A stretch of DNA of 64,000 nucleotides from a virus. The translations under genes and the position numbers were made by a program. The notes below the pieces were generated by a model. That model was not told where the DNA came from, did not search any database, and was given only the letters and a program-made list of their open reading frames with translations. The stretch spans positions 124,001 through 188,000 of the IMG/VR virus record IMGVR_UViG_3300044680_000280. One strand, written 5' to 3'. Each line of letters starts with the position of its first letter. Positions within the stretch are counted from its first letter, which is position 1. This document shows positions 1 through 64,000 of the stretch, piece by piece.

Positions 1-3000
1 TCGGAGGAATCCGTTACCCAGGTCGTCGAGGAGCGTGACGCCCGCGACTGCCGTCTGGTTTGCCGTGACGGGGTCGAGAGTTCGCTCGATGCTGGTAAAG
101 CCCAGAATCTTGCGGTGCGTATAGGGAGTCGCCACGTCGATTGCTGGGGAGCAGGACGCTCCTGCAACCGCCGCCGCAAAGAAGGTTCCGTCCACGATGC
201 TGTCGTAGGACTGGCCGGTCTCGTCGGTCAGGGTGATATCCGAGCTGTCGGGGTAGAGAGCCAGGATACGGTTCGAATTGAGGCTCTTGGCAACGGACTG
301 AGCATTGCTTGGAGTGGTTCCCGAAGCGAATCCGATCATACCCATGCGCTCTGCTTGATTTCGAATGCTCGACTGAACTTCGCAGTGCTGCGTGAGGTAC
401 GCAAACACTGAGGTGTCCGTCGCGAGCGGAACGATGACGTCGGGCTTGACATTGCCAGGAAGCGGGGTCGCGAGACCTTGAATCGCAGCGATGAAACTCG
501 CATCCGACGCCTGGTTCGTGTTCGCGACGGTGAGAACCTGGTCGATACCAACGAGAACCGCACCGTTCTGGACCATCAGATAGAAGGCAAGGGAGACGCG
601 GTTCTGCGGGCTGACCGCACCGAAGTTGGCCTCGACTGTCTTCTGCTGCTGGTAAAGACGAGTCGTGTAGTCCTGCTTCATGTACGTGTAGGACACGTAG
701 TAGGAGTCACCAATCGAAGGCGCGACGCCCGAGGGGTCGAACGTTTGAACCGTACCTGTATCGTTCACTCCGACACCGACCGTGTTCGAAACCGTTGTCT
801 CGAGACCGGGAATGGCGTACGTCGGAATCGACGAGGACACCTGGAAGGTTTCGCTTACGGTCAGGGTGAAGCTTCCAGCCGAGTCGTACGAGCCGCTCGA
901 GGCTGGGAGAACTGTGAAGCGAAGTCCCGTGACTTCGTCAACATAGGTCTGACCAGGGTAACCGACGTTGTTCGTACCCGTACCCGTACCGCTCGCATTC
1001 GAGGAGGTGACGACGTAGTTGTTCGTGGCGTCTTCGCCGTTATCCCCATCCGTACCAGGCGTGAGCCCGATGTTCGTAGTGGGATTGAAGGCCGAATTAC
1101 CCGAGGTGACGAAGGCGATGCTAGAGGATGCCGCACCGACGGTCAAAGACTCGAACGTGATGTAGTTCAAGCCATTGAGCTGATCGACATAAGCGACCGC
1201 GCCGCTTACGAAGCCCGACGTGGCCATCAGCTCATCGACAACTTCGTAGGCGAAAACCTTCGTCTGCGTTGCCGTCTGATTGACGGTGAGTCCGAGAGTC
1301 GCGTTCGACGTGCCCGAACCGATGGAGATGATCGAGTTGGCGTTATTCGTGGGGCTCGTCAAACGGAGCTTGTTGACGTTTCCAAGAGTTCCCGCCGACG
1401 CAACACCCGAAAGGCCCGGAACCGTATTGATGAGCGTCACAAGGGTCGACGTGGTAACGGAAGTACCAGCCGTCAGGGTGATGGTGTACTGAACCCCATT
1501 GACCGTAATGATGAGCTGGTCGTTGACACCCGCCGTGATGTTGAACGGTCCCGCAACCGATCCGAGAATCGTAGCGGGCTTGTTGATCGCACCAGGGGTG
1601 CCGTTCGCCGACTGGAAGGTCGTGAATCCAAGAACCGTCTCAACGGTTCCCTGCTCAATCGTGATGTTCGACACACTATCGAAACCGCCGGGGAGAGCCG
1701 CCGGAGTCGAGTAGCTGAAGATGTGAAAGAGCACGTCTCCGCCCGAGATCTGCGATAGGCCGGCGAGATGGTTCGGCGCCGTACCCGAGAAGGTGGCGTT
1801 CGCATCGATTGCCGCGTTGATCGCAGCCACGATAGCCGTAGGGGTCAGACTTCCGATAGGGATCGGGGCTACGACCGCCGTGCCGTCAATGAGCAGGTTG
1901 AGGTAGGGGGCCACTTGGGCTGTCGTCGCCGAATTCGTTGTACCCGTGTAAGATGCACTGAGCGTAACGACCGTACCAACAACCGTGGAAACGGTGTACG
2001 GAGTACCGGGCTGAGAAGCGAAGGTGACCTGAGAACCCGCTGTCAAGTAGCCCGTCTGATTGAGCGACGCGTTGACGACGGCCGAGGATGCCGTCACGGA
2101 GAATGTGCCGAGGAGGGCAGTTCCCGTGATGGTGATGTCACCGCCTGAAGGCGTAACGTGCTTACCGACGACAACGCCGCGAGCGGCCGACGCCAGGTTT
2201 GTCGTCACGTCCGTTCCATTGACCTCAGTTACCCAGGTTGCTGAGTAGGGGCTGAAGAAGCTGTAGGGCTCGGAGTTTCGATTCGTGAAAGAGGCGTTGT
2301 TCGCAGCGGCAGTCCCGAAGGTCACCGTGACAACCTCAGACACGGGCGTTCCAGCACCCGTGTGGAACGCATCCGGAATCGACTGCGAACCGCGAGGCCA
2401 CTGGACTGTCTCCGAAAGACCAGACTTCGTACCGAAGAGGATCTGGTAGAGGGGAGCGTTGTTGTTCGCATCGAGCATCGTGTACTGCCCGAATCCCAAA
2501 CCGCCCGGAACTTGGCACGTGAGGATGAAGGTATCGTCCTCGATGCGAGAGTACCAGAAGGTCGCAAACGCTTGGAAGTCCGGCGGAACCGGATTCTGAA
2601 GAGTGATGAGTCGGTTGGGGCCGTCGACCGCCGTAACAGTGACCTGTCCACGGTTCAGCGCATCGCGAAGAGACCGACCCACGTAGACCGTAACGAGGTC
2701 GGGTCGGTTCGTGACAACGTCTTGTCGTGAATTGGTAACCGACGCGAACAGGGTTTGTCCGAGTGGCGTATTGCGTCCGTTACCAGTGGTCGGCACCTCG
2801 GGAAGGAGGAACTGGTTCGGCGATACTGTTGCAGGAATGACCTGCGTGTTCGTCACTCGCGAGCACGGAGCGAGGAAGAGCTGGTCGTCGATGAGAAGCC
2901 CAGAGACTAGAGTCTCGTCGAACGGTTGAGCGCCCGGCGTCGTGGAACCCGCCGCAACGACGAAGCTTGTACCCCAGAAGATGACCGACACCGACGATGA

Positions 3001-4143
3001 CGGATTCGAAAGCACGAAATCCGTTCCCGGAAGGTAGTCGTTTCGACCCATCGCGATACCGCACTGAAGGATCGAGGTGACGAGAGCGTTCGGAAGGTAG
3101 TCGAACGTATCCTGCCAGGTATTCGAGAAGTACGTGACCGTGACGGTCGTCCCCGCGGCGGGCGCGAAGGAGAGAGTCACAATACCGTTCGTACCGTCGA
3201 GAGCCGTCGGAATGGTCTGCGTTCCGTTGACCTTGACGACGACCTTGCTTGTATCCGTCGTGGTAACGCCGCCGCCGCTGCCATCGACAACCGGGATCTG
3301 GTAAACCTGGAAGGCCTGGTTGCGAGTGGTCGCGGTCCCCGATGAGAATCCGAGAAGGCCGTTGGCCGTGCCAGAACCGATGACGAGATTCTGCGTCGTG
3401 GTGAGCTGAACGTGATTCAAACCGTCGTTGTCGGTGGAAACCGTAGCAACAAGGTTGGCGATAGCCGCCGCGTTGACCGCAGAGGCGAATCCCGCCGCCG
3501 TGTAAGTGTTGGCACCGAGAGTGATCGTTGAGCTCGTGCCGTTGACGGTGACCGTGAACTGGTCGCTCTGACCCGAAACAACCGTGTACGGTTCGGCTGC
3601 TGGCGAGACGAGAATCGCCTGAACTTGGGTGACCTGCGAAGAAACGTCATCCGTAAAGGATGTGTCGCCGCGGTGGAAGTAGTACGTAACTCGAACAATG
3701 TCCGTCGGTTGCGTCGGAACCTGAAGGGTAATGAGGCCCTTGGCGCCCTGAACCGAACCGACCGCGACCGGCGTACCGTTGACGGTAACAGTAACGGCAT
3801 TCGCCGAGTTCGTTACGATTCCTGTACCCTGTCCGTTGGTAATCGGAAAGTTTCGAACCTGGAAGGTCACGAGAGTTCCCGTCTGAACTCCAAGCACGGG
3901 GTTTTGGGGGTTGGTCGCGTTGACGACCCACTCTTCCGTGACGTCCTCGTTCACGATCTGCTGATCGACCGTTGCCGACGAACCTCGAACGAGCTCAACG
4001 TTATCGATCTCCAGGTCCTCCTGGCCGACACCGACAACTACCGGGATCCTTAGACCGGCAGTGAGGTTCGCAGTGTTCGCTTGCGTTAGCGTGCGGGTGT
4101 ATACGCCCGGGGGAACATAACTGAGGAACGGTCCCAAACTCAT
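1..4143 (-). CDS. Giant contractile tail sheath protein (C-terminus beyond left edge)
   Basis: The reading frame is open from an ATG at 4143 to the window edge: 1381 codons with no stop. A Shine-Dalgarno GGGAG lies just upstream. The N-terminus (SYVPPGVYTRTLTQ, about residues 8-21) is typical of phage tail sheath proteins. The last ~140 visible residues also read as sheath: RMGMIGF, SNRILALYPD, a DGTFFAAAVAG stretch, HRKILGF and AGVTLLDDLGNGFLR, which matches the C-terminal sheath core. The middle (about residues 100-1230) is a long insertion of Thr/Val/Ser/Gly-rich beta modules. One of them, at about residues 679-740, matches the tandem repeat of the 949-aa protein at 31578-34427. Ordinary sheaths are about 400-700 aa, so this one is at least twice that. 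It should form the outer contractile tube. The family call is firm; the role of the insertions is unknown. Confidence 0.9.
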   Translation of the reverse strand, partial: MSLGPFLSYVPPGVYTRTLTQANTANLTAGLRIPVVVGVGQEDLEIDNVELVRGSSATVDQQIVNEDVTEEWVVNATNPQNPVLGVQTGTLVTFQVRNFPITNGQGTGIVTNSANAVTVTVNGTPVAVGSVQGAKGLITLQVPTQPTDIVRVTYYFHRGDTSFTDDVSSQVTQVQAILVSPAAEPYTVVSGQSDQFTVTVNGTSSTITLGANTYTAAGFASAVNAAAIANLVATVSTDNDGLNHVQLTTTQNLVIGSGTANGLLGFSSGTATTRNQAFQVYQIPVVDGSGGGVTTTDTSKVVVKVNGTQTIPTALDGTNGIVTLSFAPAAGTTVTVTYFSNTWQDTFDYLPNALVTSILQCGIAMGRNDYLPGTDFVLSNPSSSVSVIFWGTSFVVAAGSTTPGAQPFDETLVSGLLIDDQLFLAPCSRVTNTQVIPATVSPNQFLLPEVPTTGNGRNTPLGQTLFASVTNSRQDVVTNRPDLVTVYVGRSLRDALNRGQVTVTAVDGPNRLITLQNPVPPDFQAFATFWYSRIEDDTFILTCQVPGGLGFGQYTMLDANNNAPLYQILFGTKSGLSETVQWPRGSQSIPDAFHTGAGTPVSEVVTVTFGTAAANNASFTNRNSEPYSFFSPYSATWVTEVNGTDVTTNLASAARGVVVGKHVTPSGGDITITGTALLGTFSVTASSAVVNASLNQTGYLTAGSQVTFASQPGTPYTVSTVVGTVVTLSASYTGTTNSATTAQVAPYLNLLIDGTAVVAPIPIGSLTPTAIVAAINAAIDANATFSGTAPNHLAGLSQISGGDVLFHIFSYSTPAALPGGFDSVSNITIEQGTVETVLGFTTFQSANGTPGAINKPATILGSVAGPFNITAGVNDQLIITVNGVQYTITLTAGTSVTTSTLVTLINTVPGLSGVASAGTLGNVNKLRLTSPTNNANSIISIGSGTSNATLGLTVNQTATQTKVFAYEVVDELMATSGFVSGAVAYVDQLNGLNYITFESLTVGAASSSIAFVTSGNSAFNPTTNIGLTPGTDGDNGEDATNNYVVTSSNASGTGTGTNNVGYPGQTYVDEVTGLRFTVLPASSGSYDSAGSFTLTVSETFQVSSSIPTYAIPGLETTVSNTVGVGVNDTGTVQTFDPSGVAPSIGDSYYVSYTYMKQDYTTRLYQQQKTVEANFGAVSPQNRVSLAFYLMVQNGAVLVGIDQVLTVANTNQASDASFIAAIQGLATPLPGNVKPDVIVPLATDTSVFAYLTQHCEVQSSIRNQAERMGMIGFASGTTPSNAQSVAKSLNSNRILALYPDSSDITLTDETGQSYDSIVDGTFFAAAVAGASCSPAIDVATPYTHRKILGFTSIERTLDPVTANQTAVAGVTLLDDLGNGFLR

Positions 4144-4170
4144 TTTCGAGGCTCCCAGAGGAACGAAGGG

Positions 4171-4261
4171 TTAGGTCTGAATGCGTGTCTGATCTAAATC
4201 TGTCGCGAAACGCGAGAAGTGTCGTCTGGTTTGGATTTAGTATCTACGCAGTGAGACCTAA
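4171..4261. promoter_or_regulatory. Three-tier nested inverted repeat upstream of the sheath gene
   Basis: Three inverted repeats are nested around one centre: TTAGGTCT (4171-4178) with AGACCTAA (4254-4261); CTAAATC (4194-4200) with GATTTAG (4234-4240); TCGCG (4203-4207) with CGCGA (4211-4215) around an AAA loop. They fill most of the 125-bp gap between the zinc-ribbon gene and the sheath start. This could be a structured leader RNA, a processing site or an attenuator for sheath expression. There is no poly-U tract, so it is not a standard terminator. Confidence 0.5.
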
Positions 4262-4268
4262 CAAAGGA

Positions 4269-4712
4269 CTAACGATTCTTTCGATTTTCAGCCCTTTGTG
4301 CCCGCATCGAGTCAAATACAGCGTTCGAAAGTTCCTTACGGGCTTGCCTACCTGTCTGGGTCATAGGCTCATAATCGATAAAATCTCGACTCGTACGACG
4401 GATGAGCGCATGGGTGCCGCCCAACGCTCGAGCTTCCTGCTTGACCCTCTCCCGTTCGTGATATTGGGCCCATCGAGCCTCAGCGTCCCGACCGACCACC
4501 TTGTCAGCCGTTGGGTAATCGTCGACATGAACCCCCGTGTTGGCGGTTGAGCCAGTCGTGGAACCCTTGAACCCAAAAGACATGTTGCCGTCCCACACCC
4601 TAAACGCATCCTCCCCGCACTGGGGACACGCATGAGTCAGGTTCTCTGCCATCTTGAGGGTTCTTTCGAACTCCAATGAGCAATCGTTGCACTCAAAAAC
4701 GTATCTAGGCAC
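4269..4712 (-). CDS. FmdB-like zinc-ribbon protein
   Basis: This 147-aa protein has an N-terminal zinc ribbon with CxxC pairs at C8/C11 and C29/C32, in the FmdB-like pattern MPRYVFECNDC. The remainder is charged and helical (DAEARWAQYHERERVKQ). It starts with GTG at 4712 behind an AGGTGA ribosome-binding sequence. It sits between the sheath and a 400-aa structural gene. Zinc-ribbon proteins of this type are common in phage structural operons, but their role is not established. A second, diverged copy is at 35988-36419. Confidence 0.65.
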   Translation of the reverse strand: MPRYVFECNDCSLEFERTLKMAENLTHACPQCGEDAFRVWDGNMSFGFKGSTTGSTANTGVHVDDYPTADKVVGRDAEARWAQYHERERVKQEARALGGTHALIRRTSRDFIDYEPMTQTGRQARKELSNAVFDSMRAQRAENRKNR

Positions 4713-4719
4713 GGGTCAC

Positions 4720-5922
4720 CTACTTGATCCTTTCGAAGTCACTATTCCGGCCAGCAAACAGGGGGAGGGTCGCGAAGACCAGATTGTTCGCTGTAGCGAT
4801 GAGCCCGGCCGAACTCGTTGGATCGCTGGGATCTGGAACCGTGCCCACAATAGCCGGACCGGGAATGGTCGGTTGAAGCTTGCTGATGGTAAAGGGTAGA
4901 GGAACGTGGAGTTCCCAGTCCGTCTGAATCTGAACGGTAAGGGAAGACGTGTACATGATGATCTCCCCGGTCTCATCCATGGGCTCTTCGCTCTCACCAC
5001 CCAAACTGATGTCAGTGATCTCAATACCCTCGTTCGAGAGAAAAGGACGCTTGTCCGCCCAAAGGTACATCATGACCCAATCCGAGATTTCCTCTCGCTG
5101 AATAGGGTCCTGGGATATGACATCGAGCTCGAAAGTCATATCCCACTTACCCCCGAACGCCTCAGCAGTGGCGACGCGGTCCTGCGTGACCACAATAGCC
5201 ACGGTATCGCCCTTTTTTGCCCTCTTTCCAAATGCCAGCACCACCCCCGGTAAGGTCTTGAAGTCCGCCGTGTTCCACTGGAATGCAACAGGACCTATGG
5301 ACTCAGCGGCATATCGATAATTGGCCGTAATCCTAGCACCCGGATTAAACGGGGTGAGAAACCGTATCTCCGAGGTTTGGTAATTGACCGAATAATCCGT
5401 TCCCTCTTTAAGCATGTAGCGACCATTCTCGTACATACGAACGGTACCGGCCACGGGTGTTCGCTGGAACGCAGCGTGTGTCTCCACTCCAGATTGAAAA
5501 TAGATGATCGGCTCCTGAGTGGCATCTAGGAGGGGATCCAAAATATACTCGCCATATTCGCTCGCATTCTGGGGGACCTTCAGAATCTCCATAAAGTACA
5601 CACCCGGGATGGTTGGCATGACGTCATTGTTTGACTGAAGTACTGCCATATCCTCGCGTACCCACTCGAGCGGATATGCGGGCGTACCAAAGAAGGCGAG
5701 CATAACGTGACTGACGACCTCCCCAAGGGAATTGTCAGCGGACAGAGAAACCTTGTTGGCGTTGACCCCCTTCAGAACAATACCGTATTGCGGACGCTCT
5801 GCGAACGAGTATCGATCCTGAATAAACGGGACGACCTTATCGTACACGGGATGCTTCGAGAAGGAGTCCTTTAACTCCTCCAGTAGCCGCCGCTTCATCG
5901 CCCCGCTGAGTCGATAGAACAT
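4720..5922 (-). CDS. Virion structural protein, unknown role (neck or tail)
   Basis: A 400-aa protein with no catalytic motif I recognise. Residues about 165-210 form a beta module (YENGRYMLKEGTDYSVNY, then a G/S-E-I-R-F strand and an ITANYRYA strand). The same pattern recurs in other virion proteins of this window, including the sheath and the 381-aa protein at 20691. An acidic patch (GGESEEPMDETGE) lies near residue 310. The end (about residues 360-400) is Pro/Ala-rich and hydrophobic. It starts 1 bp after the actin-like gene ends, so the two are probably co-translated. Position next to the sheath suggests a tail or neck component; this is inference. Confidence 0.55.
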   Translation of the reverse strand: MFYRLSGAMKRRLLEELKDSFSKHPVYDKVVPFIQDRYSFAERPQYGIVLKGVNANKVSLSADNSLGEVVSHVMLAFFGTPAYPLEWVREDMAVLQSNNDVMPTIPGVYFMEILKVPQNASEYGEYILDPLLDATQEPIIYFQSGVETHAAFQRTPVAGTVRMYENGRYMLKEGTDYSVNYQTSEIRFLTPFNPGARITANYRYAAESIGPVAFQWNTADFKTLPGVVLAFGKRAKKGDTVAIVVTQDRVATAEAFGGKWDMTFELDVISQDPIQREEISDWVMMYLWADKRPFLSNEGIEITDISLGGESEEPMDETGEIIMYTSSLTVQIQTDWELHVPLPFTISKLQPTIPGPAIVGTVPDPSDPTSSAGLIATANNLVFATLPLFAGRNSDFERIK

Positions 5923-5923
5923 A

Positions 5924-6931
5924 CTATCCCGCGTGCTCTTCCAAAGCTAGAACGAGGAGACCTTCGGCTACCGCCGTCATGGGGTCTCTAGCCATACGGA
6001 TCTCACTGATGTTGACGGGAAATCCCTTCTTCTTGATTTCCCCGTACTCTTCCTTGAAGACCTGTTCGAAGTTACCAGCCAGCGTCGTACCGCCAGAAAT
6101 GACGAATGGGATGGGGTCGGGCAAATCGACGCTCGACTGCACCCGATTAAACTGAACCGCGATATTCTCGAGACAGTACCGAATGAGGGAACGGGCATAG
6201 AGGGCGATGGCTTCCTCATCCCGGTTGCTTTTGCTGGGATTGGCAATATCGACGCCACGTTCCTTGAGAGCGCACATCCGAGATGCCGTACTACCCATGG
6301 CTTTCGCAGCGTTCCGGTCGATCCAGTCTCCCCCGCGAGAGAGTGAGAACTCGAGACCCTTCACCGTCTGGTAAGCCAGAGCAACGTTGCACATTCCACT
6401 CCCAAAGGAGACGGCCAGCCCCGAGAAAGTCTGGTCAGCGCACTGCGAATAAATGAGGGCCATCGCCTCATTCATCGGGTGTGCCGTGTATCCCTGCTCA
6501 GAGAGGATCTTGCGGAAAATCTCCGTGTGGTAAACGATGTCCTGATCGGCATCGATGGGCGCCGCCGGCACTGAGTAAAAACAGTGTTCTCCAGCGACTC
6601 GGGGCGTTTCGACAACATCCTTGATGAGGAGACTCAAAACCTGCTGGGCCTTGAGCTCTCCTGCCGAAATGACTCCCTGACTGAGGGGACGTCGAACCTC
6701 CCGCTTGAACAGATTTGCCATGGCGAGAGCCGAATCTCCGATAACGATGAGCTGACCATCGATGTCCACGAAGTCTACCTTCGATAGACGGAGCTGCTTT
6801 TTGACCTCGGGCTCCAAGTCCAAGAAGGCGTCTCGGATTCGCTTGGTTGTGATCTTGTCTCCGACCTGCCTGGCCGAAACGACATTCATCGTGCCCAGGT
6901 CCAACCCAATTCCCACGCTCTCTTTGCTCAT
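5924..6931 (-). CDS. Actin-like (actin/Hsp70 superfamily) ATPase
   Basis: The 335-aa protein carries the superfamily's nucleotide-binding motifs in order. Phosphate-1 is GIGLDLGTMNVVSA (residues 7-20, D11). A connect-1-like helix is NEAMALIYSQ (154-163). Phosphate-2 is AVSFGSGMCNVAL (173-185), where the usual Asp is replaced by Ser175. RGGDWIDRNAA (199-209) matches the GGxxxD element, and FVISGGTTLAGNFEQVF (276-292) is the adenosine motif. The C-terminal DPMTAVAEGLLVL (317-329) also fits. Relatives form filaments (MreB, ParM, Alp) or act as chaperones or scaffolds (Hsp70, FtsA). It lies in an operon of tail and neck genes, not beside a recognisable ParR-like partner, so plasmid-style segregation is not indicated. 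It could organise assembly or DNA inside the host; that is inference. ATG start at 6931. Confidence 0.85.
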   Translation of the reverse strand: MSKESVGIGLDLGTMNVVSARQVGDKITTKRIRDAFLDLEPEVKKQLRLSKVDFVDIDGQLIVIGDSALAMANLFKREVRRPLSQGVISAGELKAQQVLSLLIKDVVETPRVAGEHCFYSVPAAPIDADQDIVYHTEIFRKILSEQGYTAHPMNEAMALIYSQCADQTFSGLAVSFGSGMCNVALAYQTVKGLEFSLSRGGDWIDRNAAKAMGSTASRMCALKERGVDIANPSKSNRDEEAIALYARSLIRYCLENIAVQFNRVQSSVDLPDPIPFVISGGTTLAGNFEQVFKEEYGEIKKKGFPVNISEIRMARDPMTAVAEGLLVLALEEHAG

Positions 6932-6979
6932 CTGATTTTCTCCATTGTTTTCATCTGATAGCGCTCTAAGCGCAAGTTT

Positions 6980-7762
6980 TCAAATCTTCCAGGGATCCCT
7001 TGCGTACTTAGCTCCGCCCTGAGACGGTTCCATTGAACGACTGCTTCGTTGCTTGAGTAAGTATACGAACTCCTCATGCTTGTCGGCGAAGCTTTGAAGG
7101 AGATTCTCGATACCATCGGTCATGGTGCCTTTGGCTTTCATCAGCTTGGACACGATCTGAAGTAGAACGAGAAAGCGAAGAGCTCCTTTGAGGGAGATCA
7201 GAACGTTTTCATCCGGGCTCGCCACAAGCGGGGCACCGTTGTAAAGTTCCTTAAGAATCAGCAGCACATGCGTAGACTGGATGACCGCGTTGACAAGTAC
7301 TGGCGTTCCTACACCGACTGAACGCTCGGCCAACTGGTCAATCATCTTGAGAGTGTCGTTGTACAGACGTTCGAAAAGCTGGTGATCCGCGTAGAAGGAG
7401 GGGCCAGACGCCTGCCAGTGATGGGTCTGATGGGCCAGGTTGATCGCCCGCATGAACGACAAGAGAGCCGCGAGCTCAGCCATTGACTCCTGACCATAGT
7501 CGAGAAGGAAATGGGCGAGAACGTTGGCGACTTCTTCGTTAGCGGCCTCCTTGCTGACCATCGCACGCACTTCGGCCAGCGAATCACTATCAGGCACGCC
7601 CGAAGCTTGCTTGGGGTGTCCAGCAGCTTTCCACGTATCGGCCCCAGGAAGATAGGGAGGACCCATCTTCAGGTGGTCGTACGTTGAGGGGTCGTGCCAG
7701 ACGGCATAAATTGCCGGAGCGTGACCGTTCTCGTACGGATTCTCGGGACCTTGATCAGCCAT
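6980..7762 (-). CDS. Dps-like ferritin-family protein
   Basis: With the ATG at 7762, which overlaps the upstream stop by 8 bp, the protein is 260 aa; an earlier in-frame start is less likely. The four-helix core carries the Dps ferroxidase ligands at exactly the family's spacing: H115 (in THHW), H127, D142 and E146 (in IDQLAER), with gaps of 12, 15 and 4 residues. Dps proteins oxidise ferrous iron with peroxide and store ferric iron in a 12-mer shell, and many bind DNA. Dps is normally about 160-190 aa. This one has a ~60-residue N-terminal extension rich in Pro, Tyr and Trp, and a ~25-residue basic C-terminal tail that could contact DNA or the virion. It may protect phage DNA or handle iron during infection. 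The family call is strong; its place in the virion is inference. Confidence 0.85.
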   Translation of the reverse strand: MADQGPENPYENGHAPAIYAVWHDPSTYDHLKMGPPYLPGADTWKAAGHPKQASGVPDSDSLAEVRAMVSKEAANEEVANVLAHFLLDYGQESMAELAALLSFMRAINLAHQTHHWQASGPSFYADHQLFERLYNDTLKMIDQLAERSVGVGTPVLVNAVIQSTHVLLILKELYNGAPLVASPDENVLISLKGALRFLVLLQIVSKLMKAKGTMTDGIENLLQSFADKHEEFVYLLKQRSSRSMEPSQGGAKYARDPWKI

Positions 7763-8123
7763 CGGTCGTCGGTTCTGATTCGGGAACCTCGAAGGAGGTC
7801 GCCTTCCACTCGTCGTCGGCCATCTTCTTCCGTTTGGTCTGCACTTTTGGACCTGGACCTGCTCCCATGGCTGCTTCCTCACGGAGATCCTGCCCTACAC
7901 TCGAGGGAGTCTCCCGTTCGGGCTTAGCAGAAAATGACTTGCCTGAGTAGGGCGACCTGACGGTCATCCTTTTTTCCTCAAGCCAGAACCGATGTCCTTC
8001 GGCGTCCGTGTATTTCCAAAGCATGGGAGATGCAGCCTGCTGCTTCTTCCCACTGTTTTTGGCAGCAAGCTTCTCGATGAGCTCACCGGCTTGTTTGCTG
8101 AGCTGATTTTGAACAGGGTGCAT
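7755..8123 (-). CDS. Small virion-operon protein, unknown
   Basis: A 122-aa protein I do not recognise. Residues 1-25 form a basic amphipathic helix (SKQAGELIEKLAAKNSGKK). A KYTDAEGHRFWLEEKRMTVRS stretch then suggests a small beta element, followed by a Ser/Pro/Lys-rich, probably disordered tail. Its stop overlaps the start of the Dps-like gene, so the two are translationally coupled and could work together. Confidence 0.6.
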   Translation of the reverse strand: MHPVQNQLSKQAGELIEKLAAKNSGKKQQAASPMLWKYTDAEGHRFWLEEKRMTVRSPYSGKSFSAKPERETPSSVGQDLREEAAMGAGPGPKVQTKRKKMADDEWKATSFEVPESEPTTDG

Positions 8124-8156
8124 CGTTTGCCTCTAACTTGCACCGCAATAGAAACT

Positions 8157-8708
8157 CTACACACGCCCCTTCTGACGAAGTTCCCTCAACTTACCCGCGG
8201 CCCCCGAAACCGCACCATCGTCCGACTCCCCCCGCTTGGCCTCGATTCTCATTTCCGAATTCTCTGGAGTGATGCTCGACGGTATGAATGTGGGGACCTC
8301 CGATGCCACAACCTGAGGTCGTGAAACGGGAGCCAACGTTACGGCTGGGCTGGCTGGAATGGACGCCCCCACAGATTGTAAAAGCGTCAAGATTGAATCG
8401 AGCTTCTTTGCTTGGTCGACGAGAGCCTCCTTGAGTGCCTTGTTTTCCTCCTCCAAGGAAGGGACCTTAGGCACCACTTTTGGCTCGGGCGCTGGAATAG
8501 GCGGGGGAACACCCGGACCACCGTGAGAACCCGGATTCAACCGAAAGAGATGTTTCTGACCAATCGCCCGCCACAAGTCCTTCGACTCGTAGGCCCTATC
8601 CCCAGGAATTGCTACGGATACCCCATGAGGGACATCTATTCCCAGGTCATGTAGAATACACGTCGGGGTCCTAAGCCCAAATACGACGACGTTTATTTCT
8701 ACCGGCAT
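8157..8708 (-). CDS. Coiled-coil linker protein, unknown
   Basis: A 183-aa protein. Residues 1-60 look globular (MPVEINVVVFGLRTPTCILH). A proline-rich hinge (VPPPIPAPEPKVVPKVP) follows, then a heptad-like helix (LEEENKALKEALVDQAKKLD, about 85-110), then a disordered tail ending RELRQKGRV. The shape suggests an oligomerising adaptor. It sits 2 bp after the HK97 gp10-like gene. No family assigned. Confidence 0.55.
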   Translation of the reverse strand: MPVEINVVVFGLRTPTCILHDLGIDVPHGVSVAIPGDRAYESKDLWRAIGQKHLFRLNPGSHGGPGVPPPIPAPEPKVVPKVPSLEEENKALKEALVDQAKKLDSILTLLQSVGASIPASPAVTLAPVSRPQVVASEVPTFIPSSITPENSEMRIEAKRGESDDGAVSGAAGKLRELRQKGRV

Positions 8709-8710
8709 GG

Positions 8711-9223
8711 TTACTTCCCAGTCAATACACCTTTGAGCTGCTTCATGACCTCGGCGGCCAATCGAGCCTTAACAAATTCTCGGGTTTCCTTCTTCGCCTT
8801 GTCAATAAGCGTGGTAGGACGGTACCCGGGATGCCACCAACTATTATGCAGCATCGACGCCCCAGTCGCCCATCGAAAAATGGTGGTACCGTCCTCAAGT
8901 TTGATGGGTATCGGACGTTTGGCCTTGGTAAGCCATGTCATCTGATGCGCCTTGCTCCCGTAAAGGAGTGGGAAGAACCCGGCGAAGTTTGTTGTAAGGA
9001 CTAAACTGCTTTTCTTGACGTGAATCTGTAGAGATTTGGCAATCTTAGCCTTGACTTTCGCGGAGTAGGCTGGATGAGTGATGAGACCCTCTAGCTTCTT
9101 CTTTAACCTGAGGTTGAGTTGGTACTTGAGGCTCCGAAGAACCTTGGCCGGATCTGCATGGAGGTTTCCCTCCCCGAGGATGGGTTTACCGTAAATACCA
9201 GTGACTCGACGACGAGGGGACAT
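8711..9223 (-). CDS. HK97 gp10-like tail-completion/neck protein (tentative)
   Basis: A 170-aa, very basic protein. The central GSKAHQMTW and the C-terminal W-W-H-P-G-Y-R-P followed by a long helix (IDKAKKETREFVKARLAAEV) resemble the HK97 gp10 / minor-tail fold, whose members end in a conserved P-aromatic strand and a terminal helix. Such proteins join the tail tube to the head connector. Its neighbour on the 5' side is the 451-aa structural protein. The similarity is judged by eye only. Confidence 0.5.
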   Translation of the reverse strand: MSPRRRVTGIYGKPILGEGNLHADPAKVLRSLKYQLNLRLKKKLEGLITHPAYSAKVKAKIAKSLQIHVKKSSLVLTTNFAGFFPLLYGSKAHQMTWLTKAKRPIPIKLEDGTTIFRWATGASMLHNSWWHPGYRPTTLIDKAKKETREFVKARLAAEVMKQLKGVLTGK

Positions 9224-10579
9224 TTAGTACTCGATATTCGCCCAAACGGGCTGGCGACCGCGGAGCTGACGATCCTCTGGGATCTCTGGCTTGTCCGTGA
9301 TCTGATTGTCTGCTTCATACTCCGGCCCGTTGGGCATGAACTCAACGGCTGGAAACCGCAGATTATCGAGCGGGACACGGTACCGAATGTCCTTCTCATC
9401 AAAATGACCGACGTTGAAGTGCTGCTGCAAGAGCATGCCCCGATTGGTCGGCATCCGAACGCCGCCTATCGTGTACCGCTCCCCATTGATCTTCACAATG
9501 AAATCCCGTTGAGATAGGAGCGGGCTAGGTCCTGTCCAAGTCTCATAGGTGTGCGTCACCGTGCGGCCTAGGTCCTTTTGGGAGATGGTCTTTTCCGAGT
9601 CGTCGGGGGCGATGATGATATCGTACGGACCATCGTAACCCCCAATGAAACCGGTACCATAGCAAAGTGGGTCGTCATTAATCGGCTGCTTATGCACATC
9701 GTCAGGAATGCACGGGCATGGGACACCCACCTGTTTGCGGAGAAACACCTTGACGCGCTCCCCGCCCTGCTCGAGAATCCAACGGTTACGCCGAACGGCT
9801 TCCCGCCACATGTAGTCCATTTTCTCGAGCTCGTACGAGTTCGTCATCGTAGCCGCCTCGAGCGGGGTCTCCATGAGGTCGTTGCACTGAACCGTCGTCA
9901 GACTGTTGTTCACCGGAATGCCGACTGTCGTAAAACGCCAGAAAACCCGCTGAACAAGGTCCGTTCGCAAAAGGGCTTTCGTGTATCGATAGGTACACGT
10001 AACCTTGCTCGTTGCCGTGGGAACAACCGTAGGTAGGTAATTCTGCTTGGAGGGATCCGGATACCGTCGAATGTCGATCTCAACCTCACCCGTTTGCCCG
10101 ATGACCGAGAGAACTGGAACCTCGGTTCCGTCAACAAAGACTTGAACGTCTAGCGGGGAGTTCGCGTAGGTCATCTGAGAACCCGGCTTGACGATGGGAT
10201 GGCGAAGCGTCCTGAAAACGTACCTGGGGTGATAAAGTCCCGCGCCCTCGTCCCCAAAAGTCACCCAACTGTTCGACACGTCCTCATCGGGAACGAGTAC
10301 GTTGTCCGTCACATCCCTCCAGTAACCGGAACCTACGGGGTAATCCGTGATCCGTTCGAAAGGTCCAAACTCCGAATCGAACGAGCGGTAGATGTTGACC
10401 CCCAAGATTTGGAAACGGCTATTAACCGCCAAGTTTGAGGGATTGTCCCAAGTGAGATCAAAGGCGCCCGGTCGGTGAACGCTCCTCATGAAAGCGTTCA
10501 GAGGGGATGCGGGCCAGGGGGCTCGAGAGAGCTCTAGCTCAGTGATATTTCTGTCACGATTAGTGGCGTACGGCATCAA
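9224..10579 (-). CDS. FN3-containing neck/tail structural protein
   Basis: 451 aa. Residues about 38-95 read as a fibronectin type III-like domain (FDLTWDNPS, then a GVNIYRS strand and a GYWRDVT end). Residues about 150-205 hold the recurring beta module (VQVFVDGTEVPVL, then a VEIDI strand and a VTCTYRYT strand). The C-terminal part has a KINGERYTIGGVRMP element and a cysteine cluster (VPCPCIPDD) that could bind metal. The stop abuts the gp10-like gene. The context suggests a head-tail adaptor or collar; the exact role is unknown. Confidence 0.6.
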   Translation of the reverse strand: MMPYATNRDRNITELELSRAPWPASPLNAFMRSVHRPGAFDLTWDNPSNLAVNSRFQILGVNIYRSFDSEFGPFERITDYPVGSGYWRDVTDNVLVPDEDVSNSWVTFGDEGAGLYHPRYVFRTLRHPIVKPGSQMTYANSPLDVQVFVDGTEVPVLSVIGQTGEVEIDIRRYPDPSKQNYLPTVVPTATSKVTCTYRYTKALLRTDLVQRVFWRFTTVGIPVNNSLTTVQCNDLMETPLEAATMTNSYELEKMDYMWREAVRRNRWILEQGGERVKVFLRKQVGVPCPCIPDDVHKQPINDDPLCYGTGFIGGYDGPYDIIIAPDDSEKTISQKDLGRTVTHTYETWTGPSPLLSQRDFIVKINGERYTIGGVRMPTNRGMLLQQHFNVGHFDEKDIRYRVPLDNLRFPAVEFMPNGPEYEADNQITDKPEIPEDRQLRGRQPVWANIEY

Positions 10580-10614
10580 CGGCCCTCAAAGTAGCCGTCG
10601 AATAAGAAGAGGTG

Positions 10615-10911
10615 TCACTCCTCGGACGGAATGTCTGGCATGACCAATTCGATGACGCCCGTCGTTCCGTCAATAGTCACCTGGGTCTCTGAGGAAATCC
10701 CTCGAGCCTCGAGTTCCCGTGCGAAAAGTCGACCTTTTTCCTCATCAAGGGTTCGTGCGGCCACGATGAGGGGAATCTTCTCGAGCTCCATGTTGAGGAG
10801 GGTCTCGGCGACCTGCTGGCGACTGCCCATGATGCGGGACAGATTTCGAAGGACCTCGGGGGAGACGGGATCCTTAATGCTGAGCTTTGGTAGCTTGGGT
10901 TCAGCGGGCAT
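10615..10911 (-). CDS. Small conserved-looking virion-operon protein
   Basis: 98 aa, acidic, mostly helical: IMGSRQQVAETLLNMELEKI and ARTLDEEKGRLFARELEARG, then a short beta tail. ATG at 10911; it ends 36 bp before the next gene. No family recognised. Position between the split-intein structural gene and the neck genes suggests an assembly factor or small structural subunit. Confidence 0.5.
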   Translation of the reverse strand: MPAEPKLPKLSIKDPVSPEVLRNLSRIMGSRQQVAETLLNMELEKIPLIVAARTLDEEKGRLFARELEARGISSETQVTIDGTTGVIELVMPDIPSEE

Positions 10912-10920
10912 ACCAGTCCA

Positions 10921-11205
10921 CTACACCGTGGATGCTGAGACCTTCTCCAAAATCATAGCGAGCAACGGACCGATCTTCTCGAACTCGGTCCTCATGTCCT
11001 CCGAGACTTGTTTGAGGAGAGCAACATCCTCATTGGTCGAGGTCACAATCCGTTCGATAGAATCCAACCGACGAATGACACCGGCGAGGTCGTTGTCTAC
11101 CTCATCCACATGCCTGGTTACAAGCTCGAGTTTCGGAGCCACCGCGGCAACAACGGCGATCATAGTCTCTGAGTCTAGATTCTCGAATGTTGCTCTTGTA
11201 CCCAT
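10921..11205 (-). CDS. Small coiled-coil protein
   Basis: 94 aa, almost entirely helical. Heptads run from about residue 25 (LELVTRHVDEVDNDLAGVIR) to the C-terminus. The ATG at 11205 overlaps the final base of the C-extein gene, so the two are co-translated. Possibly a trimeric or dimeric tail accessory protein or chaperone; no homologue recognised. Confidence 0.55.
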   Translation of the reverse strand: MGTRATFENLDSETMIAVVAAVAPKLELVTRHVDEVDNDLAGVIRRLDSIERIVTSTNEDVALLKQVSEDMRTEFEKIGPLLAMILEKVSASTV

Positions 11206-12089
11206 TAGAACCCCACAAACTTTCGTGGACTCAATACACCACGTCCTGCATAGGGTCCGAAAGCGCTTCGAATACCCGTACCAAACTTAGGTTGCTGGAC
11301 ACCCTTGAGGATGTTGACGGTAGCTTTCGCCTTCTCAAGTTGCTGCGTGAAGTTCTCTTGAGCCGCCTGCTGGGCCGCCTCGTACTTCGAAGACTTGTCG
11401 AGGTTTAGGCTCACCCCGCCGATGGTATAGTCGAATTCATCGGCAACCCAATTGATACGAAGCGCCTGAAGGGCGAAGACCATCGCACCCGTCAGAAGCA
11501 AAGTGCGCCACTCAGGTTTCATCGCAACCATGGCGTCAACACTGGCAAACGGTGTCCTAGGGGGAGATGCGATGATCTCATCAAGGGACCGCTCAAGGTA
11601 TTCCTTAAGTTCGTTATTTTCCCAAATGAAGCCGAAGACTCGGCTAAACTGAGATATGGTCTCTTCGTGGGTCGGCGGACGAAAATGGTAATTGCGGTCA
11701 GGAGAGTTTGACACAAGCATACCAGACTTCTGAAGGATGAAATTGTGCCAACCTTCTGCCGTGAGATCATACATGTAGCGACGAGAAGAAAGTCTCTCTG
11801 TAGATAGAACCCGAACTGATGAAGAAGCACCGGCAACGACCGTTTGGGGACTCAGTGACTCCACCTCAGTCTTGAGTTTCGGGGTAAGAAACACACGATG
11901 ACCACCAGTCAGGACAGACGAGCCTTTCGTTGTATGTACCCTAAAAATAGGCTCTGACTCGACCTCTGCGCGCTGTACTTGGAGAACTCGCTTCCACTCC
12001 TGCACCCCGTTCGGGGACACGGATCGAACTCGCAAGGTCCCCGTGTAGAATGCGGACTTGATTCTCTCACTTTGCTGGGGAGTTAACAT
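11205..12089 (-). CDS. C-intein plus C-extein half of a fractured structural gene
   Basis: 294 aa. Residues 1-128 are the C-terminal part of an intein. VSPNGVQEWKRVLQVQR is an early intein strand pair, VLTGGHRVFL is block B with the T-x-x-H signature (H64), YDLTAEGWHNFIL (107-119) is block F, and GMLVSN (123-128) is block G, ending in Asn128. The +1 residue is Ser129, a valid nucleophile. Residues 129-294 are C-extein, starting SPDRNYHFRPP; near the end a helical QQAAQENFTQQLEKAKATVN precedes a basic tail. The penultimate intein residue is Ser where His is usual. Splicing with the product of 12363-12860 would give a 299-aa virion protein joined at RDN|SPDRNYHF. The reading frame matches the N-half (offset 276 nt). 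Confidence 0.85.
   Translation of the reverse strand: MLTPQQSERIKSAFYTGTLRVRSVSPNGVQEWKRVLQVQRAEVESEPIFRVHTTKGSSVLTGGHRVFLTPKLKTEVESLSPQTVVAGASSSVRVLSTERLSSRRYMYDLTAEGWHNFILQKSGMLVSNSPDRNYHFRPPTHEETISQFSRVFGFIWENNELKEYLERSLDEIIASPPRTPFASVDAMVAMKPEWRTLLLTGAMVFALQALRINWVADEFDYTIGGVSLNLDKSSKYEAAQQAAQENFTQQLEKAKATVNILKGVQQPKFGTGIRSAFGPYAGRGVLSPRKFVGF
11706..12089 (-). other. C-intein segment (128 residues)
   Basis: This DNA encodes the excised C-intein, from the initiator Met to the terminal AAC (Asn128) at 11706-11708. The next codon, TCT (11703-11705), is the +1 Ser. The segment is much longer than the C-half of standard split inteins (about 35-40 aa) because the split lies near the start of the intein fold. 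Confidence 0.82.
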
Positions 12090-12345
12090 CGAAGTCCTTT
12101 TCCGTCCAGATCAAAAAGTCCCACCCCATACTGGCCGCATAGGAAGAAGCTGCCTCAAGTCGACGCTGCACGTTATGGTCCGTTGGGAGAGACAGCACCC
12201 AACTTGCTTTAACTTCAATGAGAGCAACGGTTCCATCCTGATGTGTCACAACAAAGTCTGGAAGCATCCAGCGACCGTCCGGAAGTTCTATTCGCGGTTC
12301 GAATACGTACTCTCTAACGGAGGGGTCCTGGTCTAATAAGGACAC
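12067..12345 (-). CDS. PD-(D/E)xK nuclease inserted between the split-intein halves
   Basis: A 92-aa protein with a GTG start at 12345 and an in-frame TGA just upstream (12358-12360). It has a PD-(D/E)xK active site: RWMLPDFVV (D30) and ALIEVKASW (E44, K46). The N-terminal layout (F-x-P-R-I-E-L-P-D-G) resembles the TnsA N-domain and small Holliday-junction- or homing-type nucleases. It lies between the N-intein and C-intein genes, in a different frame from both, and overlaps the C-intein start by 23 bp. Known fractured intein loci often carry a free-standing homing endonuclease at this spot; a PD-(D/E)xK example would spread the locus by cutting intein-free alleles. The homing role is inference from position. 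Confidence 0.75.
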   Translation of the reverse strand: MSLLDQDPSVREYVFEPRIELPDGRWMLPDFVVTHQDGTVALIEVKASWVLSLPTDHNVQRRLEAASSYAASMGWDFLIWTEKDFDVNSPAK

Positions 12346-12362
12346 AACGACAAGGGATCAGT

Positions 12363-12860
12363 TCAGGATGTGCCGTGAATGGCTTCGTATAGGTCACGGA
12401 TAGATACTACCATATTCTCCCCACTCACGTCAACTTCTATCGTCTCCTCTTCACCTACACAATTGTCCCTAAGTAGAATACGGAGTCTCCGACCCATGTC
12501 CTGCTCCGCGGACGTTAGGGTCGGTTCAATCGAATCCGGGTTGACCTTGTCAATAACCGAAAAGTTCATGAGCACTTGCTGAATGGGCGCCCCCGGCATT
12601 TCACGAAACGTCCAGCGAATGCGATATTCTCCTAGATTTGCGTCCAAAGGAACGATAATGCTCGCAAAGTACTCCCCTAGCGATGGGTTGACGGGCTGAC
12701 GACGCGGAGCCCCAACGAGAACTTCGCGTCCCGTCGTAAAGTCGTAGAGAGCGTAGCTAATCTCGGCAGCGTTCTCGGGGGTTCCGTTGACGTTGTCGAG
12801 AAAAATGCTCAAGTCGTTACGACCGAGCTGCTGTCCCTTGTAAAAAGCGCTACCGCTCAT
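12363..12860 (-). CDS. N-extein plus N-intein half of a fractured structural gene
   Basis: 165 aa. Residues 1-133 are an Ig-like virion domain (SYALYDFTTGREVLVG, then YRIRWTFREMPG and MNFSVIDK) followed by a helix ending RRLRILLRDN. Cys134 then starts an intein block A: CVGEEETIEVDVSGE, continuing to VVSIRDLYEAIHGTS at the stop. This 32-residue segment has the C-x(4)-T-I, G and I-R-D-L-Y landmarks of the very short N-halves of atypically split phage inteins. Related Ig-like domains occur at the C-terminus of 14406-15803 and in 16236-16640. The stop is TGA at 12363-12365. Confidence 0.85.
   Translation of the reverse strand: MSGSAFYKGQQLGRNDLSIFLDNVNGTPENAAEISYALYDFTTGREVLVGAPRRQPVNPSLGEYFASIIVPLDANLGEYRIRWTFREMPGAPIQQVLMNFSVIDKVNPDSIEPTLTSAEQDMGRRLRILLRDNCVGEEETIEVDVSGENMVVSIRDLYEAIHGTS
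12366..12461 (-). other. N-intein segment (32 residues, starts at Cys134)
   Basis: Codons from TGT (12459-12461, Cys134) to the last sense codon encode the N-intein. Standard split inteins have N-halves near 100 aa; 32 aa marks the atypical class in which the break falls just after block A. Confidence 0.8.
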
Positions 12861-13186
12861 TTGACCTCTTCGAGATCCTCCTGTGGCACAACGTGTCGAC
12901 CGTTCTTCTCGAGCTGTACATAGAACTTTCCAAACGGAATGTATTTCTCGATGGTACCCACGTCTCCGTGCCAGTGAGTTAAACCGTGAGAGGGCAGAAC
13001 CCTTACCCTCGTGCCTGGCTTCAGGCTAGACGGCACGCTCGCAACGCGAGCGACAACCTTCTTGACAATGAGGGCGTCCTGAAAATCTCGAAGTTCTCGA
13101 CTCATGGCCGTCTTTCCTTGGGACTTCCTCTTACTGGGAAGCCAATCCTCGTTTTCTGCGTCTAGGTGTATCTCAAGCTTGGCCAT
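12857..13186 (-). CDS. Small KOW/SH3-like protein, unknown role
   Basis: With the ATG at 13186, which forms a TAATG junction with the ADP-ribosyltransferase stop, the protein is 109 aa. The C-terminal half (LKPGTRVRVLPSHGLTHWHG, then VGTIEKYIP and FYVQLEKNG) looks like a KOW/SH3-type small barrel, which often binds nucleic acid or protein. The N-terminal half is charged and helical. Its stop overlaps the N-extein gene start by 4 bp. No specific function is visible. Confidence 0.55.
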   Translation of the reverse strand: MAKLEIHLDAENEDWLPSKRKSQGKTAMSRELRDFQDALIVKKVVARVASVPSSLKPGTRVRVLPSHGLTHWHGDVGTIEKYIPFGKFYVQLEKNGRHVVPQEDLEEVK

Positions 13187-14415
13187 TACTTCTTCTTTCC
13201 ACCACGTCCAACACACTTACCGTGTATGGCTGAAGCTCCCATCACAACCATCTCAGCCTCACCAGTATAATCTGTATTCGTTTTGGCTTTTGGGTTTGCA
13301 TCGGATCCCATGATCGGGGTCGTCAGATAGGACCAAAAGATATTTTCCACGGGAACCTTCATTTTGAAGGCGGTTCCAAAGCCGGTAGCTTGAGACGGGT
13401 CCGAGGAAAAGCTTGAAAGTTCCCTTGTCTTCACCACGAGGTCATCCCCCGGCTGAGCCTTATCGGCACCTTGCCCATTGACTCCCCTGAACAAGGTGAG
13501 TTCCTTCAATCCAAGATGCTTAAAAACAGCACGGTTGAATTTCAGAATCTCGTGGGCGTACTCTTTCATTGCTTGGTCCTTGGCACCCCTGGCCCGACCC
13601 TCTTTGGCGTCCGCCTCTTCCTTGGGAAGAGTGTAGCCCTCAACCCCGAGACTGCTCATGAGCCCATTGATCTCATCGGAGGGTGGTTGACCAGAAGAGT
13701 CCGTCCAGTCCATGACCAACCCATTATGGACCTTGTTCAACTTGGAATTGGACTTCAAATGCTTTTCAAAGTACTCCCCGATCATGTACCCGTTGACGTG
13801 GAGTAGCTTCTCAGCTTCAGACAACTGAGAGAAAGCCTCCTTAGCGACGGAGGGGGTGTCCTTGTCAGACCTGGCACCGAATTTCTTCTCGTATTCGGCA
13901 ACACCCTTCTTCATCTTCCCAATCACCTCATCCAAAGCCGCCTTGTGTTTGGAAAGGGTCTCATCTACTTCCTTGTCCGTAACGATGAGTTCCCCTTTTG
14001 GGGACATTCCAACAGACTTCTTGCTCTCCGTCCTTTTGCCATTGGACTTCGAAGGTTCGGTCTTGGGCTTCGAATCCGTGGACTTATCGGACTCTTCCTT
14101 AGGGGCTTCTCGAGGTATGGGGTCCCTCTTCTCAGGATTCTTCTTGGCCCACTCGTGGTACTCTTTGAGGGCCTTCCGAAAAACGTCTTTATCCTTGAGC
14201 GCCGTCGTAAAGGAGACATCCTTGAAACGGTCTCTGGTTTCTGGATTCGGATTGGGAACCTTTTCCGATCCGCCCTGATGGACCTTATCTAGCCACTCTT
14301 TCCACCGAGGCGGTACCCCACCCTTAGATGGATCCTCTTCCTGAGCGTCCGCGGTGCGGCCCAAGAATCGGGTCATAACTCTCAGAGCAATAGGGTTCAT
14401 TCGACTCAATCCCAT
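13186..14415 (-). CDS. Virion-operon mono-ADP-ribosyltransferase (R-S-E class)
   Basis: 409 aa. The C-terminal ~110 residues carry the three R-S-E landmarks of toxin-type ADP-ribosyltransferases: R310 in LTLFRGV, the S-F-S strand in ELSSFSSDPSQATGFG (335-337), and the E-x-E pair in YTGEAEMVV (E386, E388). This class moves ADP-ribose from NAD+ to arginine in target proteins. T4 Alt, an injected virion enzyme, is the classic phage example. Residues ~95-140 are a Lys/Ser/Pro-rich flexible linker and ~145-300 are helical. The N-terminal NPIALRVMTRFLGR resembles the start of the 123-aa protein at 58088-58459 and could be a packaging tag. Alternative start: ATG at 14400. Delivery with DNA to modify host proteins is inferred from context. 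Confidence 0.82.
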   Translation of the reverse strand: MGLSRMNPIALRVMTRFLGRTADAQEEDPSKGGVPPRWKEWLDKVHQGGSEKVPNPNPETRDRFKDVSFTTALKDKDVFRKALKEYHEWAKKNPEKRDPIPREAPKEESDKSTDSKPKTEPSKSNGKRTESKKSVGMSPKGELIVTDKEVDETLSKHKAALDEVIGKMKKGVAEYEKKFGARSDKDTPSVAKEAFSQLSEAEKLLHVNGYMIGEYFEKHLKSNSKLNKVHNGLVMDWTDSSGQPPSDEINGLMSSLGVEGYTLPKEEADAKEGRARGAKDQAMKEYAHEILKFNRAVFKHLGLKELTLFRGVNGQGADKAQPGDDLVVKTRELSSFSSDPSQATGFGTAFKMKVPVENIFWSYLTTPIMGSDANPKAKTNTDYTGEAEMVVMGASAIHGKCVGRGGKKK

Positions 14416-15803
14416 CCGTACTTAACTACCCGACAGGTCGGATCCCCTGGAATCGGTTTGGTCACGGCATCAACGACCTGAAACGGAAAATCTACCGTAG
14501 TGGGGGCACCCTGAAAGGTCACCTGATAGGACCACCTTATGAGCCAATTACCGGGTTGACCGTTCTCCCCCGACGTTCCCGTAGCGTAGTAAAGCCCCAC
14601 CTTCTGCATAACGGGGGACTTTGCGAATGGACCCGTCTGCATAATGAGCTGACCCCGAACCTGGTACATCGTGTAGCTCACGTTGTACGGAGAAATGGGA
14701 TTTCGAGAACGATCGAAGAGGCAGAGCATAAGATCCCCCCTCGTGAACATGTACCCCCAGCGAAACTGCTTGGTCAGACATGGATTGGTCTGAACATTCC
14801 CACCATCATCGGGGCACTTGCATCCGCCCCCGTGTGGATGGTATTCATCGTTACCGCCGCCACAATTACCGCTGTACGGATAACTGCCCTGACCGTACGG
14901 ATAATTTCCACCGCCCCCACAATCCCTACCCCGTCCAGGAGATAGTAATCGCCATCCCTCTTTGCGCTCCCAAATGTCTAGGTTCGTGTGACCGCACAAC
15001 CTCAACTGAGACCGCTCCCAGTTGTCAGGTAGCGTAGGTTCAGGGTTAGAACTGATGGGTGGGCAGACCGTAGTGACAAGAAGGAACGCGGCGCCACCAC
15101 CCTCTCCGAAGATCGGCATAGGAGCTGAATCCGCTGTCGTTGCAAATCCCAACGCTGAGCCACTCAAAAAATCGTAGGTGAAGAAGTTGGGCTCAGAGAC
15201 CGTAGCACCACCCGACGTAGATCCAGAGAGTAGAACTGCAATGTTGTCGAGAACGGTCGCCATGCCCCCGTCCCGCCCCGAAACGAGGGCAAGAAGATGG
15301 GGCACGGGTGTCGATAGGGTAGCAACCCCTCCGTCTCGACCAGTCTCACGGTAGACCGTATGCGGGGGAATAACTCCAGTGGCAACAATGACCGCCGAAC
15401 CGGCCAAGAGGGCGGTCACAGTGTCCGTTCGAAACGTAGACCCTCCCTGCAACGTAAGGATGACCCCACAGTCGACTCCAGACGCGGTGAATGTTGACTC
15501 GCTTGCTATCTCCGAAGCAACGCCGTCAGACACGAACACGGATTCACCGAACATGTCGGAAACAGCACCAACGTTCACGCGAGGCGTCAACGAGGAGTTT
15601 GCTGATGGGGAGGAGGAGACGGTATATTGAGCTGAAGCGTTGAACGCAATCGTAGCGCTTCCAGACGCAACAGAACCAGCCGCATAGTGCGCCTTTGGAA
15701 TATGACCGAATGACGAAGCTCCGGCCAGGTCCGTCGCTACGAAGTACCTCTCCGTGACAAACGAATCCGCGACGATATTCGCACTAGCGGACATCAGAGG
15801 CAT
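14406..15803 (-). CDS. Glycine-rich virion protein with C-terminal Ig-like domain
   Basis: 465 aa. Residues 1-250 are Ser/Ala/Thr/Val-rich beta-like sequence. Residues about 300-345 are a Gly/Cys/Tyr-rich segment (CGGGGNYPYGQGSYPYSGNC and GGGCKCPDDGG) with several cysteines, which could be disulfide- or metal-linked. The C-terminus (about 370-455) is an Ig-like domain (SYTMYQVRGQLIMQTGP, then NWLIRWSYQVTF and DFPFQVVD) related to the N-extein at 12363-12860. The stop overlaps the ADP-ribosyltransferase start. Likely a tail or baseplate decoration protein. Confidence 0.6.
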   Translation of the reverse strand: MPLMSASANIVADSFVTERYFVATDLAGASSFGHIPKAHYAAGSVASGSATIAFNASAQYTVSSSPSANSSLTPRVNVGAVSDMFGESVFVSDGVASEIASESTFTASGVDCGVILTLQGGSTFRTDTVTALLAGSAVIVATGVIPPHTVYRETGRDGGVATLSTPVPHLLALVSGRDGGMATVLDNIAVLLSGSTSGGATVSEPNFFTYDFLSGSALGFATTADSAPMPIFGEGGGAAFLLVTTVCPPISSNPEPTLPDNWERSQLRLCGHTNLDIWERKEGWRLLSPGRGRDCGGGGNYPYGQGSYPYSGNCGGGNDEYHPHGGGCKCPDDGGNVQTNPCLTKQFRWGYMFTRGDLMLCLFDRSRNPISPYNVSYTMYQVRGQLIMQTGPFAKSPVMQKVGLYYATGTSGENGQPGNWLIRWSYQVTFQGAPTTVDFPFQVVDAVTKPIPGDPTCRVVKYGWD

Positions 15804-15806
15804 AGA

Positions 15807-16190
15807 TTAGGCCTCAGTGATTTGCAACTGCCCCGCTGGGAAGGAAACTTGCGTAGATGCTAGAACGGTCCTCGGGGCTCCAAGGGCGCCGTAGTAGAGC
15901 AGGTTACCGCCCGACACGTTGTCCACGATACCCCATGCGACAATCGTACCCCAGGTAGCTGAAGCGGTAGGGAACAAGATGTCCGCAACGTTGGATACAA
16001 CTCCTTCACTCGCAGACGTCCAGGTAACTGCTTGACGCGCGTACGATCCACCAGAAACCTCAACACCGGCAGAAGTCGGAGTCGGAGAAGTCGTATAGAT
16101 AGCAACGTATACGGCGGGGGGCGACTCATACGAAACGTCGTTCAGCACCGCGTTGAGCATAACGTTGTCGAGGTACTGGCTCTTGGGCAT
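15807..16190 (-). CDS. Small tail-associated protein, paralogue A
   Basis: 127 aa. The pattern NAVLNDVSYESPPAVYVAIY, G-V-E-V-S-G-G-S-Y-A-R-Q, W-G-T-I-V-A-W-G-I-V-D and a GGNLLYYGAL strand matches a widespread family of small phage structural proteins usually annotated as tail fibre or minor structural (Gp80-like). It is clearly related to 16878-17270, from which it is separated by two other genes. It probably decorates the tail; the exact site is unknown. Confidence 0.65.
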   Translation of the reverse strand: MPKSQYLDNVMLNAVLNDVSYESPPAVYVAIYTTSPTPTSAGVEVSGGSYARQAVTWTSASEGVVSNVADILFPTASATWGTIVAWGIVDNVSGGNLLYYGALGAPRTVLASTQVSFPAGQLQITEA

Positions 16191-16235
16191 AACGTGGACT
16201 CCTACCTCAGTCGAAAAGACAAGAGCTTTAGAGGG

Positions 16236-16640
16236 CTATTGGCAGCCCGGCTTGTTGAAAGACGAGGAGAGCCCACCAGGGGGTCCTGAGGACGGGAGTT
16301 CCGTGACATCGTAGTCCTGAGCCGCAATTTGCGTCCCTGACGGATAGATGATCAGAAGCCGCCAGTACCCCACCGCATTCGGCATGAACCGTACGTTGTA
16401 ATACCCTGGAGCCCCTGGAATCTCGTTCCAATAAACTTTACCGGAGGCGATTTGGGAGTCTGTAACCCCAGAACCGCTGGTCAAAACCCAAGGTTGAGGA
16501 ACGTTGTTAAAAAAGAGGGCATCCTGAATTTGCAGGATCGTAAGCCCAGTAACGCGAGTGTACCCGTCGGGCTGAAAGAAGTCCGCCTGGTCGCGAACAA
16601 GCTCATTATTGTATACTACGCGCCCGCGTGTGGTAGCCAT
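16236..16640 (-). CDS. Ig-like virion protein
   Basis: 134 aa, all-beta. GYYNVRFMPNAVGYWRLLII and a YDVTEL end resemble the Ig-like domains of 14406-15803 and the N-extein. A Ser/Gly/Pro-rich tail ends in KPGCQ. Probably a small decoration or tail accessory subunit. Confidence 0.5.
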   Translation of the reverse strand: MATTRGRVVYNNELVRDQADFFQPDGYTRVTGLTILQIQDALFFNNVPQPWVLTSGSGVTDSQIASGKVYWNEIPGAPGYYNVRFMPNAVGYWRLLIIYPSGTQIAAQDYDVTELPSSGPPGGLSSSFNKPGCQ

Positions 16641-16643
16641 CCG

Positions 16644-16868
16644 TCACCTCTTGTACGGACGAAGTACAACCACTTCCTCACCTGTTGGTGTTTTCCCTGG
16701 GAGTAGCTCAGCGGGTAAGTCCTTTCGAATACTCGACCTAGCCGAATACGAGGCTCCTGCCAAACCGCCGGTTCGGGCATCCGAAGTAAGGATGGCGGAA
16801 ACGCGATGTTCCATCTTGTTGTCCTTCCTCCCAGAATTCGTTTGTCTCACACCCTCACTGGAAGACAT
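16644..16868 (-). CDS. Small basic hypothetical protein
   Basis: 74 aa, basic, no recognised family. It fits exactly between its neighbours (4 bp and 9 bp gaps), which supports it being real. The start could also be the internal Met19. The C-terminus EEVVVLRPYKR is strand-like. Confidence 0.4.
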   Translation of the reverse strand: MSSSEGVRQTNSGRKDNKMEHRVSAILTSDARTGGLAGASYSARSSIRKDLPAELLPGKTPTGEEVVVLRPYKR

Positions 16869-16877
16869 TATCGGAAT

Positions 16878-17270
16878 TTATGCTTCTGTGACGCTGAGTG
16901 CACTCGCAGCGAAGGACATCGTATCGCCGATTCCGATGGTCTTGGCGGTCGTGAGGTTACCGAAGTACAGGATGTTGCCGCTCGTCGAAGCGTCGAGAAT
17001 GGCAACGGCAACGACTGAACCGACCGCCGTTGCGGCGCCGGAACCGAAGAAGCTCAGAACACCGGTGTTCGAGGTCGAACCGCCCGAAGGAGTGCTGAAG
17101 GTTGCCGCCTGGCGGGAGTAGTTCGCATCCGAAACTTCTGTGCCGCTCGTAGATGGCGTAGGGGCTGTCGTGTAGAGCGCCACGTAGACCGTCGTAGGAG
17201 AGGTGTACGAAACGTCCGTAAGGACGGCGGCGAGGACCTTATCGTCGAGGTAAATGGATTTGGCAGCCAT
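16878..17270 (-). CDS. Small tail-associated protein, paralogue B
   Basis: 130 aa. It shares the full pattern of 15807-16190: LAAVLTDVSYTSPTTVYVAL, TPSTSGTEVSDANYSRQA, then a G-N-I-L-Y-F-G-N-L strand and a final ALSVTEA matching QLQITEA. Two diverged copies this close suggest local duplication, with the 74-aa and Ig-like genes lying between them. Confidence 0.65.
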   Translation of the reverse strand: MAAKSIYLDDKVLAAVLTDVSYTSPTTVYVALYTTAPTPSTSGTEVSDANYSRQAATFSTPSGGSTSNTGVLSFFGSGAATAVGSVVAVAILDASTSGNILYFGNLTTAKTIGIGDTMSFAASALSVTEA

Positions 17271-17333
17271 GAGGGGATCGCTCCTTCTGAGTCGTCTGAA
17301 TCTTGTGGGTGATAAAAGGAAACGTGATTGGAA

Positions 17334-17582
17334 TCACCCCATGTGGACCAAGGATTTGAGACTTTTGACCGCGTGCGAGTAGGGCTGCGCCGCGACCTTG
17401 CCGGTATTGTTGAACCAGGCTGCCTTCAACCCTTCGATGTCACCCACCGAAGTGTCGAACACGAAATGAACACGGTTCCCCTCACGCTCTGTACGCTTCA
17501 TTTCTAGCCCAGCTACCTGAAGGTAACTGGCCATGTACAAATCGGGTGTCCGGAACTCGTTTACGTCACTTGCTTTTTTCAT
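17334..17582 (-). CDS. DUF5659-like small protein
   Basis: 82 aa. The opening FRTPDLYMASYLQVAGLEM and a central RVHFVFDTSVGD match the DUF5659-type pattern (F-x-T-x-D-L-Y-x-A-x-F-L) seen in many phage operons. Function unknown. Confidence 0.5.
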   Translation of the reverse strand: MKKASDVNEFRTPDLYMASYLQVAGLEMKRTEREGNRVHFVFDTSVGDIEGLKAAWFNNTGKVAAQPYSHAVKSLKSLVHMG

Positions 17583-17608
17583 GACCGTTCGTCCTCATCT
17601 CTATCTGA

Positions 17609-17635
17609 GATCCACCCCCATTCCGAGGGTGGATC
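17609..17635. terminator. Hairpin downstream of the 462-aa structural gene
   Basis: A 9-bp perfect stem: GATCCACCC (17609-17617) with GGGTGGATC (17627-17635). It lies about 30 bp beyond the stop of the minus-strand gene 17664-19052. There is no clear U tract on the minus strand; a short TTT follows on the plus strand. It may be a processing or pausing site, or a weak terminator. Confidence 0.4.
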
Positions 17636-17663
17636 TTTGGGTTGTGATTGGTATTCCTGAATA

Positions 17664-19052
17664 TCAGGTAACCGTGAATGCAACCGGGAAATTGACCCAG
17701 TCGATCGAACCGTTGTTCGCCTCAGGAAGGAATCCATTCGGATTACCCACTGTCACGCTCGAAGACGAGATGTACGACAGAACACGGAAGGTACCGTTGT
17801 TCGACGGGCTATTGCAGTTCGAGAACCGAATGAACGAGCCGACCGAAGCTGCTGACATACCCGTCAGACCCGTGATGGTGGAAACACCAAGAACTGCGGA
17901 AGAGATGGTCGCCGAGCTACCAGAAATGCAATTGACGGTAGACTCGAACTTGACCTCAACAGTATTCCCAGCGACACCAAACCCATTCAGAATCGAGGCA
18001 GGGATGACGATCGAGGTCGAAGAAACCGACCCAGTCGTACCGCCAGAAACCGTGTTCACAATGAGCTCTTGGTTGACCTTGACCGTAGCGCCCGTCGTGG
18101 GGTTCGTAACGAGAACCGCGGTGGAACTGAAGTACTCGGAATTACCGAGACCAACACCAGTGATGGTGATGTCCCCCGTATTTGGGCTGTTGTGAACCGC
18201 GCCCGTGATGCTCGGAAGAGGATAGGTGAAGAGAGTCGTACCGTCGTTTTCGACGACCGTGATGGCCGGTCCGTACGCTGGAAGCGGAACGAGACGGGGA
18301 TCGGGGTTGAAATTCGGCAACAGGTAACCAGCAAGATTTCCAACCTGGAAACTCTTGAGGGCTACGTCCGACTCAACAAACTCGGGAGCGATAACATTGG
18401 CAACGGACGCGACGCTTGGCGAAGCACCAAGAGTCGAGAGTAGGTTTGCCGCCGAAACGTTCAACGGGCCGCCAACGGGCAGAAGAGCCGTGATGATGGT
18501 CGACGCAGTCGGCATCGTAAAACTCGCGCCCCCGGATACCAGGTGGGCTGGGGTGTTGAATGTCGAACCGTCGCCAGTCGTGTCGTAGGCGATGTACGCT
18601 CCGACACCGACAGCCGTCGACTGAAGAACGAACAGGGTACCAGTTGCCGTGTCCGTGGTGGCCGTTGCCGCGACGCCAGCACCCGTGAGAGCCGTGTTCG
18701 CCGCCGCAAGCAGGGTGGTCATGCTCGCGTAGGTGGCCGCCGGAATGGTGACCGCCGTGAAAGAACCGCCCGAGGATGTCTTCACGCGAAGGACATTGTT
18801 CGAGCCCGTGAGGGTCAGAGGGAACGTGACCGCCGAGCTACCCTCGACGCCTGACATGACCCCGCCCAATCCGTTCGACAGACCGTCATTGCTGAGTCCA
18901 GCAAGAAAGTTTGTCAAAGCCGTGGGGCTCGGGTATTCGAGGTACTGCGTCTGACCCGGAGGATCGACCGAAAAGTTGATTTGGGAGGTAGGCTCCAGGT
19001 CCGCCAGAAAGATCGGTCCCGGAAGGTCTCCTCGAATAACTCCTACGCGCAT
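17664..19052 (-). CDS. Virion structural protein (tail), beta-module rich
   Basis: 462 aa, poor in charge, rich in Ser/Thr/Val/Gly. The N-terminus (MRVGVIRGDLPGPIFLADLE) is followed by repeated all-beta segments. The C-terminal SNNGTFRVLSYISSSSVTVG and GSIDWVNFPVA are closely related to segments of the 949-aa protein at 31578-34427. It is probably a tail-tube or tail-tip associated protein built from the phage's shared beta modules. Confidence 0.6.
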   Translation of the reverse strand: MRVGVIRGDLPGPIFLADLEPTSQINFSVDPPGQTQYLEYPSPTALTNFLAGLSNDGLSNGLGGVMSGVEGSSAVTFPLTLTGSNNVLRVKTSSGGSFTAVTIPAATYASMTTLLAAANTALTGAGVAATATTDTATGTLFVLQSTAVGVGAYIAYDTTGDGSTFNTPAHLVSGGASFTMPTASTIITALLPVGGPLNVSAANLLSTLGASPSVASVANVIAPEFVESDVALKSFQVGNLAGYLLPNFNPDPRLVPLPAYGPAITVVENDGTTLFTYPLPSITGAVHNSPNTGDITITGVGLGNSEYFSSTAVLVTNPTTGATVKVNQELIVNTVSGGTTGSVSSTSIVIPASILNGFGVAGNTVEVKFESTVNCISGSSATISSAVLGVSTITGLTGMSAASVGSFIRFSNCNSPSNNGTFRVLSYISSSSVTVGNPNGFLPEANNGSIDWVNFPVAFTVT

Positions 19053-19471
19053 GATGTCAGACTCCCTTTTCGTAACGGTGGTTGGTCAAGTCTCGGCGTG
19101 CCGAGCAGTGTTTGATCGGCAAGACGACCCCGTAGGAGGTCGAATTTGAGGAGTCTGAGGACGGCTCCGTAATCCGAGTAAAAGTGCGAAATGGCTTGAA
19201 GGAACTTGAGTTGGTCGGCCTTCCAAGAAAAAAGGGCCGCTCGGATGTGGACTCGCATCCCCCTGAGGTATTTGATGTACAGGTCGCGCCGGTCAAGAGT
19301 TTCAAACTCACCCTCAGCCTCCGAGAGGCGTTCGAATCGGCCCTCGATGTCCTTAATGAGAGCCCGCACTTGGCTCCCCATGAGGAGATTCTGAGGCCGC
19401 CAACGATTCTCGATCTGCTGAAAGGCGTCGCCTTCCCGCTCGATGAGCCGTCGGAGGAGGATGTAGTCCAC
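19043..19471 (-). CDS. Helical virion-operon protein, unknown
   Basis: 142 aa, mostly alpha-helical and charged (RRLIEREGDAFQQIENRW; VRALIKDIEGRFERLSEAEG). GTG start at 19471. It overlaps the 462-aa gene by 10 bp. No family recognised. A structural connector or assembly factor would fit the context. Confidence 0.5.
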   Translation of the reverse strand: MDYILLRRLIEREGDAFQQIENRWRPQNLLMGSQVRALIKDIEGRFERLSEAEGEFETLDRRDLYIKYLRGMRVHIRAALFSWKADQLKFLQAISHFYSDYGAVLRLLKFDLLRGRLADQTLLGTPRLDQPPLRKGSLTSCA

Positions 19472-19478
19472 GTGTTCA

Positions 19479-20093
19479 TCAGGCCAGGGTGAAGGTGTTG
19501 GAGTTTTGCTCGTTGGCGTTGACAGTGACCGTATTTCCAGCCGACGGAGCCGTACTGAAAGCCGAAAGCGGAATCGTGATGCTCGTGGCCGAAACCGTAC
19601 CCGTGGCGGCGAGGATCTGAGCCTGCGTCCACACCGCAGGGGATGGAGCCGTTGCCGTACCCGCCGCGAAGGTGACTGTCGTCGTGTCGGGCGAAACCGA
19701 CGTCAGGGTCGTCCCCGTAACACTCGCATTGGAAGAGCTCGAGTGGCTTGCCGCCGTAACAACGGGGGCTGCGACTTGAGAAGCCGTCAGACTCGTGACC
19801 GTGACAAGCTCCGCCTTCTGGAGGTTGAAAATGCGACCCTCACCCGAGGACAGTAGAACCCTGGGAGTCTCGTCCAAGTCGATGTAGCCGGGAACCGAGG
19901 GGTATCCTTGGGTCGTTCGATTGAACGCGATGTAACAGGACTGTTTGGGGGCTTGGGCATACCCATCCCTCTTGTAGGCCTTGGGATCGCCTTGAGAGCC
20001 CAAACGGTATACGGTTTTGTTCGGGAGTCCGTCATCGATGTCGTCGACGAGGATACCACCAACGACTGTTTGGTTGTGTTGGACACGCAGCAT
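19479..20093 (-). CDS. Virion structural protein with Ser/Thr-rich beta tail
   Basis: 204 aa. Residues 1-100 are a compact N-terminal domain (GGILVDDIDDGLPNKTVYRL; YIAFNRTTQGYPSVPGYIDL). The C-terminal half is Ser/Thr/Ala-rich beta sequence like the modules of the fibre and sheath genes. Likely a tail-associated structural subunit. Confidence 0.5.
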   Translation of the reverse strand: MLRVQHNQTVVGGILVDDIDDGLPNKTVYRLGSQGDPKAYKRDGYAQAPKQSCYIAFNRTTQGYPSVPGYIDLDETPRVLLSSGEGRIFNLQKAELVTVTSLTASQVAAPVVTAASHSSSSNASVTGTTLTSVSPDTTTVTFAAGTATAPSPAVWTQAQILAATGTVSATSITIPLSAFSTAPSAGNTVTVNANEQNSNTFTLA

Positions 20094-20139
20094 GGTTTTG
20101 GGCTCCTAGAATTCGATTTTGAGGTCTGATAAGTAAAAG

Positions 20140-20694
20140 TTACAAGGAAGTTGACCCCAAAGGACGCTTCGCGTGGTCCACGGGAACGACATCTTTCGTC
20201 AAGAAGGCATAAAGGTCCTGCGGAGTGGTGTTCTTTGCGATAAGGGCGTCCGCACCGGGGTACTTGCTTACCTGAAGCACGAATACAATGGCTTCCGAGC
20301 AAAACATTGCCCGTTGCTCATGCAGTGGGTTCCGAATCTTGAACTTAAGCCATCGCCAGGTACGCTCTAGCCATCTTTCGTAGACGACAACGGCCTCCCC
20401 GAGGAGGCCGCCCACGTCATACGAACCCCCGAGCCACCCCATAGCCCGAATCACCCCATCTTCAACGGGGTACGGTAGAGTGACTAGCGACACAAGGTGA
20501 TTACCAACCGTATACCCCTCGTAAGGAATCAAGTGGTACCCCTGCAAAACCGCCTCAAGCACCCACTTTTGTTGACCGTAAAACGCTGTCCCGGGGTCCA
20601 AAAGGAGCCAACAGTGACTAATCGTGGATCCGGTAAACCATTGAATGATCTTGGAAAGCCAGGTGTTCGAATTTGAGAATCCTACGCTGATCAT
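20140..20694 (-). CDS. Permuted papain-fold (NlpC/P60-like) enzyme
   Basis: Using the ATG at 20694 (ATGA overlap with the upstream stop) the protein is 184 aa; the longer frame is not supported. His27 in STISHCWLLL comes before Cys132 in AMFCSEAIVFVL. This His-then-Cys order is the circularly permuted papain-like arrangement (YiiX/YaeF-like). WVLEAVLQGYH and SYDVGGLLGE also fit. Members cleave peptides, amides or lipid esters. A lysis or cell-wall role during entry or exit is plausible beside fibre genes, but the substrate is not visible. No signal peptide. Confidence 0.65.
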   Translation of the reverse strand: MISVGFSNSNTWLSKIIQWFTGSTISHCWLLLDPGTAFYGQQKWVLEAVLQGYHLIPYEGYTVGNHLVSLVTLPYPVEDGVIRAMGWLGGSYDVGGLLGEAVVVYERWLERTWRWLKFKIRNPLHEQRAMFCSEAIVFVLQVSKYPGADALIAKNTTPQDLYAFLTKDVVPVDHAKRPLGSTSL

Positions 20695-21836
20695 TCTGTC
20701 TCCACTATGCAGTAGAACGTTGCGGCCGCCGCCGTGCCCGTGAAGGGGACGTCGTGCTGGAGCTTGATTTTTACATACATTCCGCTTGCCGACTCGATGA
20801 CAAGAGCCGACTGATAGTTCCAGGAAAGGATGACGTGAGGAGTGTTCAATCCGCGCCAAGAAGAGCCGCCAAGAGCCGGATACGTGGGATAGGACAACTG
20901 GGCGTCGTTCTGGTAATCGTTCATCGTCTTGTAATTGAGACTGTTCCCCAACGGAATGACTGTTCCAGTGGGCACGGCCCCCGAGGTCACGAGTTCTGGG
21001 GCAAAAAAGTCTACTATACCGTAGAGCTGGAAGGTTGTGGTGTCCGTAATGCCGATGTCCGTTGTGAACTGGACCTCAGCGGAGTCAATGCTCAGGTTCG
21101 TCCCTGAGTTCGGTTTGATAATGAACGAGGAATCCACCATATAGTGGTATGTGACGGTAACGACATCGGTCGGCTGATTTGCCGCGAGAAAGTGGATGAT
21201 CCCGTTCTTGTAATCGATCGTGTAGTCCCCGCCCGTACCGTAATGCGGATCCTGTTCCGTCTTCTGGGTCCCATTCACGTAAACGCTGACTCGGTAGGAC
21301 TGATTATTGCTGTCGACTAGGTAGTCCTCCCCAGTCAGTTTACCGTGGTAACTGTCAATGAGAGTTTGCTTAGAGGTCGCATAGTTGAGGTGCGTACCAT
21401 CATCGGTTGCGGTTTCCGCCGTGATGAGAACTGAGCTACCGTACCAAGTTGTGGGATCCGTCCAATCGTGCGAATAAAGAGTGGCGCGAACAACGCTCGT
21501 TTTCTCAGAGGCCACTCGGATACGCCCGTCGGCCAACCTGGGAGCCACGGTCTGGTTAGAACTCGTATGGTAATTGGTTAAAAAGTCAGTTGTGTCAGTG
21601 TCGTTTTGAGCCTGGGAGTAATCAGAATCAAACTGGAAAGTAGGAGACACTGACGAGAACACCAAGAGGCATTTGTATGCGATGTCGTCGTCAAAAGCGA
21701 AGACACAGTAACTGTCAACTTGGGTGATGTATTGTACGGACAAGTTCTTAGCTGTGCAGATCGCCTTGAAGTCGGGCCACCGTAGGGTGACGACCGCCGA
21801 ACTGTTGAAATGGATTTGTTGCGCGTAGGTGGTCAT
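20691..21836 (-). CDS. Tail-fibre-island structural protein
   Basis: The ATG at 21836 overlaps the fibre stop (ATGA), giving 381 aa. The N-terminus (QIHFNSSAVVTLRWPDFK) is followed by a domain with several Tyr/Asp pairs. At residues about 180-270 is the recurring beta module: VSVYVNGTQKTEQDP, YTIDYKNGIIHF and TDVVTVTYHYMV. The final ~110 residues are all-beta. Probably a tail-tip, fibre-attachment or adhesin-accessory protein. Confidence 0.6.
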   Translation of the reverse strand: MTTYAQQIHFNSSAVVTLRWPDFKAICTAKNLSVQYITQVDSYCVFAFDDDIAYKCLLVFSSVSPTFQFDSDYSQAQNDTDTTDFLTNYHTSSNQTVAPRLADGRIRVASEKTSVVRATLYSHDWTDPTTWYGSSVLITAETATDDGTHLNYATSKQTLIDSYHGKLTGEDYLVDSNNQSYRVSVYVNGTQKTEQDPHYGTGGDYTIDYKNGIIHFLAANQPTDVVTVTYHYMVDSSFIIKPNSGTNLSIDSAEVQFTTDIGITDTTTFQLYGIVDFFAPELVTSGAVPTGTVIPLGNSLNYKTMNDYQNDAQLSYPTYPALGGSSWRGLNTPHVILSWNYQSALVIESASGMYVKIKLQHDVPFTGTAAAATFYCIVETE

Positions 21837-24685
21837 TCGAAGTACCCGTTGATGAATATGGTGCCACGAACGACCCCTGTAGTCGGACCATAGAGGTGTT
21901 TGACCAAGATGAGGAAGTACTTCCCAGGTTGTACAACGATGGGTGCGGTTAGAGTTTGGGTAATAGGTGATCCTGTAAAGATGGTGCCCACGGCGGAGCT
22001 CGCCGGTGCGGTAAAAATGCCCAAAACGTATCGTTGACCTGTAGCCGTACTCGGATTGTTGGAGTTGGCCACCATGAAGCTCCACTCCTCAATGTTGATC
22101 GTCGCCCCTAAAACCGTCGTGACGAACGGTTGGGGCATGTAAATTTCTGTCACATACAAGGTATAAGGTGACGGTACCTGATACCCGAATACCCCGTAAA
22201 GCGACTCAGACCCGCTCGTTGTCGCTATATCGAAGTCACCACCCAAGTACGCATAATTGACGCCGGTCGTGGTAGGAGCCGCAGAAGAGGGAGCAGTGGT
22301 GAAAACCTGAGAGGTCTGTAAGAACGTTGTTGGGTCAATGCCCGCTGAGCGTCCGGTTCCTGCTAATTGATGTGCCCACGGTTTGGACTCATCGATGTCA
22401 TAGCGCCAGGACTGAAAACCGGTGATCTTCGTTTCAGGAGCCGCACTCGCCGTACCAGTCGTATACACACGGGCAAAAGCAGGCAAGTGGGAGACTGCGG
22501 CCGCAACGTTTGGAGTGGCTAGGGTTATAGGAGCAAAGTAGTCCACAAGGGGAACGCCAGTCTCTGACTCAATGATAAATCGTGCGCCCCCGTCCTCGAC
22601 CCACACAAAAAACAGGTAGTAGGTAGTACCCACGAGGGTACCAAGAGAGGAGGAGACGGTCTCTGTCCCGTTGTTGGACGTAACCGCGAAAATAGTGCCT
22701 GACGAGTTAAAGCGAAAGAAGGCTCCGTTACTGACGACCGCAGTTGTGCCCGACGGAGCTCCGAAACCCAACTCACTGACAGAGTTGGTTCCTTGAGTGA
22801 CGAGTGCTTTGAACGAGCACCCGGTCGGAGCCTGGTTAAACAATGCAAATTGGCTGTTGCTTGTGATAATCGCATAGGTTGTCGTAGTCGTGATGGCACC
22901 ACTGTTCAGTGTGAGTAGACCACCACTCTGACCTATTGTCATCGTTCCAGTACTTTGAGTCCAAACCCACGTGTTGATGTTGCTTCCCTCAACGGGGTCG
23001 AAACCAACAAGCGTTTGGTACCCTGGAGTGAGGTGGCCTAAACGATTTGCTCTCGCTACCCTACCGACTCCCGAGGACTGACCAATAATGGGGACGCCTG
23101 TCTGGGCACCCGCTGTCATTGCCGTACGGTCGACAACAGATCCTAGATTACGTACCAACCCCGCCGAATCAATTCCGGATACAGGCACTGGGTTAGTCAA
23201 TGGGGTGTTGGCGACAGGAGTGGAACCCTGAACAGGAATAGGCTCCCCGTTGAAGTCCTGATCTATCTGAAGTCGATCGATATCCTCAAAAAAGGCGTAG
23301 TCAACTGAAAGAGTGGTGCTCGATGCGGCTGTCCCAGTATTTCCAATATCGGCGATAATGAAAAGTGGTGTGTACGGAGTGGGGAGGTGGATCGTATTGA
23401 TTGCCACCACGATCCCATCGATGGACAGGGTCGCCTGGTTAGCTGAAAGTCCAATGTTGTACGTGTGGTAAGTCGCCGTGGTTCCACCATTCGGCAGTGT
23501 AACCGTCGTGCTCTGGGTGTCAGTGACCGCACTAGTGTATGCTGTTGTGAAGGTAACCTGAGTATTGTTTGTACCGCTAAATCCAATGACGGCCTGCTGA
23601 TTTATAGAGGTGGGGTTGTCTACCAATCCAAGGTATGCCGATTGGTTCGCAATACGTTGAGACAATGAGGCGTAGAATTGAATGTTGAACGGGAGGTAGT
23701 CCGAAAGGCTCACAATGGATCCAGAAGACCCGCTCGTGGTACCCGTGGCAATACTCACAATCGAACTGGCCACTGTGATTGAGCCGGCCGAAGGAGTCGT
23801 AGTCTTCCAATTGCTGACGACACTCGTTGCGCCGCCCGTTGTACCCGTATAGTTGGTGTCGAGAATAAGCTGTGTTGCCGAAACAACATATGAGACCTGC
23901 GCGTAGAGGGTCTCAGAATCAGCAGACTTTTTGACGTACTGACCCATTTTGATCTGGGTCGTGAAAGAAGTCCCAGAGCCAGTAACCGTAGTCGAACCGT
24001 TCGTAAACGTGACGGTACCCGTTAGGGTTGTCGTAAGAGCCGTGCCCGTGAAGTCGTCCCGAAAACTGCCCTCATCGGTAATAACCGGACCTCGGGTCTC
24101 AAGATTCCCATAAGCGTCAATAGTTGGGGTGCCATTTCCCGAGATGTAAGATCCTGGATCTGGGTACGAACTTGATGCCTGCTGATCTATCTCGGTAATG
24201 TTCGCGTTACTGTTCGGGGAAATGGTGACCACGAGGGCGTCGTCCGTAGCCAGTGGAGCCACACCCGATGGCTTAACCGCAACTGGCCCGTTACCAGCAT
24301 TATCGAAAATACCGGTTGTCCCAGCAACCTTGTTGACGAGAGTCGCGTACACGCCGCCGAAGGACGGCGTCGTACCCGTAACCGTCCAGGTGATCTGGAA
24401 GCAGCTTCCTCTGGCCATGGCCAGAGATATGATCTGTGTGCCCACCGCCGTGATGGCCGTCCCCACGGCTGAGCTACTAATGGCGGTTGTAAAGTTCCCG
24501 GGGTCAACTTCCTGAATCGTAAACGTAATGGTAGGGGTCGTCCCTGAAACGGTGCCCGTAACATTGACGATAAGGACGACTTCTTTTGCCCCTACATCTT
24601 CGAATACGCCTGACGACCCCGACGCCGTAACCGTGGCGTTTGCCAGTACAACTTGTCTATAGTCGTCGATTACGACTTCCATCAA
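21833..24685 (-). CDS. Tail fibre paralogue 1 (950 aa)
   Basis: Residues ~1-125 are the shared fibre N-domain (VVLIVNVTGTVSGTTPTITF; ITWTVTGTTPSFGGVYATLV). A repeat-like segment near residues 225-300 (GTVTFTNGSTTVTG; LDTNYTGTTGGAT) resembles the tandem module of 31578-34427. A lectin-like/jelly-roll region spans about 560-780. The conserved C-domain (VFGYQVPSPYTLYV to GTIFINGYFE) occurs in all three fibres. Conserved ends with a variable middle is typical of receptor-binding fibres. Confidence 0.75.
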   Translation of the reverse strand: MMEVVIDDYRQVVLANATVTASGSSGVFEDVGAKEVVLIVNVTGTVSGTTPTITFTIQEVDPGNFTTAISSSAVGTAITAVGTQIISLAMARGSCFQITWTVTGTTPSFGGVYATLVNKVAGTTGIFDNAGNGPVAVKPSGVAPLATDDALVVTISPNSNANITEIDQQASSSYPDPGSYISGNGTPTIDAYGNLETRGPVITDEGSFRDDFTGTALTTTLTGTVTFTNGSTTVTGSGTSFTTQIKMGQYVKKSADSETLYAQVSYVVSATQLILDTNYTGTTGGATSVVSNWKTTTPSAGSITVASSIVSIATGTTSGSSGSIVSLSDYLPFNIQFYASLSQRIANQSAYLGLVDNPTSINQQAVIGFSGTNNTQVTFTTAYTSAVTDTQSTTVTLPNGGTTATYHTYNIGLSANQATLSIDGIVVAINTIHLPTPYTPLFIIADIGNTGTAASSTTLSVDYAFFEDIDRLQIDQDFNGEPIPVQGSTPVANTPLTNPVPVSGIDSAGLVRNLGSVVDRTAMTAGAQTGVPIIGQSSGVGRVARANRLGHLTPGYQTLVGFDPVEGSNINTWVWTQSTGTMTIGQSGGLLTLNSGAITTTTTYAIITSNSQFALFNQAPTGCSFKALVTQGTNSVSELGFGAPSGTTAVVSNGAFFRFNSSGTIFAVTSNNGTETVSSSLGTLVGTTYYLFFVWVEDGGARFIIESETGVPLVDYFAPITLATPNVAAAVSHLPAFARVYTTGTASAAPETKITGFQSWRYDIDESKPWAHQLAGTGRSAGIDPTTFLQTSQVFTTAPSSAAPTTTGVNYAYLGGDFDIATTSGSESLYGVFGYQVPSPYTLYVTEIYMPQPFVTTVLGATINIEEWSFMVANSNNPSTATGQRYVLGIFTAPASSAVGTIFTGSPITQTLTAPIVVQPGKYFLILVKHLYGPTTGVVRGTIFINGYFE

Positions 24686-24709
24686 CCTCAGACAACTATA
24701 GAAAGAAGG

Positions 24710-26287
24710 TTACTCACAACCAGTCGATGGAGCCGTCGTACAACTAGCCGCAGTCGTCACACTCTTCGTCGCAATGCAACTCAGGTAGTTCTTGTAGACC
24801 GTGCCGTTGGAACTGGGCGTAAAGCTTGTGGTATCATTGAGCAATTGGGGATTGTTTGAATCGGACCAAGACCAAGCAAAGAATCCGATGTCTTGTGTGT
24901 CCGCCCAACTGAGGAAAAGAGGCCACCAAGCCGAACCCGTAGACGTATCGCATGCGTAGTATCCAGTCTCACCTACAACGATGGGATACCCTGCCGAAAG
25001 CACCGCTTGAGCTCCAAGTCCCGATGATGGGTCACAGAGCTGACTGAAGGTGGAAGCAGGGTTCGTGGTGCAGCCGCCCTGGTCGTCGTAAACGTGCCAG
25101 CTAGCCGCGAGGTTGTTCGCAGGGTCAGTCGGTAGGTATTGGGTCCAAAGGTCAAGGTTGGACGAGTAGCCAGGACCCCCCAGAATGATGAGATTGTTGG
25201 CTCCTGCGGTTCGAACGGTGTTGACGAGCGTTTGCCAACCAGCAACCGCGAAGTTCATCATGGGGCAGGACCCGCTCGACGCGGCCGTACTTCCATTCAG
25301 AAGACACGCGAACTGCTGAGCTTCGGTACCCGAGCTCATATTGGGCTCGTTGAACAAGTCGAAGATTACGTTCCCATTGCTTGCAAAAAGCCCAGCAACC
25401 TGTTGCCAGAACGTAATGCTGTGATCGACGTCTGGCATCAAACCCTGATTGAGAGCCTGAGTAGTTCCAGGGGCTGACATGTGAAGGTCGAGGATGACGT
25501 ACATGCCTTCCGACGTGATGAGATTCACCGCCTGCTGAATTGGGGTCTCGTAGTTAACCCCACCAACGCTCGCATCCGTACCATTGATACCAAGCCAGCA
25601 ATCCTCATTCAGAGGAATACGAACGGCATTGATACCCCAAGACTGCATCGCTGTAAGGCTGTCTTGAGTGAGGGGAGACGGTCCTCCTTCGGGGGACAGT
25701 ACAACGGCCGGTGGACCCCACGTAAGGCAGAAGTTCTCCGAGCCAGACTCGTCAACTCCATGAAGAGTGACCTTGTTGCCATTCGAGTCGGCAACATATC
25801 CATGCGCCCCGCCCACGCCCACGACCGCATGTAGGCCACTTGAGGGTGGGAGGCTAGACGAAGATATTGAGGTCGTCGTTGTACTGGTCGACGAAGACGT
25901 TGAGGTCGAAGTCGAAGAAGCGGTAGAGGTCGAAGTAGAGTGAGAGTGCGTATGGGAGCTACTCGAACTCGTCGAGGTTCCAACAATGGTCGATGAGTTG
26001 GAACTAGAAGTCGAACTGGGGGACGATGTCAGCGTCATCGACGATGATGAAGTTGACGGGGAACTCACTGAGGTCGATGAGTGAGTGTTTGACGACGTTG
26101 ACGTCGTGCTGGAGCTGGACTCTACCGTATACGACGTCGAGGACGTCGACAGAGTTGACGAGGTCGTGGTGGACTCCGTAGAGGTTGAGGACTCGGGCGG
26201 TGGTGTGCCCCCGCCGCAGGCTACGACACAGAGCAGCCCCACAGTGAATAGAGATACGAATTGACGACCAATGCGGGACCAAACCAT
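24710..26287 (-). CDS. GH5-family glycoside hydrolase (cellulase-like) lipoprotein
   Basis: 525 aa. A signal peptide ends in a lipobox (VVAC, Cys24), then GGG. Residues 29-149 are an extreme Ser/Thr linker, and 152-500 are a GH5 (clan A) TIM barrel. Landmarks: R223 in INAVRIPL, H269 in ILDLHM, acid/base E314 in IFDLFNEPN, H398/Y400 in SWHVYDD, nucleophile E440 in IVVGETGYY, and W472/W474 in FFAWSWSD. All catalytic positions are present. GH5 enzymes hydrolyse beta-1,4-glucans (cellulose) and related polymers. The lipobox predicts export and lipid anchoring when made in a Gram-negative host, which is odd for a virion enzyme. It has a strong SD (GGGAGGT) before ATG 26287 and lies between two fibre genes. 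Confidence 0.88.
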   Translation of the reverse strand: MVWSRIGRQFVSLFTVGLLCVVACGGGTPPPESSTSTESTTTSSTLSTSSTSYTVESSSSTTSTSSNTHSSTSVSSPSTSSSSMTLTSSPSSTSSSNSSTIVGTSTSSSSSHTHSHSTSTSTASSTSTSTSSSTSTTTTSISSSSLPPSSGLHAVVGVGGAHGYVADSNGNKVTLHGVDESGSENFCLTWGPPAVVLSPEGGPSPLTQDSLTAMQSWGINAVRIPLNEDCWLGINGTDASVGGVNYETPIQQAVNLITSEGMYVILDLHMSAPGTTQALNQGLMPDVDHSITFWQQVAGLFASNGNVIFDLFNEPNMSSGTEAQQFACLLNGSTAASSGSCPMMNFAVAGWQTLVNTVRTAGANNLIILGGPGYSSNLDLWTQYLPTDPANNLAASWHVYDDQGGCTTNPASTFSQLCDPSSGLGAQAVLSAGYPIVVGETGYYACDTSTGSAWWPLFLSWADTQDIGFFAWSWSDSNNPQLLNDTTSFTPSSNGTVYKNYLSCIATKSVTTAASCTTAPSTGCE

Positions 26288-26355
26288 GACGAATACCTCC
26301 CAGGTACAACGGGAATCGGATTTGATCTGGGTCTGGTATGGTCCTAAAGTCGGTC

Positions 26356-29166
26356 TTACTGGAGCATTGCGTCGAGAGTCACCATGCCTCGGTTGATCTG
26401 ACCAGCCGTGACGTTTCCGAGCGGAACGCGAAGAATGACTTGGACGTACTTACCACCAAAGCACACGATGGGAACCTTGGGGGTGTACTGAATGATTCCA
26501 GGGGTGAAGGGGTCCCCGAGGTTGGCGGATTTGGGTGCCTGCTGCATTCCGATGGCCGTACGAACTGGTGGGTTAGCGCCAGCCGTAGCCAAGGATGCGG
26601 CGCTGGATCCGACGGCGAGACCCCACTGAAGAAGTGTCGGCGTCGTCGTGCTTTGGGCGCCCATCAGGAATGTCGCTATCTGAATGCTCCAAATGACGAG
26701 TGTGAAGCCCGTCGGAACCTGATACGCAAAGAGCAGATAGTCCGTTTCAGCGGATGCAGGGGTGTTAAAGGCGAAGAGTCCGCCAAGCGTTGTGTATGCC
26801 GCCGTAGTGTTTGATAGCGACGTCGTCGCAATGGTGGACGGTGCCGTGCTGTTCGAGAAATTCTGTAGCTGGACACCAGTCAGGGGATCTGCAATACCGC
26901 TGCGAGAAGCAGACGCGAGCTGTTCGCCCCAAGTCGAGTTCGTCGAAAGATCGAGCTGCTCAACCGTAACGGACGTCAGAATGGCGTTGGCCGCGGTTCC
27001 AGGAGCTGTACCGCCGTTGTACACACGAATGGCAGCGGGAATGTGTCCCGTTTGAATGAGAGCGCCCTGAGTGGCCGGAGTTTGCAACGTGGTCGTTGCA
27101 AAGACCGAGTTATCCCAGTTTAGAATGTCGAGTCGAGCAATCGTACCGTAGACGTAGATGACGAACGTGTAGTAGTTCGCAGCCGTCAGAGCGGTCGCAA
27201 TGACCGACGTGGTTTCCGTTCCGTTGAAGTTGATGACGAGCTCTTGTGTACCCGCTGAAGTGATTCGGAAGAAAACTCCGTTAGTAGGGGCCGCGTTCGT
27301 AGCAGCGGCGAGGAACCCGAGCTCAATCGTGGCGTTCGTCTGAGCAGTGAGCTTTGCCTTAATGCGAGTCTGAACGGCAAACTCACCGTTGAGGAGGAAG
27401 GACTTATTCGACGTCAGAATCGAATACGCGTTCGCAGTCACGACGCTCGTAGAGTTCATGCTGAACGAAGTCTGAGTCTGTGCCTGAACAAGGCCGGACG
27501 TGGATTGAGCCCAACGAACCGTATTGACCGTCGTTCCATCGAAGGTGTCGAGGAATTCCAGACTTTCGGAACCCACTCGAAGACGATTGGCTTCACCGAA
27601 GGCAAACTCACCAACGAGGGCGTTGTCCGTCAGAGGGGCGAACAGAACCGGGTTACCGACAATGGCAGCGCCGCCAGCGGCAGGACCAACAACAATCGGT
27701 CGGCCCGAAGTGTCCGTTGAAAGGGCACGAGCAAGCGTACCGTCGGAGCCGCCGATGACCGCAACAACAGGCGGAGTCGCGGAAGCAACCGGCGCCTGAA
27801 AAGGGACTGCGGGATCGTACATGTCCGAGGCACGTAGGGTGACGTTTGCTGTACCCGACGTATACGCGGTAACCGTGACACGAGTGAGACCTGAACCGGT
27901 ATCCCCAAGGATCGACTTTGCTGTGGCTCCGTTAGCCGAGGCGAAGACAACAGTCTGCGTGATGGCGAGAGTCGTAGGATCCTGGAAGAAAGTGTTGCTC
28001 CAGGTTGTACCGCCGTCATACGAAATCTGCGGGGTGATCGTTCCGATCAGGGTTCCCGCCGCGAGCTGCATGCCCACTCCCGACAAGCCCGCCGTGGTGA
28101 TTTGAACCGCTGCGTTCAAAGCTCCGAGGGCGCCGGTTGCCGTGACATCGGAAGCCGAAAGGGTGATGGAGTTGTTAGGCGAGATTGCAACAACAAGGGC
28201 TGGGTCGGCTGCAACAGCCGCCGTGTTGGGCGCTTTAACCGCAACTGGACCGTGCGTACCGTCCGTGATTTCAAAAGGCCACGCACCCGAGAGAGCGGCG
28301 GCTGTGCCCTGGTTGACAGCACCGATGGTGTTCGAACCAGTCGGAAGTGGAGCTCCAATTTCAACGACCTGGGCACCAACACCCGAATCGAGAGTGACCG
28401 TAGCTGTACCCGTGGCAACCGTATTACCGAGAACGCGAACCTGCTGGTATCCAGCACTCGGGATTTCCCAGTTACCGTTCGCCGTCGTTGATGTAACTTC
28501 AACGCCCGTAACCGGAACGATGGCATTGACGGCTACCCAGTTGGTACCGTCGACTGTCGCCTGGAAGGACAGGGTTCCAGTCCAAGTGCCAGTGACCTCC
28601 ACACCAGTCGAGGCGGAGCCTTGCGTGTTGACAGCAACGTTCTGCGTGCTCGTGATTGTACCGGTAGACGTACGGTCCGTATATGTGATGGTAACGGGAA
28701 CCGAAGTACCGTTCGTGATACCCTGAATCGTGATGGCCGTGGCACCAGGAGAACCGGCCGTACCGAAGGCGGGAACACCGCTTGTCCCATAGAGTTCCGA
28801 GGTGCCGGCAAGTTTGTTGACAAGCGTCGCGTACACGCCGCCGAAGGACGGCGTTGTACCGCCGACCGCCCAAGAAACCTGAACGCAGGAGGCCACCATC
28901 GTCGGAATGGTGATTGTCTGAGTCCCGACTGCCGTGATCGCAGCGCCCGAAAAGGTTGGACCGATCAGCGTCGTTTGATTACCAGGATCAACCTCTTGAA
29001 CCGTGAACGTCAGGGTCGGAGTCGTACCCGAAACGGTTCCTGTGACGTTGATAACGAGAACCAGTTCTGCGGCACCGTAGCCAGTGAAAACGGCGGACCC
29101 GCTGGTCGTAACGGTCTGATTCGCTAGGACAATGGTCCTAAAATCCTGAATTGCTACTTCAGCCAT
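26356..29166 (-). CDS. Tail fibre paralogue 2 (936 aa)
   Basis: It has the same architecture as the 950-aa fibre. N-domain: LVLVINVTGTVSGTTPTLTF to TTPSFGGVYATLVNKLAG. The Ser/Thr/Val/Gly-rich shaft contains FDGTTVNTVRWAQST, a lectin-like start also seen in paralogue 1. C-domain: LLFAYQVPTGFTLV to NRGMVTLDAMLQ. It is probably a homotrimeric receptor-binding fibre. The middle differs strongly from paralogue 1, as expected for host-range variation. Confidence 0.75.
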   Translation of the reverse strand: MAEVAIQDFRTIVLANQTVTTSGSAVFTGYGAAELVLVINVTGTVSGTTPTLTFTVQEVDPGNQTTLIGPTFSGAAITAVGTQTITIPTMVASCVQVSWAVGGTTPSFGGVYATLVNKLAGTSELYGTSGVPAFGTAGSPGATAITIQGITNGTSVPVTITYTDRTSTGTITSTQNVAVNTQGSASTGVEVTGTWTGTLSFQATVDGTNWVAVNAIVPVTGVEVTSTTANGNWEIPSAGYQQVRVLGNTVATGTATVTLDSGVGAQVVEIGAPLPTGSNTIGAVNQGTAAALSGAWPFEITDGTHGPVAVKAPNTAAVAADPALVVAISPNNSITLSASDVTATGALGALNAAVQITTAGLSGVGMQLAAGTLIGTITPQISYDGGTTWSNTFFQDPTTLAITQTVVFASANGATAKSILGDTGSGLTRVTVTAYTSGTANVTLRASDMYDPAVPFQAPVASATPPVVAVIGGSDGTLARALSTDTSGRPIVVGPAAGGAAIVGNPVLFAPLTDNALVGEFAFGEANRLRVGSESLEFLDTFDGTTVNTVRWAQSTSGLVQAQTQTSFSMNSTSVVTANAYSILTSNKSFLLNGEFAVQTRIKAKLTAQTNATIELGFLAAATNAAPTNGVFFRITSAGTQELVINFNGTETTSVIATALTAANYYTFVIYVYGTIARLDILNWDNSVFATTTLQTPATQGALIQTGHIPAAIRVYNGGTAPGTAANAILTSVTVEQLDLSTNSTWGEQLASASRSGIADPLTGVQLQNFSNSTAPSTIATTSLSNTTAAYTTLGGLFAFNTPASAETDYLLFAYQVPTGFTLVIWSIQIATFLMGAQSTTTPTLLQWGLAVGSSAASLATAGANPPVRTAIGMQQAPKSANLGDPFTPGIIQYTPKVPIVCFGGKYVQVILRVPLGNVTAGQINRGMVTLDAMLQ

Positions 29167-29213
29167 GTGGTTCCCTCACATGACTTGGTCCAAAAAGACT
29201 TTAGACGTCACGA

Positions 29214-30155
29214 TTACTCGAAGTAACCGTCAATCATACAAAACCCCCGAATCTGTTGTCCAGGAGTTGCGTTAGACATTGGGATCCTGAGTACGATATG
29301 CAAGTACTTTGTAGTACTGATCACAATTGGAGTGTCTGGCCTGAAGTTGACGGGAGACGAACTAAAACTATCTCCTATTCGAGAGGACTGAGCCGCGGTC
29401 ATCGTTCCGAGTGGGAGAAAAGCAGGGCCGCCTGATGCCAAAGATGGATTCGTAGCGTTCGCCCCTATAGCCCACTGCAAAATAGTTGGCTGTGCACTAC
29501 TAGACTGACCGAATATCTGAGCCCCAATCGAAATAGATCGCAAATACAGGTTGGAGCCCGTAGGAACCTGGTATCCAAAAAGGGCGTAGTCCGTCTCACT
29601 GCCAGAGATGGAGTTAAACTGCCAAAGACCCCCAAGAGTTGAGTAACTGGGTACCGTATTTGAGAGAGTAGCGAGGGACGGGGCGGAGTTGTTTGTGTAG
29701 TTCGCGGTCTGAACCTGCGACACGGGGGTAACGATTGTGGATCGATTCGTCCCAGCCGCCTCAGGCTGAGGATTGCCCAGAGCCGCGACAGAGACGTTGA
29801 CCCCAGAAAAAGACGGCGTCGTGCCCGTGAGTGTCCACGTAACAACGAAGGTGCCCGCGCCTTGAACTGGCACTGAAAACGTGCCAGCAAGAGTGCCCGT
29901 AATGGGGCCCGTACTAACCGAACCGCCTATTTGCGTCGTTTGGTCGATCGGATCGACCTCGGTCATTGTAAACGTGATCGTCGGAGAAATGCCCGTCGGG
30001 GCATTTGTGATATTGACGATCAGAGAAACTTGGGGAGAACCGTAGCCTGAAACAATCGCGCTTCCATTAGCCGTGAGTGTGACAGCGGACTGAACGATCT
30101 GTTCGTTCGGATCCGCAAAGGTCGGCTGGGGGGCTAGGAAGAATATGCCGGGCAT
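29214..30155 (-). CDS. Short tail fibre paralogue 3 (313 aa)
   Basis: It contains only the conserved ends of the fibre family: the N-domain (VSLIVNITNAPTGISPTITF; TLTGTTPSFSGVNV) fused directly to the C-domain (ALFGYQVPTGSNLYLRSISI to GFCMIDGYFE). The ~600-aa lectin-like middle is missing. It may be a short fibre, an adaptor, or a deletion derivative that still trimerises. Its start abuts the 236-aa gene stop. Confidence 0.72.
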   Translation of the reverse strand: MPGIFFLAPQPTFADPNEQIVQSAVTLTANGSAIVSGYGSPQVSLIVNITNAPTGISPTITFTMTEVDPIDQTTQIGGSVSTGPITGTLAGTFSVPVQGAGTFVVTWTLTGTTPSFSGVNVSVAALGNPQPEAAGTNRSTIVTPVSQVQTANYTNNSAPSLATLSNTVPSYSTLGGLWQFNSISGSETDYALFGYQVPTGSNLYLRSISIGAQIFGQSSSAQPTILQWAIGANATNPSLASGGPAFLPLGTMTAAQSSRIGDSFSSSPVNFRPDTPIVISTTKYLHIVLRIPMSNATPGQQIRGFCMIDGYFE

Positions 30156-30865
30156 TAGACGTTCCTGACGATATTCTCACTCGTCACGGAGTTGCCGGAA
30201 TATGTATACGTTATGGTAGCCTGAGCAACGACCGTGAGCCCCGTGGCCGTATCGTAAACCGTCCTGACCTCCTGGGTCACCTTATTCCCAGTGTACGTAT
30301 AGTTGATGGTCTTGATGACGTTAGAATTCGAAGTCTGAGACCATTTTTCCTGAGTGACCCGCCTATTCACACGAGTGACCGAATACGTTGTTCCCAACGA
30401 GACGGGCTCGTTGTCCAGAAGCTCATGATTCGAGATGTCCGTGAGAGCCTGTTGGGCTACGGTTGAACTCGTAACGGTTTGTTCTTCTGTATTGAATCCG
30501 ATATAGCTCAACCCTGACGGGTACATGAAGGTGACATTTCCTCCTGTCGATGAGGGAATGATTTCTACCGTAGTAAAACTCGTGTCCGTGGGAATCGTAG
30601 CCACGTGATACGTCCCATCCGCGCCAGAAGTACCGCTGAGAACCGCTATGTCCCCGGGAGATACCGGATGGTCCTTCGTAAGAAGGATTCCCTCTCCGTC
30701 TGAGGCGAGATTCACGACAACCGTGCTCGTACCGTGAGTTGTCGAAACTAAGGTCGTGGTAAGGTATACCGCCGACCCGTCGGACACCAACTGAGCGGCA
30801 TCGACGAAGTCCGAATGGACTACGTCAGTCGCTTGTATTCCCGGTAGAGTTACTGACGGCGGCAC
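30155..30865 (-). CDS. Tail-fibre-island protein, unknown
   Basis: 236 aa; GTG start at 30865, 41 bp inside the upstream gene, so the start is uncertain. Residues 35-120 are a beta module (VLSGTSGADGTYHVATI). The C-terminal half repeats Y-T-Y-x-G-N/S-x-V-T-x-E twice (NYTYTGNKVTQEV and TYTYSGNSVTSEN), an RHS/YD-like strand pattern. Probably a fibre base or attachment protein. Confidence 0.5.
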   Translation of the reverse strand: MPPSVTLPGIQATDVVHSDFVDAAQLVSDGSAVYLTTTLVSTTHGTSTVVVNLASDGEGILLTKDHPVSPGDIAVLSGTSGADGTYHVATIPTDTSFTTVEIIPSSTGGNVTFMYPSGLSYIGFNTEEQTVTSSTVAQQALTDISNHELLDNEPVSLGTTYSVTRVNRRVTQEKWSQTSNSNVIKTINYTYTGNKVTQEVRTVYDTATGLTVVAQATITYTYSGNSVTSENIVRNV

Positions 30866-31313
30866 TTACGTTCGACCCTTCATCCGCCACTGGGGTTACC
30901 TTACGCGGCCGTCCCCTCCTTCGACCGGGCGGTGGAGCCGTAGAAGGTGTAGGCTCGGGAGCGCTCGCTTGAGTCTCACGGAGAGCCTCTTGGCGCTCTT
31001 GTTCTCGTGCCCTCTCTTCTTCGAGTCTTCGCTCCTCCAGTACTACGTACCCATTCACAACCGAAAAAAGGATACTTGCCATGGAGGAGAAGGCATGGCC
31101 CTGAGCCTCGATTGCCGCCGCCTGGGTCCTCAGGGTTTGAGCCTGAGCGAAACAGCTTTGCTTGCGATTCTCGGTCTCCTGGTGAAGCTGAAGAATCGTC
31201 TGCTGATACAGAGCAAACGTTTCGGGATTCAACCTCTGAGATCTCTGGAGATCCAGCAATCTCGTCCGTATCCGAATCAGGTCGTTTTGGGGGTTGTTTG
31301 ATGCGGGGTCCAT
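30825..31313 (-). CDS. Coiled-coil protein with AT-hook-like tail
   Basis: 162 aa. Residues 1-105 are helical, with a hydrophobic AFSSMASILFSVVNGYVVLE segment (about 73-92). A Glu/Arg-rich helix (EERRLEEERAREQERQEALR) follows, then a Pro-rich linker and GRRRGRPRK, an AT-hook-like basic motif (about 130-138) that could bind the DNA minor groove. Its ATG directly follows the TAA of the 81-aa gene. No family recognised. Confidence 0.5.
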   Translation of the reverse strand: MDPASNNPQNDLIRIRTRLLDLQRSQRLNPETFALYQQTILQLHQETENRKQSCFAQAQTLRTQAAAIEAQGHAFSSMASILFSVVNGYVVLEERRLEEERAREQERQEALRETQASAPEPTPSTAPPPGRRRGRPRKVTPVADEGSNVSAAVSNSTGNTSD

Positions 31314-31559
31314 TTATTTCATTCCTTTCAATGTGATCTCACCTCGAACTAAGGCATTCGCCAAAATGAGGCATGGTTCGCAGTAAATACCAGCAACAAG
31401 GTGTCCTTTGGAGGTCACCTTGAAAAAACGCGTGGGTTCCTCCGGCTTACTCTCACCATTTCTACGGAACATGGTAGGAGCGAAGTGCCCAGAACTACAC
31501 CAGTTCTGGGCGGGAGGAACCTTCTGCTCATCGATACTGAGATCGGCTTTGGGTAACAC
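31314..31559 (-). CDS. Small putative zinc-binding protein
   Basis: 81 aa, GTG start. A C-x2-G-H pair (NWCSSGHFAP) and a C-x2-C pair (IYCEPCLILANAL) are placed as in a small zinc ribbon. A 7-bp-stem hairpin (31551-31569) overlaps the start region. Function unknown. Confidence 0.5.
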   Translation of the reverse strand: MLPKADLSIDEQKVPPAQNWCSSGHFAPTMFRRNGESKPEEPTRFFKVTSKGHLVAGIYCEPCLILANALVRGEITLKGMK

Positions 31560-31577
31560 TGGGTTACCCTACACCGT

Positions 31578-34427
31578 TTAGAGTACCCAGTAATTGACGT
31601 GTTGGCCGGCCTTGATGGCCCAGTACGGAGTAATCGAGGTCGTGCTGGTCTCGGCATAGTCGTCACCGTTGGCGACCGTGCCGGGGTCACGGAGAACACC
31701 GTTCCAGTGAACGATGAGACCCCTACCGTTATTGGAGCCGTCCAGAACGTACGTCGCGCCGCCCGGAAGGGTGTGTGCCGTATTTGCCGGAAGAGCCGAA
31801 CCGAGGCGTTCAATGTACCGGGTAACCGTCGCCGAGGAGATGGCGTTCGAAAGGGCCTGAAGAGAGGCCGTGATGGTCGAGCCGGAGGTGAGGTACGGAC
31901 CCGTGAAGGTGTCGTCACCGATCTGCTGGTTGAGAATGTTGAGCGCCGAGATAACCGTGTCCCCTGCGCCGCCCGGAAGGTACGAGAACGGGAAGTAGTT
32001 GCCCGTGTTCGTAAGAGAACCCGAAATGTTCGTATCCGGGTAGGTCGTTCCGATCTGGCTGAGGATGTTGTCGATCTCCTGCTGAAGGAACGCGTCCGAG
32101 ACGAGTCCAAGAGCCGGGGTCGTTCGAAGACAGTTGACGTCGAGTAGGTCTCCTCGCTCGCCCTTACCGTAGATGAAATTGACGGTCGTAGCCTGACTCG
32201 ACTCCCAAACGTACGGAACAGCCTGCGTGCTGATATTTCCGCCGACCGGAACCGAGTAGAAGTTGATTTGAACCGAGTTCGGGCTGGTCGAAGTTCCCTC
32301 GGTCGTGACACCGAAGACCTTGTTGCCTTCGTTGGTCGTATTCGTCGCGGCCGACGCAGCGTAAGTGGTACCCGAGTAGTTCGTCGTCAGAACGATGTTA
32401 CCGCTCGAAACCGAGAGGATCGTGTACTGTGTGTCAGTACCGTCTGACGTGAAGGTAATCTTGTTACCCGCGACCAGGGCGCTAACCTGAGAAGCTGTAG
32501 TCGGAACTGTGGCCGAACCGTTGGTGATAGCGAACGTTCCGCTCAGAGCCGTTCCGCCGATGACGAAGAGCTCCTCGTCCGTCGCCGTGTTGACGATACC
32601 GACGTAGCAGCTCTCAAAGTCCCCAACGTATGGAGGGGTGTCGAAACACGGAATACCCGTCAGAGATTCAATGTTCGCGTGCGGAAGATTGCCAGTCGAC
32701 GTGATGACCACGTTCGTGTCGGTCGAAGCAACCGCCGCCGAATAGTAAACCTCGTTGACGTTGAGAACCTTCGCGTCGAGGGGGACCATGTTGGCCAGGT
32801 TCTTCGGAATCGGAACGAGGTTCAGGTCCGGACGGAGATACGTCGGAACGGGCTGGTCATAGTTGACGCCCTTGATCGCCGTTCGGTCCGTACGCTCGAA
32901 ATCGAGGTCGTCGTTGATGACGTACGGGTTGCGTTCGGTCCACATGGTACCCGTGTCACCAGAGACGGCCGATGCATTGGCAACGGACACCTGAGTCGCA
33001 CTTGTGTACGAAACGATGAGGAACGTTCCGTTGTTGCCAGCGTTCGTGAATCCACTCATCTGTAGGAAGTGACCCACAGAGTTCTGGGTCATATTCGCAA
33101 GACCCGTAATGGGAACGATACCCGCGGAGGGGGTGCCGGTTACAGGAGCGCTACCCGAATTGAAGCTCGTCCACGCGATGTTTCCCGAGTTCGAATCTGG
33201 ATAGTATCCGTTGGGATCCGACACAACCGCGGTGCCCGAAGCGGACGAACTGACTGTGAAAACGCCGTTGTTGCCGGCTTCTCCCGCGAGGGCAAGAAGA
33301 AGAAGGCTTCCCGTGGGAGCCGTTCCCGTCAAACCGCCGATGGCCAGCGCGTATGGGGTTGGAGTCATGACGGCCGTGGTCGCGGAGTTCGTCGTCCCCG
33401 TGTAATCGGTCGTCAGGGTGATGGTCGTACCGCCCGTGATCGAAAAGATCGTGTACTGAACAAGGGGGCGAGTCGCAAAAACGATCGTATCACCCGCAGA
33501 AAGGACACCCGTCTGCGAGGTCGACGCCGTGACAACGTTCGACTCGTGAGTTACCGCGAACGTTCCATACAGCGGAAGAGAAACCGCTTCCGCTGTGTAC
33601 GTGCCCGATGTTCCCCCATATGTCGACGTCAGGGTAATGGCCGTACCCGCAACCGTGAGGACCGTGTAGGTCACACCGAGAGCGGTGCCGTCATCGAACG
33701 AAACGTTGTCGCCTGGGAAGAGAAGACCATTTTGCGACACGGAAGCCGTGACCGATGCCGAACCGTTCGCAACGAGGAATGTCCCCGACAGAGTAACGAG
33801 GTTCGAGACCAACGCAGCAGTGGTCGCCACATTCGGCGTTCCCGCGTAAGCCACCGTCAAAGTGAAGGTCGCACCAGTAACCGTCGCAACCGTGTAGGCG
33901 ACTCCTGGCTGAGAAGCGAAAACGACGACGCTACCTGGCACCAGGATGCCAGTCATCGAAACCGAAGCCGTCACCGTAGTCGACGCACTGACCGCAAACG
34001 TTGTTGGAGTGTACAGCGGGGCGCCGCTATTGATCGCGGCAAGGGGAATCACTTCCGCCGTGGTCGAAGCGTTCGTCGTACCCTTGTATTCCGTAGCAAG
34101 GGTGACCGCAGTGCCCGCAACCGACGCAACCGTGTACTGAACGCCCGGTTGAGAAGCGAAAACGACGACTTCACCTGCATACAGAAGACCCGCTTGGGTC
34201 GTCGACGCCGTAACCGACGTCGAGTCGTTCGCCACCGAAAAAGTTCCCGTTAGGGTCGGAGTTGTGAAACCCGTGATGGTGGCACCCGTACCCGAGTTGA
34301 GAACAACGGGCATACCGAGACCCGCCGTCTCATCCAATAGCCACCGATTGTTGTTTTGATACGCGGATCCAGCGACGTCGAAGTCCTGCTGAACCGAATT
34401 GAAACGGAAATACGGTGTGTAGGTCAT
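31578..34427 (-). CDS. Tandem beta-module virion protein (949 aa)
   Basis: Four adjacent copies of a ~70-residue module span residues 60-355, and a fifth is near 630-715. Each copy reads G-T-F-x-V, S-x-x-V-T-A-S, G-x-L-x-x-G, V-x-F-A-S-x-P, Y-T-V, G-T-x-x-T-L, Y-x-G-T-T. Two copies of another module (NNGVFTVSSS, NNGTFLIVSY) follow. The C-terminal ~250 residues look like a fibre tip or attachment domain (VLDGSNNGRGLIVHWNGVLRD). It is almost free of charge and Cys. It is probably a long rod or fibre built from Ig-like domains; the same module occurs inside the tail sheath. Confidence 0.65.
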   Translation of the reverse strand: MTYTPYFRFNSVQQDFDVAGSAYQNNNRWLLDETAGLGMPVVLNSGTGATITGFTTPTLTGTFSVANDSTSVTASTTQAGLLYAGEVVVFASQPGVQYTVASVAGTAVTLATEYKGTTNASTTAEVIPLAAINSGAPLYTPTTFAVSASTTVTASVSMTGILVPGSVVVFASQPGVAYTVATVTGATFTLTVAYAGTPNVATTAALVSNLVTLSGTFLVANGSASVTASVSQNGLLFPGDNVSFDDGTALGVTYTVLTVAGTAITLTSTYGGTSGTYTAEAVSLPLYGTFAVTHESNVVTASTSQTGVLSAGDTIVFATRPLVQYTIFSITGGTTITLTTDYTGTTNSATTAVMTPTPYALAIGGLTGTAPTGSLLLLALAGEAGNNGVFTVSSSASGTAVVSDPNGYYPDSNSGNIAWTSFNSGSAPVTGTPSAGIVPITGLANMTQNSVGHFLQMSGFTNAGNNGTFLIVSYTSATQVSVANASAVSGDTGTMWTERNPYVINDDLDFERTDRTAIKGVNYDQPVPTYLRPDLNLVPIPKNLANMVPLDAKVLNVNEVYYSAAVASTDTNVVITSTGNLPHANIESLTGIPCFDTPPYVGDFESCYVGIVNTATDEELFVIGGTALSGTFAITNGSATVPTTASQVSALVAGNKITFTSDGTDTQYTILSVSSGNIVLTTNYSGTTYAASAATNTTNEGNKVFGVTTEGTSTSPNSVQINFYSVPVGGNISTQAVPYVWESSQATTVNFIYGKGERGDLLDVNCLRTTPALGLVSDAFLQQEIDNILSQIGTTYPDTNISGSLTNTGNYFPFSYLPGGAGDTVISALNILNQQIGDDTFTGPYLTSGSTITASLQALSNAISSATVTRYIERLGSALPANTAHTLPGGATYVLDGSNNGRGLIVHWNGVLRDPGTVANGDDYAETSTTSITPYWAIKAGQHVNYWVL
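33363..34250 (-). repeat. Four tandem ~70-residue beta modules
   Basis: This coding region holds four consecutive diverged repeats (residues 60-128, 141-207, 213-284 and 287-355 of the 949-aa protein). A related copy is at 1924-2109 inside the sheath gene. The repeats are protein modules with different DNA sequence, so they are old duplications, not a simple DNA repeat. Confidence 0.75.
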
Positions 34428-34447
34428 TGAGAGTCTCCGACGGGGGG

Positions 34448-34972
34448 TTAGGCGGCTACTTGATAATTCGCGACCAAGGTGGTTCTTGCAACAGGGGTAA
34501 AAGTTAAGAGGTTTATTGTGTCGAAGCCGGTTCCAGGTCCACCACTTTCAGAAATCCAGTAATCCCCAACGCCGGGATTCGTCGTACTCGTCTGAATCAG
34601 ACGGCGACTATTCGAAAAGACCTCGATCGTCTGCATCGTCGTAAGGTTATTGATGAACTTGTCGGGGGTTGTGAACTTTCGATTGGTCCCATCTCGAGCC
34701 CCTATAAGGGGAATCCCGACTTTTGGCGTGACTTGATTGAGACCCTGAGAAAGCTGGAGAAGACTAAGAATCCCCTCATTCTCAAAATCCTCGTACCAAT
34801 GATGTACAGAGGCGTCCCCAAATATGACTTGGCGTAAACGACTGAGGAAGTACCTCTGATAGTCGTCCTGCGTAAACGAATTGGGTATCGCGTTGGCGAT
34901 CTCCCCCGAGTCCGCCTGGTCGTCTACCTCATCGGCTCGACGAATCTGTCTGTAGCGAATTTCGGAGGTCAT
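34448..34972 (-). CDS. Virion protein with SESGG beta module (174 aa)
   Basis: The N-terminal ~80 residues are helical and charged. The C-terminal half has YWISESGGPGTGFDTINL then TTLVANYQVA, the same element that ends the 105-aa protein just upstream (SESGGSGTGFDTITL; DSLVVNYIVA). These two are paralogous in their C-domains. Probably tail or baseplate accessory subunits. Confidence 0.55.
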   Translation of the reverse strand: MTSEIRYRQIRRADEVDDQADSGEIANAIPNSFTQDDYQRYFLSRLRQVIFGDASVHHWYEDFENEGILSLLQLSQGLNQVTPKVGIPLIGARDGTNRKFTTPDKFINNLTTMQTIEVFSNSRRLIQTSTTNPGVGDYWISESGGPGTGFDTINLLTFTPVARTTLVANYQVAA

Positions 34973-34984
34973 GCGTCAAACCAC

Positions 34985-35302
34985 TCAGGCAACAATGTAG
35001 TTGACGACTAGTGAATCGTTAGAGTACGGGGCGTACGCTAGAGTTATGGTGTCGAATCCTGTACCCGATCCGCCGCTTTCCGAGACCGTGTAGTCCCATA
35101 GAAGTGTTTGCAGAACACCGTTGTAGTAGACCTCAATGGCAAAAAAAGGGACGTTCTGAAGAAACTTGTCCCCAAAAGGTACCGTAAATACCTGATTAGA
35201 TTGATCTAATAGTCCTAGAGGGGTGACCTCAGTTCTGTACCTTGCAACCGAAATGAAAAGTTGCTGGGCAGCTTGAAGCGAGAGGTAATTGACAAGATAC
35301 AC
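34985..35302 (-). CDS. Virion protein with SESGG beta module (105 aa)
   Basis: 105 aa. After a short helix (SLQAAQQLFISVARYRTEV) it is nearly all beta module: VYYNGVLQTLLWDYTVSESG, FDTITLAYAP, VVNYIVA. It shares the C-terminal domain of the next gene, so local duplication is likely. Confidence 0.55.
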   Translation of the reverse strand: MYLVNYLSLQAAQQLFISVARYRTEVTPLGLLDQSNQVFTVPFGDKFLQNVPFFAIEVYYNGVLQTLLWDYTVSESGGSGTGFDTITLAYAPYSNDSLVVNYIVA

Positions 35303-35323
35303 TCGAACCCTCCTTCGAGTGTA

Positions 35324-35983
35324 TTACCTCGGGTAGGCGAGAGTGAATCGAGCAGAGAACTCCACAGCGCCGCCACCGCCACGGACCCAAAGAGAACCCT
35401 GTGTCCCCCTCAAAGAAGTGAATTGCTCAGCCGTATCCGGTGGGACTTTCGTTTCGGGTCCGCCCGCTTCCGTCGAAACGTACAGACTGTTCGACGGGTC
35501 CTCGTTATGAATGTGGAAGTCCTCCATCAAACGAGGGAGATCGATCTGGAACGAGTTTGCGGTCGATGCGCCAGAAGGAGCCTGACCGTGAATCGTAACG
35601 ATACCTACCCCATGATTGGATGAGTCCGGAAGGAGAAGCGTTGGGGCCCCAACGAGTGTCTCAGTGCTTCCTACGACCTGAGCGAACTGAAGCCAAATAT
35701 CGCTCGTGTCCGTAAGGCTGAAGGTCGCTGGATTGAAAACAATACGAACGTTCCGACCGCTCGATAACTGACCTGTAAATCCACCCAAAGGTTGGGCGTC
35801 CACGGTATTGATGTTGATACTGGGGTCCAAATACCCGACATTCGTAACCGTGAGAAATGGCGTAAAAGAGCCGTCGAAGTTCGTTGACGACTTCAAGCGG
35901 TACCCTGTCGCACCGTAGGCGAAAGGCGTGAGTACGTCGACATAGTTCGGTCGGCGTCGAACAACTGAGAAGAGGCGGTTCAT
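35324..35983 (-). CDS. All-beta virion protein, unknown (219 aa)
   Basis: Residues 1-110 are beta-rich (VLTPFAYGATGYRL; GRNVRIVFNPATFSLTDTSD). The C-terminal ~70 residues (FHIHNEDPSNSLYVSTEAGG to GAVEFSARFTLAY) resemble the small beta-sandwich used for capsid or tail decoration. No family assigned. Confidence 0.5.
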   Translation of the reverse strand: MNRLFSVVRRRPNYVDVLTPFAYGATGYRLKSSTNFDGSFTPFLTVTNVGYLDPSININTVDAQPLGGFTGQLSSGRNVRIVFNPATFSLTDTSDIWLQFAQVVGSTETLVGAPTLLLPDSSNHGVGIVTIHGQAPSGASTANSFQIDLPRLMEDFHIHNEDPSNSLYVSTEAGGPETKVPPDTAEQFTSLRGTQGSLWVRGGGGAVEFSARFTLAYPR

Positions 35984-35987
35984 GGTC

Positions 35988-36419
35988 TTATGTACCCTTC
36001 ACGATTAGTGGATCAAAGGTCCTTGCCGTAGCGTCCGCCACCTTCTTCCCGTGATCTTTCGCAACTTCCGTACGAGCGAATTCCTTGGCGTCTTTCCAAG
36101 TACCCGTCTCGACCCCGCGAAAATTGGGTTGAAGCTTTGGTTTGAACACATGGTCGCGTTCCCGACGAGCCATATGCTCTCGATGACGAGCACGGTAGCT
36201 GTTCTCCTTCATGGCTTTGGATGCCCAGCCACCCGATTCACCATCCTTAAGGACGAACTGAACCGAACTGGGATCAAAAACAATCTGGCACTTGCCGCCT
36301 TCACAACTGTTGCAAAGAAGGTTCTTCTCCCCGTTTCGAACGTCGTCGTAGTCCGAAAAACTGAGACGCATGTCTCCACTGTCATTGCAGGTTTGGCATT
36401 GTACTTGGTAGGTGGGCAC
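35988..36419 (-). CDS. FmdB-like zinc-ribbon protein, second copy
   Basis: 143 aa. N-terminal CxxC pairs at C8/C11 (QVQCQTC) and C36/C39 (LLCNSC) form a zinc ribbon. A basic helical region follows (ENSYRARHREHMARRERDH). Its start abuts the SWIM gene stop. It shares only the ribbon and general layout with 4269-4712. Confidence 0.6.
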   Translation of the reverse strand: MPTYQVQCQTCNDSGDMRLSFSDYDDVRNGEKNLLCNSCEGGKCQIVFDPSSVQFVLKDGESGGWASKAMKENSYRARHREHMARRERDHVFKPKLQPNFRGVETGTWKDAKEFARTEVAKDHGKKVADATARTFDPLIVKGT

Positions 36420-36421
36420 GG

Positions 36422-37666
36422 TTATTTCTCCGATCCCCTATTACGCCAAACGGAACACGCTTGATGGAGAAATTCGACCGGAGTACCACTATTTACCCAA
36501 GCCTTCACCGGTTCAGGTACAAGAGACCACTCCACGTCGAGGCCTAGTAGCCCCATATCCCCGGCCAGGTCAGAAGACTTGATCCACTGTTGAGGCCAGG
36601 ATTCCCCATGCTTTCGTAGCTGGAATTCAGCAGTCTTGAACTCCGCCCCGCCTCTCGCTCTCACATAGATGGGCGGCTGCTTGCCCCAAATAACCGCGTG
36701 ACCCCCATCCTGATTGGTAGGAGCCAAGGACAACTCAGCCACACGGACCTCGTGCGCCCGCTTCGCCATAGCAGTCTTAACCGCCTGCCTCTTTGGTCCG
36801 ACCTGCCATTTGCGGATGTTGGAAAGAACCGCCGCCACGTGCTTACAGACCCGATTGATCCCCTCAGGGTCTCGAATAACAGGTTCGGAAGCCGTGCCTC
36901 GGGGTTTTCCATCAATGTAATTCTCACCCTTCGACCAATGCTCAGAACCGAGCCACCGCCACGCAGGACAGGAGCACGACAGGTGCAGGTCCATCTTGGA
37001 AAGATTCGTAACGTTCCCCGTGCGGATCGCCTTGACCTTTACGACCTTCGATCCATTCCCGCAATTCACGGCAAAGATCCATCGAAGATTGGGAATGTCC
37101 GCTCGCTTGAGATCCGCGGTGCATTGATGCGAACGTTCCGTCACAAGAGGGTTTAGTCCATCCTCAATAGCGTGGAGGCGTGTTGCAACCTTGATACCGT
37201 CGTCAGACACGTCCGCGGACATGACCAGTTCCGGCGCCGAATTGGCTAGGTGAGACTCGAGAACGAACTCAACCGAGGCATAGTGCTTGTACTTGCGGTC
37301 GCCTCGATACGGGTATTTCGTGATCGATTGATCCCCCGGAGGACGTCCCCCTGGATCTGTATACTCCGGGTGAACCTCCTCCATATGACGACCATCTCCC
37401 TTCTGGTCGTCCTGAGGCTTGGCCATATCGTCGGGTCGGTCCCGCCTGTAAATGGAGCCGGGTTCAGCCTTATCGAACTGCCTCTTGTCGTCCTCAGGCT
37501 TGTTAAAGGTTGACGTACCAGGAATATCTTTATCGAGAGACATCCCCTTGTCCGCTGGACCGCCCCCAGGAAGCTTCGCTTCCGCAATAGGCTCCTGCCG
37601 CTTCGAAGACCCGTAGTCTCGACGAAGCGTCAGGGGTTGCGACAATGCGAAACGACCATGGCTCAC
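36422..37666 (-). CDS. SWIM zinc-finger protein with capsid-like N-terminus
   Basis: 414 aa. A SWIM finger (C231-x-C233 in LSCSCPAW, then C274-x-H276 in RVCKHVAAVL) lies in a folded region about 125-300. SWIM fingers bind DNA or protein in transposases, MEK kinases and RecQ-associated proteins. Residues 10-18 read QPLTLRRDY, nearly identical to QPLRLRRDY at residues 33-41 of the major capsid protein. The spacing to a following L-P-x-G is also similar. Residues 20-120 are a disordered Asp/Lys/Pro linker. The N-terminal match could target it to the capsid or be a fused capsid-gene fragment. Confidence 0.7.
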   Translation of the reverse strand: MSHGRFALSQPLTLRRDYGSSKRQEPIAEAKLPGGGPADKGMSLDKDIPGTSTFNKPEDDKRQFDKAEPGSIYRRDRPDDMAKPQDDQKGDGRHMEEVHPEYTDPGGRPPGDQSITKYPYRGDRKYKHYASVEFVLESHLANSAPELVMSADVSDDGIKVATRLHAIEDGLNPLVTERSHQCTADLKRADIPNLRWIFAVNCGNGSKVVKVKAIRTGNVTNLSKMDLHLSCSCPAWRWLGSEHWSKGENYIDGKPRGTASEPVIRDPEGINRVCKHVAAVLSNIRKWQVGPKRQAVKTAMAKRAHEVRVAELSLAPTNQDGGHAVIWGKQPPIYVRARGGAEFKTAEFQLRKHGESWPQQWIKSSDLAGDMGLLGLDVEWSLVPEPVKAWVNSGTPVEFLHQACSVWRNRGSEK

Positions 37667-37669
37667 GAA

Positions 37670-38506
37670 TCAACCCTGGTGCTTGTCTTTCACTACGTTC
37701 TTGTGCTTTTCCCAATTATCGGCAGCCGCTTCGAGGGCTTCCTGGGACATCGAAGGGTTGCTCTCCTTGAAGCCCTTCATGACCTCTTCGCGGCTGCTCG
37801 CTTGCTGATAGATCATCGCAGCAACCTGAGCCGAGGTCGGCGTCATCTGATCCGCGAGAACGTTGCGGAGCCAATTCGACATCGCAGCGGGGCTTGGAGG
37901 AGTCGCCGAAAGAACATCGGTGGCAGCCTTGCGGAACGCCGCAGCAGCCTTGGGGGCTTCCACGGACGCTCGCTTGGTACGGGTCCCATTCTCGATTCGA
38001 GCGAGAAGGGTCATCACCTTCGCGAGCGGGACGGCGCCCTTGGTCTCGGTTTCGACGGCGATATCATTGAGAATTTCTGCGGCCTGCTTGGGAGTCATTT
38101 GCTTTTCCTTAGGTGAGTCGGTTTCGGAACGTCGTTGCAAGTATCGGAGACGAACGTCTTGAAGGGCATCCTCGAGCTCGTCCGCTTTCTCCGGCTTCAA
38201 ATTGTCCTTGATTTCCTCATAGTCCAAACGAGCCGCCGCCATGGCGGAAGCATCGAGGGCTTTCTCCATCTTGAAAAGGACATCAGGAACACCATGGATT
38301 AAATGAGCAGCGACCTCAAAGAAATGGTCCCGCTGGGGGCTTTTCTCGATGAGGTCGATGGCTTCCTTGACGTACTTTTTTAGCTGAGCACAGCGAAGTC
38401 GCGCGTCACCCAATTCCTCGAGCAGATAGACCGTGATACCACCAGCAACCTTGTTGGTTGACGCAGTCTTACGGACGCAGCGATCTTCAGGCACTTGTGT
38501 AGTCAA
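37670..38506 (-). CDS. Helical virion-operon protein, unknown (278 aa)
   Basis: Nearly all helical and charged. A VRKTAST segment at residues 11-17 matches the KTA-type motif found in several proteins of this operon. RRSETDSPKEKQMTPKQAAE is a hinge near 124-143. The C-terminal half has helices ending in a basic tail. It could be an internal head protein; no family recognised. Confidence 0.5.
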   Translation of the reverse strand: MTTQVPEDRCVRKTASTNKVAGGITVYLLEELGDARLRCAQLKKYVKEAIDLIEKSPQRDHFFEVAAHLIHGVPDVLFKMEKALDASAMAAARLDYEEIKDNLKPEKADELEDALQDVRLRYLQRRSETDSPKEKQMTPKQAAEILNDIAVETETKGAVPLAKVMTLLARIENGTRTKRASVEAPKAAAAFRKAATDVLSATPPSPAAMSNWLRNVLADQMTPTSAQVAAMIYQQASSREEVMKGFKESNPSMSQEALEAAADNWEKHKNVVKDKHQG

Positions 38507-38576
38507 GAGGCTACTCCCATTTCGTCTCGGCGGAACCGAGCATTCAAAGGACTAGCCTCACAAATACACTATGCTA

Positions 38577-39875
38577 TTACGCGGCGTCGGGCTCAGTAAA
38601 AGCCTGCGGAAATTCCTGAAGAAGCAGGGCCTTCATATCATCCGATTCCGCGGCGTAGACTGCCTGAAGCACGTCCTTACGTTCTGAGAAGTCGGCTTCC
38701 AGACGGGCAAGCTTCTTCTTGGGCGACAACGTAAAATCGTAGTTGGCCGGGAAGTCGGGACATACCGCCTTCGCCACCCTACGCCGGACATCGAGATTCG
38801 CAGGCACGGGAGGCGGGGGTTCCGCCGATGCAGTGACACGAGCGGGGGCTCGCTGAGGAGCAGGTGCCGGAGCGGCCTTGACCGGGGTTCGGCGCGGACC
38901 GTTCGTGGTCGTGAATTTGATGCCGTCCTGCTCAAAGGTTTCGATGTTGTCCTCGGCCGTATGTACCGTACCAACAATATCTCCGTCCGACTCATCCCCA
39001 ATAACGGAGCCGCCGCCGACATGATTTTTGAAGCTCATGCCTTCCGAATGACCCTCGCTCTTCGACACCACTCGAGCTACGACCTTTCTGGACTGTGGAC
39101 GCTGAATAGGAGGCGAAGGCTCTTGCTCAGTCACGTATTGAGAACGAAGAGCTTCCTTCTTGAGGAGGTACTCCTGCTGTTCCTCGGCGGACATACGATT
39201 GAGCATGTCCTCTTGCGTGATACCCTCGCCGGCCTGAATCTGAGCGTTCTTCGCAATGTGCATCGCTCGAGCGGCTCGTTCGCTAGTCAGATCGAGACGT
39301 TCCTTCGACCGCTCCCCCGCAGGCGTCACAAGCTGACGATCGAGCTCAACACCGTCCTGAGCTTCGACCTCCATGACCCCACGTTGAGTACGAACCTTCG
39401 TACCAGGAGTCACGTAGTTGACCGGGGTCTGTCCACGAACATAGCCCCTGTTGTTCGAAGCGGTTCGGTTGGCGTGCTCCCGTGTGTTCCCAACTTCTCG
39501 CTCGTCCGACTCAGTCGTGACAATGTGCGAACGGGGTTGAGGATTGAGCGGATTGCCCCCAATGACCGGGCGAACCTGAATCTGAGCTCGAGTCCTCTGC
39601 TCGTAAAGAGGGTTCCCCTCCTCGTAGTCCTCAGCAAGGACCATCCACCCAGCTTTGTACGCCCCTCGGAGAAACGGGAGCTTGTACTCGGAACCTTCTA
39701 CCTCTGCATTGGTGCCGTCGAAGTAGATCTCCGCGCCGGTTCGAACGGGAACACCGGACTGCCCGAGAGTGAAGGGCCGAGTGGCGATAAAACGAAGCAT
39801 ATCGCCTTTTCGGAACATGATCTGACCGGACTGAGATCGTGCCCCATTCTGTTGTACATTCGGATACGTGTTCAT
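38577..39875 (-). CDS. Probable head/decoration protein, unknown (432 aa)
   Basis: Residues 1-85 form a beta domain that starts QIMFRKGDMLRFIATRPF. The middle (150-250) is charged and helical. Residues 330-350 are Ala/Pro-rich linker (PVKAAPAPAPQRAPARV). The last ~70 residues are helical. It is the second gene downstream of the capsid terminator and tRNA island. The role is inferred only from position. Confidence 0.45.
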   Translation of the reverse strand: MNTYPNVQQNGARSQSGQIMFRKGDMLRFIATRPFTLGQSGVPVRTGAEIYFDGTNAEVEGSEYKLPFLRGAYKAGWMVLAEDYEEGNPLYEQRTRAQIQVRPVIGGNPLNPQPRSHIVTTESDEREVGNTREHANRTASNNRGYVRGQTPVNYVTPGTKVRTQRGVMEVEAQDGVELDRQLVTPAGERSKERLDLTSERAARAMHIAKNAQIQAGEGITQEDMLNRMSAEEQQEYLLKKEALRSQYVTEQEPSPPIQRPQSRKVVARVVSKSEGHSEGMSFKNHVGGGSVIGDESDGDIVGTVHTAEDNIETFEQDGIKFTTTNGPRRTPVKAAPAPAPQRAPARVTASAEPPPPVPANLDVRRRVAKAVCPDFPANYDFTLSPKKKLARLEADFSERKDVLQAVYAAESDDMKALLLQEFPQAFTEPDAA

Positions 39876-39953
39876 TGTTATCTCCTTGGGGTGATTGAGG
39901 AAGCGTAGAAGCTCCCATTAGAGATAACTCCAAAAGTAAATTAGTAGTTTGGT

Positions 39954-40454
39954 CTACTTGAGGGTAACGAGGGGACGAGGATCATCACTGCCGGGCGTCC
40001 AAATGTCACCGGCATCATTCTGCTCATCCGCAGCTTCCAGAGTAAAAGCCTGCTCTTTCGTCTCAGCGCCCCAGATCGGCTGAATGTCTTCGAGGTTATC
40101 GTCCCCGGTAAGTTGAGCCAACGCTGACTCGATCGCGGTAACCTCCGTCTTTTTGTCGACGAGAGCCGTCGACAGGAACTGGGATAGACGGAGAGCCATA
40201 AGGTTCGAGCACTCACTGGGACTGGCGCCCTTGTCCTCCCATTCCTTGGAGAATGTGGCGAGGGGAGTTCCGTTACCATCACACTTCGAGAAGTCCTCGT
40301 AGGCCTCCAAGATGACATGAATGGTCCACTCGTCCGTACCAATGTCGGAAGGTTCGCATGTGAAGCGTACGTGAACCTTGGGAATGGCACCCGGGTTGAT
40401 TCCTTGGGAGTACAGGTTCAGGACTTGAGTGATCTTGGCAATCTGGGCGGACAT
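39954..40454 (-). CDS. Small acidic virion-operon protein, unknown
   Basis: 166 aa, acidic. Residues 28-70 are beta-like (VHVRFTCEPSDIGTDEWTIH). A helix SNLMALRLSQFLSTALVDKK follows. The acidic tail is DGN-, E- and D-rich. It starts 10 bp after the Vsr-like gene ends. No family recognised. Confidence 0.45.
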   Translation of the reverse strand: MSAQIAKITQVLNLYSQGINPGAIPKVHVRFTCEPSDIGTDEWTIHVILEAYEDFSKCDGNGTPLATFSKEWEDKGASPSECSNLMALRLSQFLSTALVDKKTEVTAIESALAQLTGDDNLEDIQPIWGAETKEQAFTLEAADEQNDAGDIWTPGSDDPRPLVTLK

Positions 40455-40464
40455 GCCCGCCCCA

Positions 40465-40830
40465 CTACACCACCGCTCCGTGCTGGATCAGTACATTTCT
40501 AACAGTCCGCACGATGAGAGACATCCGACCCGCCACAAGGCGCGGGGTATCTTCAACTTCATGCTGCCAAACACGAAGGACCGTCCAACCATTCTTCCGA
40601 AGTCGGGCGTCCCGTACGTCCAAGGACTTCGAGTACTTGATGCTCGAGCGTTTCGAGGAGTGCTTGGAGCACCGTCCCTCGTCACAGTCCTGAACGAAGA
40701 TGGCAACTTTGCAGTTGGGGATGGTAACCGATGGGACAACCCCAAGCACATCCTCATTGGTCTTGAACCGAACTCCGAACTCCCATAACGTCGCACGGAG
40801 CAACTTCTCGGCGGGCGTACCAAGCGGCAT
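40465..40830 (-). CDS. Vsr-like endonuclease
   Basis: 121 aa. The layout follows very-short-patch-repair endonucleases: AEKLLRATLWEFGVRF, the core VAIFVQDCDEGRCSKH (acidic D48/D50, His57), SLDVRDARLRKNGWTVLRVW and QHE. Vsr enzymes nick at T:G mismatches; related free-standing nucleases act in homing. It borders the tRNA/hairpin island and has no methylase partner nearby, so a homing-type role is more likely than repair. Confidence 0.7.
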   Translation of the reverse strand: MPLGTPAEKLLRATLWEFGVRFKTNEDVLGVVPSVTIPNCKVAIFVQDCDEGRCSKHSSKRSSIKYSKSLDVRDARLRKNGWTVLRVWQHEVEDTPRLVAGRMSLIVRTVRNVLIQHGAVV

Positions 40831-40903
40831 ACCCCAGACGGTTTACTAAGGGAAGTGCTGTTTTTTTGAACAATCAGAATGATATGTGCTATTAAATAAA
40901 TGA

Positions 40904-40936
40904 ATGCCCGATCGATTAGCACAATCGATCGGGCAT
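40904..40936. other. Perfect 14-bp palindromic hairpin next to the tRNA
   Basis: ATGCCCGATCGATT (40904-40917) pairs perfectly with AATCGATCGGGCAT (40923-40936) around a 5-nt loop. It ends 14 bp before the tRNA. On the minus strand a moderately T-rich run follows. It may terminate transcription, insulate the tRNA, or be a recombination or operator site. Confidence 0.6.
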
Positions 40937-40950
40937 CGAGAAATGTGGAT

Positions 40951-41022
40951 GGGGAGTTAGTTTAACGGGCAAAACACAAGGCTGACACCCCTGCAATACG
41001 GGTTCGATTCCCGTACTCTCCA
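40951..41022 (+). tRNA. tRNA-Val (anticodon GAC)
   Basis: A 72-nt cloverleaf on the plus strand, opposite to every confident protein gene. Acceptor GGGGAGT pairs with ACTCTCC (one G-T pair), discriminator A. The D stem is GTTT/AAAC, the anticodon loop CTGACAC gives GAC, and the T arm is ACGGG-TTCGATT-CCCGT. The anticodon stem has one A-C mismatch (29-41). The 3' CCA is not encoded. It would read GUC/GUU valine codons. It lies in the only island between the capsid and accessory genes. Confidence 0.8.
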
Positions 41023-41046
41023 CACCCACAGATTTAAATGAAAATA

Positions 41047-41085
41047 GTAAATGGGAGAAGGTTTTTCAAGCCTTCTCCCATTTAC
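41047..41085 (-). terminator. Intrinsic terminator of the major capsid gene
   Basis: A 15-bp perfect stem, GTAAATGGGAGAAGG (41047-41061) with CCTTCTCCCATTTAC (41071-41085), with a 9-nt loop. It lies 10 bp past the capsid stop. On the minus strand a T-rich run (TATTTTCATTT) follows, as expected for a rho-independent terminator. It would let the capsid gene be transcribed to a high level separately from downstream genes. Confidence 0.8.
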
Positions 41086-41094
41086 TTCACTCGC

Positions 41095-41976
41095 TTAGAA
41101 GCGGGTGATGACGAGGCGGGTGAGGCCTTTGGGGTTGAAGGCACCGATGCCGACATTTTCGAAACAAGAGAAGCCGATCGTACGAGCCTTCGGGTCATCG
41201 GCGCTCAGAACCGTCAGCTCGGTGCGGACGGGGAATCGACCGAAGTTTTCCGGCTCGGCACAGACGTACACGAACCCGACGGGCACGAGACGGCTGATGA
41301 TGATTTGGGCACCCCAGAGAACGGCCTGAAGGCCCGTCTTGAGGAGGGTCGCCTGGGACTCGATGTCCAGGATGTCACGACCGAACTTGCGGATGTCCGC
41401 GTAGTCGACCGCGTTCATGTAGATACGAGCGACGCGAAGGTCGTTTCGCTCGATCTCGGCGAAGGCATCGGCGAGAACCGACGGGCTGAGAGGAGCCACG
41501 ACGGAAACGTCGGGGTTCGTCTGGCCGGGGAGGGTGTCGAAGCCGGAGACGGCAATCGAGTCGAGAACCGCGAACACGCGCTCGTCTTCCGCGGCCTGGA
41601 TCTGCGCCTTCGCGAGGTCCTGAGCGCGTTCGATGAGGTCGAATCGGCGTTCCTTGATCTGGGTCAGCGGAATCTCGGGGTTCGAGGCACACTCGAACAA
41701 CGGGAAGATGACTCGGCGCGGCTTCTGAATGGCAAGAATGTTCTCGCCTTCTTCACCGACGACGAACGCCGTGACCTCAGGGTCCTTGTCGTAGATCGGC
41801 AAGGCGCCGTCCGGGAGCTGCTCGACGAGGAAGGTCTTGCGACCGACCGCCGTGTAGTCTCGGCGAAGGCGGAGGGGTTGGATCATCGAAGCTGCGAGCT
41901 TCGAGCGACCGGCAGCGGTCTTGATGTACTCGCTGATGATTGCTTGCTTGGTTTCGTTCGAAACTTGGGGGTACAT
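41095..41976 (-). CDS. Major capsid protein (HK97 fold)
   Basis: 293 aa, near the usual core size. The N-arm contains IQPLRLRRDYTAVGRKTF (32-49). A spine helix (ERRFDLIERAQDLAKAQIQA), E-loop and P-domain follow, with the C-terminal GLQAVLWGAQIIISRLVPVG and FENVGIGAFNPKGLTRLVI typical of HK97-type capsids of large phages. It follows protease, scaffold-like and head genes, as in other phages. KTAAG at residues 19-23 matches a motif recurring in this operon and could be a protease site. It has a good SD before ATG 41976 and its own terminator. Confidence 0.88.
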   Translation of the reverse strand: MYPQVSNETKQAIISEYIKTAAGRSKLAASMIQPLRLRRDYTAVGRKTFLVEQLPDGALPIYDKDPEVTAFVVGEEGENILAIQKPRRVIFPLFECASNPEIPLTQIKERRFDLIERAQDLAKAQIQAAEDERVFAVLDSIAVSGFDTLPGQTNPDVSVVAPLSPSVLADAFAEIERNDLRVARIYMNAVDYADIRKFGRDILDIESQATLLKTGLQAVLWGAQIIISRLVPVGFVYVCAEPENFGRFPVRTELTVLSADDPKARTIGFSCFENVGIGAFNPKGLTRLVITRF

Positions 41977-42004
41977 GGCTTTCCTTAGCTCCTCTTCTTC
42001 TTTT

Positions 42005-42625
42005 TCAGACTCGAAGGTCGATCACGAGGAGCGACGAGTTTGCATCCGGGGCAACCTTGACCACGCCAAGTTGCTTGACGTAGTAGATCTGGTTCTGACC
42101 AGAGACGTTGTATTCGTACGCATCGGCGAGGATGTTCGTGACGAATCCGTTGACGCTGGCGTAGACCGCGTCACCCGGGTTGTACGTAATCGTCGTGCCG
42201 GGCGTGATTTGCGACTTGGTCTCATAGACGGCGAGTCCGAGAGACGTGCCCGAGCCGCAGAGGTACGGAGCGCGACCCGAGGCGACGCCCGGGGTGTTCT
42301 CGTACGCATTGCCGATCGCGTCGTTGACAAAGATACCGAGGGGCTTGCACCCAGCGGCGTAGGAAGCAGTGTTCGGACCACCGTGGAAGCCGTTACCGTA
42401 GTCGGGGCGCGTGAACGCGACCGATCCACCGAGAACGCCGACCTTCGAGATTGACGCGAGTGTGGTGGATGCTTGTCCGGCGACTTTGCAGGGATTGGCT
42501 TGCGTGAAACCGTCCGGCGTGAGCATACCCAGCGAGTTGCGGGTAACGACGTGGAAGATTTGAACGCGAGCCGAGGTCTCCTTGAAATCACCCGAGCCTT
42601 GTCCACCGATGGCATAGCTGGTCAT
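42005..42625 (-). CDS. Probable head decoration/stabilising protein
   Basis: 206 aa, all-beta with several Gly/Asn turns (GGPNTASYAAGCKPLGIFVN; TPGTTITYNPGDAVYASVNG). It lies immediately upstream of the capsid gene, where phages often put a decoration or head-stabilisation protein. It has three cysteines and no catalytic motif. Confidence 0.6.
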   Translation of the reverse strand: MTSYAIGGQGSGDFKETSARVQIFHVVTRNSLGMLTPDGFTQANPCKVAGQASTTLASISKVGVLGGSVAFTRPDYGNGFHGGPNTASYAAGCKPLGIFVNDAIGNAYENTPGVASGRAPYLCGSGTSLGLAVYETKSQITPGTTITYNPGDAVYASVNGFVTNILADAYEYNVSGQNQIYYVKQLGVVKVAPDANSSLLVIDLRV

Positions 42626-42683
42626 GTTGAGAACTCCATGGGCTTGTTGCTTGGGGTGCTTTGATCCGATTTACATATTTGGA

Positions 42684-42713
42684 GATAACTGGAGATGCTA
42701 ATCCCCAGTTATC
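42684..42713. terminator. Hairpin after the Gln-rich gene
   Basis: A 9-bp stem, GATAACTGG (42684-42692) with CCAGTTATC (42705-42713), and a 12-nt loop. It lies 7 bp past the minus-strand stop of the Gln-rich gene. There is no strong U tract, so it may act as a processing or mRNA-stability site before the two capsid genes. Confidence 0.5.
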
Positions 42714-42719
42714 AAACCG

Positions 42720-44144
42720 TTATCGATTGTTGATTCCGAAATGCTCGCGAACGTCCGGAGCCGAGGCCCAGAGATTGGAGAGCTTGTCTACGTCGGTTCC
42801 CGCCGTCTTCGAGGTCGGAGCCGCGCCACCACCAACTCGGCTTACGCCTGCCGTGGGACGAGTACCGACGGTACGAGTCGAAGGGGAGCGAAGAACGTTC
42901 GCCTGAACCTGTTGACCCTGCTGAGCCTGTTGGGCTTGCTCGGCATCATCCGTCTCTTGATTCGCGAAGAGGGTCTTGAGAACGTCGTCTTCCGGTCCGA
43001 GTTGAACTTCGCCGACGTCCATCGGGGAGGGTTCGAGTTCGATGTCGCCGAGTCCGGCAACACTCACGTTGGTGGCCGTTGCAGGAGCGAGCATGTCGTC
43101 GAGGAGCTGGTCATCGCTCGCCTGGAACTGTTGACCCTGGCCCTGCTGATCTTGCTGACCTTGCTGACCTTGCTGACCTTGCTGACCCTGTTGAGCGCGC
43201 AGTTGCTGAACGGCCTGCTGAACGAGAGTGGAGATCTGCATCTGCTGCGTCGCCTGCTGTTGCTGGGGCTGGCCTTGACCCTGACCCTGACCTTGACCTT
43301 GACCCTGCTGATCGCCTTGGGCCTTTTTCGCCGAGGCAACGGGGTTGTTGTGTCCCCACTGGCCGCCCGGGAATTCGGCTTGCGAACCTTGCTGCTGCTT
43401 CATGGCCTCTTGAACCATCTGCTGAACAGCGGCCATGGCCTTCTGCTGGTCGCCCTGACCCATGGCCTCCATACATTGCTGCATGGCAGTCTGGTAAGCG
43501 GCGGACTCCTGCTGCATGCCGCCCTGTTGACCCTGCTGACCCTGGTCCTGCTGGGCAGCCTGCTGACCCTGGTCCTGCTGGGCAGCCTGCTGATCTTGCT
43601 GAGCGGGCGGGGGCTCTTGCTGTCCCTGATCCTGAGCAACGGGCTGTGCAACGGCGGCCTGTTGATCTTGCTGAGCGGGGGCTTGCTGACCCTGTTGACC
43701 CTGCTGGTCATCCGCGAGTCGCTGGAAGGTCTCAATGAGATCCGAGTCACGAAGGGCCATGAGTGCAACGGCCTGATCCTCGACGACAGCTTCGGACGCA
43801 GTCGGAAGCAACTGACGGGCGATCTTCACGCAAAGGTCGGCCTTCTTGAAAACGAGTTGGTCCGCAGCGGACTTCGCCATCTCCGGGTGGTTGAAGGTCT
43901 CGGGACGAAACTCGGCTTCACCGATCTCGTTGCGCTTGGTCGCGCCTCCCGAGTATTCCTTTTCCCACTCATTCGGGGAATGGACGTCCTCGGCCCAAGA
44001 CGACGGCGTACCGTTCATGTACTTGCTGGCCGGGGGGTTCTTGCTGACGTGGTCTTGATTCATGAGATACGGGTCGGCCACTTTCGGCATGGCAGCCGTT
44101 CGCTGAATCTCGGCACGATTCCAAGTAGTGCGTTCACGCGTCAT
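42720..44144 (-). CDS. Gln/Gly-rich disordered protein in the scaffold position
   Basis: 474 aa. Residues ~140-350 are dominated by Gln with Gly, Ala, Asp and Pro (QQGQQ, QQDQGQQAAQQDQ, QGQGQGQGQ). An ordered helix (AMAAVQQMVQEAMKQQQGS) lies within it. The ends are ordinary: an N-terminal QRTAAMPKVADPYLMNQDHV and a C-terminal TAGTDVDKLSNLWASAPDVR. It sits between the prohead protease and the capsid genes, exactly where scaffold proteins are found. Long prion-like Gln tracts are unusual in phages. It could be the internal scaffold or core, later cut by the protease. Confidence 0.6.
   Translation of the reverse strand: MTRERTTWNRAEIQRTAAMPKVADPYLMNQDHVSKNPPASKYMNGTPSSWAEDVHSPNEWEKEYSGGATKRNEIGEAEFRPETFNHPEMAKSAADQLVFKKADLCVKIARQLLPTASEAVVEDQAVALMALRDSDLIETFQRLADDQQGQQGQQAPAQQDQQAAVAQPVAQDQGQQEPPPAQQDQQAAQQDQGQQAAQQDQGQQGQQGGMQQESAAYQTAMQQCMEAMGQGDQQKAMAAVQQMVQEAMKQQQGSQAEFPGGQWGHNNPVASAKKAQGDQQGQGQGQGQGQGQPQQQQATQQMQISTLVQQAVQQLRAQQGQQGQQGQQGQQDQQGQGQQFQASDDQLLDDMLAPATATNVSVAGLGDIELEPSPMDVGEVQLGPEDDVLKTLFANQETDDAEQAQQAQQGQQVQANVLRSPSTRTVGTRPTAGVSRVGGGAAPTSKTAGTDVDKLSNLWASAPDVREHFGINNR
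43090..43730 (-). repeat. Low-complexity Gln/Gly repeat region
   Basis: Tandem short CAG/CAA-GGT-type coding repeats specify QQGQQ and QGQG runs. The opposite strand also stays open through the repeat, giving long spurious Leu-rich and Pro/Ala-rich frames. Such tracts can expand or contract by slippage. Confidence 0.75.
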
Positions 44145-44187
44145 GATAGGTCACCCTTTTCTCGAACAATGGTGTTTATAGAAAGAA

Positions 44188-45681
44188 TCACGACCCCAAA
44201 TCAAAGAGTCGTCCCTTATCAGTAAAGGACACCTTCTCTTCGGACGTGAGGTCACGGCCCAAAACGTTTCGACAGGCTGTCAGGAATGCGTCCGTATCCT
44301 TATACGGGCGCATTCCGTTAACAGCGAGTACCGTCGAATAGACTCGTGACTCACCGGCCTTGAAGGACCTTTTCGTCATGAGATCGATTTGACGGGAGAC
44401 TGCAAGTAACTCACGACCACTGAACGAGCCCGTCTTTACGAGGGAAGCCCATCCACCGTTCTTGTGCAAAATCAAGCCCCAAAGGACCTTTTTCGCAATA
44501 GAAACGTCGCGTGTTGAAGCTAGGACACTCTTCGCAATAGCGCGCCATTGAGAACTCTGGAGGGAGGACTTGATGATCGACTCGTTCTCTCGATTCTCAT
44601 CGAGTCCGAGATTGGACACTTCGTCCTTAGAGATCTCGTCACGCACCTTCTTAACGACGTGGTCACGAATCGTGTTCGCCAGATCGTCGACCGCCTTCGA
44701 AAGCGGACTGGCCTCGGGCTTCTTGTCCTCTTCCTTGGGGGTTGATTCTTGGGGGTCCGTGCCAAAGTCCTCCGAGAGAACCCTACGAACATGTTCCGGG
44801 ACGATCAATCGAGCCGCCTTCGACATAATGCCGTTGTCGTTCGCGCGAATGGGTTGTGAGAACGCAAAGGACATTTTGCCCTGCAAGTTCTCAATGTCCC
44901 CTGCCGTTAGGATGCTTCGAAGTACTGCCCCGGTGAATGCGGGATTCGCAACCCAAGAAGCCTCGATGAATCGAACCGAACCCGGTTCCTCCGTCACGTG
45001 ACCGCAGAGCTCAGCGATCTTACGCTTCTTACCGAAGCTATCGTAGAAATCGGAGCCCTTGAAGTACTTGACGTGAGGGCAAAGTTGAGTCTCATCGTAC
45101 GCGACATTGCCGCATTTCGTGCAGAGCGTGAACTGAACCTGGCAACCCATGGATAGGGTCTTCAAAGTTCCGTCAGAGATGGCTTTGACGAGAGGCTTGT
45201 GTTTGCGATCCGTTGCTACGAGGATGTCTACGTAAATGGAGTCGCCGATGTCACGAGCCGCACTGTCAATGATTTTGCCCTTAGAGAGCTCCGGGATCTG
45301 AATGTGCTCAACGTAGTTTTCTCCGCCCGTGAAGGTGCGGAACGATGCCATGAGGAGCTTGCGTTCCCAGCAATCGTTGTTGTTGTTGATGTACTTGAGC
45401 GTGCCCGGCGTGACGTGCCAGTCGGCGTATTTTCGATCGATCTGAAAGTTCTCAACAACCATCTTGCCGAGGGGCTGGTCGACTTGCTCCGTGTCAACTG
45501 AAGCAATGATGGTGCAGTGCGATAGTAAGTATTGCTTCGGGTCGTACTTGTCTAGAACGACCTTCGACGCATTGCGTACGTTAAAGGTGGTTTCGGTAGC
45601 TCGCGAACGGATCTCATCCCAACCAGCGAAGGTAATCGCTGGTTTGACGAGAGCTGCATTGGCGAACTTATTAAAAGCCAC
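44188..45681 (-). CDS. Prohead maturation protease with zinc-ribbon insert
   Basis: 497 aa. The N-terminal ~260 residues match phage head proteases. A conserved His126 lies in ENYVEHIQIP, followed by a G-K-I-I-D-S strand. The putative nucleophile Ser177 is in KTLSMGCQVQFT. The insert CTKCG (C187/C190) with LCPH (C201) and ELCGH (C226) looks like a zinc ribbon, as in related large-phage proteases. VRFIEASWVANPAF closes the domain. Residues 300-497 are a charged helical extension. It would cleave scaffold and capsid propeptides during maturation. It lies directly before the Gln-rich and capsid genes. Confidence 0.82.
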   Translation of the reverse strand: MAFNKFANAALVKPAITFAGWDEIRSRATETTFNVRNASKVVLDKYDPKQYLLSHCTIIASVDTEQVDQPLGKMVVENFQIDRKYADWHVTPGTLKYINNNNDCWERKLLMASFRTFTGGENYVEHIQIPELSKGKIIDSAARDIGDSIYVDILVATDRKHKPLVKAISDGTLKTLSMGCQVQFTLCTKCGNVAYDETQLCPHVKYFKGSDFYDSFGKKRKIAELCGHVTEEPGSVRFIEASWVANPAFTGAVLRSILTAGDIENLQGKMSFAFSQPIRANDNGIMSKAARLIVPEHVRRVLSEDFGTDPQESTPKEEDKKPEASPLSKAVDDLANTIRDHVVKKVRDEISKDEVSNLGLDENRENESIIKSSLQSSQWRAIAKSVLASTRDVSIAKKVLWGLILHKNGGWASLVKTGSFSGRELLAVSRQIDLMTKRSFKAGESRVYSTVLAVNGMRPYKDTDAFLTACRNVLGRDLTSEEKVSFTDKGRLFDLGS

Positions 45682-45684
45682 GTG

Positions 45685-46008
45685 TTACCTCAGAGTGTTC
45701 TGCCCGGAAAGGCGCTTCTGCATCTGTTCAACAATTACAGCGCATGTTTCGGAGAGCTCCTGAATGGCTGGAACAACCATAGTCAGAACTAAAGTAGGAT
45801 CTTCCGTCCTGCCGACCCCCATGCGCTGCATACCCTTTGAGCGCTTTTCCGCTTCGGCAATCGACTTGAGAACGTCCTCGTAGCCGGCTTTGATGGCTTT
45901 AATCGCGTCGTGCTCTTCTTTTTTGGCAAGAATCTCCGCGGCCAGCTCCCACTGTTCTTCACTGGAAGACTGCTTCATTGCCATACGAATCGCAGTTCGT
46001 TCGTCCAT
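45685..46008 (-). CDS. Small helical protein, unknown
   Basis: Using ATG 46008, 3 bp after the upstream stop and behind GGAG, it is 107 aa; a GTG at 46017 is also possible. It is helical and charged (EEQWELAAEILAKKEEHDAI). Possibly a protease or scaffold partner because it lies just before the protease gene. Confidence 0.5.
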   Translation of the reverse strand: MDERTAIRMAMKQSSSEEQWELAAEILAKKEEHDAIKAIKAGYEDVLKSIAEAEKRSKGMQRMGVGRTEDPTLVLTMVVPAIQELSETCAVIVEQMQKRLSGQNTLR

Positions 46009-46010
46009 GT

Positions 46011-46742
46011 TTACCACTCCACCGGTTCACCCTCGGGGCCGAGGAGATCAGATTGTCGAAGAAGAAAGAGATCCTTAGGACACGCGAACAGTCGAACGCG
46101 GGCTCCCTTGTCCATCTTATACGTTGTTTTTCGCATACCCGTGCCACACTTGGGACAAGCAGGCTTTCGTGTACCTATGTCTCCGGAAGTTGCACGGTAC
46201 TGCCTATTGGCGGCAGCCCAATATGCCGCCGTCTTGGCAGCATGTTGCTGGATACGAAGCTCTACGAAATTCGAGGCGACTCGATAGAACTTCTGAATCT
46301 CCGAACGCATCGTAGTATCGTTACCACCCACGGTGGCATATCGCCTCCAAAGAGCGTCGTATGCCGCAACCTCATTCGCGCCCTTTGACCAAACCTGCGC
46401 CAAGTCTCGATGAAATCCGGCGGGGAGACCCGTGGTCTCCCACAGCTTGCTCGAGGATGCCCAAACCTCTCGAGCTTTTTCAGTATCGAGACCTACGTAG
46501 GTCTGGTCAATAAGGGACGGAGGAAGCCAGTTTGACACACTCGGCTGAACCACAACAACGTCGTCTGGAAAGATGCGATCAACCCCGTAAGGAAACTGGA
46601 CATCCAGAACCCCGAGTCCTCGATGCACAGCCGTGACTCGACCCACGAACGGAGAAAGGGCGAGCCCTCCCGTTCCTGGGGCGAATCGTTGGACGACATC
46701 CCCGACCTTGAATTCACGGACCAGCTTCCAATAGTCAATCAT
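46011..46742 (-). CDS. Zinc-ribbon protein with KOW-like N-domain
   Basis: 243 aa. The N-terminus (FKVGDVVQRFAPGT; FVGRVTAVHRGLGVLDVQFP) resembles a KOW-like barrel. The middle is helical. The C-terminal CPKCGTGMRKTTYK with FACPKD makes a Zn ribbon. Its SD (GAGAGG) is inside the stem at 46749-46784. The family and role are unknown; it may handle nucleic acid in the head. Confidence 0.5.
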   Translation of the reverse strand: MIDYWKLVREFKVGDVVQRFAPGTGGLALSPFVGRVTAVHRGLGVLDVQFPYGVDRIFPDDVVVVQPSVSNWLPPSLIDQTYVGLDTEKAREVWASSSKLWETTGLPAGFHRDLAQVWSKGANEVAAYDALWRRYATVGGNDTTMRSEIQKFYRVASNFVELRIQQHAAKTAAYWAAANRQYRATSGDIGTRKPACPKCGTGMRKTTYKMDKGARVRLFACPKDLFLLRQSDLLGPEGEPVEW

Positions 46743-46748
46743 GTTTTA

Positions 46749-46784
46749 CCTCTCAGTTGGTGGCTCCCGAAACGGGAGGAGAGG
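46749..46784 (-). promoter_or_regulatory. SD-sequestering hairpin before the zinc-ribbon gene
   Basis: On the minus-strand mRNA, CCTCTC pairs with the SD GAGAGG (plus-strand 46779-46784 and 46749-46754). An inner stem CTCCCG-TTT-CGGGAG (46764-46778) sits between them. The start codon follows directly (ATG at 46742). Such a structure could limit initiation until the upstream gene is translated. Confidence 0.45.
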
Positions 46785-46785
46785 C

Positions 46786-47187
46786 TCAGGTACCGCTGTT
46801 GAACGGACCGTGACCCGGAGCGAGCTTGCGACCCGTAGAGTCCATGCCGTGCTGCACGACCGAAGACTGATCCGGGCTTCCGTACGCCTTCATGTAGGGC
46901 TCGTCACCTTCCGTCTGGATTGGCTCCATCGGATTCGCGAACGTCCCCATGTAGGACTCGTCTCCGTCACGCTTCAGGACTTCTGCTTGGCGCGTACGGA
47001 ACGACTCGATGCCGAACGTCGCGACTTCGATGAGGTCGGCGGTCTTGTCGAGGTTGTTGACCACGTCTTTTGCCGCTTCGAAGGGCATACCCCACGACTT
47101 GTGGTTGGCTTGAATGTGGCGGGCGAGACCGTCCAGACGAGTAAGGATCGTCTCGGCGTCTTTGGCTGCAAACTTGGGCATCGTCAT
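46786..47187 (-). CDS. Small virion-operon protein, unknown (133 aa)
   Basis: The N-terminal ~75 residues are helical (ETILTRLDGLARHIQANHKS). The C-terminal half has two Y-M repeats (DGDESYMGTFANPMEPI, EGDEPYMKAYGSPDQS) and looks disordered. It starts 50 bp after the 1293-aa gene. No family recognised. Confidence 0.5.
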   Translation of the reverse strand: MTMPKFAAKDAETILTRLDGLARHIQANHKSWGMPFEAAKDVVNNLDKTADLIEVATFGIESFRTRQAEVLKRDGDESYMGTFANPMEPIQTEGDEPYMKAYGSPDQSSVVQHGMDSTGRKLAPGHGPFNSGT

Positions 47188-47236
47188 GACTGGATTCTCC
47201 GGTTATTGGGCTTTTGGAAAAGTTGGTGGGTTCGAC

Positions 47237-50200
47237 TCAGCCGAGCTTCTTGATCGTCTCGAGAAGAGGCTGGTAGGCCGCTCGGAGCTGGGGATTTGCA
47301 TGTGCAAGTCGAATGACGGCGGAACGAAGACCGTGGTAGGCAGCGTCCTTCTGCTGGCTCTGACCGTCTTCCTTCTTCTCTTCCTTGCCGTCTTCCTTCT
47401 TCTTCATGTGCTCGAGAAACTGGGGAGGAACCTGTCCGCCCTGCTTCTGGTCTTGCTGAGCCGGTTCCTGGCCTTCTTCCTGAGCAATCTTGTCAGAGAG
47501 CTCAACGAGGTCGTACGCAAGAGCGGGATTCGAGGCGTACTTCACGGCGAGCTGTCGAATGCGAGCGGCGGTCTTCATGGGCTTTTCCTCTCCTGACGGA
47601 GGAGCATAAGGGGATTTGGAACTTGATTTCACTTTGTGGATTCGATGTGTGTACTCGAGACTGCCCGAAGCGCCGGGCGGGGTTGACTTGATCCGATGCT
47701 CAAGCTCATGAGGGCCCATGCCCTCTTCATTGAGCTTTTTTGCATCTTTGGGGTCGTACCCATTCTCTTTGAGAATTTTCTCGAGTTCGGAAAGCTCGTT
47801 AGGATGAGCTGAAGCAATAGCGACCGTAATCGGTCCTTTGATGTTGCTTCGATCCGTCAGCAGAGTGTCCGTCTGCGAGTGGCCGCCCAACTTTGCGAGG
47901 AGCATATTGTAAAGCGGGGGTTGCAACCCGACGGAATACTTGCCATTTTCGCAAGAGCGAAGGGCTAAATCGAGAGCTGCCCTGAGCTGGGTGTCTCGAT
48001 AAATGCCATCGATCGCGGAGGACAGAACAGGAGCCTTCAACCATTCTCGAGCGGACTTCAGAATCGTGTCAAAGTCCTTGTCTCCGAGGTCTCGCTGATG
48101 CACTTGCCCCCAACCCACATATGGAGCGAAGCCCTCATGTCCTTTGGGGTACGGCTCGACACCCCAATAGACGGCCTGCTTCGCCCTCTCGGCAACTCGA
48201 GATACGGAATCACCCATCGTTCTGATGGGCTTACAAATAGAATGTTTGCGTGAACGATCAACGACGGACCAAAGAAGATGGGCGGTCTTGTCTGTGTTGG
48301 CTACTCCCATCTGACGACGGTAGCGGTCAAATAGCTCATTCTTGTTCTTCTTGAGGTCTTCCTTGCTACCACGCGATTGCAGATAGCCTTCCGGTCGACG
48401 CGGGGGCTCAGGAAAAGAGGACTCTCCTTTTTCTCGATAGGGGTCCTTCTTCTGTTTCTTAGCCTGTTCCTTCTCGTACTTCTTATGCTGAAATTCCCAG
48501 CGTTTCAAACTATCCTCGTAGTCGTCATACTCCTGCTCCTGAACGAGCTTTTTGACGAATGGGAACTTCTCGGGAGCGAGGGTTCGAATCTTCTCAACCA
48601 CTCGTTCCCGAAGGCTCTCCTTAGCTGGAACGAGATCTCGCATATTTTCAGGATATTCCTTGGCCCGTTCGTCGAAGAATTCTCCCATGCGACGAACCTT
48701 GTTGGCAATGTCGCGCGGAGTCTGGTGTTCCGAGATGGCATCGGGTGAGTCGGGGTCCAGAAAATCGTGTCGAGCACTGAGATAATCCGCCGCCTGAGAC
48801 CACCCGACGGCTATTTGTTGGGCGGCCGGGTCCCCGTCAAAGTGCTTCAGTAGTTTACCAATCTGCTTCACCGTGCCCAAAGAGGGGGGCGGGGGCAGAT
48901 CCTCATCGAGCTCCGGATCGTATTCTTCCCCCTCTTGCTTAGCCCTCTCCTCGTGCTTTTCGATCAGCTTGTCTCGCTTGGCCTGCCAGCGAGCATAACG
49001 ATCGGTATCTTCGCCCATGATGCCACGCTTAACTGCATCGGCGAAAATGTGCTTGGCGCTTTCCTTGGCTCTAGCTAGGTGGTCCTCTTCCGTCTCTCCA
49101 GGCCTACGACCGAGGGTTGTGTCCGCAATGGCGCCCAGGAGTTCTCTTGGGGCTCCCGTCTTTTTCTCAAGCCGGTCAACTTCCTGCTCCCTTGCCGCAA
49201 GGGACATCGCAACAACGAACATCTGATGTTTCTGGAGAGCGGCGGCCTGCTCTTTGGGGTGAAGTTTCGCGAACGGAACCTCTTGTCCCGTACTATCCAC
49301 GCCAACACTTGGAGGACGAACTTTCGATGGATCGGTCTCGTAACCGGTCTCCTTTACGAGGTCAGTGAGCTCACCGTCCTTAGCGTGAAGCTTTGCTGTA
49401 TTGTAATTTTCGACCAGATCCCTCACGTCATCGGGGTGCAGGTCCATGTCGCGAAATTTTGCGGCCACCTCAACAGGAAAGTTCTCAATGAGTTGCCTGG
49501 TTGCCTTATCTTTTTCCGCCTCTGTCACCTTTCGACGTGGAATCTTCGGCGCAGGTTTGTGGATCTCGTGAGCCGCATCAATGAGGTCTCCGACCGTTCT
49601 AACCCCCTTAGGAAGGTCGAGATTTTTCAACTCGGGAATCGACTTTTTGAGGTCGACGTACCTAGCGTGTTCTCCGAGTTTCTTCTCAAGGGACTCAGAT
49701 AGCTCGCTATCGGGATTCGAAAGGTCTTTCAGAAGATTCGAGAAGTGGGGATCCTTCTCGGCCATCTCCTTGAGGGGTTGGAGATTCGCCTGTAGGTTCT
49801 GCTCTTCTTCAAAGCGCTCCTTCCAGGAATACTTCTCCTCATCGGAAAGCCGATCGAACGGCACATGCTTTCGACGCTTCTCGTCGAAAAATAAGGGGTT
49901 CCCGTCATCGTCCTCCGAGGTACTGTACTCTTTGGACGCCCACTCTTTGAATTCAGGGGTTTCGTGAATCTTAGACTTTAGGAATTCGTCAACCTCGGCC
50001 TTATCGTCTGGATGCATCTCCTCTCGAGGGGATACTCCGAGGGCCTTCTGGACAGTCTCGACCAGCTTGTTGACAGCATCTTCCGACCTATCCTCATCCC
50101 TGGGTTTTGGCTCTTTTTTCTCGGGTTCGGGCTTGGTCGCCTGAAGGGCGTCAACGAGATCCCCGACACTCTTTACCCCTGACGGAAGACCAGAAACGCT

Positions 50201-51118
50201 TTTCGATATGTCCTCAGCGGGATTGATCGTATTTCGGAGCTGATAAAGGGAGTTCGGGTCCTGACCGTCGATTTGATGAACAACAGTCTTGAGGGCTGGA
50301 TCCTTCTCGGCCAACTCGCGAATCTGCTGACCCGCATCGGAAACCGCCTTCTGTTTCTCAGGACTGACTTGCGACTCAGGCGCCTTAGGCCCTTCCTGCT
50401 TTTTCTCGGCCGGTGCAACCTTCTGAGAGGGCTTGCCGTGGGGGGCACTTTTCGCCCCGTGAATTGCCTTACGAACGTCACCAATGGTCTTGAATTTGAA
50501 CTTCTCGAGAACAGGGAACTTCTTTAGAAGTCCAGCTTTTTCCAGGGGGAAATCGTTCGGAAACCCACCCAACGACTTAGGATCTTTGGAGAAGAGGCTC
50601 TTGGCAAAGGACTCCAGGTAGGGGTCCTCCTTCATCTCATCGCCGAAATCGGCGTAGAGTTGCTTGTTATCCTCGTGAGGTGGGGCACTCTCGGGCTTGG
50701 GCTCTTCTGGTGAGTGAGGCTTGGGCACCTCTGGCGCCGAGCCAGAGTCCGACTTCTCCTCCCCTTCGGGTTCTACCTTCTCGTACTCGGATCCCTTCTC
50801 TTTTAGGGTATCCTTGTTGACGTAGCCCACCCACCCAGTATCCTTGTGCCGAACTTTGACCTTGTTGGTGATGTCCAACTCATCCGCCTGACGTTGTAAC
50901 CACCGGTTCACAACCCGTCCGCCAACAGATCCTCCGATGTCCTTCCGGTTCATCGAGAGGTCCTTGTCGGGCTTCGAATCGGGGTCCTTGTCGGGCTCGA
51001 TGAGCTCTCGGCGCTTGTCATGCCGAGGCGGCTTGACCTTAGGAGCAGGACGTACAAGGCGCTCGGCCTCATCGTTCTCCCGCTCAAAGTGGTCCTTGGT
51101 GGCGCGACGATCACCCAT
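47237..51118 (-). CDS. Very large charged repeat protein, possible internal/injected virion protein
   Basis: 1293 aa, rich in Lys, Glu, Asp and Pro. Three diverged ~60-residue repeats occur at about 160-222, 262-326 and 448-520. Each has A-E-K-D-P or E-D-P, a helix, then V-x-T/S-V/I-G-D-L/V-x-x-A (GVRTVGDLIDAAH, GVKSVGDLVDALQ, FKTIGDVRKAIHG). A VPFxxLxxxE motif occurs twice (about 419 and 650). A folded region near 980-1110 contains KQAVYWGVEPYPKGHEG. KTA motifs lie near the C-terminus (PMKTAARIRQLAVKY). Next to the portal, such proteins are often internal head or ejection proteins; this is inference. Confidence 0.6.
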   Translation of the reverse strand: MGDRRATKDHFERENDEAERLVRPAPKVKPPRHDKRRELIEPDKDPDSKPDKDLSMNRKDIGGSVGGRVVNRWLQRQADELDITNKVKVRHKDTGWVGYVNKDTLKEKGSEYEKVEPEGEEKSDSGSAPEVPKPHSPEEPKPESAPPHEDNKQLYADFGDEMKEDPYLESFAKSLFSKDPKSLGGFPNDFPLEKAGLLKKFPVLEKFKFKTIGDVRKAIHGAKSAPHGKPSQKVAPAEKKQEGPKAPESQVSPEKQKAVSDAGQQIRELAEKDPALKTVVHQIDGQDPNSLYQLRNTINPAEDISKSVSGLPSGVKSVGDLVDALQATKPEPEKKEPKPRDEDRSEDAVNKLVETVQKALGVSPREEMHPDDKAEVDEFLKSKIHETPEFKEWASKEYSTSEDDDGNPLFFDEKRRKHVPFDRLSDEEKYSWKERFEEEQNLQANLQPLKEMAEKDPHFSNLLKDLSNPDSELSESLEKKLGEHARYVDLKKSIPELKNLDLPKGVRTVGDLIDAAHEIHKPAPKIPRRKVTEAEKDKATRQLIENFPVEVAAKFRDMDLHPDDVRDLVENYNTAKLHAKDGELTDLVKETGYETDPSKVRPPSVGVDSTGQEVPFAKLHPKEQAAALQKHQMFVVAMSLAAREQEVDRLEKKTGAPRELLGAIADTTLGRRPGETEEDHLARAKESAKHIFADAVKRGIMGEDTDRYARWQAKRDKLIEKHEERAKQEGEEYDPELDEDLPPPPSLGTVKQIGKLLKHFDGDPAAQQIAVGWSQAADYLSARHDFLDPDSPDAISEHQTPRDIANKVRRMGEFFDERAKEYPENMRDLVPAKESLRERVVEKIRTLAPEKFPFVKKLVQEQEYDDYEDSLKRWEFQHKKYEKEQAKKQKKDPYREKGESSFPEPPRRPEGYLQSRGSKEDLKKNKNELFDRYRRQMGVANTDKTAHLLWSVVDRSRKHSICKPIRTMGDSVSRVAERAKQAVYWGVEPYPKGHEGFAPYVGWGQVHQRDLGDKDFDTILKSAREWLKAPVLSSAIDGIYRDTQLRAALDLALRSCENGKYSVGLQPPLYNMLLAKLGGHSQTDTLLTDRSNIKGPITVAIASAHPNELSELEKILKENGYDPKDAKKLNEEGMGPHELEHRIKSTPPGASGSLEYTHRIHKVKSSSKSPYAPPSGEEKPMKTAARIRQLAVKYASNPALAYDLVELSDKIAQEEGQEPAQQDQKQGGQVPPQFLEHMKKKEDGKEEKKEDGQSQQKDAAYHGLRSAVIRLAHANPQLRAAYQPLLETIKKLG

Positions 51119-51154
51119 CGTAATCAGAGAGGCATAGCTAGAAAACCATTCGGA

Positions 51155-52987
51155 TTATCCGAATCGGTTGTCCGGCGGGGCCGCTTCCTCTTCCTTGATC
51201 TTGAGACCCAGGTACTCGGCAATCTTCTTGGTGACATCGCTCTTTTCAGCCAACGACTGACCAACCGCACTATACAGACCACGAGACATCTCGGTGAATA
51301 TCGCGTCATTGACCGTGAACATGTCATTCTTGATCTTCCGAGCCGTGTCGTCCGGATCGATATTGAACATCTCGAGAATGAGGTCGATCGAGATCGAACC
51401 CTTCTGGTAGAGGTTGAAGAGAGCGTCGTAGGTGTCCTGCGAGTCGCGGAGCGGCAAACGAGTGAAGGAAAGACGGGGGTACAGGATGACTTCTTCGCCC
51501 CACTTATCCTTCTCAACGAATCCCTTGCGACGGGCAACGGGTTTGAACAAGTACTCTTCGACGTATTCTTGGATCATCTCTCGAAGGAATAGGTATCGCT
51601 GATTGATGACCTCGAGCTTCAAGCGGTCGCCAGAGTACAGGGTCTCACCAGAAAGCAAGGATTCCGTAACGCCTAGACCCGTGCGTAGACGACGTTCTGT
51701 TTGCTCGTATTCAGCCGAAAGGTCGAGAAGACGGTCTTTAGACCCCATTTCCTCCCAGTGAACCTCATAGTTGGCAATGATAGAGTAGTCAGGATCGACA
51801 AGGGACAAGTCGACCTGCTCTCGGAGGTCATCAGCATCGGCGTCAGAGATGTCCTCCGCCCAAACGATGCGCTTAGGAGTCATCGCACGGTCGGCAATCT
51901 GAGTTTGAGCCTGACGAAGTTTTTCACGATAATACAGAGTTCGAAGACACCGATCCAGAATACTCTGCCCCAGCTCCTCGCCCGCCTGCTTGCGGCTCGA
52001 GAGCATGTACACGAAGCTTCCTTCGTCGGGATCCGTGCCAAGAGGAATGAGGCGCCCCTGCCCGATGTACTCACGTACTTCCTCGGGCATCTCTTGGACC
52101 ATCTCCTCAGCGACGGGATCTCCTAGTTTGGCTTCCTCCAACAAGGCACGATCTCGCTCTGACGGAATGAGCTCAACACGAACCTTATCCGAAAAGGAGA
52201 ACGTTTTGACTTCGACCTGATCGATCGGAAAGATGATGAGACGATCCCACCCTTGGTAGTGCTTCTGGTAGTAGGAGAGTTCCTCTTCCTCTCGGTTGTC
52301 TTTTTCGATGTATCCTTTTTCGAGAACTTCTTTCGCCTCGCCGTCCTCCATAAGAACGTTCTTCGGAACCGTCTGTTCGCGATAACCAACGTCGGGCGGA
52401 ACTTGAACGTCGGAATCTTCAGCAAAAATAGGGCAAGTACCGTCCAACCATAGGTGGTGAACTGCCATAATGAGCTTCTGAAAGAGTTTGACCTTCTTCG
52501 TCATTCTCTCAAAGAAGCTGAGAATGTACTTGCCATAGTCCTCAGCACTTTCGAATCCCTTCGGAAACGTACGAGGTTTGGGTGCTGCAAGGCGTACCTT
52601 CGAGAGCGGGAGTTCTGTATGAAGGTCGATCGCTTGCGCTACGATCTCATCCGTATTGTAGAAGTGTCGGTAGATCTCCCGCTTTTCCCGAATCGATTGC
52701 GGAAGCTGAAGAAAGTCTGTCGATAGTTGCGGAGAAAAGAACGAGCTGGAGCCCGACTGTACCGTGTTGGCGCCCATCACGGGATCGATGGCAAAGGCGG
52801 AGGACTTGTTACGATAACTCCCCATCTGGCGAGCTTGCTCCCTCGCCATCCGCTCCTTGGCGGTCAACGGTTGCATCTTGTTCCCGTACGGCTGCGAGAC
52901 ATACGGACGGTTTCTGGCTGGCGCCGAGGGCACCACCAGTCCACCACGTACATTCGTGACGTTCGTGAACTTACTACCTAGGGGCAT
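51155..52987 (-). CDS. Portal protein
   Basis: 610 aa, typical length. FYNTDEIVAQAIDLHTELPL (109-128) and the C-terminal GVTESLLSGETLYSGDRLKL with VINQRYLFLREMIQEYVEEY are the portal helical core and clip regions. An acidic, variable tail ends KIKEEEAAPPDNRFG. The portal forms the 12-subunit ring at one capsid vertex through which TerL pumps DNA. It lies just downstream of TerL and overlaps the 177-aa gene by 14 bp. Confidence 0.85.
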   Translation of the reverse strand: MPLGSKFTNVTNVRGGLVVPSAPARNRPYVSQPYGNKMQPLTAKERMAREQARQMGSYRNKSSAFAIDPVMGANTVQSGSSSFFSPQLSTDFLQLPQSIREKREIYRHFYNTDEIVAQAIDLHTELPLSKVRLAAPKPRTFPKGFESAEDYGKYILSFFERMTKKVKLFQKLIMAVHHLWLDGTCPIFAEDSDVQVPPDVGYREQTVPKNVLMEDGEAKEVLEKGYIEKDNREEEELSYYQKHYQGWDRLIIFPIDQVEVKTFSFSDKVRVELIPSERDRALLEEAKLGDPVAEEMVQEMPEEVREYIGQGRLIPLGTDPDEGSFVYMLSSRKQAGEELGQSILDRCLRTLYYREKLRQAQTQIADRAMTPKRIVWAEDISDADADDLREQVDLSLVDPDYSIIANYEVHWEEMGSKDRLLDLSAEYEQTERRLRTGLGVTESLLSGETLYSGDRLKLEVINQRYLFLREMIQEYVEEYLFKPVARRKGFVEKDKWGEEVILYPRLSFTRLPLRDSQDTYDALFNLYQKGSISIDLILEMFNIDPDDTARKIKNDMFTVNDAIFTEMSRGLYSAVGQSLAEKSDVTKKIAEYLGLKIKEEEAAPPDNRFG

Positions 52988-53507
52988 CGCGCACTATTCC
53001 CGCACCATACAAACTAATCAAATCATCAAGAGAATTACCCTCCAAAGTTCGGAGTGGGTTGTCGTTCCTCAGCGGATTAGGAGCAACCTCCTTAACTCGC
53101 CTCTTTTCTTCAGCTTGAGCTCTACGGCTCGCTTCCCTTCGTTCAAAAGCTTCCTGTTCATCTCGCTGAAGCCCTAGAGCCCGGTCGAGTGTGCGATCCG
53201 CGATGACCGTTCGCCTTAAACCCTGTTGGATGGCCCCCGCAAACCGCCCCCAAGCGCCCGCAAATGACACGTATGCGGTGGACGCCGTATCCGAAGACGC
53301 ATTGCGTCTAGCATGAGCGTAGAGTTGCTGAGAAAGAGCCACAATCCGCGTAGCAGCGAGATTGACAGTTTCTCGTAAACCCTTGATCTCTTCGACAATT
53401 TCCTCGGCTTTCATTGTCCGAGGTTCTCGCGTACCGGCCGTAACCCGAGAACGGTAGATGTCCTCGTTTTTACCACGTCTGATTTGATCTTCGATTTCAC
53501 TGGGCAT
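52974..53507 (-). CDS. Helical portal-adjacent protein, unknown
   Basis: 177 aa, mostly helical, rich in Arg, Glu and Ala (ASRRAQAEEKRRVKEVAPNP). A Gly/Ala-rich middle (FAGAWGRFAGAIQQGLRRTV) could pack or insert. It overlaps the portal start. It could be a portal-associated or injected protein; no family recognised. Confidence 0.5.
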   Translation of the reverse strand: MPSEIEDQIRRGKNEDIYRSRVTAGTREPRTMKAEEIVEEIKGLRETVNLAATRIVALSQQLYAHARRNASSDTASTAYVSFAGAWGRFAGAIQQGLRRTVIADRTLDRALGLQRDEQEAFERREASRRAQAEEKRRVKEVAPNPLRNDNPLRTLEGNSLDDLISLYGAGIVRDAPR

Positions 53508-53513
53508 GAGAAC

Positions 53514-54059
53514 TCACAGCTTCGTTTGGACACCGAGGTAATACTGGTTGACAGCTTTGGGCAACTGGGACACGACTCCACAGTAGAGGGCTGGAGCGAG
53601 AGGGCTGGCACTGAGGGTTAGCTCATCCTCATTAGTCCAATACCCCCGTAGAGACATGAAGAGTGGTTGATTTGGGGTGTAAACGATCGAAACGAAGGGT
53701 CCTCCCATCATTCGAGATGCGTAAGTGTATTGCTCGTAAGCTATGGTGGAGATGATGGCCCGACCAGCCATGAGAACCCCGTACCCGTAATACAGGGGTT
53801 GCTGGGTCATCGCAGTATATTGGTCAGCCGCCTCATCCGAACCCCAGAGCATGAACCCACCGAAAAGTCCCGAGGAGTACGTGAGGATTGGATTGTCAGG
53901 ATCCGTGTACGTATCCCACTGGGCGCCCTGCCCCCCAACCCAACCCCCGGATAGCATCTCCTGGGAGACTGACATCGAGTAGCCGTCGCCTTTGGAAAAG
54001 ACAACACAGTCTCGTCCACGGATCAGGTCTATACCCTGGAAGTCTATCTGAAAGCTCAT
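53514..54059 (-). CDS. Tandem virion paralogue 1
   Basis: 181 aa, the last of three adjacent paralogues. Shared landmarks are R-D-C-V-V-F-S-K-G, G-G-W-V-G-G-Q-G-A-Q-W, FGGFMLWGSDEAADQY, YTYASRMMGGPFVSIVYTP, LRGYWTNEDE and a C-terminal L-G-V-Q-T strand. Each copy looks like one compact all-beta domain. It overlaps the middle copy (ATGA). Candidates are a capsid decoration or collar protein; unproven. Confidence 0.65.
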   Translation of the reverse strand: MSFQIDFQGIDLIRGRDCVVFSKGDGYSMSVSQEMLSGGWVGGQGAQWDTYTDPDNPILTYSSGLFGGFMLWGSDEAADQYTAMTQQPLYYGYGVLMAGRAIISTIAYEQYTYASRMMGGPFVSIVYTPNQPLFMSLRGYWTNEDELTLSASPLAPALYCGVVSQLPKAVNQYYLGVQTKL

Positions 54060-54571
54060 ATCTGAACCTGCACTGTCAGGTAGTTGTTGGTCAAGACGGC
54101 GTCGGGTATTTGAGAAACAGCACCGGTCACGAAACCAAAACCGCTCTCATCCTCGTTGGTAAACAACCCCCTAAGGGAAAAGTAGAGTGGCTCTCCCGCT
54201 GTGTAGACGATAGGAACGAGCGGCCCAGCCATTCTAGAGGCAAGGGTATAAACCTCGAAGGTTCGCGTTGCGATAACCCACGGACCAAAACAGTAGGTTG
54301 CAAATCCGTAGGTGGGCTGGTTTTTCGTATACGAGATGAATTGGTCTGCACTTTCGTTCGAACCCCAGAGAAGAAACCCGCCGGGTAGCCCGTTCGAAAA
54401 GGTCACGATGAATGTGTCATCGTCGAAGGCCGCATCCGTCCATTGAACCCCCTGCCCACCTTGCCAACCCGTGGTCATAAGGTTCGTGTCAACCATAACG
54501 GTGAAGGACGGGCCCTTGGAGAAAACGGCAACGTCTCGATCACGGTAGTAGGGTTCAATGTTGACGGACAT
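54056..54571 (-). CDS. Tandem virion paralogue 2
   Basis: 171 aa, the middle copy. It shares GGQGVQW, GGFLLWGSNESADQF, YTLASRMAGPLVPIVYTAGE, LFTNEDE and a final TVQVQI with its neighbours. Divergence between copies is clear, so they may form a hetero-oligomer or serve different sites. Confidence 0.65.
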   Translation of the reverse strand: MSVNIEPYYRDRDVAVFSKGPSFTVMVDTNLMTTGWQGGQGVQWTDAAFDDDTFIVTFSNGLPGGFLLWGSNESADQFISYTKNQPTYGFATYCFGPWVIATRTFEVYTLASRMAGPLVPIVYTAGEPLYFSLRGLFTNEDESGFGFVTGAVSQIPDAVLTNNYLTVQVQI

Positions 54572-54577
54572 GGGTGC

Positions 54578-55105
54578 CTAAATCGAAATTTGAATGGTCA
54601 TGTACCCACCCGTGGAGGCGGAGGGAACTTGAGAAACGAAGCCAACGTACAAAAGATTGGGCGCTCTGGGGTCTCCACTGAGAGTCCACTCGTCCTCCGA
54701 GGTGTAAAGACCCCTCAACGAAAACCTGAGGCGCTGGCTTGGCGTGTAGACAATGGGAACGAGAGGCCCGGACATGCGAGACGCGTATGTGAACTCCTCG
54801 TATTGAGGGGTCAGAATGAGCCAGCTACCAAAACCCATAACCGCGTACTTGTAGTAAGGTTGAGCTTGGGTCATTGACGTGTACTGGTCAGACGATTCGT
54901 TTGACCCCCAAATCAGAAAACCGGCCACGTACCCGTCAGAGAGCGTGACAACACGATCGTCCGTGTCCGAATTCGACCACTGAACCCCAATACCGCCCGG
55001 CCACCCGAGAACGGAGAGGTTCTCGTCGACGGTAGGCGTGAAAGTTTCTCCCTTGACCAGGGTGTAACAGTCGCGAGTACGGGGAATCTGAGTGTCAACC
55101 GACAT
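54578..55105 (-). CDS. Tandem virion paralogue 3
   Basis: 175 aa, the first transcribed copy. Landmarks: GGIGVQW, AGFLIWGSNESSDQYTSM, FTYASRMSGPLVPIVYTP, LYTSEDEWTLSGDPRAPNLL and a final MTIQISI. It starts 10 bp after the 83-aa gene stop. Confidence 0.65.
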   Translation of the reverse strand: MSVDTQIPRTRDCYTLVKGETFTPTVDENLSVLGWPGGIGVQWSNSDTDDRVVTLSDGYVAGFLIWGSNESSDQYTSMTQAQPYYKYAVMGFGSWLILTPQYEEFTYASRMSGPLVPIVYTPSQRLRFSLRGLYTSEDEWTLSGDPRAPNLLYVGFVSQVPSASTGGYMTIQISI

Positions 55106-55114
55106 GGTAACCCC

Positions 55115-55366
55115 TCACACGAAGGTGTCTGACTTCTTCTCGTGAGGGAGTTGGGACCACCCCGTAACGACTTTTTGAAGGAGCTCGAGCTCCTTCATAC
55201 TGCCCAACCCTAGCTGGTCCCAAGAACCCCCAAGAGTGCGAAACACGACTCTAATTGACGAGTAGTCAGCAGCCTTGACCTTGAAGTCGTCCGCAAACAT
55301 GTGCTCAATGAGCTGCTTGATGACCTTGTTGGCGAAGATTTTGGGGGGCTTCGGGCGGTCGTTCAC
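55115..55366 (-). CDS. Small basic protein after terminase, unknown
   Basis: 83 aa. KPPKIFANKVIKQLIEHMFA and a Leu-rich C-terminal helix (MKELELLQKVVTGWSQLPHE). It lies 24 bp after TerL. Possibly a packaging helper; no family recognised. Confidence 0.45.
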   Translation of the reverse strand: MNDRPKPPKIFANKVIKQLIEHMFADDFKVKAADYSSIRVVFRTLGGSWDQLGLGSMKELELLQKVVTGWSQLPHEKKSDTFV

Positions 55367-55389
55367 GTAAGAGCAACTATAAAAAGGGT

Positions 55390-57399
55390 CTAACGCATGC
55401 GACCGCGGAACCCGCGACTTATGCCTGCTCGTGGGCTCATTCGCTCAGTGAATACCCCATGCTTGCGCATACGGGACATGTGGTATCCCTGCAAACTAGG
55501 ACCGGTTGGATTGCGAGTCTGCTCAAGTCCCTTATAGGTGTGCTTGAGGTTCGACATCTTGTCAGCAGTGAGCCAAACCGCTCGGACAAGAGCGTCCGCC
55601 TGGTCGTCGTGGTATCCACTTTTCTCAGGCGCCCCAACTATGACAATGTTCCTTGACACCTGCTCGGCTTGAAGGGTTAGGAGCTCAGAGATGAGGGGAG
55701 AGTGCTTGGATTGGGAGCCGGCCCCCGGAATTGGGTAGTCGTAAAGAACGAGCTTGTGGTCAAGCATGAAGGACTTTACCGTTTGGTACATTTTCGACGT
55801 TGTGTCCCGAGTGAAGAACTCACACTTGATATGACCGTACCCTCGCTTGATGAAGTCCTGCTCCATCGACATACCCTGCCACCGGTCGTAAAGACCGTCC
55901 GTAATGTGGAATCGCTTGGTCAGACCTATGAGCCACTCCAAAATCTCGTCAAAGTCTAATCGGTCCTCATCCTGCATACGGCGGGCATAATCGCAGGAGT
56001 AGTCGGTAAGGTGCGGATTGAGCTCCTTCCAGTCGTAACCGGCACGCCAGTACTCATGATAGGCCAGAACGATCTTACCGTCTAGAGGGTACGTAATGGC
56101 AACAGCGGTACCGTCTCGATCCCCTGCGGCACTACCGATACCGATGTCAAGCCCTAGTTGGTGCGGATACTTCGGGAACCCAACCATAATGGGGCGACGA
56201 ACTGGATCAACACAGTCGATGAGGTCCTTCTCCCTCTCAATCCAGGCACGGACTCGATCCGAGAACCGAGCCCCATGCTCAGTTTCAAAAGTTGTCGGAT
56301 CCTCGTAGTACTTCTCTCGATAGTAGTCGGAAGAAACCGTGGGATTGATCTCCCAGGTGGGCATCTGAATTGCCAGCTTGTTGTACGCTCCGTCCCCGCC
56401 CTTCATGGCTGTCTGAAAAAGCTCGTAAAACTTGCCAGACTTGTTGAGTGGCGAAGAGATGCAAATGATACGTCCCTCGTTCGGCCCTATAGGCTTGGTC
56501 GAGTCCTCAGGATCTTTCGGAGAAAAAGCCGCCTTGCTAGGAGAGATGGCGTCGTAGATATCCTTTGCAGACGACTGACCCTCATCAATAAAGTGAGCCA
56601 TCTCATCGAGAATCATGACGATGTTACCAGCACCGCGGAGACCCTTGGCGATGCAGCTTTTGAACGTGACTCGAATCGTCGCCTTGCCGTTCAGAGACTC
56701 GTAGCGACCGCCCGCCGTACGGTAGGACGTACCAAACTTCTCGATGTCGTGAGGCGTACGAAACTTGATATCACTGAGAGTGTTAGAAGCAATGTACGGT
56801 TTGAAGTAGTCGCATCGAGCCAAGTGGGAAGTCACCTCATTGAAGAGAAGCCCCGCCTGATCCTTGTCCGTAGCGACGGAGATGATTTGGATCCGGTTGC
56901 CTGAGGGTAATCCGTAGTAGCTCTGAGGATGGTGTAAATTGAGGAGACGGTAAACCTCGTAGCTGGCAAAAATACCTGCCAAAGTAGTCTTTCCTCCGCG
57001 ACGGCCGATGGGCAAAATGAGCTCTCGGCGCTCATGGTCCTGCTCCGCGATGTTGCAGCGGCCCTCACTATAGAGGTACTTCAAGTACTCGACCTCAGTG
57101 AATTGATACTTCACATGAGTCGCAAGCATGTCCTTGATCTCGATCGTCTTCGTCGTGTCGTCGAGAGGAATGTGGTAGTACAACTTGACAATAAAGCGCT
57201 GTACTGGGTAAAGGGTCATGCCTAGACCCCAGTCGCTCTCAATGTACTCAATGATGTTGAAAATGCGTGGCTGCTTAGGTCGAACAATGACGTCATCCTG
57301 ACCGACGTTCTGGTCTAGAACGGCTTCAACTCTCTGTTTTGCCTCTTTGCCAGCTTTTCGAATGAGGGCCGACAGACCCCCTGCTTCATCTTTCGCCAT
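55390..57399 (-). CDS. terL: Terminase large subunit (ATPase and nuclease)
   Basis: 669 aa. ATPase: Walker A LPIGRRGGKTTLAG (129-142), Walker B IVMILDEMAHF (260-270, D265 and catalytic E266), coupling motif ISSPLNK (314-320). RNase H-like nuclease: D418 in GLDIGIGSAAGDRDGTAVAI, D501/D505 in ITDGLYDRW, and D598/D599 in YHDDQADALVRA. It pumps DNA into the prohead through the portal and cuts the concatemer. It follows the candidate small terminase by 4 bp. Confidence 0.92.
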   Translation of the reverse strand: MAKDEAGGLSALIRKAGKEAKQRVEAVLDQNVGQDDVIVRPKQPRIFNIIEYIESDWGLGMTLYPVQRFIVKLYYHIPLDDTTKTIEIKDMLATHVKYQFTEVEYLKYLYSEGRCNIAEQDHERRELILPIGRRGGKTTLAGIFASYEVYRLLNLHHPQSYYGLPSGNRIQIISVATDKDQAGLLFNEVTSHLARCDYFKPYIASNTLSDIKFRTPHDIEKFGTSYRTAGGRYESLNGKATIRVTFKSCIAKGLRGAGNIVMILDEMAHFIDEGQSSAKDIYDAISPSKAAFSPKDPEDSTKPIGPNEGRIICISSPLNKSGKFYELFQTAMKGGDGAYNKLAIQMPTWEINPTVSSDYYREKYYEDPTTFETEHGARFSDRVRAWIEREKDLIDCVDPVRRPIMVGFPKYPHQLGLDIGIGSAAGDRDGTAVAITYPLDGKIVLAYHEYWRAGYDWKELNPHLTDYSCDYARRMQDEDRLDFDEILEWLIGLTKRFHITDGLYDRWQGMSMEQDFIKRGYGHIKCEFFTRDTTSKMYQTVKSFMLDHKLVLYDYPIPGAGSQSKHSPLISELLTLQAEQVSRNIVIVGAPEKSGYHDDQADALVRAVWLTADKMSNLKHTYKGLEQTRNPTGPSLQGYHMSRMRKHGVFTERMSPRAGISRGFRGRMR

Positions 57400-57402
57400 T
57401 TG

Positions 57403-58080
57403 TTACCTAACCAATTCAGCAGCCTTTTCCTCCCAACCCTCGAGATTGGTGCTCAAGTGGTTGAATAGGAGATCAATTTGCTCGGGGGACATGTTGATTT
57501 GAACACACCCCTCACGAAACGCTGCGATGATGTATTGGAAGAGCTTCTGCATACGCTCACTCTTGAGATTAATGGTGTCGGCGCCCATTCTCTTGATCTC
57601 GAGTTCTATCTCGGCGATCTTCTTAAGACCATCGATGCGTCGAGTTGATATCTGAGCGGTATCCCGACCAAACTTACCGTTCTCTAAACGCTGATGGTGT
57701 AGAGCCGCGGTTTCGCGAGCCACCTCCTCCTTGATACGATTCATCAGTTCGGCAGTATCCGAACGATTCTGGATGGACCTTACAATGGGGTCTTCTTCAA
57801 TGAATTCGGCTCTCTCCTTGACTATCATCTCATGATACTCAAGGTCACTTTCGACCGGCTTGCGTTCAATCTTTCGAGGACGCCCCACCTGACGGCTAAT
57901 CCCCTTCGAAGCGCTTACTACGGCGTGAATGGGAAGCAGTCTGGCGATCTTGTCGAACTTACGATTGGTGACGGATTCGAGAACCTCTACCTCTTCGTTT
58001 GAACCTAAGTACGAAGACTCCTGAACTTCTGAATTCTCGTCACCCTCACTGCTCGTACTGACTTTTTTGTTTTCATTCAT
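57403..58080 (-). CDS. Candidate small terminase subunit
   Basis: Using ATG 58080 (MNENKK), the protein is 225 aa; an upstream in-frame start lies within the 123-aa gene. Features are a basic SRQVGRPRKIERKP segment (about 78-92), a long coiled coil (RRIDGLKKIAEIELEIKRMG) and a C-terminal helical domain. Basic DNA-contact segments with oligomerising coiled coils are common in small terminases, and the gene is directly upstream of terL. Sequence similarity is not obvious, so this is a positional call. Confidence 0.5.
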   Translation of the reverse strand: MNENKKVSTSSEGDENSEVQESSYLGSNEEVEVLESVTNRKFDKIARLLPIHAVVSASKGISRQVGRPRKIERKPVESDLEYHEMIVKERAEFIEEDPIVRSIQNRSDTAELMNRIKEEVARETAALHHQRLENGKFGRDTAQISTRRIDGLKKIAEIELEIKRMGADTINLKSERMQKLFQYIIAAFREGCVQINMSPEQIDLLFNHLSTNLEGWEEKAAELVR

Positions 58081-58087
58081 TTGGATC

Positions 58088-58459
58088 CTACCGATCTGAC
58101 CGTACCCCCTCAGTCCTAATGAGGTACTGGGATAGATTGTAAACAGTATCGTAGCCCCGATCCTTGGGAACGGATCGATCAATAGCCTTTTGCATGTCAT
58201 TTCCCGTCTCAACGAGGTTGAGAACGCCGGCGTGATTTGGCGTGAGGTTAAACACATCCTTGGGCTGAATATCGCGGCGATTCATCTCCGCATCTTCAAG
58301 CATGGTCTCACCATTTTCCCGCACGATCTCACGAGAAATGCCACGAGGGGCATTTACGGGCTTCGTCAGCTTTTTCGCGTGCTGACGAGCTCCGGGAGGC
58401 TGATCGGCCACCCTCTGAAAGCGTGCGGCGACCTTGAGCGCGATCAAGGTGTCGGTCAT
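58088..58459 (-). CDS. Small protein with ALKVAARF N-terminus, unknown
   Basis: 123 aa. TDTLIALKVAARFQRVADQP resembles the N-terminus of the ADP-ribosyltransferase (NPIALRVMTRFLGRTADA). The rest is charged and mixed (DVFNLTPNHAGVLNLVETGN). It lies 2 bp after the 677-aa gene. No family; possibly a packaged virion protein if the shared N-terminus is a tag. Confidence 0.5.
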   Translation of the reverse strand: MTDTLIALKVAARFQRVADQPPGARQHAKKLTKPVNAPRGISREIVRENGETMLEDAEMNRRDIQPKDVFNLTPNHAGVLNLVETGNDMQKAIDRSVPKDRGYDTVYNLSQYLIRTEGVRSDR

Positions 58460-58461
58460 GA

Positions 58462-60495
58462 TCAGACCTTGACCCTGGTCCTCCCGAGCACGATGTCGAA
58501 GGACGCGGTTTTCACGGGCTCATTGAGCTCAATGTCCATACCGTGATTTTGAAGTTGGTACTCCGTAATGACGGACATACCGCTTGGAGCAAGAATACTT
58601 GCGGGGTCGACCGACTGAGTCGAAGGACCGGAAGCAAGAATGGCTTGCTGCTGAGCGGACTTGTCGACGTAGGGAGGCTCGACCACGAGCGGTTTGTTCA
58701 ACTTTGAACAGGTCATGTTGTGGTTGTGTACGCAGCTACCGCACTTATCGCCGAGTTTGGCGTAGGGAACCTGCTTGGCACGGAACAACCGAGACACCTC
58801 TTCACATCCGTGACCGTAGTCGTCATAGACAGACGGATTGACGTAGTAAATGCCCTGTAGTCCTTGCTCGGCAATAACGCTCTTCAGATCTTCCTTGGAG
58901 GCGGCAAGGTCTCGAACCTCGTATCGCGTCTTGAGAGCTCGAAGCAAATCCTTACCGTACAGCCCTTCGTTCATGTACTTAGAAGCGGTTTTCACGATGT
59001 TTCGCTTCGTCGTACCACTAGCGACATGTTCTTGACGGGGACCACCAGCCCACTGATAGAAGAGGTCCATACGCTCGGCCGTCCCAGAAGGTTTACCCTG
59101 CTGAGAAGAAACTCGATCGTGAATGCTCTTGAGTGCGGAGCGGGGGTCAGATGTCCCAAGAGAGGCCGATTTCTCCCAAGCAGGAATGCGTCCGGCATTC
59201 TTGTGTTCGAGAAGAACGGCCTCTACGGTATCCCACGTGTAGAGGTCAGAGGCCGCCTTTACCAGGGGCTTCCCGTAAAGCATGCAGCGACTGATCTTGT
59301 TGTAAATGCAGGATTCGCACTTGGAACCCGCCACCATGGCACGGACTCCCGGGTTGTGTTTTGCCAGGAAGTCGGCACCCTCATGGCAGTCCTCGAAACT
59401 ATCTTGAGTCGAGTAAACCGCCCCCAGTAGACCGGCTTCCTTGAAATAAGGCTCCCACTCTGCGCGGGTCTCGGCAAGGTCACTCAAAGGAAAACTGACC
59501 TTGAGGGAGGAAGCCAGCTCGGCCGCCGTACGGCCCTTGAGAAGCTCCCGCCGAACGAACGCGATAATCGGTTTGGACTTCAGCTCCAGGTGAAGTTTTT
59601 CGTCCCGTTTCCGAGTCAAACTACTGGCCTGAATGAGGCGCTCACCCGATTCTTGAACGGGCATCACAGCAGGCTTGGGGAGCTGATTTTCCCCGACGCC
59701 CTTGTACACTGGGGCTTCCATCTGCGGCGCTTCCGCCAACATAGCGAGTCGAACCCGCTCTCTCGGAGTGGCATTGCTCGAAGCCTGAATGACTTTGCCG
59801 CGAGTTTGTTGGAGCTGCTCAACCTCAGCCGCAAGCTGGTCCGTGTACGGAACGTTGAGAACAATTTGCTTGTGGAAGACAGAGCAATTCGTTGTTCCGC
59901 CGACCTTCTTGGCATGGATGCATCCGCTGCATTCGGGCTTTGCAACGATGTACTTGGCATCGCAAGCGAAACGTCGAACGAAGGTGGTGGTGTTTTTGGG
60001 CGACTGGGCACAGTTAGGAAAGTCCGACGCCTGAATGTATACCGGCCCTAGGAGTCCCCTCTCCTGAAGCACAGAAGCGATGACATCACGATTGGCCTGA
60101 AGGGTCGGTAGGTCAAATCGAGCCGTAAGAAGCCGCTTCAAGTTGGATGAGTCCGTGGACTGCATCATGGCGTAACGTGTGATCTTCGCAATATCCTCGG
60201 CGCGGTCACGAAGCTTCCCGTGCGCCTGAGACAAGTCCCCCATCGTGTGAACCTCCCCCGCTCCTGGGAAGGGCTTCACCACCTGCTTGTTTGGCACAAG
60301 ATACGAGGTCGTCGGTTTGTCGTCTCTAGCCCAAAGTCCGACGAGGTCTGGAGAAATGTCCAGATTCTGCTTCGGTAGAGCCCCCTGGCCTGGAATCTCT
60401 CCAGCACGGTACTCCGCGTCATCGATCTCAAGCCACTTGAGATCCGAAACGCTACCTTCCTTCAGGAAGTCACTGAGATCACCGAGTTCAGCCAT
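58462..60495 (-). CDS. Triple Cys-cluster repeat protein, polyprotein-like
   Basis: 677 aa. Three homologous ~110-residue units at about 105-220, 310-415 and 503-605. Each has a helical DLxxxxxxLxxVIxxxGLxG-like half and a Cys cluster: C162/C189/C192/C204; C370/C393/C396/C404; C564/C585/C588/C596, each followed by a K-P-L-V-like strand. The C-x2-C spacing suggests metal (zinc or Fe-S) binding. VIQASS, LIQASS, LVKAAS and IVKTAS sit between units and could be protease sites. No known family recognised. Confidence 0.6.
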   Translation of the reverse strand: MAELGDLSDFLKEGSVSDLKWLEIDDAEYRAGEIPGQGALPKQNLDISPDLVGLWARDDKPTTSYLVPNKQVVKPFPGAGEVHTMGDLSQAHGKLRDRAEDIAKITRYAMMQSTDSSNLKRLLTARFDLPTLQANRDVIASVLQERGLLGPVYIQASDFPNCAQSPKNTTTFVRRFACDAKYIVAKPECSGCIHAKKVGGTTNCSVFHKQIVLNVPYTDQLAAEVEQLQQTRGKVIQASSNATPRERVRLAMLAEAPQMEAPVYKGVGENQLPKPAVMPVQESGERLIQASSLTRKRDEKLHLELKSKPIIAFVRRELLKGRTAAELASSLKVSFPLSDLAETRAEWEPYFKEAGLLGAVYSTQDSFEDCHEGADFLAKHNPGVRAMVAGSKCESCIYNKISRCMLYGKPLVKAASDLYTWDTVEAVLLEHKNAGRIPAWEKSASLGTSDPRSALKSIHDRVSSQQGKPSGTAERMDLFYQWAGGPRQEHVASGTTKRNIVKTASKYMNEGLYGKDLLRALKTRYEVRDLAASKEDLKSVIAEQGLQGIYYVNPSVYDDYGHGCEEVSRLFRAKQVPYAKLGDKCGSCVHNHNMTCSKLNKPLVVEPPYVDKSAQQQAILASGPSTQSVDPASILAPSGMSVITEYQLQNHGMDIELNEPVKTASFDIVLGRTRVKV

Positions 60496-60512
60496 CGAAG
60501 GGCTCCTTCACG

Positions 60513-62228
60513 TCAATTTCCTGGCTTTGCATATGGTCCCTGGTCATCTCGTTGATTGGTCCAGTCGGGTCGCATGTTCGGGGTGGTATCGTCCCACTTG
60601 GTGTACGGCTCATCGACACGTTCGTACCTATACCCTGTATCCATGAGATCCTTATCGAAAGTCTCGTTGACCGCCGTATCGTCCCCTGGAAGGGCCGTCT
60701 GGGCAAAAAGGAACTCGTTGTCGTGTAGGGGACGGTGATAGAGGGGACGAGGCGGGCCCTGCGGGCTACTGTTTGGCAATTCGCTTTGACCCATCACGGG
60801 ATTCTCCGTAGGGCCAGTGATTGTGTCCTGGTCGTTGTCTTTGGGGCCCGTGTAATAGTCCGCTCTAGCAACCCCATTGCCGTCTTCGTCGGGAAGCCCA
60901 CTGCTTGGGCCGGGTTCTGACGGATTCAGAAAAAGAGCTTGAACCTGTCTGATTCGCTCTCGGGCAGTCCTATAAATGGTATCGAGCTTTTGCTCAACCG
61001 TCTTCGTGGTGTCGGTCTCCGAACGATCGTGGGTTTTGCCTCCCGGGTCATACGGGAGCTCAGCACGGGGGCCATAAACGCCCTTGTCCCCCTGATCATT
61101 GTACGCTGAACCTCCACCAGGATTCTTAGCGCCCTGGCCGTGAGCATCGTTGCCGTTTCCACGTCCGATACCAAAATCGAACCCCTCACTCGGAGTGTGA
61201 TCCGTCGGCATGGCTGACTCAGCCACTGGGGCCTGAGGAGCCGCCTGTCGACCACCGTCGATCTGGTACGCCGGCTGATTGCCGCGATCCTGGCTCATGG
61301 GCTCGCCACTGACGCCTTCGTCCGTAGACCAATCGTCCTTCGGGTCCTTCTTTTCGTCTTGATTGACCGAACCGAACGGCCCAGTCTGGTCCGTGTCCGC
61401 ACGGTCGAGGTGTTCGACCCTAGGTCCTGGCAGAGTGTTGGGATTCACCGACGAAACAGCCAAAACAATCTCTTCGGCAATCTTCTCGATAGGTGAACGC
61501 CGATCGTACAAGGAGGCCAACTTCGGACGGGCCTTGTTGCCACTCCCACCCTCCCCGGGCTTAGGAGCCTTGCCCGGAGCGGCATCCCCGCCGCCCGGAA
61601 GGTCGGAGGCGGGCGGCTTGCCTTCCTTCTCCTTCATCTTCTTGACCCAGGACGAGCTAGGCTTACCGGTCTTTTCGACTTCCTCTTCCTCCTCGTCCGT
61701 CTCCTCCTCAGAGTTATCGAGCATGTTCTCGGACTCTCCGATAAGTCGCTCTATGCTCGCGAGGTCGTCCTTCGAGAGTTCCCCGATCTTCGGTTTCCAA
61801 TGGGGGGCATTGATCTCATCGTGCACCGTGTCGGACACGGCAGAAAGGGCCTCGACAGCTTCGTAAATCTTCTGCCGAAGTTCCGTGACCTTCATGATGT
61901 ACCCACGGCCACCGAGCATGCCGTCGGGGCTCACCGTTGAGGACTTGACCCGGTTGAACAGACGGTAGGCCTGAAGGGCGTGTCCAAGAGAAACACTCAT
62001 TGCCCAAAGCATTTTGGCCATGGGTTTCAAGGACTTGGGATCAAACTTATGATCCTTAGGAATCTGTCGATTTGCGGGCCCGTTGGGACCCTCTGGCAAC
62101 TGACCCGCGGACCCCGGCACGGAACCAGGAACTGGCATTTCCTGGTCGTTACCCTTGGCGACACGGATGTTCTCCGCTCGTCTCAGGGCTTCTTTGACTT
62201 GAGCTCGGTAGTCCACAATGCCTCCCAT
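60513..62228 (-). CDS. Disordered acidic virion-operon protein, unknown
   Basis: 571 aa. Residues 65-150 form a helical domain (LWAMSVSLGHALQAYRLFNR; LRQKIYEAVEALSAVSDTVH). An acidic run follows (SEEETDEEEEEVEKTG, about 172-187), then ~300 residues of Gly/Asp/Pro-rich disorder. KLASLYDRRSPIEKIAEEIV and EQKLDTIYRTARERIRQVQA are isolated helices. ATG at 62228 forms a TAATG junction. It may be an internal or packaged protein. Confidence 0.5.
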   Translation of the reverse strand: MGGIVDYRAQVKEALRRAENIRVAKGNDQEMPVPGSVPGSAGQLPEGPNGPANRQIPKDHKFDPKSLKPMAKMLWAMSVSLGHALQAYRLFNRVKSSTVSPDGMLGGRGYIMKVTELRQKIYEAVEALSAVSDTVHDEINAPHWKPKIGELSKDDLASIERLIGESENMLDNSEEETDEEEEEVEKTGKPSSSWVKKMKEKEGKPPASDLPGGGDAAPGKAPKPGEGGSGNKARPKLASLYDRRSPIEKIAEEIVLAVSSVNPNTLPGPRVEHLDRADTDQTGPFGSVNQDEKKDPKDDWSTDEGVSGEPMSQDRGNQPAYQIDGGRQAAPQAPVAESAMPTDHTPSEGFDFGIGRGNGNDAHGQGAKNPGGGSAYNDQGDKGVYGPRAELPYDPGGKTHDRSETDTTKTVEQKLDTIYRTARERIRQVQALFLNPSEPGPSSGLPDEDGNGVARADYYTGPKDNDQDTITGPTENPVMGQSELPNSSPQGPPRPLYHRPLHDNEFLFAQTALPGDDTAVNETFDKDLMDTGYRYERVDEPYTKWDDTTPNMRPDWTNQRDDQGPYAKPGN

Positions 62229-62497
62229 TAGCCCTTGAGGGGCTCCCCATTGTCGTCGAAGAGTCTCTCGATGAAGAAGTTCCCGCCTTCCTTCTTCAAC
62301 GCCCAGAGGTCTCGCTCGCTGCGATGAACGAGGGTCTCGGCGGACACTCGGACGAATTCCGAGATGTCCCCAAGCGAAGCAACTCGACGGCGACCCGTCT
62401 TGTGCGGAGAAACGATTTGCGGTTCCCGGGACAATAGAGCATCCATACCAGGAGAACCGGACATCTCGAAATCGCTGAAATCAAACGGCTTAGACAT
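62228..62497 (-). CDS. Small protein, unknown (89 aa)
   Basis: 89 aa. The C-terminal half, SERDLWALKKEGGNFFIERL followed by FDDNGEPLKG, resembles small phage proteins with a YxxLKKxxGxFxIERLFDDNG layout whose role is unknown. It is translationally coupled to the next gene by TAATG. Confidence 0.45.
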   Translation of the reverse strand: MSKPFDFSDFEMSGSPGMDALLSREPQIVSPHKTGRRRVASLGDISEFVRVSAETLVHRSERDLWALKKEGGNFFIERLFDDNGEPLKG

Positions 62498-62503
62498 GGT
62501 TCC

Positions 62504-63406
62504 TCACGATACGACGAAGTTGACGCAGAGATCTTGGTGGAAATTAGAGGAGTACCCGCTGACACGAAGGGTCTCCGTGTATGTGCCACATTGCATGTTC
62601 AACGTCGGCTGAACAATAACCGTCGTGGTCTGAGCAGCGCCGCCCGAAAGGGTTCCAGTAGGCGGACCGAATCCTACCAGCCACGGGGAGTTACCGATGA
62701 GCTTTTGGATTTGGTAACTCAACGAGGAACCAGATAGCCCAGTGTTCTGAACTTGGAAGGTTTGGGCGGGCACGGGCGGGAACGTACCATCACCATTCGC
62801 CGTAACATAGAAGGTCAGCGTCGTGGGGGTGAGGGCAATCGTCGCTACAGGCTGAACGATAATCGTGACAGGTATGACCTGAGGACTGTTCGGGGCATAC
62901 GAGTCTTGAATCGTAATGTTTGCCGAATAGGGGGAATTTGCCGCCAGAAGGGATGTTGAGTCTACGGCAACGGAAAACACACCTGATCCGTTGAAAGCCA
63001 AGCCCGTAACATTGGCAGGATTGACAGTCACGAATCCAGAGTCCGACGTGATGCTTACGGACAAAAGAGAGCCGTACACACCACCATTCGATACGGTAAC
63101 GTTCTGCGGAATTCCGAACCCCAGTCCCTCGGTCTGAGTGAAGGTCAAAGACGTCGGGCTCAGGATGATCGACGGAGCAAACGCATTTTGTAGGGCGGTG
63201 ATACTATCCGCCATCGCATTGACGACCGGTCCAGGAATGGGGATGGTGTCGCGGAGCAACCCGAACGGAGTAATGACGTCCCTGATCGAGAAAAAAGGAG
63301 ACGCCTTCGACACATCCACGCGAGTCGTCCACCGCCAAACCCCTTGCGGTAATTGGACCTGGTATTGGTAGTCTTGAAACTGGATAGTGCTCGCGAAGGT
63401 CGACAA
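62504..63406 (-). CDS. BACON/Ig-like virion protein (300 aa)
   Basis: Residues 1-75 are an N-terminal attachment-like region (QDYQYQVQLPQGVWRWTTRV). Two BACON-type beta domains follow (about 80-190 and 195-300): SPTSLTFTQTEGLGFGIPQN with NVTVSNGG and SITSDSGF, and PTTLTFYVTANGDG with FQVQNTG, W-L-V-G-F, and a terminal VNFVVS. Such domains often bind mucin or glycans on the virion surface. It lies 48 bp after the sigma-like gene. Confidence 0.6.
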   Translation of the reverse strand: MSTFASTIQFQDYQYQVQLPQGVWRWTTRVDVSKASPFFSIRDVITPFGLLRDTIPIPGPVVNAMADSITALQNAFAPSIILSPTSLTFTQTEGLGFGIPQNVTVSNGGVYGSLLSVSITSDSGFVTVNPANVTGLAFNGSGVFSVAVDSTSLLAANSPYSANITIQDSYAPNSPQVIPVTIIVQPVATIALTPTTLTFYVTANGDGTFPPVPAQTFQVQNTGLSGSSLSYQIQKLIGNSPWLVGFGPPTGTLSGGAAQTTTVIVQPTLNMQCGTYTETLRVSGYSSNFHQDLCVNFVVS

Positions 63407-63453
63407 GGTCGCGCTCCTATAGACAAAGGAACGCCCGCATAAAAGGAAACCGC

Positions 63454-63726
63454 TTAGTTAGCCTTGGGTTTCACTGGCACGGAGTCGTCTCCCTGGGCCG
63501 CCCGCTCGAGAAGAACGGCGTATCCCGCCATTCGTCGGAGGAAGTCGATGCTCTTGAGGGTCCGCTGCTTGATCCTCACGGCGGTCATTCCCAAGGCCTT
63601 TGCCACCTCATCCGTTGGGTTAGGGCAGTGCTTAGCCTTGTACAGTTGAATCAGAATCTCCACGTCCTCTTTCGAAAAAACAGCTTTGAGGTCTTCGCGA
63701 AATTGGTCTTTGTCGAGGAACTTCAT
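63454..63726 (-). CDS. Sigma-70 region 4-like helix-turn-helix protein
   Basis: 90 aa. DEVAKALGMTAVRIKQRTLK (about 38-57) followed by SIDFLRRMAG is a sigma region 4-type helix-turn-helix. Region 2 is absent, so it is a mini-regulator rather than a full sigma factor. It is the first gene of the minus-strand block and could bind the -35 element or flap of host RNA polymerase to time late transcription. That function is inferred. Confidence 0.6.
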   Translation of the reverse strand: MKFLDKDQFREDLKAVFSKEDVEILIQLYKAKHCPNPTDEVAKALGMTAVRIKQRTLKSIDFLRRMAGYAVLLERAAQGDDSVPVKPKAN

Positions 63727-63750
63727 GTCTCTCCGTGTGGTGTGTGATAA

Positions 63751-63882
63751 CTAACAGTTAAACCTACCCCAAACGAACGGGCGCAACTGGCCAAAGGACG
63801 AACACAACGTGAGGTTGCTGAGGAATTCGGCGTGTTCCCATCATTGGTTGGCAAAATAGGAAGGAGAGAAGTTTGGAAGTAG
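63751..63882 (+). pseudogene. Plus-strand helix-turn-helix remnant
   Basis: On the plus strand, between a TAA at 63748 and the TAG at 63880-63882, 43 codons encode ERAQLAKGRTQREVAEEFGV, then FPSLVGKIGRREVWK. This is a classic HTH as found at the C-terminus of HNH homing endonucleases and similar phage nucleases. There is no start codon or catalytic domain upstream, so it reads as a decayed fragment, perhaps of an invading homing nuclease. Confidence 0.5.
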
Positions 63883-63893
63883 GTACTTCTCTC
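63864..63893. other. 9-bp hairpin upstream of the late block
   Basis: GAGAGAAGT (63864-63872) pairs with ACTTCTCTC (63885-63893). It overlaps the end of the HTH remnant. A run of A follows on the plus strand (T precedes it on the minus strand). It may terminate transcripts entering from the right before the sigma-like gene. I see nothing else in 63894-64000. Confidence 0.4.
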
Positions 63894-64000
63894 AAAAAAC
63901 TTCATCTCCACCCCTGTCCGCCCACTGCGGCAACTTGACTTCTCTTAGTATGTTGAACCCTTTTGATGAAATAGCACTGAATATCTTCGCGTAATCATTG

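What the first reader, a model, noticed from the sequence alone, without database searches (positions are those of the whole stretch)
11205..12860. Atypical split intein in a structural gene, with a PD-(D/E)xK nuclease gene between the halves
The N-half has only 32 intein residues after Cys134 and the C-half has 128, ending in Asn before a Ser nucleophile. The gene between them encodes a 92-aa PD-(D/E)xK nuclease in a different frame. Established knowledge: atypically split inteins of phages (for example the AceL-TerL and VidaL groups) have very short N-halves, and fractured intein loci often carry free-standing homing nucleases. The extein here is an Ig-like tail or neck protein, and the nuclease type looks new for this arrangement. 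Splicing would rebuild a 299-aa protein (RDN|SPDR).
Basis: partly seen in the sequence, partly recalled or inferred. Interest (0 to 1): 0.93.

Follow-up and report, generated by a model that had tools for sequence, protein, structure and literature searches.

The report
Split intein with decayed nuclease gene
A giant phage makes one of its particle proteins as two separate pieces that a split "protein intron" should join; the DNA-cutting gene that probably broke the gene apart is still there but mostly deleted, and related phages show the earlier and later stages, including proteins made in three pieces.

Summary
A 133-aa N-extein with a 32-aa IntN (12860-12363, minus) and a 128-aa IntC with a 166-aa C-extein (12089-11205, minus) form a class-1 split intein with a short N-half, in a predicted head-tail connector gene of a 406,734-bp phage record. 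The same-site continuous intein of a relative folds as HINT (pLDDT 96.4). Of 114 distinct relatives (an enriched sample), 82 are intein-free at both known sites and unbroken. All 16 carriers at this site have Ser/Cys at +1, against 2 of 98 non-carriers.

One correction: the 92-aa "nuclease" is a remnant. Relatives carry a 303-351-aa TnsA-like PD-(D/E)xK nuclease there. The window lost about 0.6 kb, including the DNA-binding half and the RSSYE glutamate, so it is probably inactive.

Relatives show empty, full, truncated, HNH-swapped and continuous states. A second split intein with a Vsr/EDxHD-like nuclease sits 91 residues downstream, and four phages have both split, so the protein comes in three pieces. 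One relative has the two halves in reversed gene order, which can only work in trans.

It is a new variant of a known kind (fractured gene with split intein). Splicing and homing are inferred, not shown.

The parts
12462..12860 (-). N-extein, 133 aa, Ig-like N-terminal part of a predicted head-tail connector protein; ends LLRDN
   Evidence: aligns to the N part of unbroken homologues
12363..12461 (-). IntN, 32 aa from Cys1 (CVGEEETIEVDVSGENMVVSIRDLYEAIHGTS) plus stop
   Evidence: homologous IntN in the site-1 carriers
12314..12397 (-). Broken start of the homing-nuclease gene: GTG inside IntN, 27 codons (VTYTKPFTAHPELIP...) then frame lost at a deletion of about 0.6 kb
   Evidence: aligns with the start of the full-length gene in L029/L032
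12067..12357 (-). Remnant of the TnsA-like PD-(D/E)xK nuclease: 3' third of the gene, keeps PD...EVK, lacks the RSSYE glutamate and the helical N-terminal part; in-frame TGA directly upstream; internal GTG at 12345 without an evident ribosome-binding site
12095..12101 (-). Shine-Dalgarno-like AAAAGGA for the C-half ATG at 12089, inside the conserved WTEKDF codons of the nuclease gene
11706..12089 (-). IntC, 128 aa, with TGGHR (block B), YDLT..WHNF (block F) and terminal SN (block G)
11205..11705 (-). C-extein, 166 aa from Ser+1 (SPDRNYHF...), plus stop; uninterrupted at the second intein site (DEF|DYTIGG)

Best explanation
A head-tail connector gene of a jumbo phage was invaded at the codon after RDN by an intein associated with its own DNA-cutting gene. 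The nuclease gene sits in another frame at an exposed loop of the intein, about 30 residues in, so intein and protein are made as two chains that fold together into one HINT domain and splice in trans: Cys1 attack, transfer to Ser+1, Asn cyclization, giving an intact 299-aa protein. The nuclease (TnsA-like PD-(D/E)xK) would cut intein-free copies in co-infecting relatives so that repair copies the element in. In this phage the nuclease has lost about 0.6 kb and is probably dead; the split intein is kept because the protein still depends on it, and the 3' end of the nuclease gene is kept at least partly because it holds the ribosome-binding site of the C-half. Shown by sequence: anatomy, same-site alleles, remnant status, +1 residue signature, patchy distribution. 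Inferred: splicing, cutting, homing, inactivity of the remnant, the reason the 3' end is kept.
For: Intein: PF14890 hit; IntC profile matches solved inteins (KlbA 2jmz E 8.6e-7); the continuous same-site intein L034 models at pLDDT 96.4 and matches PDB inteins, including NrdJ-1, Npu DnaB and VidaL, with the window's split point falling in its lower-confidence linker (about residues 31-36) between two helices. Site: 82 unbroken homologues and 16 carriers; Ser/Cys at +1 in 16/16 carriers versus 2/98 non-carriers, Fisher p about 1e-17. Trans action: in L086 the C-half gene of the second intein lies before the N-half gene. Nuclease: full-length in 10 distinct relatives; model of L032 matches Tn7 TnsA (1t0f, E 8e-6, rmsd 2.4 over 132 columns). 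Mobility: 13 changes of state for 16 carriers on the extein tree; in L047 versus L094, 97.9% identity ends at the insertion site, the next stretch is 80.6%, then 99% again, as expected of co-conversion. Decay: L050 lacks 771 bp of nuclease gene against near-identical L049; the window lacks about 605-617 bp. C-half ribosome-binding site inside the nuclease 3' end.
Against: No splicing experiment exists. The penultimate intein residue is Ser in nearly all carriers, not the usual His, which can slow Asn cyclization. The remnant is well conserved (79% to L032, no internal stop), so retained function cannot be excluded. The intein tree is poorly resolved, so whether the continuous form is ancestral or derived is open. 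All carriers are metagenome assemblies (IMG/VR, and LR745208 from an uncultured phage); no isolate carries the site-1 intein.
Confidence: 0.88

Rival explanations
1. The 92-aa ORF is a functional, shortened nuclease or regulator that still acts in the phage.
For: Open frame, 79% identical to the catalytic end of the L032 nuclease with saturated synonymous change, and PD...EVK kept.
Against: Lacks the N-terminal two thirds and the RSSYE glutamate present in all 10 full-length copies; starts at an internal GTG without a visible ribosome-binding site; in-frame TGA directly upstream. Divergence probably built up before the deletion. No second copy elsewhere in the genome.
Confidence: 0.08
2. The two halves are dead intein remains: the gene is broken and the proteins work as two separate pieces, as in phage Aeh1 nrdA.
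For: Genes-in-pieces without splicing are known in phages (PMC3653736). Penultimate His is missing.
Against: All catalytic blocks intact and +1 is Ser/Cys in every carrier; intein frames are open in the carriers read; extein pieces are joined in 82 intein-free relatives.
Confidence: 0.07
3. A single chain is made by frameshifting or read-through, and splicing is in cis.
For: Genes are adjacent, same strand, and relatives have continuous versions (L034).
Against: 273 bp separate the N-half stop from the C-half start and hold stops in the C-half's frame; the C-half has its own ATG and ribosome-binding site; at the second site L086 has the halves in reversed order.
Confidence: 0.02

Closest known systems
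Fractured genes with split inteins and free-standing homing nucleases (Dassa et al. 2009, cited in PMC7090010, PMC3653736 and PMC12350094; paper itself not held)
   Same: Split intein in a phage-type gene with a free-standing nuclease gene between the halves (partly from own knowledge of the paper)
   Different: Site-1 nuclease is TnsA-like rather than EDxHD/Vsr; split is about 30 residues in rather than at the usual position of IntN about 100 / IntC about 40 (PMC11923092); extein is a predicted head-tail connector; some relatives carry two such fractures in one gene
AceL-TerL / GOS-TerL atypical split inteins
   Same: Natural short IntN and long IntC (25/104 and 37/115 in PMC11766414; 32/128 here)
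   Different: Different extein (not TerL); here the split coincides with a nuclease gene; penultimate Ser
VidaL intein (PDB 6vgv)
   Same: Atypical short-N split intein (own knowledge), HINT fold; structural match E 2.3e-7
   Different: 14% identity; different extein (recalled, not tested)
Tn7 TnsA endonuclease (PDB 1t0f, 1f1z)
   Same: Catalytic fold of the full-length nuclease
   Different: Attached instead to a helical N-terminal region and located inside an intein gene; no transposon partners looked for
EDxHD/Vsr-like homing nucleases (I-Bth0305I type)
   Same: Second-site nuclease in relatives matches Vsr, MTES_1575 and DUF559
   Different: The site-1 nuclease matches another family (TnsA-like)

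Membership tests
Class 1 intein (HINT domain) | Cys/Ser1, block B TxxH, block F D and His, terminal Asn, Ser/Thr/Cys +1 | tested here: met
   Cys1, TGGH, YDLT..WHNF, SN|S
Class 1 intein (HINT domain) | HINT fold | tested here: met
   model of same-site continuous relative L034, pLDDT 96.4; 63 PDB matches at E <= 0.001, led by inteins
Class 1 intein (HINT domain) | Penultimate His (usual, not obligatory) | tested here: not met
   Ser in the window and nearly all carriers; GHN only in L070
Class 1 intein (HINT domain) | Splicing activity | not testable with these tools
   needs co-expression
Atypical (short-N) naturally split intein | IntN about 15-37 aa on a separate gene | tested here: met
   32 aa; separate genes with own starts; lengths from PMC11766414 and PMC11923092
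TerL split inteins (AceL, GOS, VidaL) | Extein is terminase large subunit | tested here: not met
   extein resembles head-tail connector proteins
Fractured gene with free-standing homing nuclease | Intact nuclease gene between the halves | tested here: not met
   met in 10 distinct relatives, truncated in the window
TnsA-like PD-(D/E)xK nuclease | Catalytic E...D...ExK on the TnsA fold | tested here: not met
   full-length relatives: E219, D252, E266xK268, TnsA fold; window lacks the first E
Homing endonuclease | Cuts intein-free allele and spreads the element | not testable with these tools
   indirect only: patchy states and a conversion-like tract

The most novel reading that the evidence does not exclude
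TnsA-like nucleases form an unrecognized family of homing endonucleases that create short-N split inteins by inserting as free-standing genes at an exposed loop about 30 residues into the HINT fold. Unrelated Vsr/EDxHD-like and HNH nucleases use the same loop, and in this phage group the process can leave one structural protein encoded in three pieces that need two trans-splicing reactions.
Probability: 0.6. Interest if true: 0.82.

Novelty: new variant of a known kind. Interest (0 to 1): 0.7.

Why it matters
The origin of short-N split inteins, which are valued protein-labelling tools, is not well explained. Here one gene in related phages shows empty, full, truncated, nuclease-swapped and continuous alleles side by side, so the steps of splitting and decay can be compared directly. 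It offers 16 site-1 and 21 site-2 natural inteins at two sites of one protein, including one split pair without cysteines (L094), and a candidate natural system for two-step trans-splicing. It also points to a TnsA-like nuclease as a homing enzyme, which can be tested by cutting assays.

Tried and rejected
A genome-contig scan for the nuclease gave 258 pattern matches but no relative, so the element looks phage-bound in the collections held. Near-identity DNA search in phage records found nothing. PDB sequence search with the nuclease profile found no meaningful match; only the fold comparison showed TnsA. dN/dS of the remnant could not separate recent deletion from retained function, because synonymous sites are saturated. 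The intein tree could not place the continuous form. The idea that the exteins are naturally two proteins was rejected: 82 distinct unbroken relatives. The idea of cis splicing by read-through was rejected. DNA alignment of the whole region misplaced the upstream flank because of the deletion, so protein and junction comparisons were used instead. Dassa et al. 2009 is not in the library.

Full report
WHERE IT IS. The window is bases 124001-188000 of a 406,734-bp virus record, a jumbo phage; its first 25 kb has no near-identical match among phage records. The finding lies on the minus strand.

THE OBSERVATION. It is correct in its coordinates. The N-half gene (12860..12363, 165 aa) ends in LLRDN followed by a 32-residue stretch beginning with Cys; the C-half gene (12089..11205, 294 aa) begins with 128 residues ending WHNFILQKSGMLVSN and continues SPDR.... 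Pfam finds Intein_splicing in the C-half (E 3.4e-6) and TnsA-like_N in the 92-aa ORF between them (E 4.6e-9). A search of the whole record with the intein family finds only this one.

THE EXTEIN. The spliced 299-aa sequence finds 34 related loci in IMG/VR, most of them one unbroken frame; a scan with an alignment of nine found 174 relatives, of which the best 80 were kept. It also matches a protein annotated as head-tail connector in Tunturiibacter phage Tunturi_5 (30%) and gp165 of Bacillus phage G (26%); PHROGs gives head-tail connector for the C part (E 0.002).

SAME-SITE ALLELES. The intein scan gave 15 loci, all at this one site of this one gene; a huge-phage genome (LR745208, locus L070) and L054 add two more. 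Of 114 distinct extein alleles, 82 are empty at both sites, 16 carry an intein at this site (15 split, 1 continuous) and 21 at a second site (16 split, 5 continuous); 5 carry both and 4 of these are split twice. These numbers are not population frequencies, because the intein scans enrich carriers and the extein scan favours unbroken genes.

THE SIGNATURE OF FUNCTION. The residue after the site is Asn in 87 of 98 alleles without this intein, but Ser (13) or Cys (3) in all 16 carriers; at the second site Asp is usual (72 of 93 non-carriers) while all 21 carriers have Ser or Thr (Fisher p about 1e-17 and 1e-16). That is what a required +1 nucleophile predicts; related sequences are not independent, so the p-values are indicative. 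Two alleles empty at site 1 have Ser there and eight empty at site 2 have Ser or Thr; these could be scars of lost inteins, which I did not test.

FOLD. The continuous relative L034 (162-aa intein) was modelled with the split ones in its alignment: pLDDT 96.4, and the PDB matches are led by inteins. The window's split falls in the linker at about residues 31-36, between two helices, where confidence dips.

THE NUCLEASE. In L032, L029 and eight other distinct relatives the gene is 303-351 codons, stop to stop. It starts at or near the end of IntN in another frame and ends around the IntC start. All ten have RS(S/T)(Y/F)E...PD...E(V/I)K. The model of L032 has a helical N-terminal part of modest confidence and a well-predicted C-terminal nuclease domain (overall pLDDT 77); its best structural matches are TnsA of Tn7. 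In the window, the start GTG survives at 12397 but the frame runs only 27 codons; about 605-617 bp are missing, and the rest (12357-12067) follows in another frame, with a TGA directly before it and no RSSYE. That the lost Glu is catalytic rests on its conservation, its place on the first helix of the nuclease domain, and what is known of TnsA (own knowledge), not on an assay. I therefore call it a remnant, probably inactive. It is still 79% identical to L032, so the deletion is probably recent, though retained function is not excluded. The record has no second copy.

WHY THE 3' END STAYS. In most carriers the codons of the conserved WTEKDF-like end of the nuclease supply a purine-rich stretch shortly before the C-half start (GAGAAGGA or similar). 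The truncated copies (window, L037, L042, L050) keep this end. This is an inference from position, and it does not explain why the window keeps about 290 bp rather than a few dozen.

OTHER STATES AT THE SAME SITE. L043 has an HNH nuclease gene in place of the TnsA-like one (HNH E 1.6e-9). L050 is L049 with 771 bp of nuclease gene removed (344 identical bases upstream, 99.1% over 1000 bases downstream). L034/L045/L046 are continuous without nuclease. The intein tree does not resolve whether continuous forms are older or younger.

SECOND SITE AND THREE-PIECE PROTEINS. Ninety-one residues into the C-extein, other relatives carry another split intein (Ser1, IntN about 31-43 aa) with, in the cases examined, a Vsr/MTES_1575-like nuclease gene in the same relative place. 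L041, L044 and L054 have both inteins split and both nuclease genes; L037 has both split with truncated nucleases. The middle piece then carries IntC of one and IntN of the other. In L086 the second-site C-half gene precedes the N-half gene, so only trans-splicing could join them.

MOBILITY. On the extein tree the site-1 state needs 13 changes for 16 carriers (tree by a quick search with many weak branches). L047 and L094 are 97.9% identical up to exactly site 1 and 99% from IntC2 on, with an 80.6% stretch between, the expected shape of a co-conversion tract after homing. This is evidence for recombination there; it does not prove that the nuclease made the cut.

COMPARED WITH WHAT IS KNOWN. 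It works like the fractured genes with split inteins cited as Dassa et al. 2009, and like the natural short-N inteins AceL-TerL and GOS-TerL. It differs in extein, nuclease family, co-location of the nuclease with the short-N split, and in double fracture among relatives. A search for TnsA-like homing endonucleases found one unrelated review, and searches for doubly split natural genes found none; the library is incomplete.

VERDICT. Real and well supported as a split intein in a phage structural gene; the nuclease claim needs the correction above. New variant of a known kind.

Noticed in passing
L041, L044, L054, L037: Two split inteins in one gene, so the connector protein is encoded in three pieces; nuclease genes of two different families in L041, L044 and L054, truncated in L037.
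   Followed up: partly
L086:3983-5433: Gene order reversed: IntC2-extein gene lies before the extein-IntN2 gene, no nuclease gene between them.
   Followed up: partly
L094:2289-4627: Second-site split intein with no cysteine counted in either half, Ser1 and Ser+1; cysteine-less split inteins are described as rare (PMC11923092).
   Followed up: no
L043:5172-6011: HNH nuclease gene replaces the TnsA-like one at the same split intein.
   Followed up: partly
L036:6946-8445, and ORFs at the same place in L042, L043, L048: Large ORF directly downstream of the C-half, with a DUF7487 match in L036 and a Vsr-like end by eye; looks like a further free-standing homing nuclease.
   Followed up: no
L043, L048, L086, L124, L129, L144, L155, L160, L165, L173: Empty sites with Ser or Thr at the +1 position (site 1 in L086 and L124, site 2 in the others), possible scars of lost inteins.
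   Followed up: no
window 14406-15803: Upstream gene whose C-terminal Ig-like part resembles the N-extein by eye; similar weak upstream copies occur in many relatives.
   Followed up: partly
window 13186-14415: ORF of 409 aa with a weak match to DRAT-type ADP-ribosyltransferase (E 3.3e-4, below Pfam's cut-off).
   Followed up: no

What the first reader, a model, noticed from the sequence alone, without database searches (positions are those of the whole stretch)
12067..12345. Compact PD-(D/E)xK nuclease as candidate homing partner of a split intein
Most intein-linked homing nucleases are LAGLIDADG or HNH; Vsr-like (EDxHD) ones are known at fractured loci. This one has D30 and E44-x-K46 with a TnsA-like start, only 92 aa, GTG start, and overlaps the C-intein gene. 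It may represent another nuclease family recruited to split-intein loci.
Basis: partly seen in the sequence, partly recalled or inferred. Interest (0 to 1): 0.7.

Follow-up and report, generated by a model that had tools for sequence, protein, structure and literature searches.

The report
Decayed homing nuclease in split intein
A jumbo-phage gene is cut in two by a split intein, and the small ORF between the halves is the decayed tail of a TnsA-like DNA-cutting enzyme; intact relatives sit between split-intein halves in other phages, so this enzyme type looks like an overlooked driver of gene splitting.

Summary
The ORF is real: 92 aa, GTG start, D30 and E44-x-K46, overlapping the C-intein gene by 23 bp. 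It matches the TnsA-like nuclease domain (PF08722, E 4.6e-9; Foldseek top hit TnsA). The gene around it is a head-tail connector split by an intein with a 32-aa N-half (12366-12461) and a 128-aa C-half (11706-12089).

The window copy is not a compact enzyme. In 12 other phages the same slot holds a 291-347 aa protein: about 200 aa of putative DNA-binding region, then the TnsA-like domain. In the window an out-of-frame deletion of about 200 codons removed the DNA-binding part and the first catalytic Glu. It is most likely a decayed remnant.

The nuclease occurs at this split intein and in none of 34 uninterrupted alleles. Intein presence is patchy on the extein tree. Related TnsA-like nucleases also lie between split-intein halves in cultured phages, in terminase (28 records) and UvsW (10 records). 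The same domain interrupts PhoH, and DNA ligase without an intein. I found no paper linking TnsA-like nucleases to inteins. Cleavage, homing and splicing are inferred, not shown.

The parts
12462..12860 (-). N-extein: N-terminal part of the head-tail connector gene, ends ...RILLRDN
   Evidence: 133 aa; contiguous with the C-extein in 34 uninterrupted homologues
12366..12461 (-). N-intein, 32 aa, CVGEEETIEVDVSGENMVVSIRDLYEAIHGTS, starts with Cys1; stop codon 12363-12365
   Evidence: homologous N-halves at 15 other intein-bearing loci; fused directly to the C-intein in the cis-intein allele L029
12353..12397 (-). 5' remnant of the nuclease gene: old GTG start and 15 codons (VTYTKPFTAHPELIP), overlapping the end of the N-intein gene
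   Evidence: aligns with the starts of L007, L008, L065 and L071; different frame from the 92-aa ORF
12351..12353 (-). deletion junction: about 200 codons missing relative to L007, L008, L065, L071; frame lost
   Evidence: codon alignment; relatives have 217-220 codons between start and the VVVxLLD motif
12067..12345 (-). C-terminal remnant of the TnsA-like nuclease (92 aa; D30, E44, K46 kept; first catalytic Glu lost)
   Evidence: PF08722 E 4.6e-9; AF2 and Foldseek TnsA; alignment with full-length copies
12095..12103 (-). GGAAAAGGA, Shine-Dalgarno-like, 5 nt before the C-intein ATG and inside the nuclease codons for WTEKDF
   Evidence: sequence; equivalent purine-rich stretch before the C-intein ATG in L007, L008, L065, L066, L040; function inferred
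11706..12089 (-). C-intein, 128 aa, with TGGH block B and C-terminal ...WHNFILQKSGMLVSN
   Evidence: PF14890 E 3.4e-6, below its cut-off; alignment of five relatives
11205..11705 (-). C-extein: SPDRNYHFRPPT... head-tail connector C-terminal part, +1 residue Ser; includes stop codon
   Evidence: 37 related viral loci; phrog_17327 head-tail connector, weak, E 0.002

Best explanation
The locus is a split intein inserted after RD(N/Q) of a phage head-tail connector gene. It spread with a homing endonuclease encoded between its halves. The intact enzyme has an N-terminal region that probably recognises the empty connector gene and a C-terminal TnsA-like PD-(D/E)xK domain that cuts it; recombinational repair then copies intein halves plus nuclease into the empty allele. 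Trans-splicing of the two translated halves restores the connector protein. In this phage the nuclease later suffered an out-of-frame deletion of about 200 codons. What remains is a 92-aa tail that lacks the DNA-binding region and one catalytic residue, so it is probably dead as a homing enzyme. The 3' end may persist because it carries the ribosome-binding site and start region of the C-intein gene. Shown here: gene structure, the deletion, association with the intein, patchy distribution, TnsA fold prediction, further split-intein loci. Inferred: cleavage, homing, splicing, loss of activity, reason for retention.
For: Full-length nucleases (291-347 aa) between the intein halves in L007, L008, L040, L065, L066, L070, L071, L073, L074, L077, L078, L080. 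34 uninterrupted alleles have adjacent exteins and no nuclease match in the stretch held. RSSYE, PDF and ExK columns are conserved, and the window lacks the first. The window retains the old start in another frame. TnsA is the top structural hit for the full-length and window models. A family profile aligns RSSYE/PDF/EVK with the Glu, Asp and QVK positions of TnsA at E 0.006. On the extein tree intein state changes 11 times, at least 7 by well-supported branches, and the window's sister is an empty allele. The intein tree rejects one extein clade (AU p 0.004). The +1 residue is Ser or Cys in 17/17 intein alleles and in 0/34 empty ones. Related nucleases at TerL and UvsW split inteins. L062 is an independently decayed copy.
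Against: No cleavage or splicing data. The remnant shows no detectable relaxation: window-L007 pN 0.15 against pS 0.73, and no faster nonsynonymous rate than L007, although sites are saturated. It still folds well in prediction, so a residual or new role is not excluded. The nuclease tree alone does not reject descent with the extein clades (p 0.26). Loci come mostly from metagenome contigs.
Confidence: 0.84

Rival explanations
1. The 92-aa ORF is a functional minimal nuclease that still cuts the empty site, perhaps as a dimer or with the intein as DNA-binding partner.
For: D30, E44 and K46 kept; confident predicted fold; strong constraint on amino acids relative to L007.
Against: Lost RSSYE Glu that is invariant in the full-length set, lost DNA-binding region present in all 12 intact copies, out-of-frame junction, no good ribosome-binding site before GTG 12345.
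Confidence: 0.06
2. The remnant ORF is kept as a translation bridge: ribosomes ending the N-half re-initiate at GTG 12345, read through, and deliver translation to the C-half start that overlaps its end.
For: N-half stop, GTG 12345 and the C-half ATG are closely spaced or overlapping; Shine-Dalgarno-like GGAAAAGGA for the C-half lies in the nuclease tail; the frame stayed open.
Against: Only the last tens of bases would be needed for the ribosome-binding site; recent deletion explains an open frame as well. This is compatible with the best explanation rather than exclusive.
Confidence: 0.3
3. It is a T4 gp4-type head-completion nuclease, an ordinary virion-assembly gene that happens to lie here.
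For: PHROG 218 (head closure) matches at E 8.8e-7; gp4 has the same TnsA-like domain; the neighbourhood is structural genes.
Against: A true gp4 scores 189 bits to phrog_218 against 30 here; absent beside all 34 intein-less connector genes; full-length copies carry a long N-terminal region, are found only between intein halves and are missing from most related records.
Confidence: 0.02
4. It is a TnsA subunit of a Tn7-like transposon.
For: Domain and fold match TnsA.
Against: No rve transposase (PF00665) and no TnsA C-terminal domain (PF08721) in the 406,734-bp record; relatives stay at one fixed codon of one gene.
Confidence: 0.01

Closest known systems
Fractured genes with split inteins and Vsr-like (EDxHD) homing endonucleases, Dassa et al. 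2009 (10.1093/nar/gkp095; paper not held, known from citations in PMC3653736 and PMC7090010 and from memory)
   Same: A conserved gene broken by a split intein with an endonuclease gene between the halves, mainly in phages. The same connector gene carries such a Vsr-like example at a second site in L039, L065 and L066.
   Different: Here the nuclease domain is TnsA-like PD-(D/E)xK, not Vsr/DUF559; the site differs; the window's nuclease is truncated.
Phage MIJ3 PolB split intein with HNH endonuclease (PMC6892783)
   Same: Jumbo phage, split intein, endonuclease gene between the halves.
   Different: HNH nuclease and DNA polymerase host gene.
PD-(D/E)xK homing endonuclease I-Ssp6803I (one of six families listed in PMC3943268)
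   Same: PD-(D/E)xK catalytic motif and homing role.
   Different: Intron-encoded, described as compact and multimerising; here a modular protein with a long N-terminal region. Direct homology was not tested.
Tn7 TnsA (PDB 1f1z, 1t0f)
   Same: Best structural match and PF08722 domain; Glu, Asp and xK positions align.
   Different: No TnsB, no TnsA C-terminal domain, fixed insertion site.
T4 gp4 head-completion protein (phrog_218)
   Same: Shares the TnsA-like domain.
   Different: Virion gene present as such; far stronger phrog_218 score and no intein link.
Atypically split TerL inteins in T4-like phages (phiR1-RT, HY03, Thanatos-2)
   Same: Short N-intein, TnsA-like nuclease, then C-intein: same architecture.
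   Different: Different host gene (terminase), different N-terminal zinc-finger/NUMOD3-like region; in Thanatos-2 the N-half and nuclease are one ORF.

Membership tests
Split-intein fractured gene with a homing endonuclease gene between the halves | Conserved gene broken in two at a site where homologues are continuous | tested here: met
   34 homologues with adjacent exteins
Split-intein fractured gene with a homing endonuclease gene between the halves | Intein splicing residues: Cys1, TxxH, terminal Asn, Ser/Cys +1 | tested here: met
   C1, TGGH, N128, S+1; Ser or Cys +1 in 17/17 intein alleles, 0/34 empty
Split-intein fractured gene with a homing endonuclease gene between the halves | Intact endonuclease gene between the halves | tested here: not met
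   Met in 12 relatives, but in the window only a truncated remnant
Split-intein fractured gene with a homing endonuclease gene between the halves | Protein trans-splicing | not testable with these tools
   Needs an experiment
Homing endonuclease (the TnsA-like set as a whole) | Present in occupied, absent from empty alleles of the same site | tested here: met
   15 of 16 occupied alleles carry it or a remnant, 0 of 34 empty
Homing endonuclease (the TnsA-like set as a whole) | Horizontal spread relative to the host gene | tested here: met
   Patchy state on extein tree, intein tree incongruent p 0.004; nuclease tree alone not significant
Homing endonuclease (the TnsA-like set as a whole) | Cleaves the empty insertion site | not testable with these tools
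   Needs a cleavage assay
TnsA-like PD-(D/E)xK nuclease domain (PF08722) | Profile score above the curated cut-off | tested here: met
   37.2 bits against 26.5
TnsA-like PD-(D/E)xK nuclease domain (PF08722) | Complete catalytic set (Glu, Asp, Glu/Gln-x-Lys) | tested here: not met
   Window lacks the first Glu; intact relatives have all
Tn7 TnsA transposase subunit | TnsB transposase and TnsA C-terminal domain present | tested here: not met
   No PF00665 or PF08721 in the record
T4 gp4 head-completion nuclease | Full phrog_218 match and presence in intein-less relatives | tested here: not met
   30 bits against 189 for a true gp4; absent beside empty alleles
EDxHD / Vsr-like homing endonuclease | Vsr or DUF559 domain | tested here: not met
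   No hit for the window or full-length copies; hits only for the site-B enzyme in L039

The most novel reading that the evidence does not exclude
Modular nucleases with a TnsA-like PD-(D/E)xK domain form an unrecognised phage homing-endonuclease family that repeatedly invades essential genes, mostly with split inteins (connector, TerL, UvsW, probably PhoH) and sometimes without (DNA ligase), and so helps to create split inteins and genes in pieces. The window is a late, decayed stage of that cycle.
Probability: 0.7. Interest if true: 0.75.

Novelty: new variant of a known kind. Interest (0 to 1): 0.62.

Why it matters
Homing endonucleases are grouped into six families (PMC3943268), and split-intein loci were linked to Vsr-like and HNH enzymes. 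A TnsA-like partner at three or four unrelated genes, including in cultured T4-like phages annotated only as 'endonuclease' or 'hypothetical protein', gives ready material to test how split inteins arise. It also supplies many natural split inteins with 30-40 aa N-halves, useful for protein ligation. One gene shows the whole homing cycle side by side: empty, occupied, decayed, and fused without nuclease.

Tried and rejected
Head-completion gp4 reading: tempting from phrog_218, rejected by a control gp4 and by absence beside empty alleles. Tn7 transposon reading: no TnsB. Hef homing enzymes as the same family: an annotated Hef-like enzyme (LIMEstone1 F-LimIII) proved Vsr/DUF559-like. Group I intron in the ligase locus L048: no Rfam match at gathering threshold. 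A scan of 84,980 bacterial and archaeal genomes with the full-length profile found nothing, and a plasmid search found nothing. dN/dS could not separate decay from constraint because synonymous sites are saturated. hmmsearch of PDB with the full-length profile found no TnsA; a broader profile did. One mixed alignment was too divergent for a contig scan.

Full report
Observation. The ORF 12067-12345(-) is as described: 92 aa, GTG start, D30, E44-x-K46, 23-bp overlap with the C-intein gene 11205-12089. PF08722 (Tn7_TnsA-like_N) matches at E 4.6e-9, above its cut-off. AlphaFold on an alignment of seven relatives gives pLDDT 89, and TnsA is the best PDB match by Foldseek (TM 0.74 on the query). 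The window lies in a 406,734-bp virus record, a jumbo-phage-sized genome.

The split gene. The C-half gene is a 128-aa C-intein followed by SPDRNYHFRPPT..., a weak match to a head-tail connector family. The N-half is the gene 12363-12860: a 133-aa extein ending RILLRDN, then a 32-aa N-intein. In 34 homologous loci the two exteins are continuous, reading RD(N/Q)|NPD(R/K) in most. At intein-bearing loci the residue after the insertion is Ser (12) or Cys (5). At empty loci it is Asn (32), Ala or Asp (1 each). Splicing needs Ser, Cys or Thr there (general intein chemistry), so this difference is expected if splicing works. In L029 the same intein is a single continuous ORF with no nuclease.

What the nuclease is. 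Scans with the nuclease, the intein and the extein recovered the same slot in other viral contigs. Twelve non-redundant loci carry a full-length protein of 291-347 aa: about 200 aa with conserved helical segments (for example ITGLSLGAIQR and AWEAGSFDFHRGRIR), then the TnsA-like domain with RSSYE, PDF and ExK. Every full-length member of this close family that I found lies between the halves of this split intein. Against TnsA, the family aligns its Glu, Asp and xK residues with those of TnsA (catalytic roles of the TnsA residues from general knowledge).

The window copy. The old start codon (12397) and 15 codons, VTYTKPFTAHPELIP, survive in the frame that overlaps the N-intein end. The sequence then jumps, out of frame, to VVVSLLDQDPSV (12351). 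Relatives have 217-220 codons between these points. The deletion removes the N-terminal region and the RSSYE glutamate. GTG 12345 has no evident ribosome-binding site. L062 is a second, separately decayed copy with a stop codon and lost frame. L083 keeps an open frame but has an altered N-terminal region. The window remnant shows no excess of amino-acid change over intact L007, though synonymous sites are saturated. Either the deletion is recent or the segment is still constrained. One possible constraint is visible: GGAAAAGGA, five bases before the C-intein ATG, lies in the codons for WTEKDF, and equivalents occur in the relatives.

Mobility. On a 45-row extein tree, intein presence changes 11 times (at least 7 on strongly supported branches) and is hardly more clustered than shuffled labels. 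The window's sister is an empty allele, L004. The intein tree rejects the main extein clade (AU p 0.004), with the caution that some branches are long. The nuclease tree alone does not (p 0.26). The same connector gene carries split or continuous inteins at a second and a third site in other phages, and at the second site the enzyme between the halves is Vsr-like in L039, L065 and L066 (Pfam tested in L039, the others by similarity of sequence).

Beyond this locus. TnsA-like nucleases with zinc-finger or NUMOD3-like N-termini occur in cultured phages. In T4-like phages the large terminase gene is split, YIDE|C...HN|CAF, with the nuclease between the halves. Pfam Terminase_6N runs to position 106 in one half and resumes at 105 in the other. 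28 records hold at least 80% of this nuclease, nearly all annotated beside or within terminase. In Thanatos-2 and G2494 the N-half and nuclease form one ORF. In Salmonella phage S16 and Proteus phage PM2 the UvsW helicase carries a canonical split intein (TIGR01445 E 4.8e-11 and TIGR01443 E 5.5e-6, both above cut-off, tested in S16) with the nuclease between the halves; there PF08722 is below its cut-off and Lys is replaced by Arg. Ten records hold this nuclease between helicase annotations. Campylobacter phage CP21 shows a broken PhoH gene with a fragmentary TnsA-like ORF; inteins in PhoH of a related phage were reported in PMC3322345. In L048 and L050 a TnsA-like nuclease with a zinc-finger-like N-terminus lies between two pieces of an NAD-type DNA ligase with no intein visible. 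Profile-profile comparison links the connector-locus nucleases with this wider set (E 8e-18 over 149 columns, starting about 55 residues before the nuclease domain).

Known or new. The arrangement of a split intein with an endonuclease between the halves is known (Dassa et al. 2009, cited in the papers read; HNH case in phage MIJ3). Six homing endonuclease families are listed, one of them PD-(D/E)xK, exemplified by I-Ssp6803I. Searches of the open-access library for TnsA with homing endonuclease and intein, or with homing endonuclease and phage, gave no paper making this link. Most subscription papers, and Dassa et al. itself, were not readable. I therefore file this as a new variant of a known kind.

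Limits. Nothing here demonstrates cleavage, homing or splicing. The DNA-binding role of the N-terminal region is inferred from conservation, predicted helices and analogy. The deletion has not been checked against reads.

Noticed in passing
window 5924-6931 (-): 335-aa actin-like protein with a very strong match to the Pfam family Volactin (PF25216, E 2.6e-72), in a phage structural gene cluster.
   Followed up: no
window 13186-14415 (-): 409-aa protein with a sub-threshold match to DRAT ADP-ribosyltransferase (PF07357, E 3.3e-4), just upstream of the split connector gene; possibly an injected ADP-ribosyltransferase.
   Followed up: no
window 24710-26287 (-): Glycosyl hydrolase family 5 (cellulase) domain, PF00150 E 1.2e-38, behind a Ser/Thr-rich N-terminal region, in a phage.
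   Followed up: no
window 14406-15803 and 16236-16640 (-): These upstream genes look like paralogues of the N-extein domain: the N-extein query finds similar weaker copies upstream at many related loci.
   Followed up: partly
L065, L066, L062, L080, L083, L039: The same connector gene carries further inteins: site B (DEF|SYSIGG), split with a Vsr-like enzyme in L039, L065, L066 and continuous in L080, and a third continuous intein near the C-terminus in L083.
   Followed up: partly
L048 1045-1872 and L050 1417-2238: TnsA-like nuclease with a zinc-finger-like N-terminus between two pieces of a DNA ligase gene, apparently genes in pieces without an intein.
   Followed up: partly
L087 467-2212; L086 1343-3094: Terminase N-half, N-intein and TnsA-like nuclease fused in one ORF with a separate C-half: a half-way state between nested and free-standing nuclease.
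   Followed up: partly
L070, L073, L077, L078, L080 (downstream of the connector gene): Long proteins with many RYGVENP-like repeats, probably free-standing homing endonucleases, lie just downstream of the connector gene in several intein-bearing phages.
   Followed up: no
window 40951-41022 (+): A tRNA gene (Rfam RF00005, 64 bits), on the strand opposite to the neighbouring genes.
   Followed up: no

Follow-up and report, generated by a model that had tools for sequence, protein, structure and literature searches.

The GH5 gene and its predicted product

The window, a 64,000-nucleotide stretch corresponding to bases 124001-188000 in a virus record of 406,734 bp, contains a complete gene for a protein in which the sole recognised Pfam domain is that of the GH5 cellulases (PF00150, E = 1.2e-38, 133.6 bits against a curated cut-off of 23.5), the remainder of its 525 residues being signal and linker (Table 1). 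Genes for tail proteins flank it on the same strand, with gaps of 24 bp downstream and 68 bp upstream.

Table 1. Coordinates, in the window, of the GH5 locus and of the other genes discussed
Feature	Position	Strand	Remarks
GH5 lipoprotein gene	24710..26287	(-)	complete ORF, ATG start, 525 aa + stop
Shine-Dalgarno-like GGGAGG	26296..26301	(-)	8 nt upstream of the GH5 ATG, from sequence
Signal peptide, residues 1-23	26219..26287	(-)	MVWSRIGRQFVSLFTVGLLCVVA; two-Arg n-region, hydrophobic core, lipobox VVA followed by C
Cys24 codon	26216..26218	(-)	predicted lipidation site; Gly at +2, Pro at +7
Linker, residues 25-149	25841..26215	(-)	~75% Ser/Thr
GH5 catalytic domain, residues 170-477	24857..25780	(-)	PF00150 (Pfam envelope)
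E314, predicted acid/base	25346..25348	(-)	NEP motif; sequence and alignment
E440, predicted nucleophile	24968..24970	(-)	sequence and alignment
Accessory tail island, 15.2 kb	20094..35323	(-)	holds the GH5 gene; missing as a block from G003
Downstream neighbour, 950 aa	21833..24685	(-)	tail-fibre-like, phrog_1980, 2.7e-8
Upstream neighbour, 936 aa	26356..29166	(-)	shares 63% identity with its 950-aa paralog in the first 131 aa
Third tail-protein paralog, 313 aa	29214..30155	(-)	shorter member of the family
Portal protein	51155..52987	(-)	viral hallmark, phrog_16240, 4.9e-25
Terminase large subunit	55390..57399	(-)	viral hallmark, phrog_2, 1.5e-17
Further island gene	20140-20859	(-)	phrog_1128, 9.5e-10
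Volactin-type gene	5924-6931	(-)	PF25216, E 2.6e-72
Gene with weak ferritin-like match	6980-7882	(-)	6.5e-5, just under cut-off
Gene with weak intein-splicing match	11205-12089	(-)	3.4e-6, under curated cut-off
Gene with weak DRAT match	13186-14415	(-)	3.3e-4, under cut-off
Three tandem paralogs	53514-54059, 54056-54571, 54578-55105	(-)	46-49% identity

The N-terminus displays the sequence features of a bacterial lipoprotein, namely a basic n-region, a hydrophobic core and a lipobox (MVWSRIGRQFVSLFTVGLLCVVA followed by C24). A crude scan covered 104 kb and 108 ORFs that do not overlap; this was the only ORF of the window to pass its combined hydrophobicity and Shine-Dalgarno filter, which two further ORFs of the scan, both without a lipobox, also passed. 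The residues singled out in the first-pass annotation (E314, E440, H269, H398, R223 and Cys24) are each present at the position claimed, and the succession of lipobox, Ser/Thr linker and GH5 domain that it described is likewise found, the linker occupying residues 25-149 with 75% Ser/Thr over the stretch that was scored. An alignment with 13 relatives, in which the protein residue equals the domain position plus 149, places all eight conserved GH5 residues in the phage protein (R223, H269, N313, E314, H398, Y400, E440 and W472/W474). The same alignment reveals M270 at a position where the relatives have a nearly invariant Trp.

An AlphaFold2 model built from 22 sequences (pLDDT 88.5, pTM 0.91), which replaced an earlier, poor one built from five (pLDDT 55.7), has the form of a (beta/alpha)8 barrel and matches GH5 endoglucanases of the PDB with probability 1.00, E-values down to 1.3e-16 and 15-22% identity (Foldseek). 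A PDB search with the sequence returned weak matches to beta-glucanases and cellulases, the best at 2.2e-8. The confident model and the endoglucanase matches make the predicted GH5 fold secure, but at 15-22% identity they do not fix the exact substrate. The GH5 family covers many substrates; the phage protein is a predicted GH5 beta-glycanase and, with endoglucanases making up most of its fold matches, most likely an endo-beta-1,4-glucanase.

Where would such a lipoprotein reside? In Myxococcus xanthus, Lys at +2 tends to direct lipoproteins to the inner membrane and Ala at +7 to the matrix, while no outer-membrane rule was seen (PMC3222651). The phage protein has neither mark, and since it carries Gly at +2 and Pro at +7, the outer membrane is its predicted default location under the M. 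xanthus rules, from which the actual host may differ.

Phage residence and bacterial origin

The presence of portal and terminase genes in a record of this size indicates a jumbo tailed phage. Relatives of the terminase are found in records of 363 kb (G003, 71% identity) and 529 kb (55%) and in LR745208 of 485 kb (45%), and its closest cultured relative, at 29% identity, infects an acidobacterium. A comparison with 269 Myxococcota genomes as evidence on the host, run as a search without a positive control, returned no relative of the terminase.

Genes of the window are collinear with those of G003. The homologs of the genes at 19479-20093 and 35324-35983 are about 100 bp apart in that relative and 15.2 kb apart here, which identifies the whole intervening block, with the GH5 gene and three tail-protein genes, as an accessory island. 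Its earlier designation as a tail-fibre island appears reasonable: the 950-aa and 936-aa proteins flanking the GH5 gene are paralogous, with a tail-fibre PHROG match for the former. No direct repeats of at least 10 bases were found at the island ends, the tail neighbour returned no relatives when used as a lineage probe, and scans for promoters and terminators gave matches at chance level only. The possibility that GH5 is common to the whole jumbo-phage lineage was rejected, as no GH5 gene was found in the 11 IMG/VR records related by their terminase, and G003 lacks the island.

The GC3 of the GH5 gene (0.60) is like that of other phage genes and unlike that of its Myxococcota homolog L013 (0.885). 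The gene is therefore adapted to the phage and does not stem from host contamination, and its capture was not recent. Contamination and a chimeric contig were both rejected because the composition is phage-like and tail genes lie to either side; the gene genuinely resides in the phage.

L013 emerged as the best match when 84,980 species genomes were scanned with exact peptide patterns, being 65% identical over the entire domain. It belongs to an uncultured Myxococcales MAG (contig CALAOV010000226), where the genes around it, read by eye, are ordinary bacterial ones. In the tree, the phage protein and L013 form a pair with 100/100 support, borne on a long stem, and other viral GH5s fall in different places; this pairing with a Myxococcota lipoprotein bears out the earlier suggestion that the gene was captured from a bacterium. 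Some match occurs in 23 of 284 Myxococcota genomes and a close one only in that of L013, from an order in which GH5 matches are frequent (15 of 18 genomes).

The two proteins share the order of signal, lipobox, low-complexity linker and catalytic domain. L013 differs in its chromosomal location and high GC3, in having a Gly/Ser/Ala rather than a Ser/Thr linker, and in its Ala at +7; low-complexity linkers, again of different composition, are also present in the Myxococcota homologs L036 and L037. With start sites picked by eye, a lipobox is found in all 12 Myxococcota homologs with a complete N-terminus and in none of the four Chloroflexota/Actinomycetota homologs, so the lipid anchor most likely came from the donor. 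Invention of the anchor by the phage was rejected on the same distribution, and the arrangement of anchor and linker is no novelty of the phage. The gene was most likely captured whole, together with its lipoprotein signal and linker layout, from a cellulolytic Myxococcota-like bacterium, apparently one living in soil. It represents a clear case of whole-architecture capture, in which signal, lipobox and linker layout travelled with the catalytic domain.

Other viral GH5 proteins and the possible role of the anchored enzyme

Viral GH5 enzymes are already known, including ones with demonstrated activity; it is the lipid-anchored form that is unusual. The GH5 cellulase of Erwinia phage S6 has been shown to degrade carboxymethylcellulose, and this phage depends on cellulose for infection (PMC9544554; PMC12540986). 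Its gp095 and the GH5s of phages Skulduggery, SopranoGao and phiEaP8 resemble the present protein in being encoded in a variable structural region and in having a cellulase-type fold. The fold-matched phage proteins, however, are 700-930 aa long, whereas the protein described here is a stand-alone lipoprotein of another GH5 branch, 15-18% identical to them in fold alignments. Another GH5, whose endomannanase activity has been confirmed (Emerson et al. 2018, PMC6786970), is likewise a bacterial-type enzyme encoded on a soil viral contig between viral genes. It differs in that its measured substrate is mannan and its source a metagenome contig with no jumbo-phage assignment, and the term 'signal peptide' is absent from the text of that paper. 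A literature search for phage-encoded cellulases with a lipoprotein or signal peptide, of open-access scope with most subscription journals outside it, returned no relevant paper.

Exact patterns drawn from the GH5 protein alone found nothing in viral contigs, and a scan with the GH5 alignment retrieved 31 further loci, some of them long proteins without a signal. Several viral GH5s (L076, L079, L082 and L083) combine Sec-like signals with Ser-rich or collagen-like linkers. Of the GH5 contigs, 23 were searched for a terminase and 5 have one, the check for viral hallmarks covering part of the contigs. Similar in layout is L067, which has a lipobox (LLAC) ahead of its GH5 domain and lies on a viral contig (IMGVR_UViG_3300042090_000914) encoding a major head protein (phrog_371, 1.3e-8). 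It differs, however, in its short linker, its 36% identity and its separate branch, in another part of the tree beside other Myxococcota sequences (97/96). Judging from its sequence, L067 is probably an independent capture, and its separate position in the tree implies that phage capture of such genes probably happened at least twice. Export signals are not confined to the GH5 of the present record, since they occur on several viral GH5s, with a lipobox in L067. Two separate GH5 genes, L077 and L083, both with Sec-like signals, are present on the 48-kb viral contig IMGVR_UViG_3300037116_000060. The sole GH5 relative found in the named phage collection is L029 (MT835565.1, a human faecal phage record), at 24% identity.

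What could a phage gain from a cellulase of this kind? The evidence is far more telling on origin and architecture than on function. We hypothesize, with about even confidence, that a captured Myxococcota-like GH5 lipoprotein, long resident in the island, is displayed on the host outer membrane, where it cuts beta-glucan and frees the progeny. The gene would be expressed late, with the structural genes, and host Sec, Lgt and signal peptidase II would export its product and lipidate it at Cys24, Gly at +2 sending the lipoprotein to the outer membrane by default. The long Ser/Thr linker would hold the enzyme off the membrane, and the anchored enzyme would cut beta-glucan of the host matrix, or of a nearby cellulose-like polymer, around the infected cell, allowing progeny to leave instead of becoming stuck. 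Its sequence features suggest that the enzyme is probably cell-anchored and not virion-borne; some packaging of the protein in the virion could occur. A related reading strikes us as improbable: the infected cell would become an enzyme-coated surface, on which the anchored glucanase destroys receptors or matrix, so that progeny neither adhere to the dying cell or its neighbours nor enter them again. Under this reading, if the host is a myxobacterium, the exchange of outer-membrane lipoproteins between kin cells could even bring the enzyme to cells not yet infected.

The gene combines a bacterial-type enzyme with tail genes on both sides and portal and terminase genes in the same record, as a viral auxiliary carbohydrate-degrading gene would. 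It might serve metabolism, boosting the digestion of plant or soil polysaccharides by the infected cell and feeding replication, with the anchor keeping the products near. Such a role has been proposed for soil-virus glycoside hydrolases, and the confirmed activity of the endomannanase lends it weight (PMC6786970), as does the frequency of GH5 matches in the order of the closest homolog. A lytic cycle, however, would hardly last long enough for polymer digestion to be worthwhile; the gene lies among tail genes and not metabolic ones, and in an unsystematic look no sugar-uptake gene was seen beside it. We consider a metabolic role unlikely. The tail-protein cluster is where one might expect a virion-associated depolymerase, acting on or with the tail despite its signal and clearing cellulose at adsorption, as proposed for S6 gp095. 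In S6, a GH5 cellulase gene goes together with a need for cellulose during infection (PMC9544554), and many viral GH5s are long and signal-less. Yet neither a fibre nor any other structural domain is joined to the GH5 domain, and the lipobox, the Shine-Dalgarno sequence and the export signal were kept intact while the composition drifted to that of the phage. The phylogenetic check proposed in the first-pass annotation points the same way: the phage protein and L013, joined at 100/100, lie away from the signal-less, fibre-type group (L070, L072, L075 and L084), membership in which was rejected by the tree. Taken with this, action from the virion appears distinctly unlikely.

The island is lineage-specific, and GH5 is missing from all 11 related jumbo phages searched, as might be expected of a bacterial gene swept in with the island and kept without particular function. 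Against such passive carriage, which we regard as very improbable, the full set of GH5 residues and the lipobox survive 35% divergence and a complete change of composition, and comparable exported GH5s turn up again in other viral contigs. That recurrence suggests a strategy and not a single accident. A role in release or in preventing entrapment is rated above both the metabolic and the virion role. The S6 cellulase is linked to phage entry by way of host cellulose, while a lipid-anchored form would shift the action to the infected cell, and its purpose would then be release and anti-trapping, not entry.

Other features of the phage

Several further genes of the window merit description. One encodes a protein matching Volactin, of the archaeal-type actin family; the jumbo-phage relatives G002 and G003 also encode proteins of this type (E ~1e-75), which are therefore conserved in the phage lineage. 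Weak matches are to a ferritin-like domain, to a C-terminal intein-splicing domain, in a protein whose G003 homolog aligns only from residue 130, and to DRAT (dinitrogenase reductase ADP-ribosyltransferase), in a possible ADP-ribosyltransferase. Within the island, the product of the gene at 20140-20859 falls in the host-takeover/auxiliary category and resembles, by eye, short proteins encoded in the vicinity of the L079 and L083 GH5 genes. The three tandem paralogs lie between the portal and terminase genes and are conserved in the relatives.
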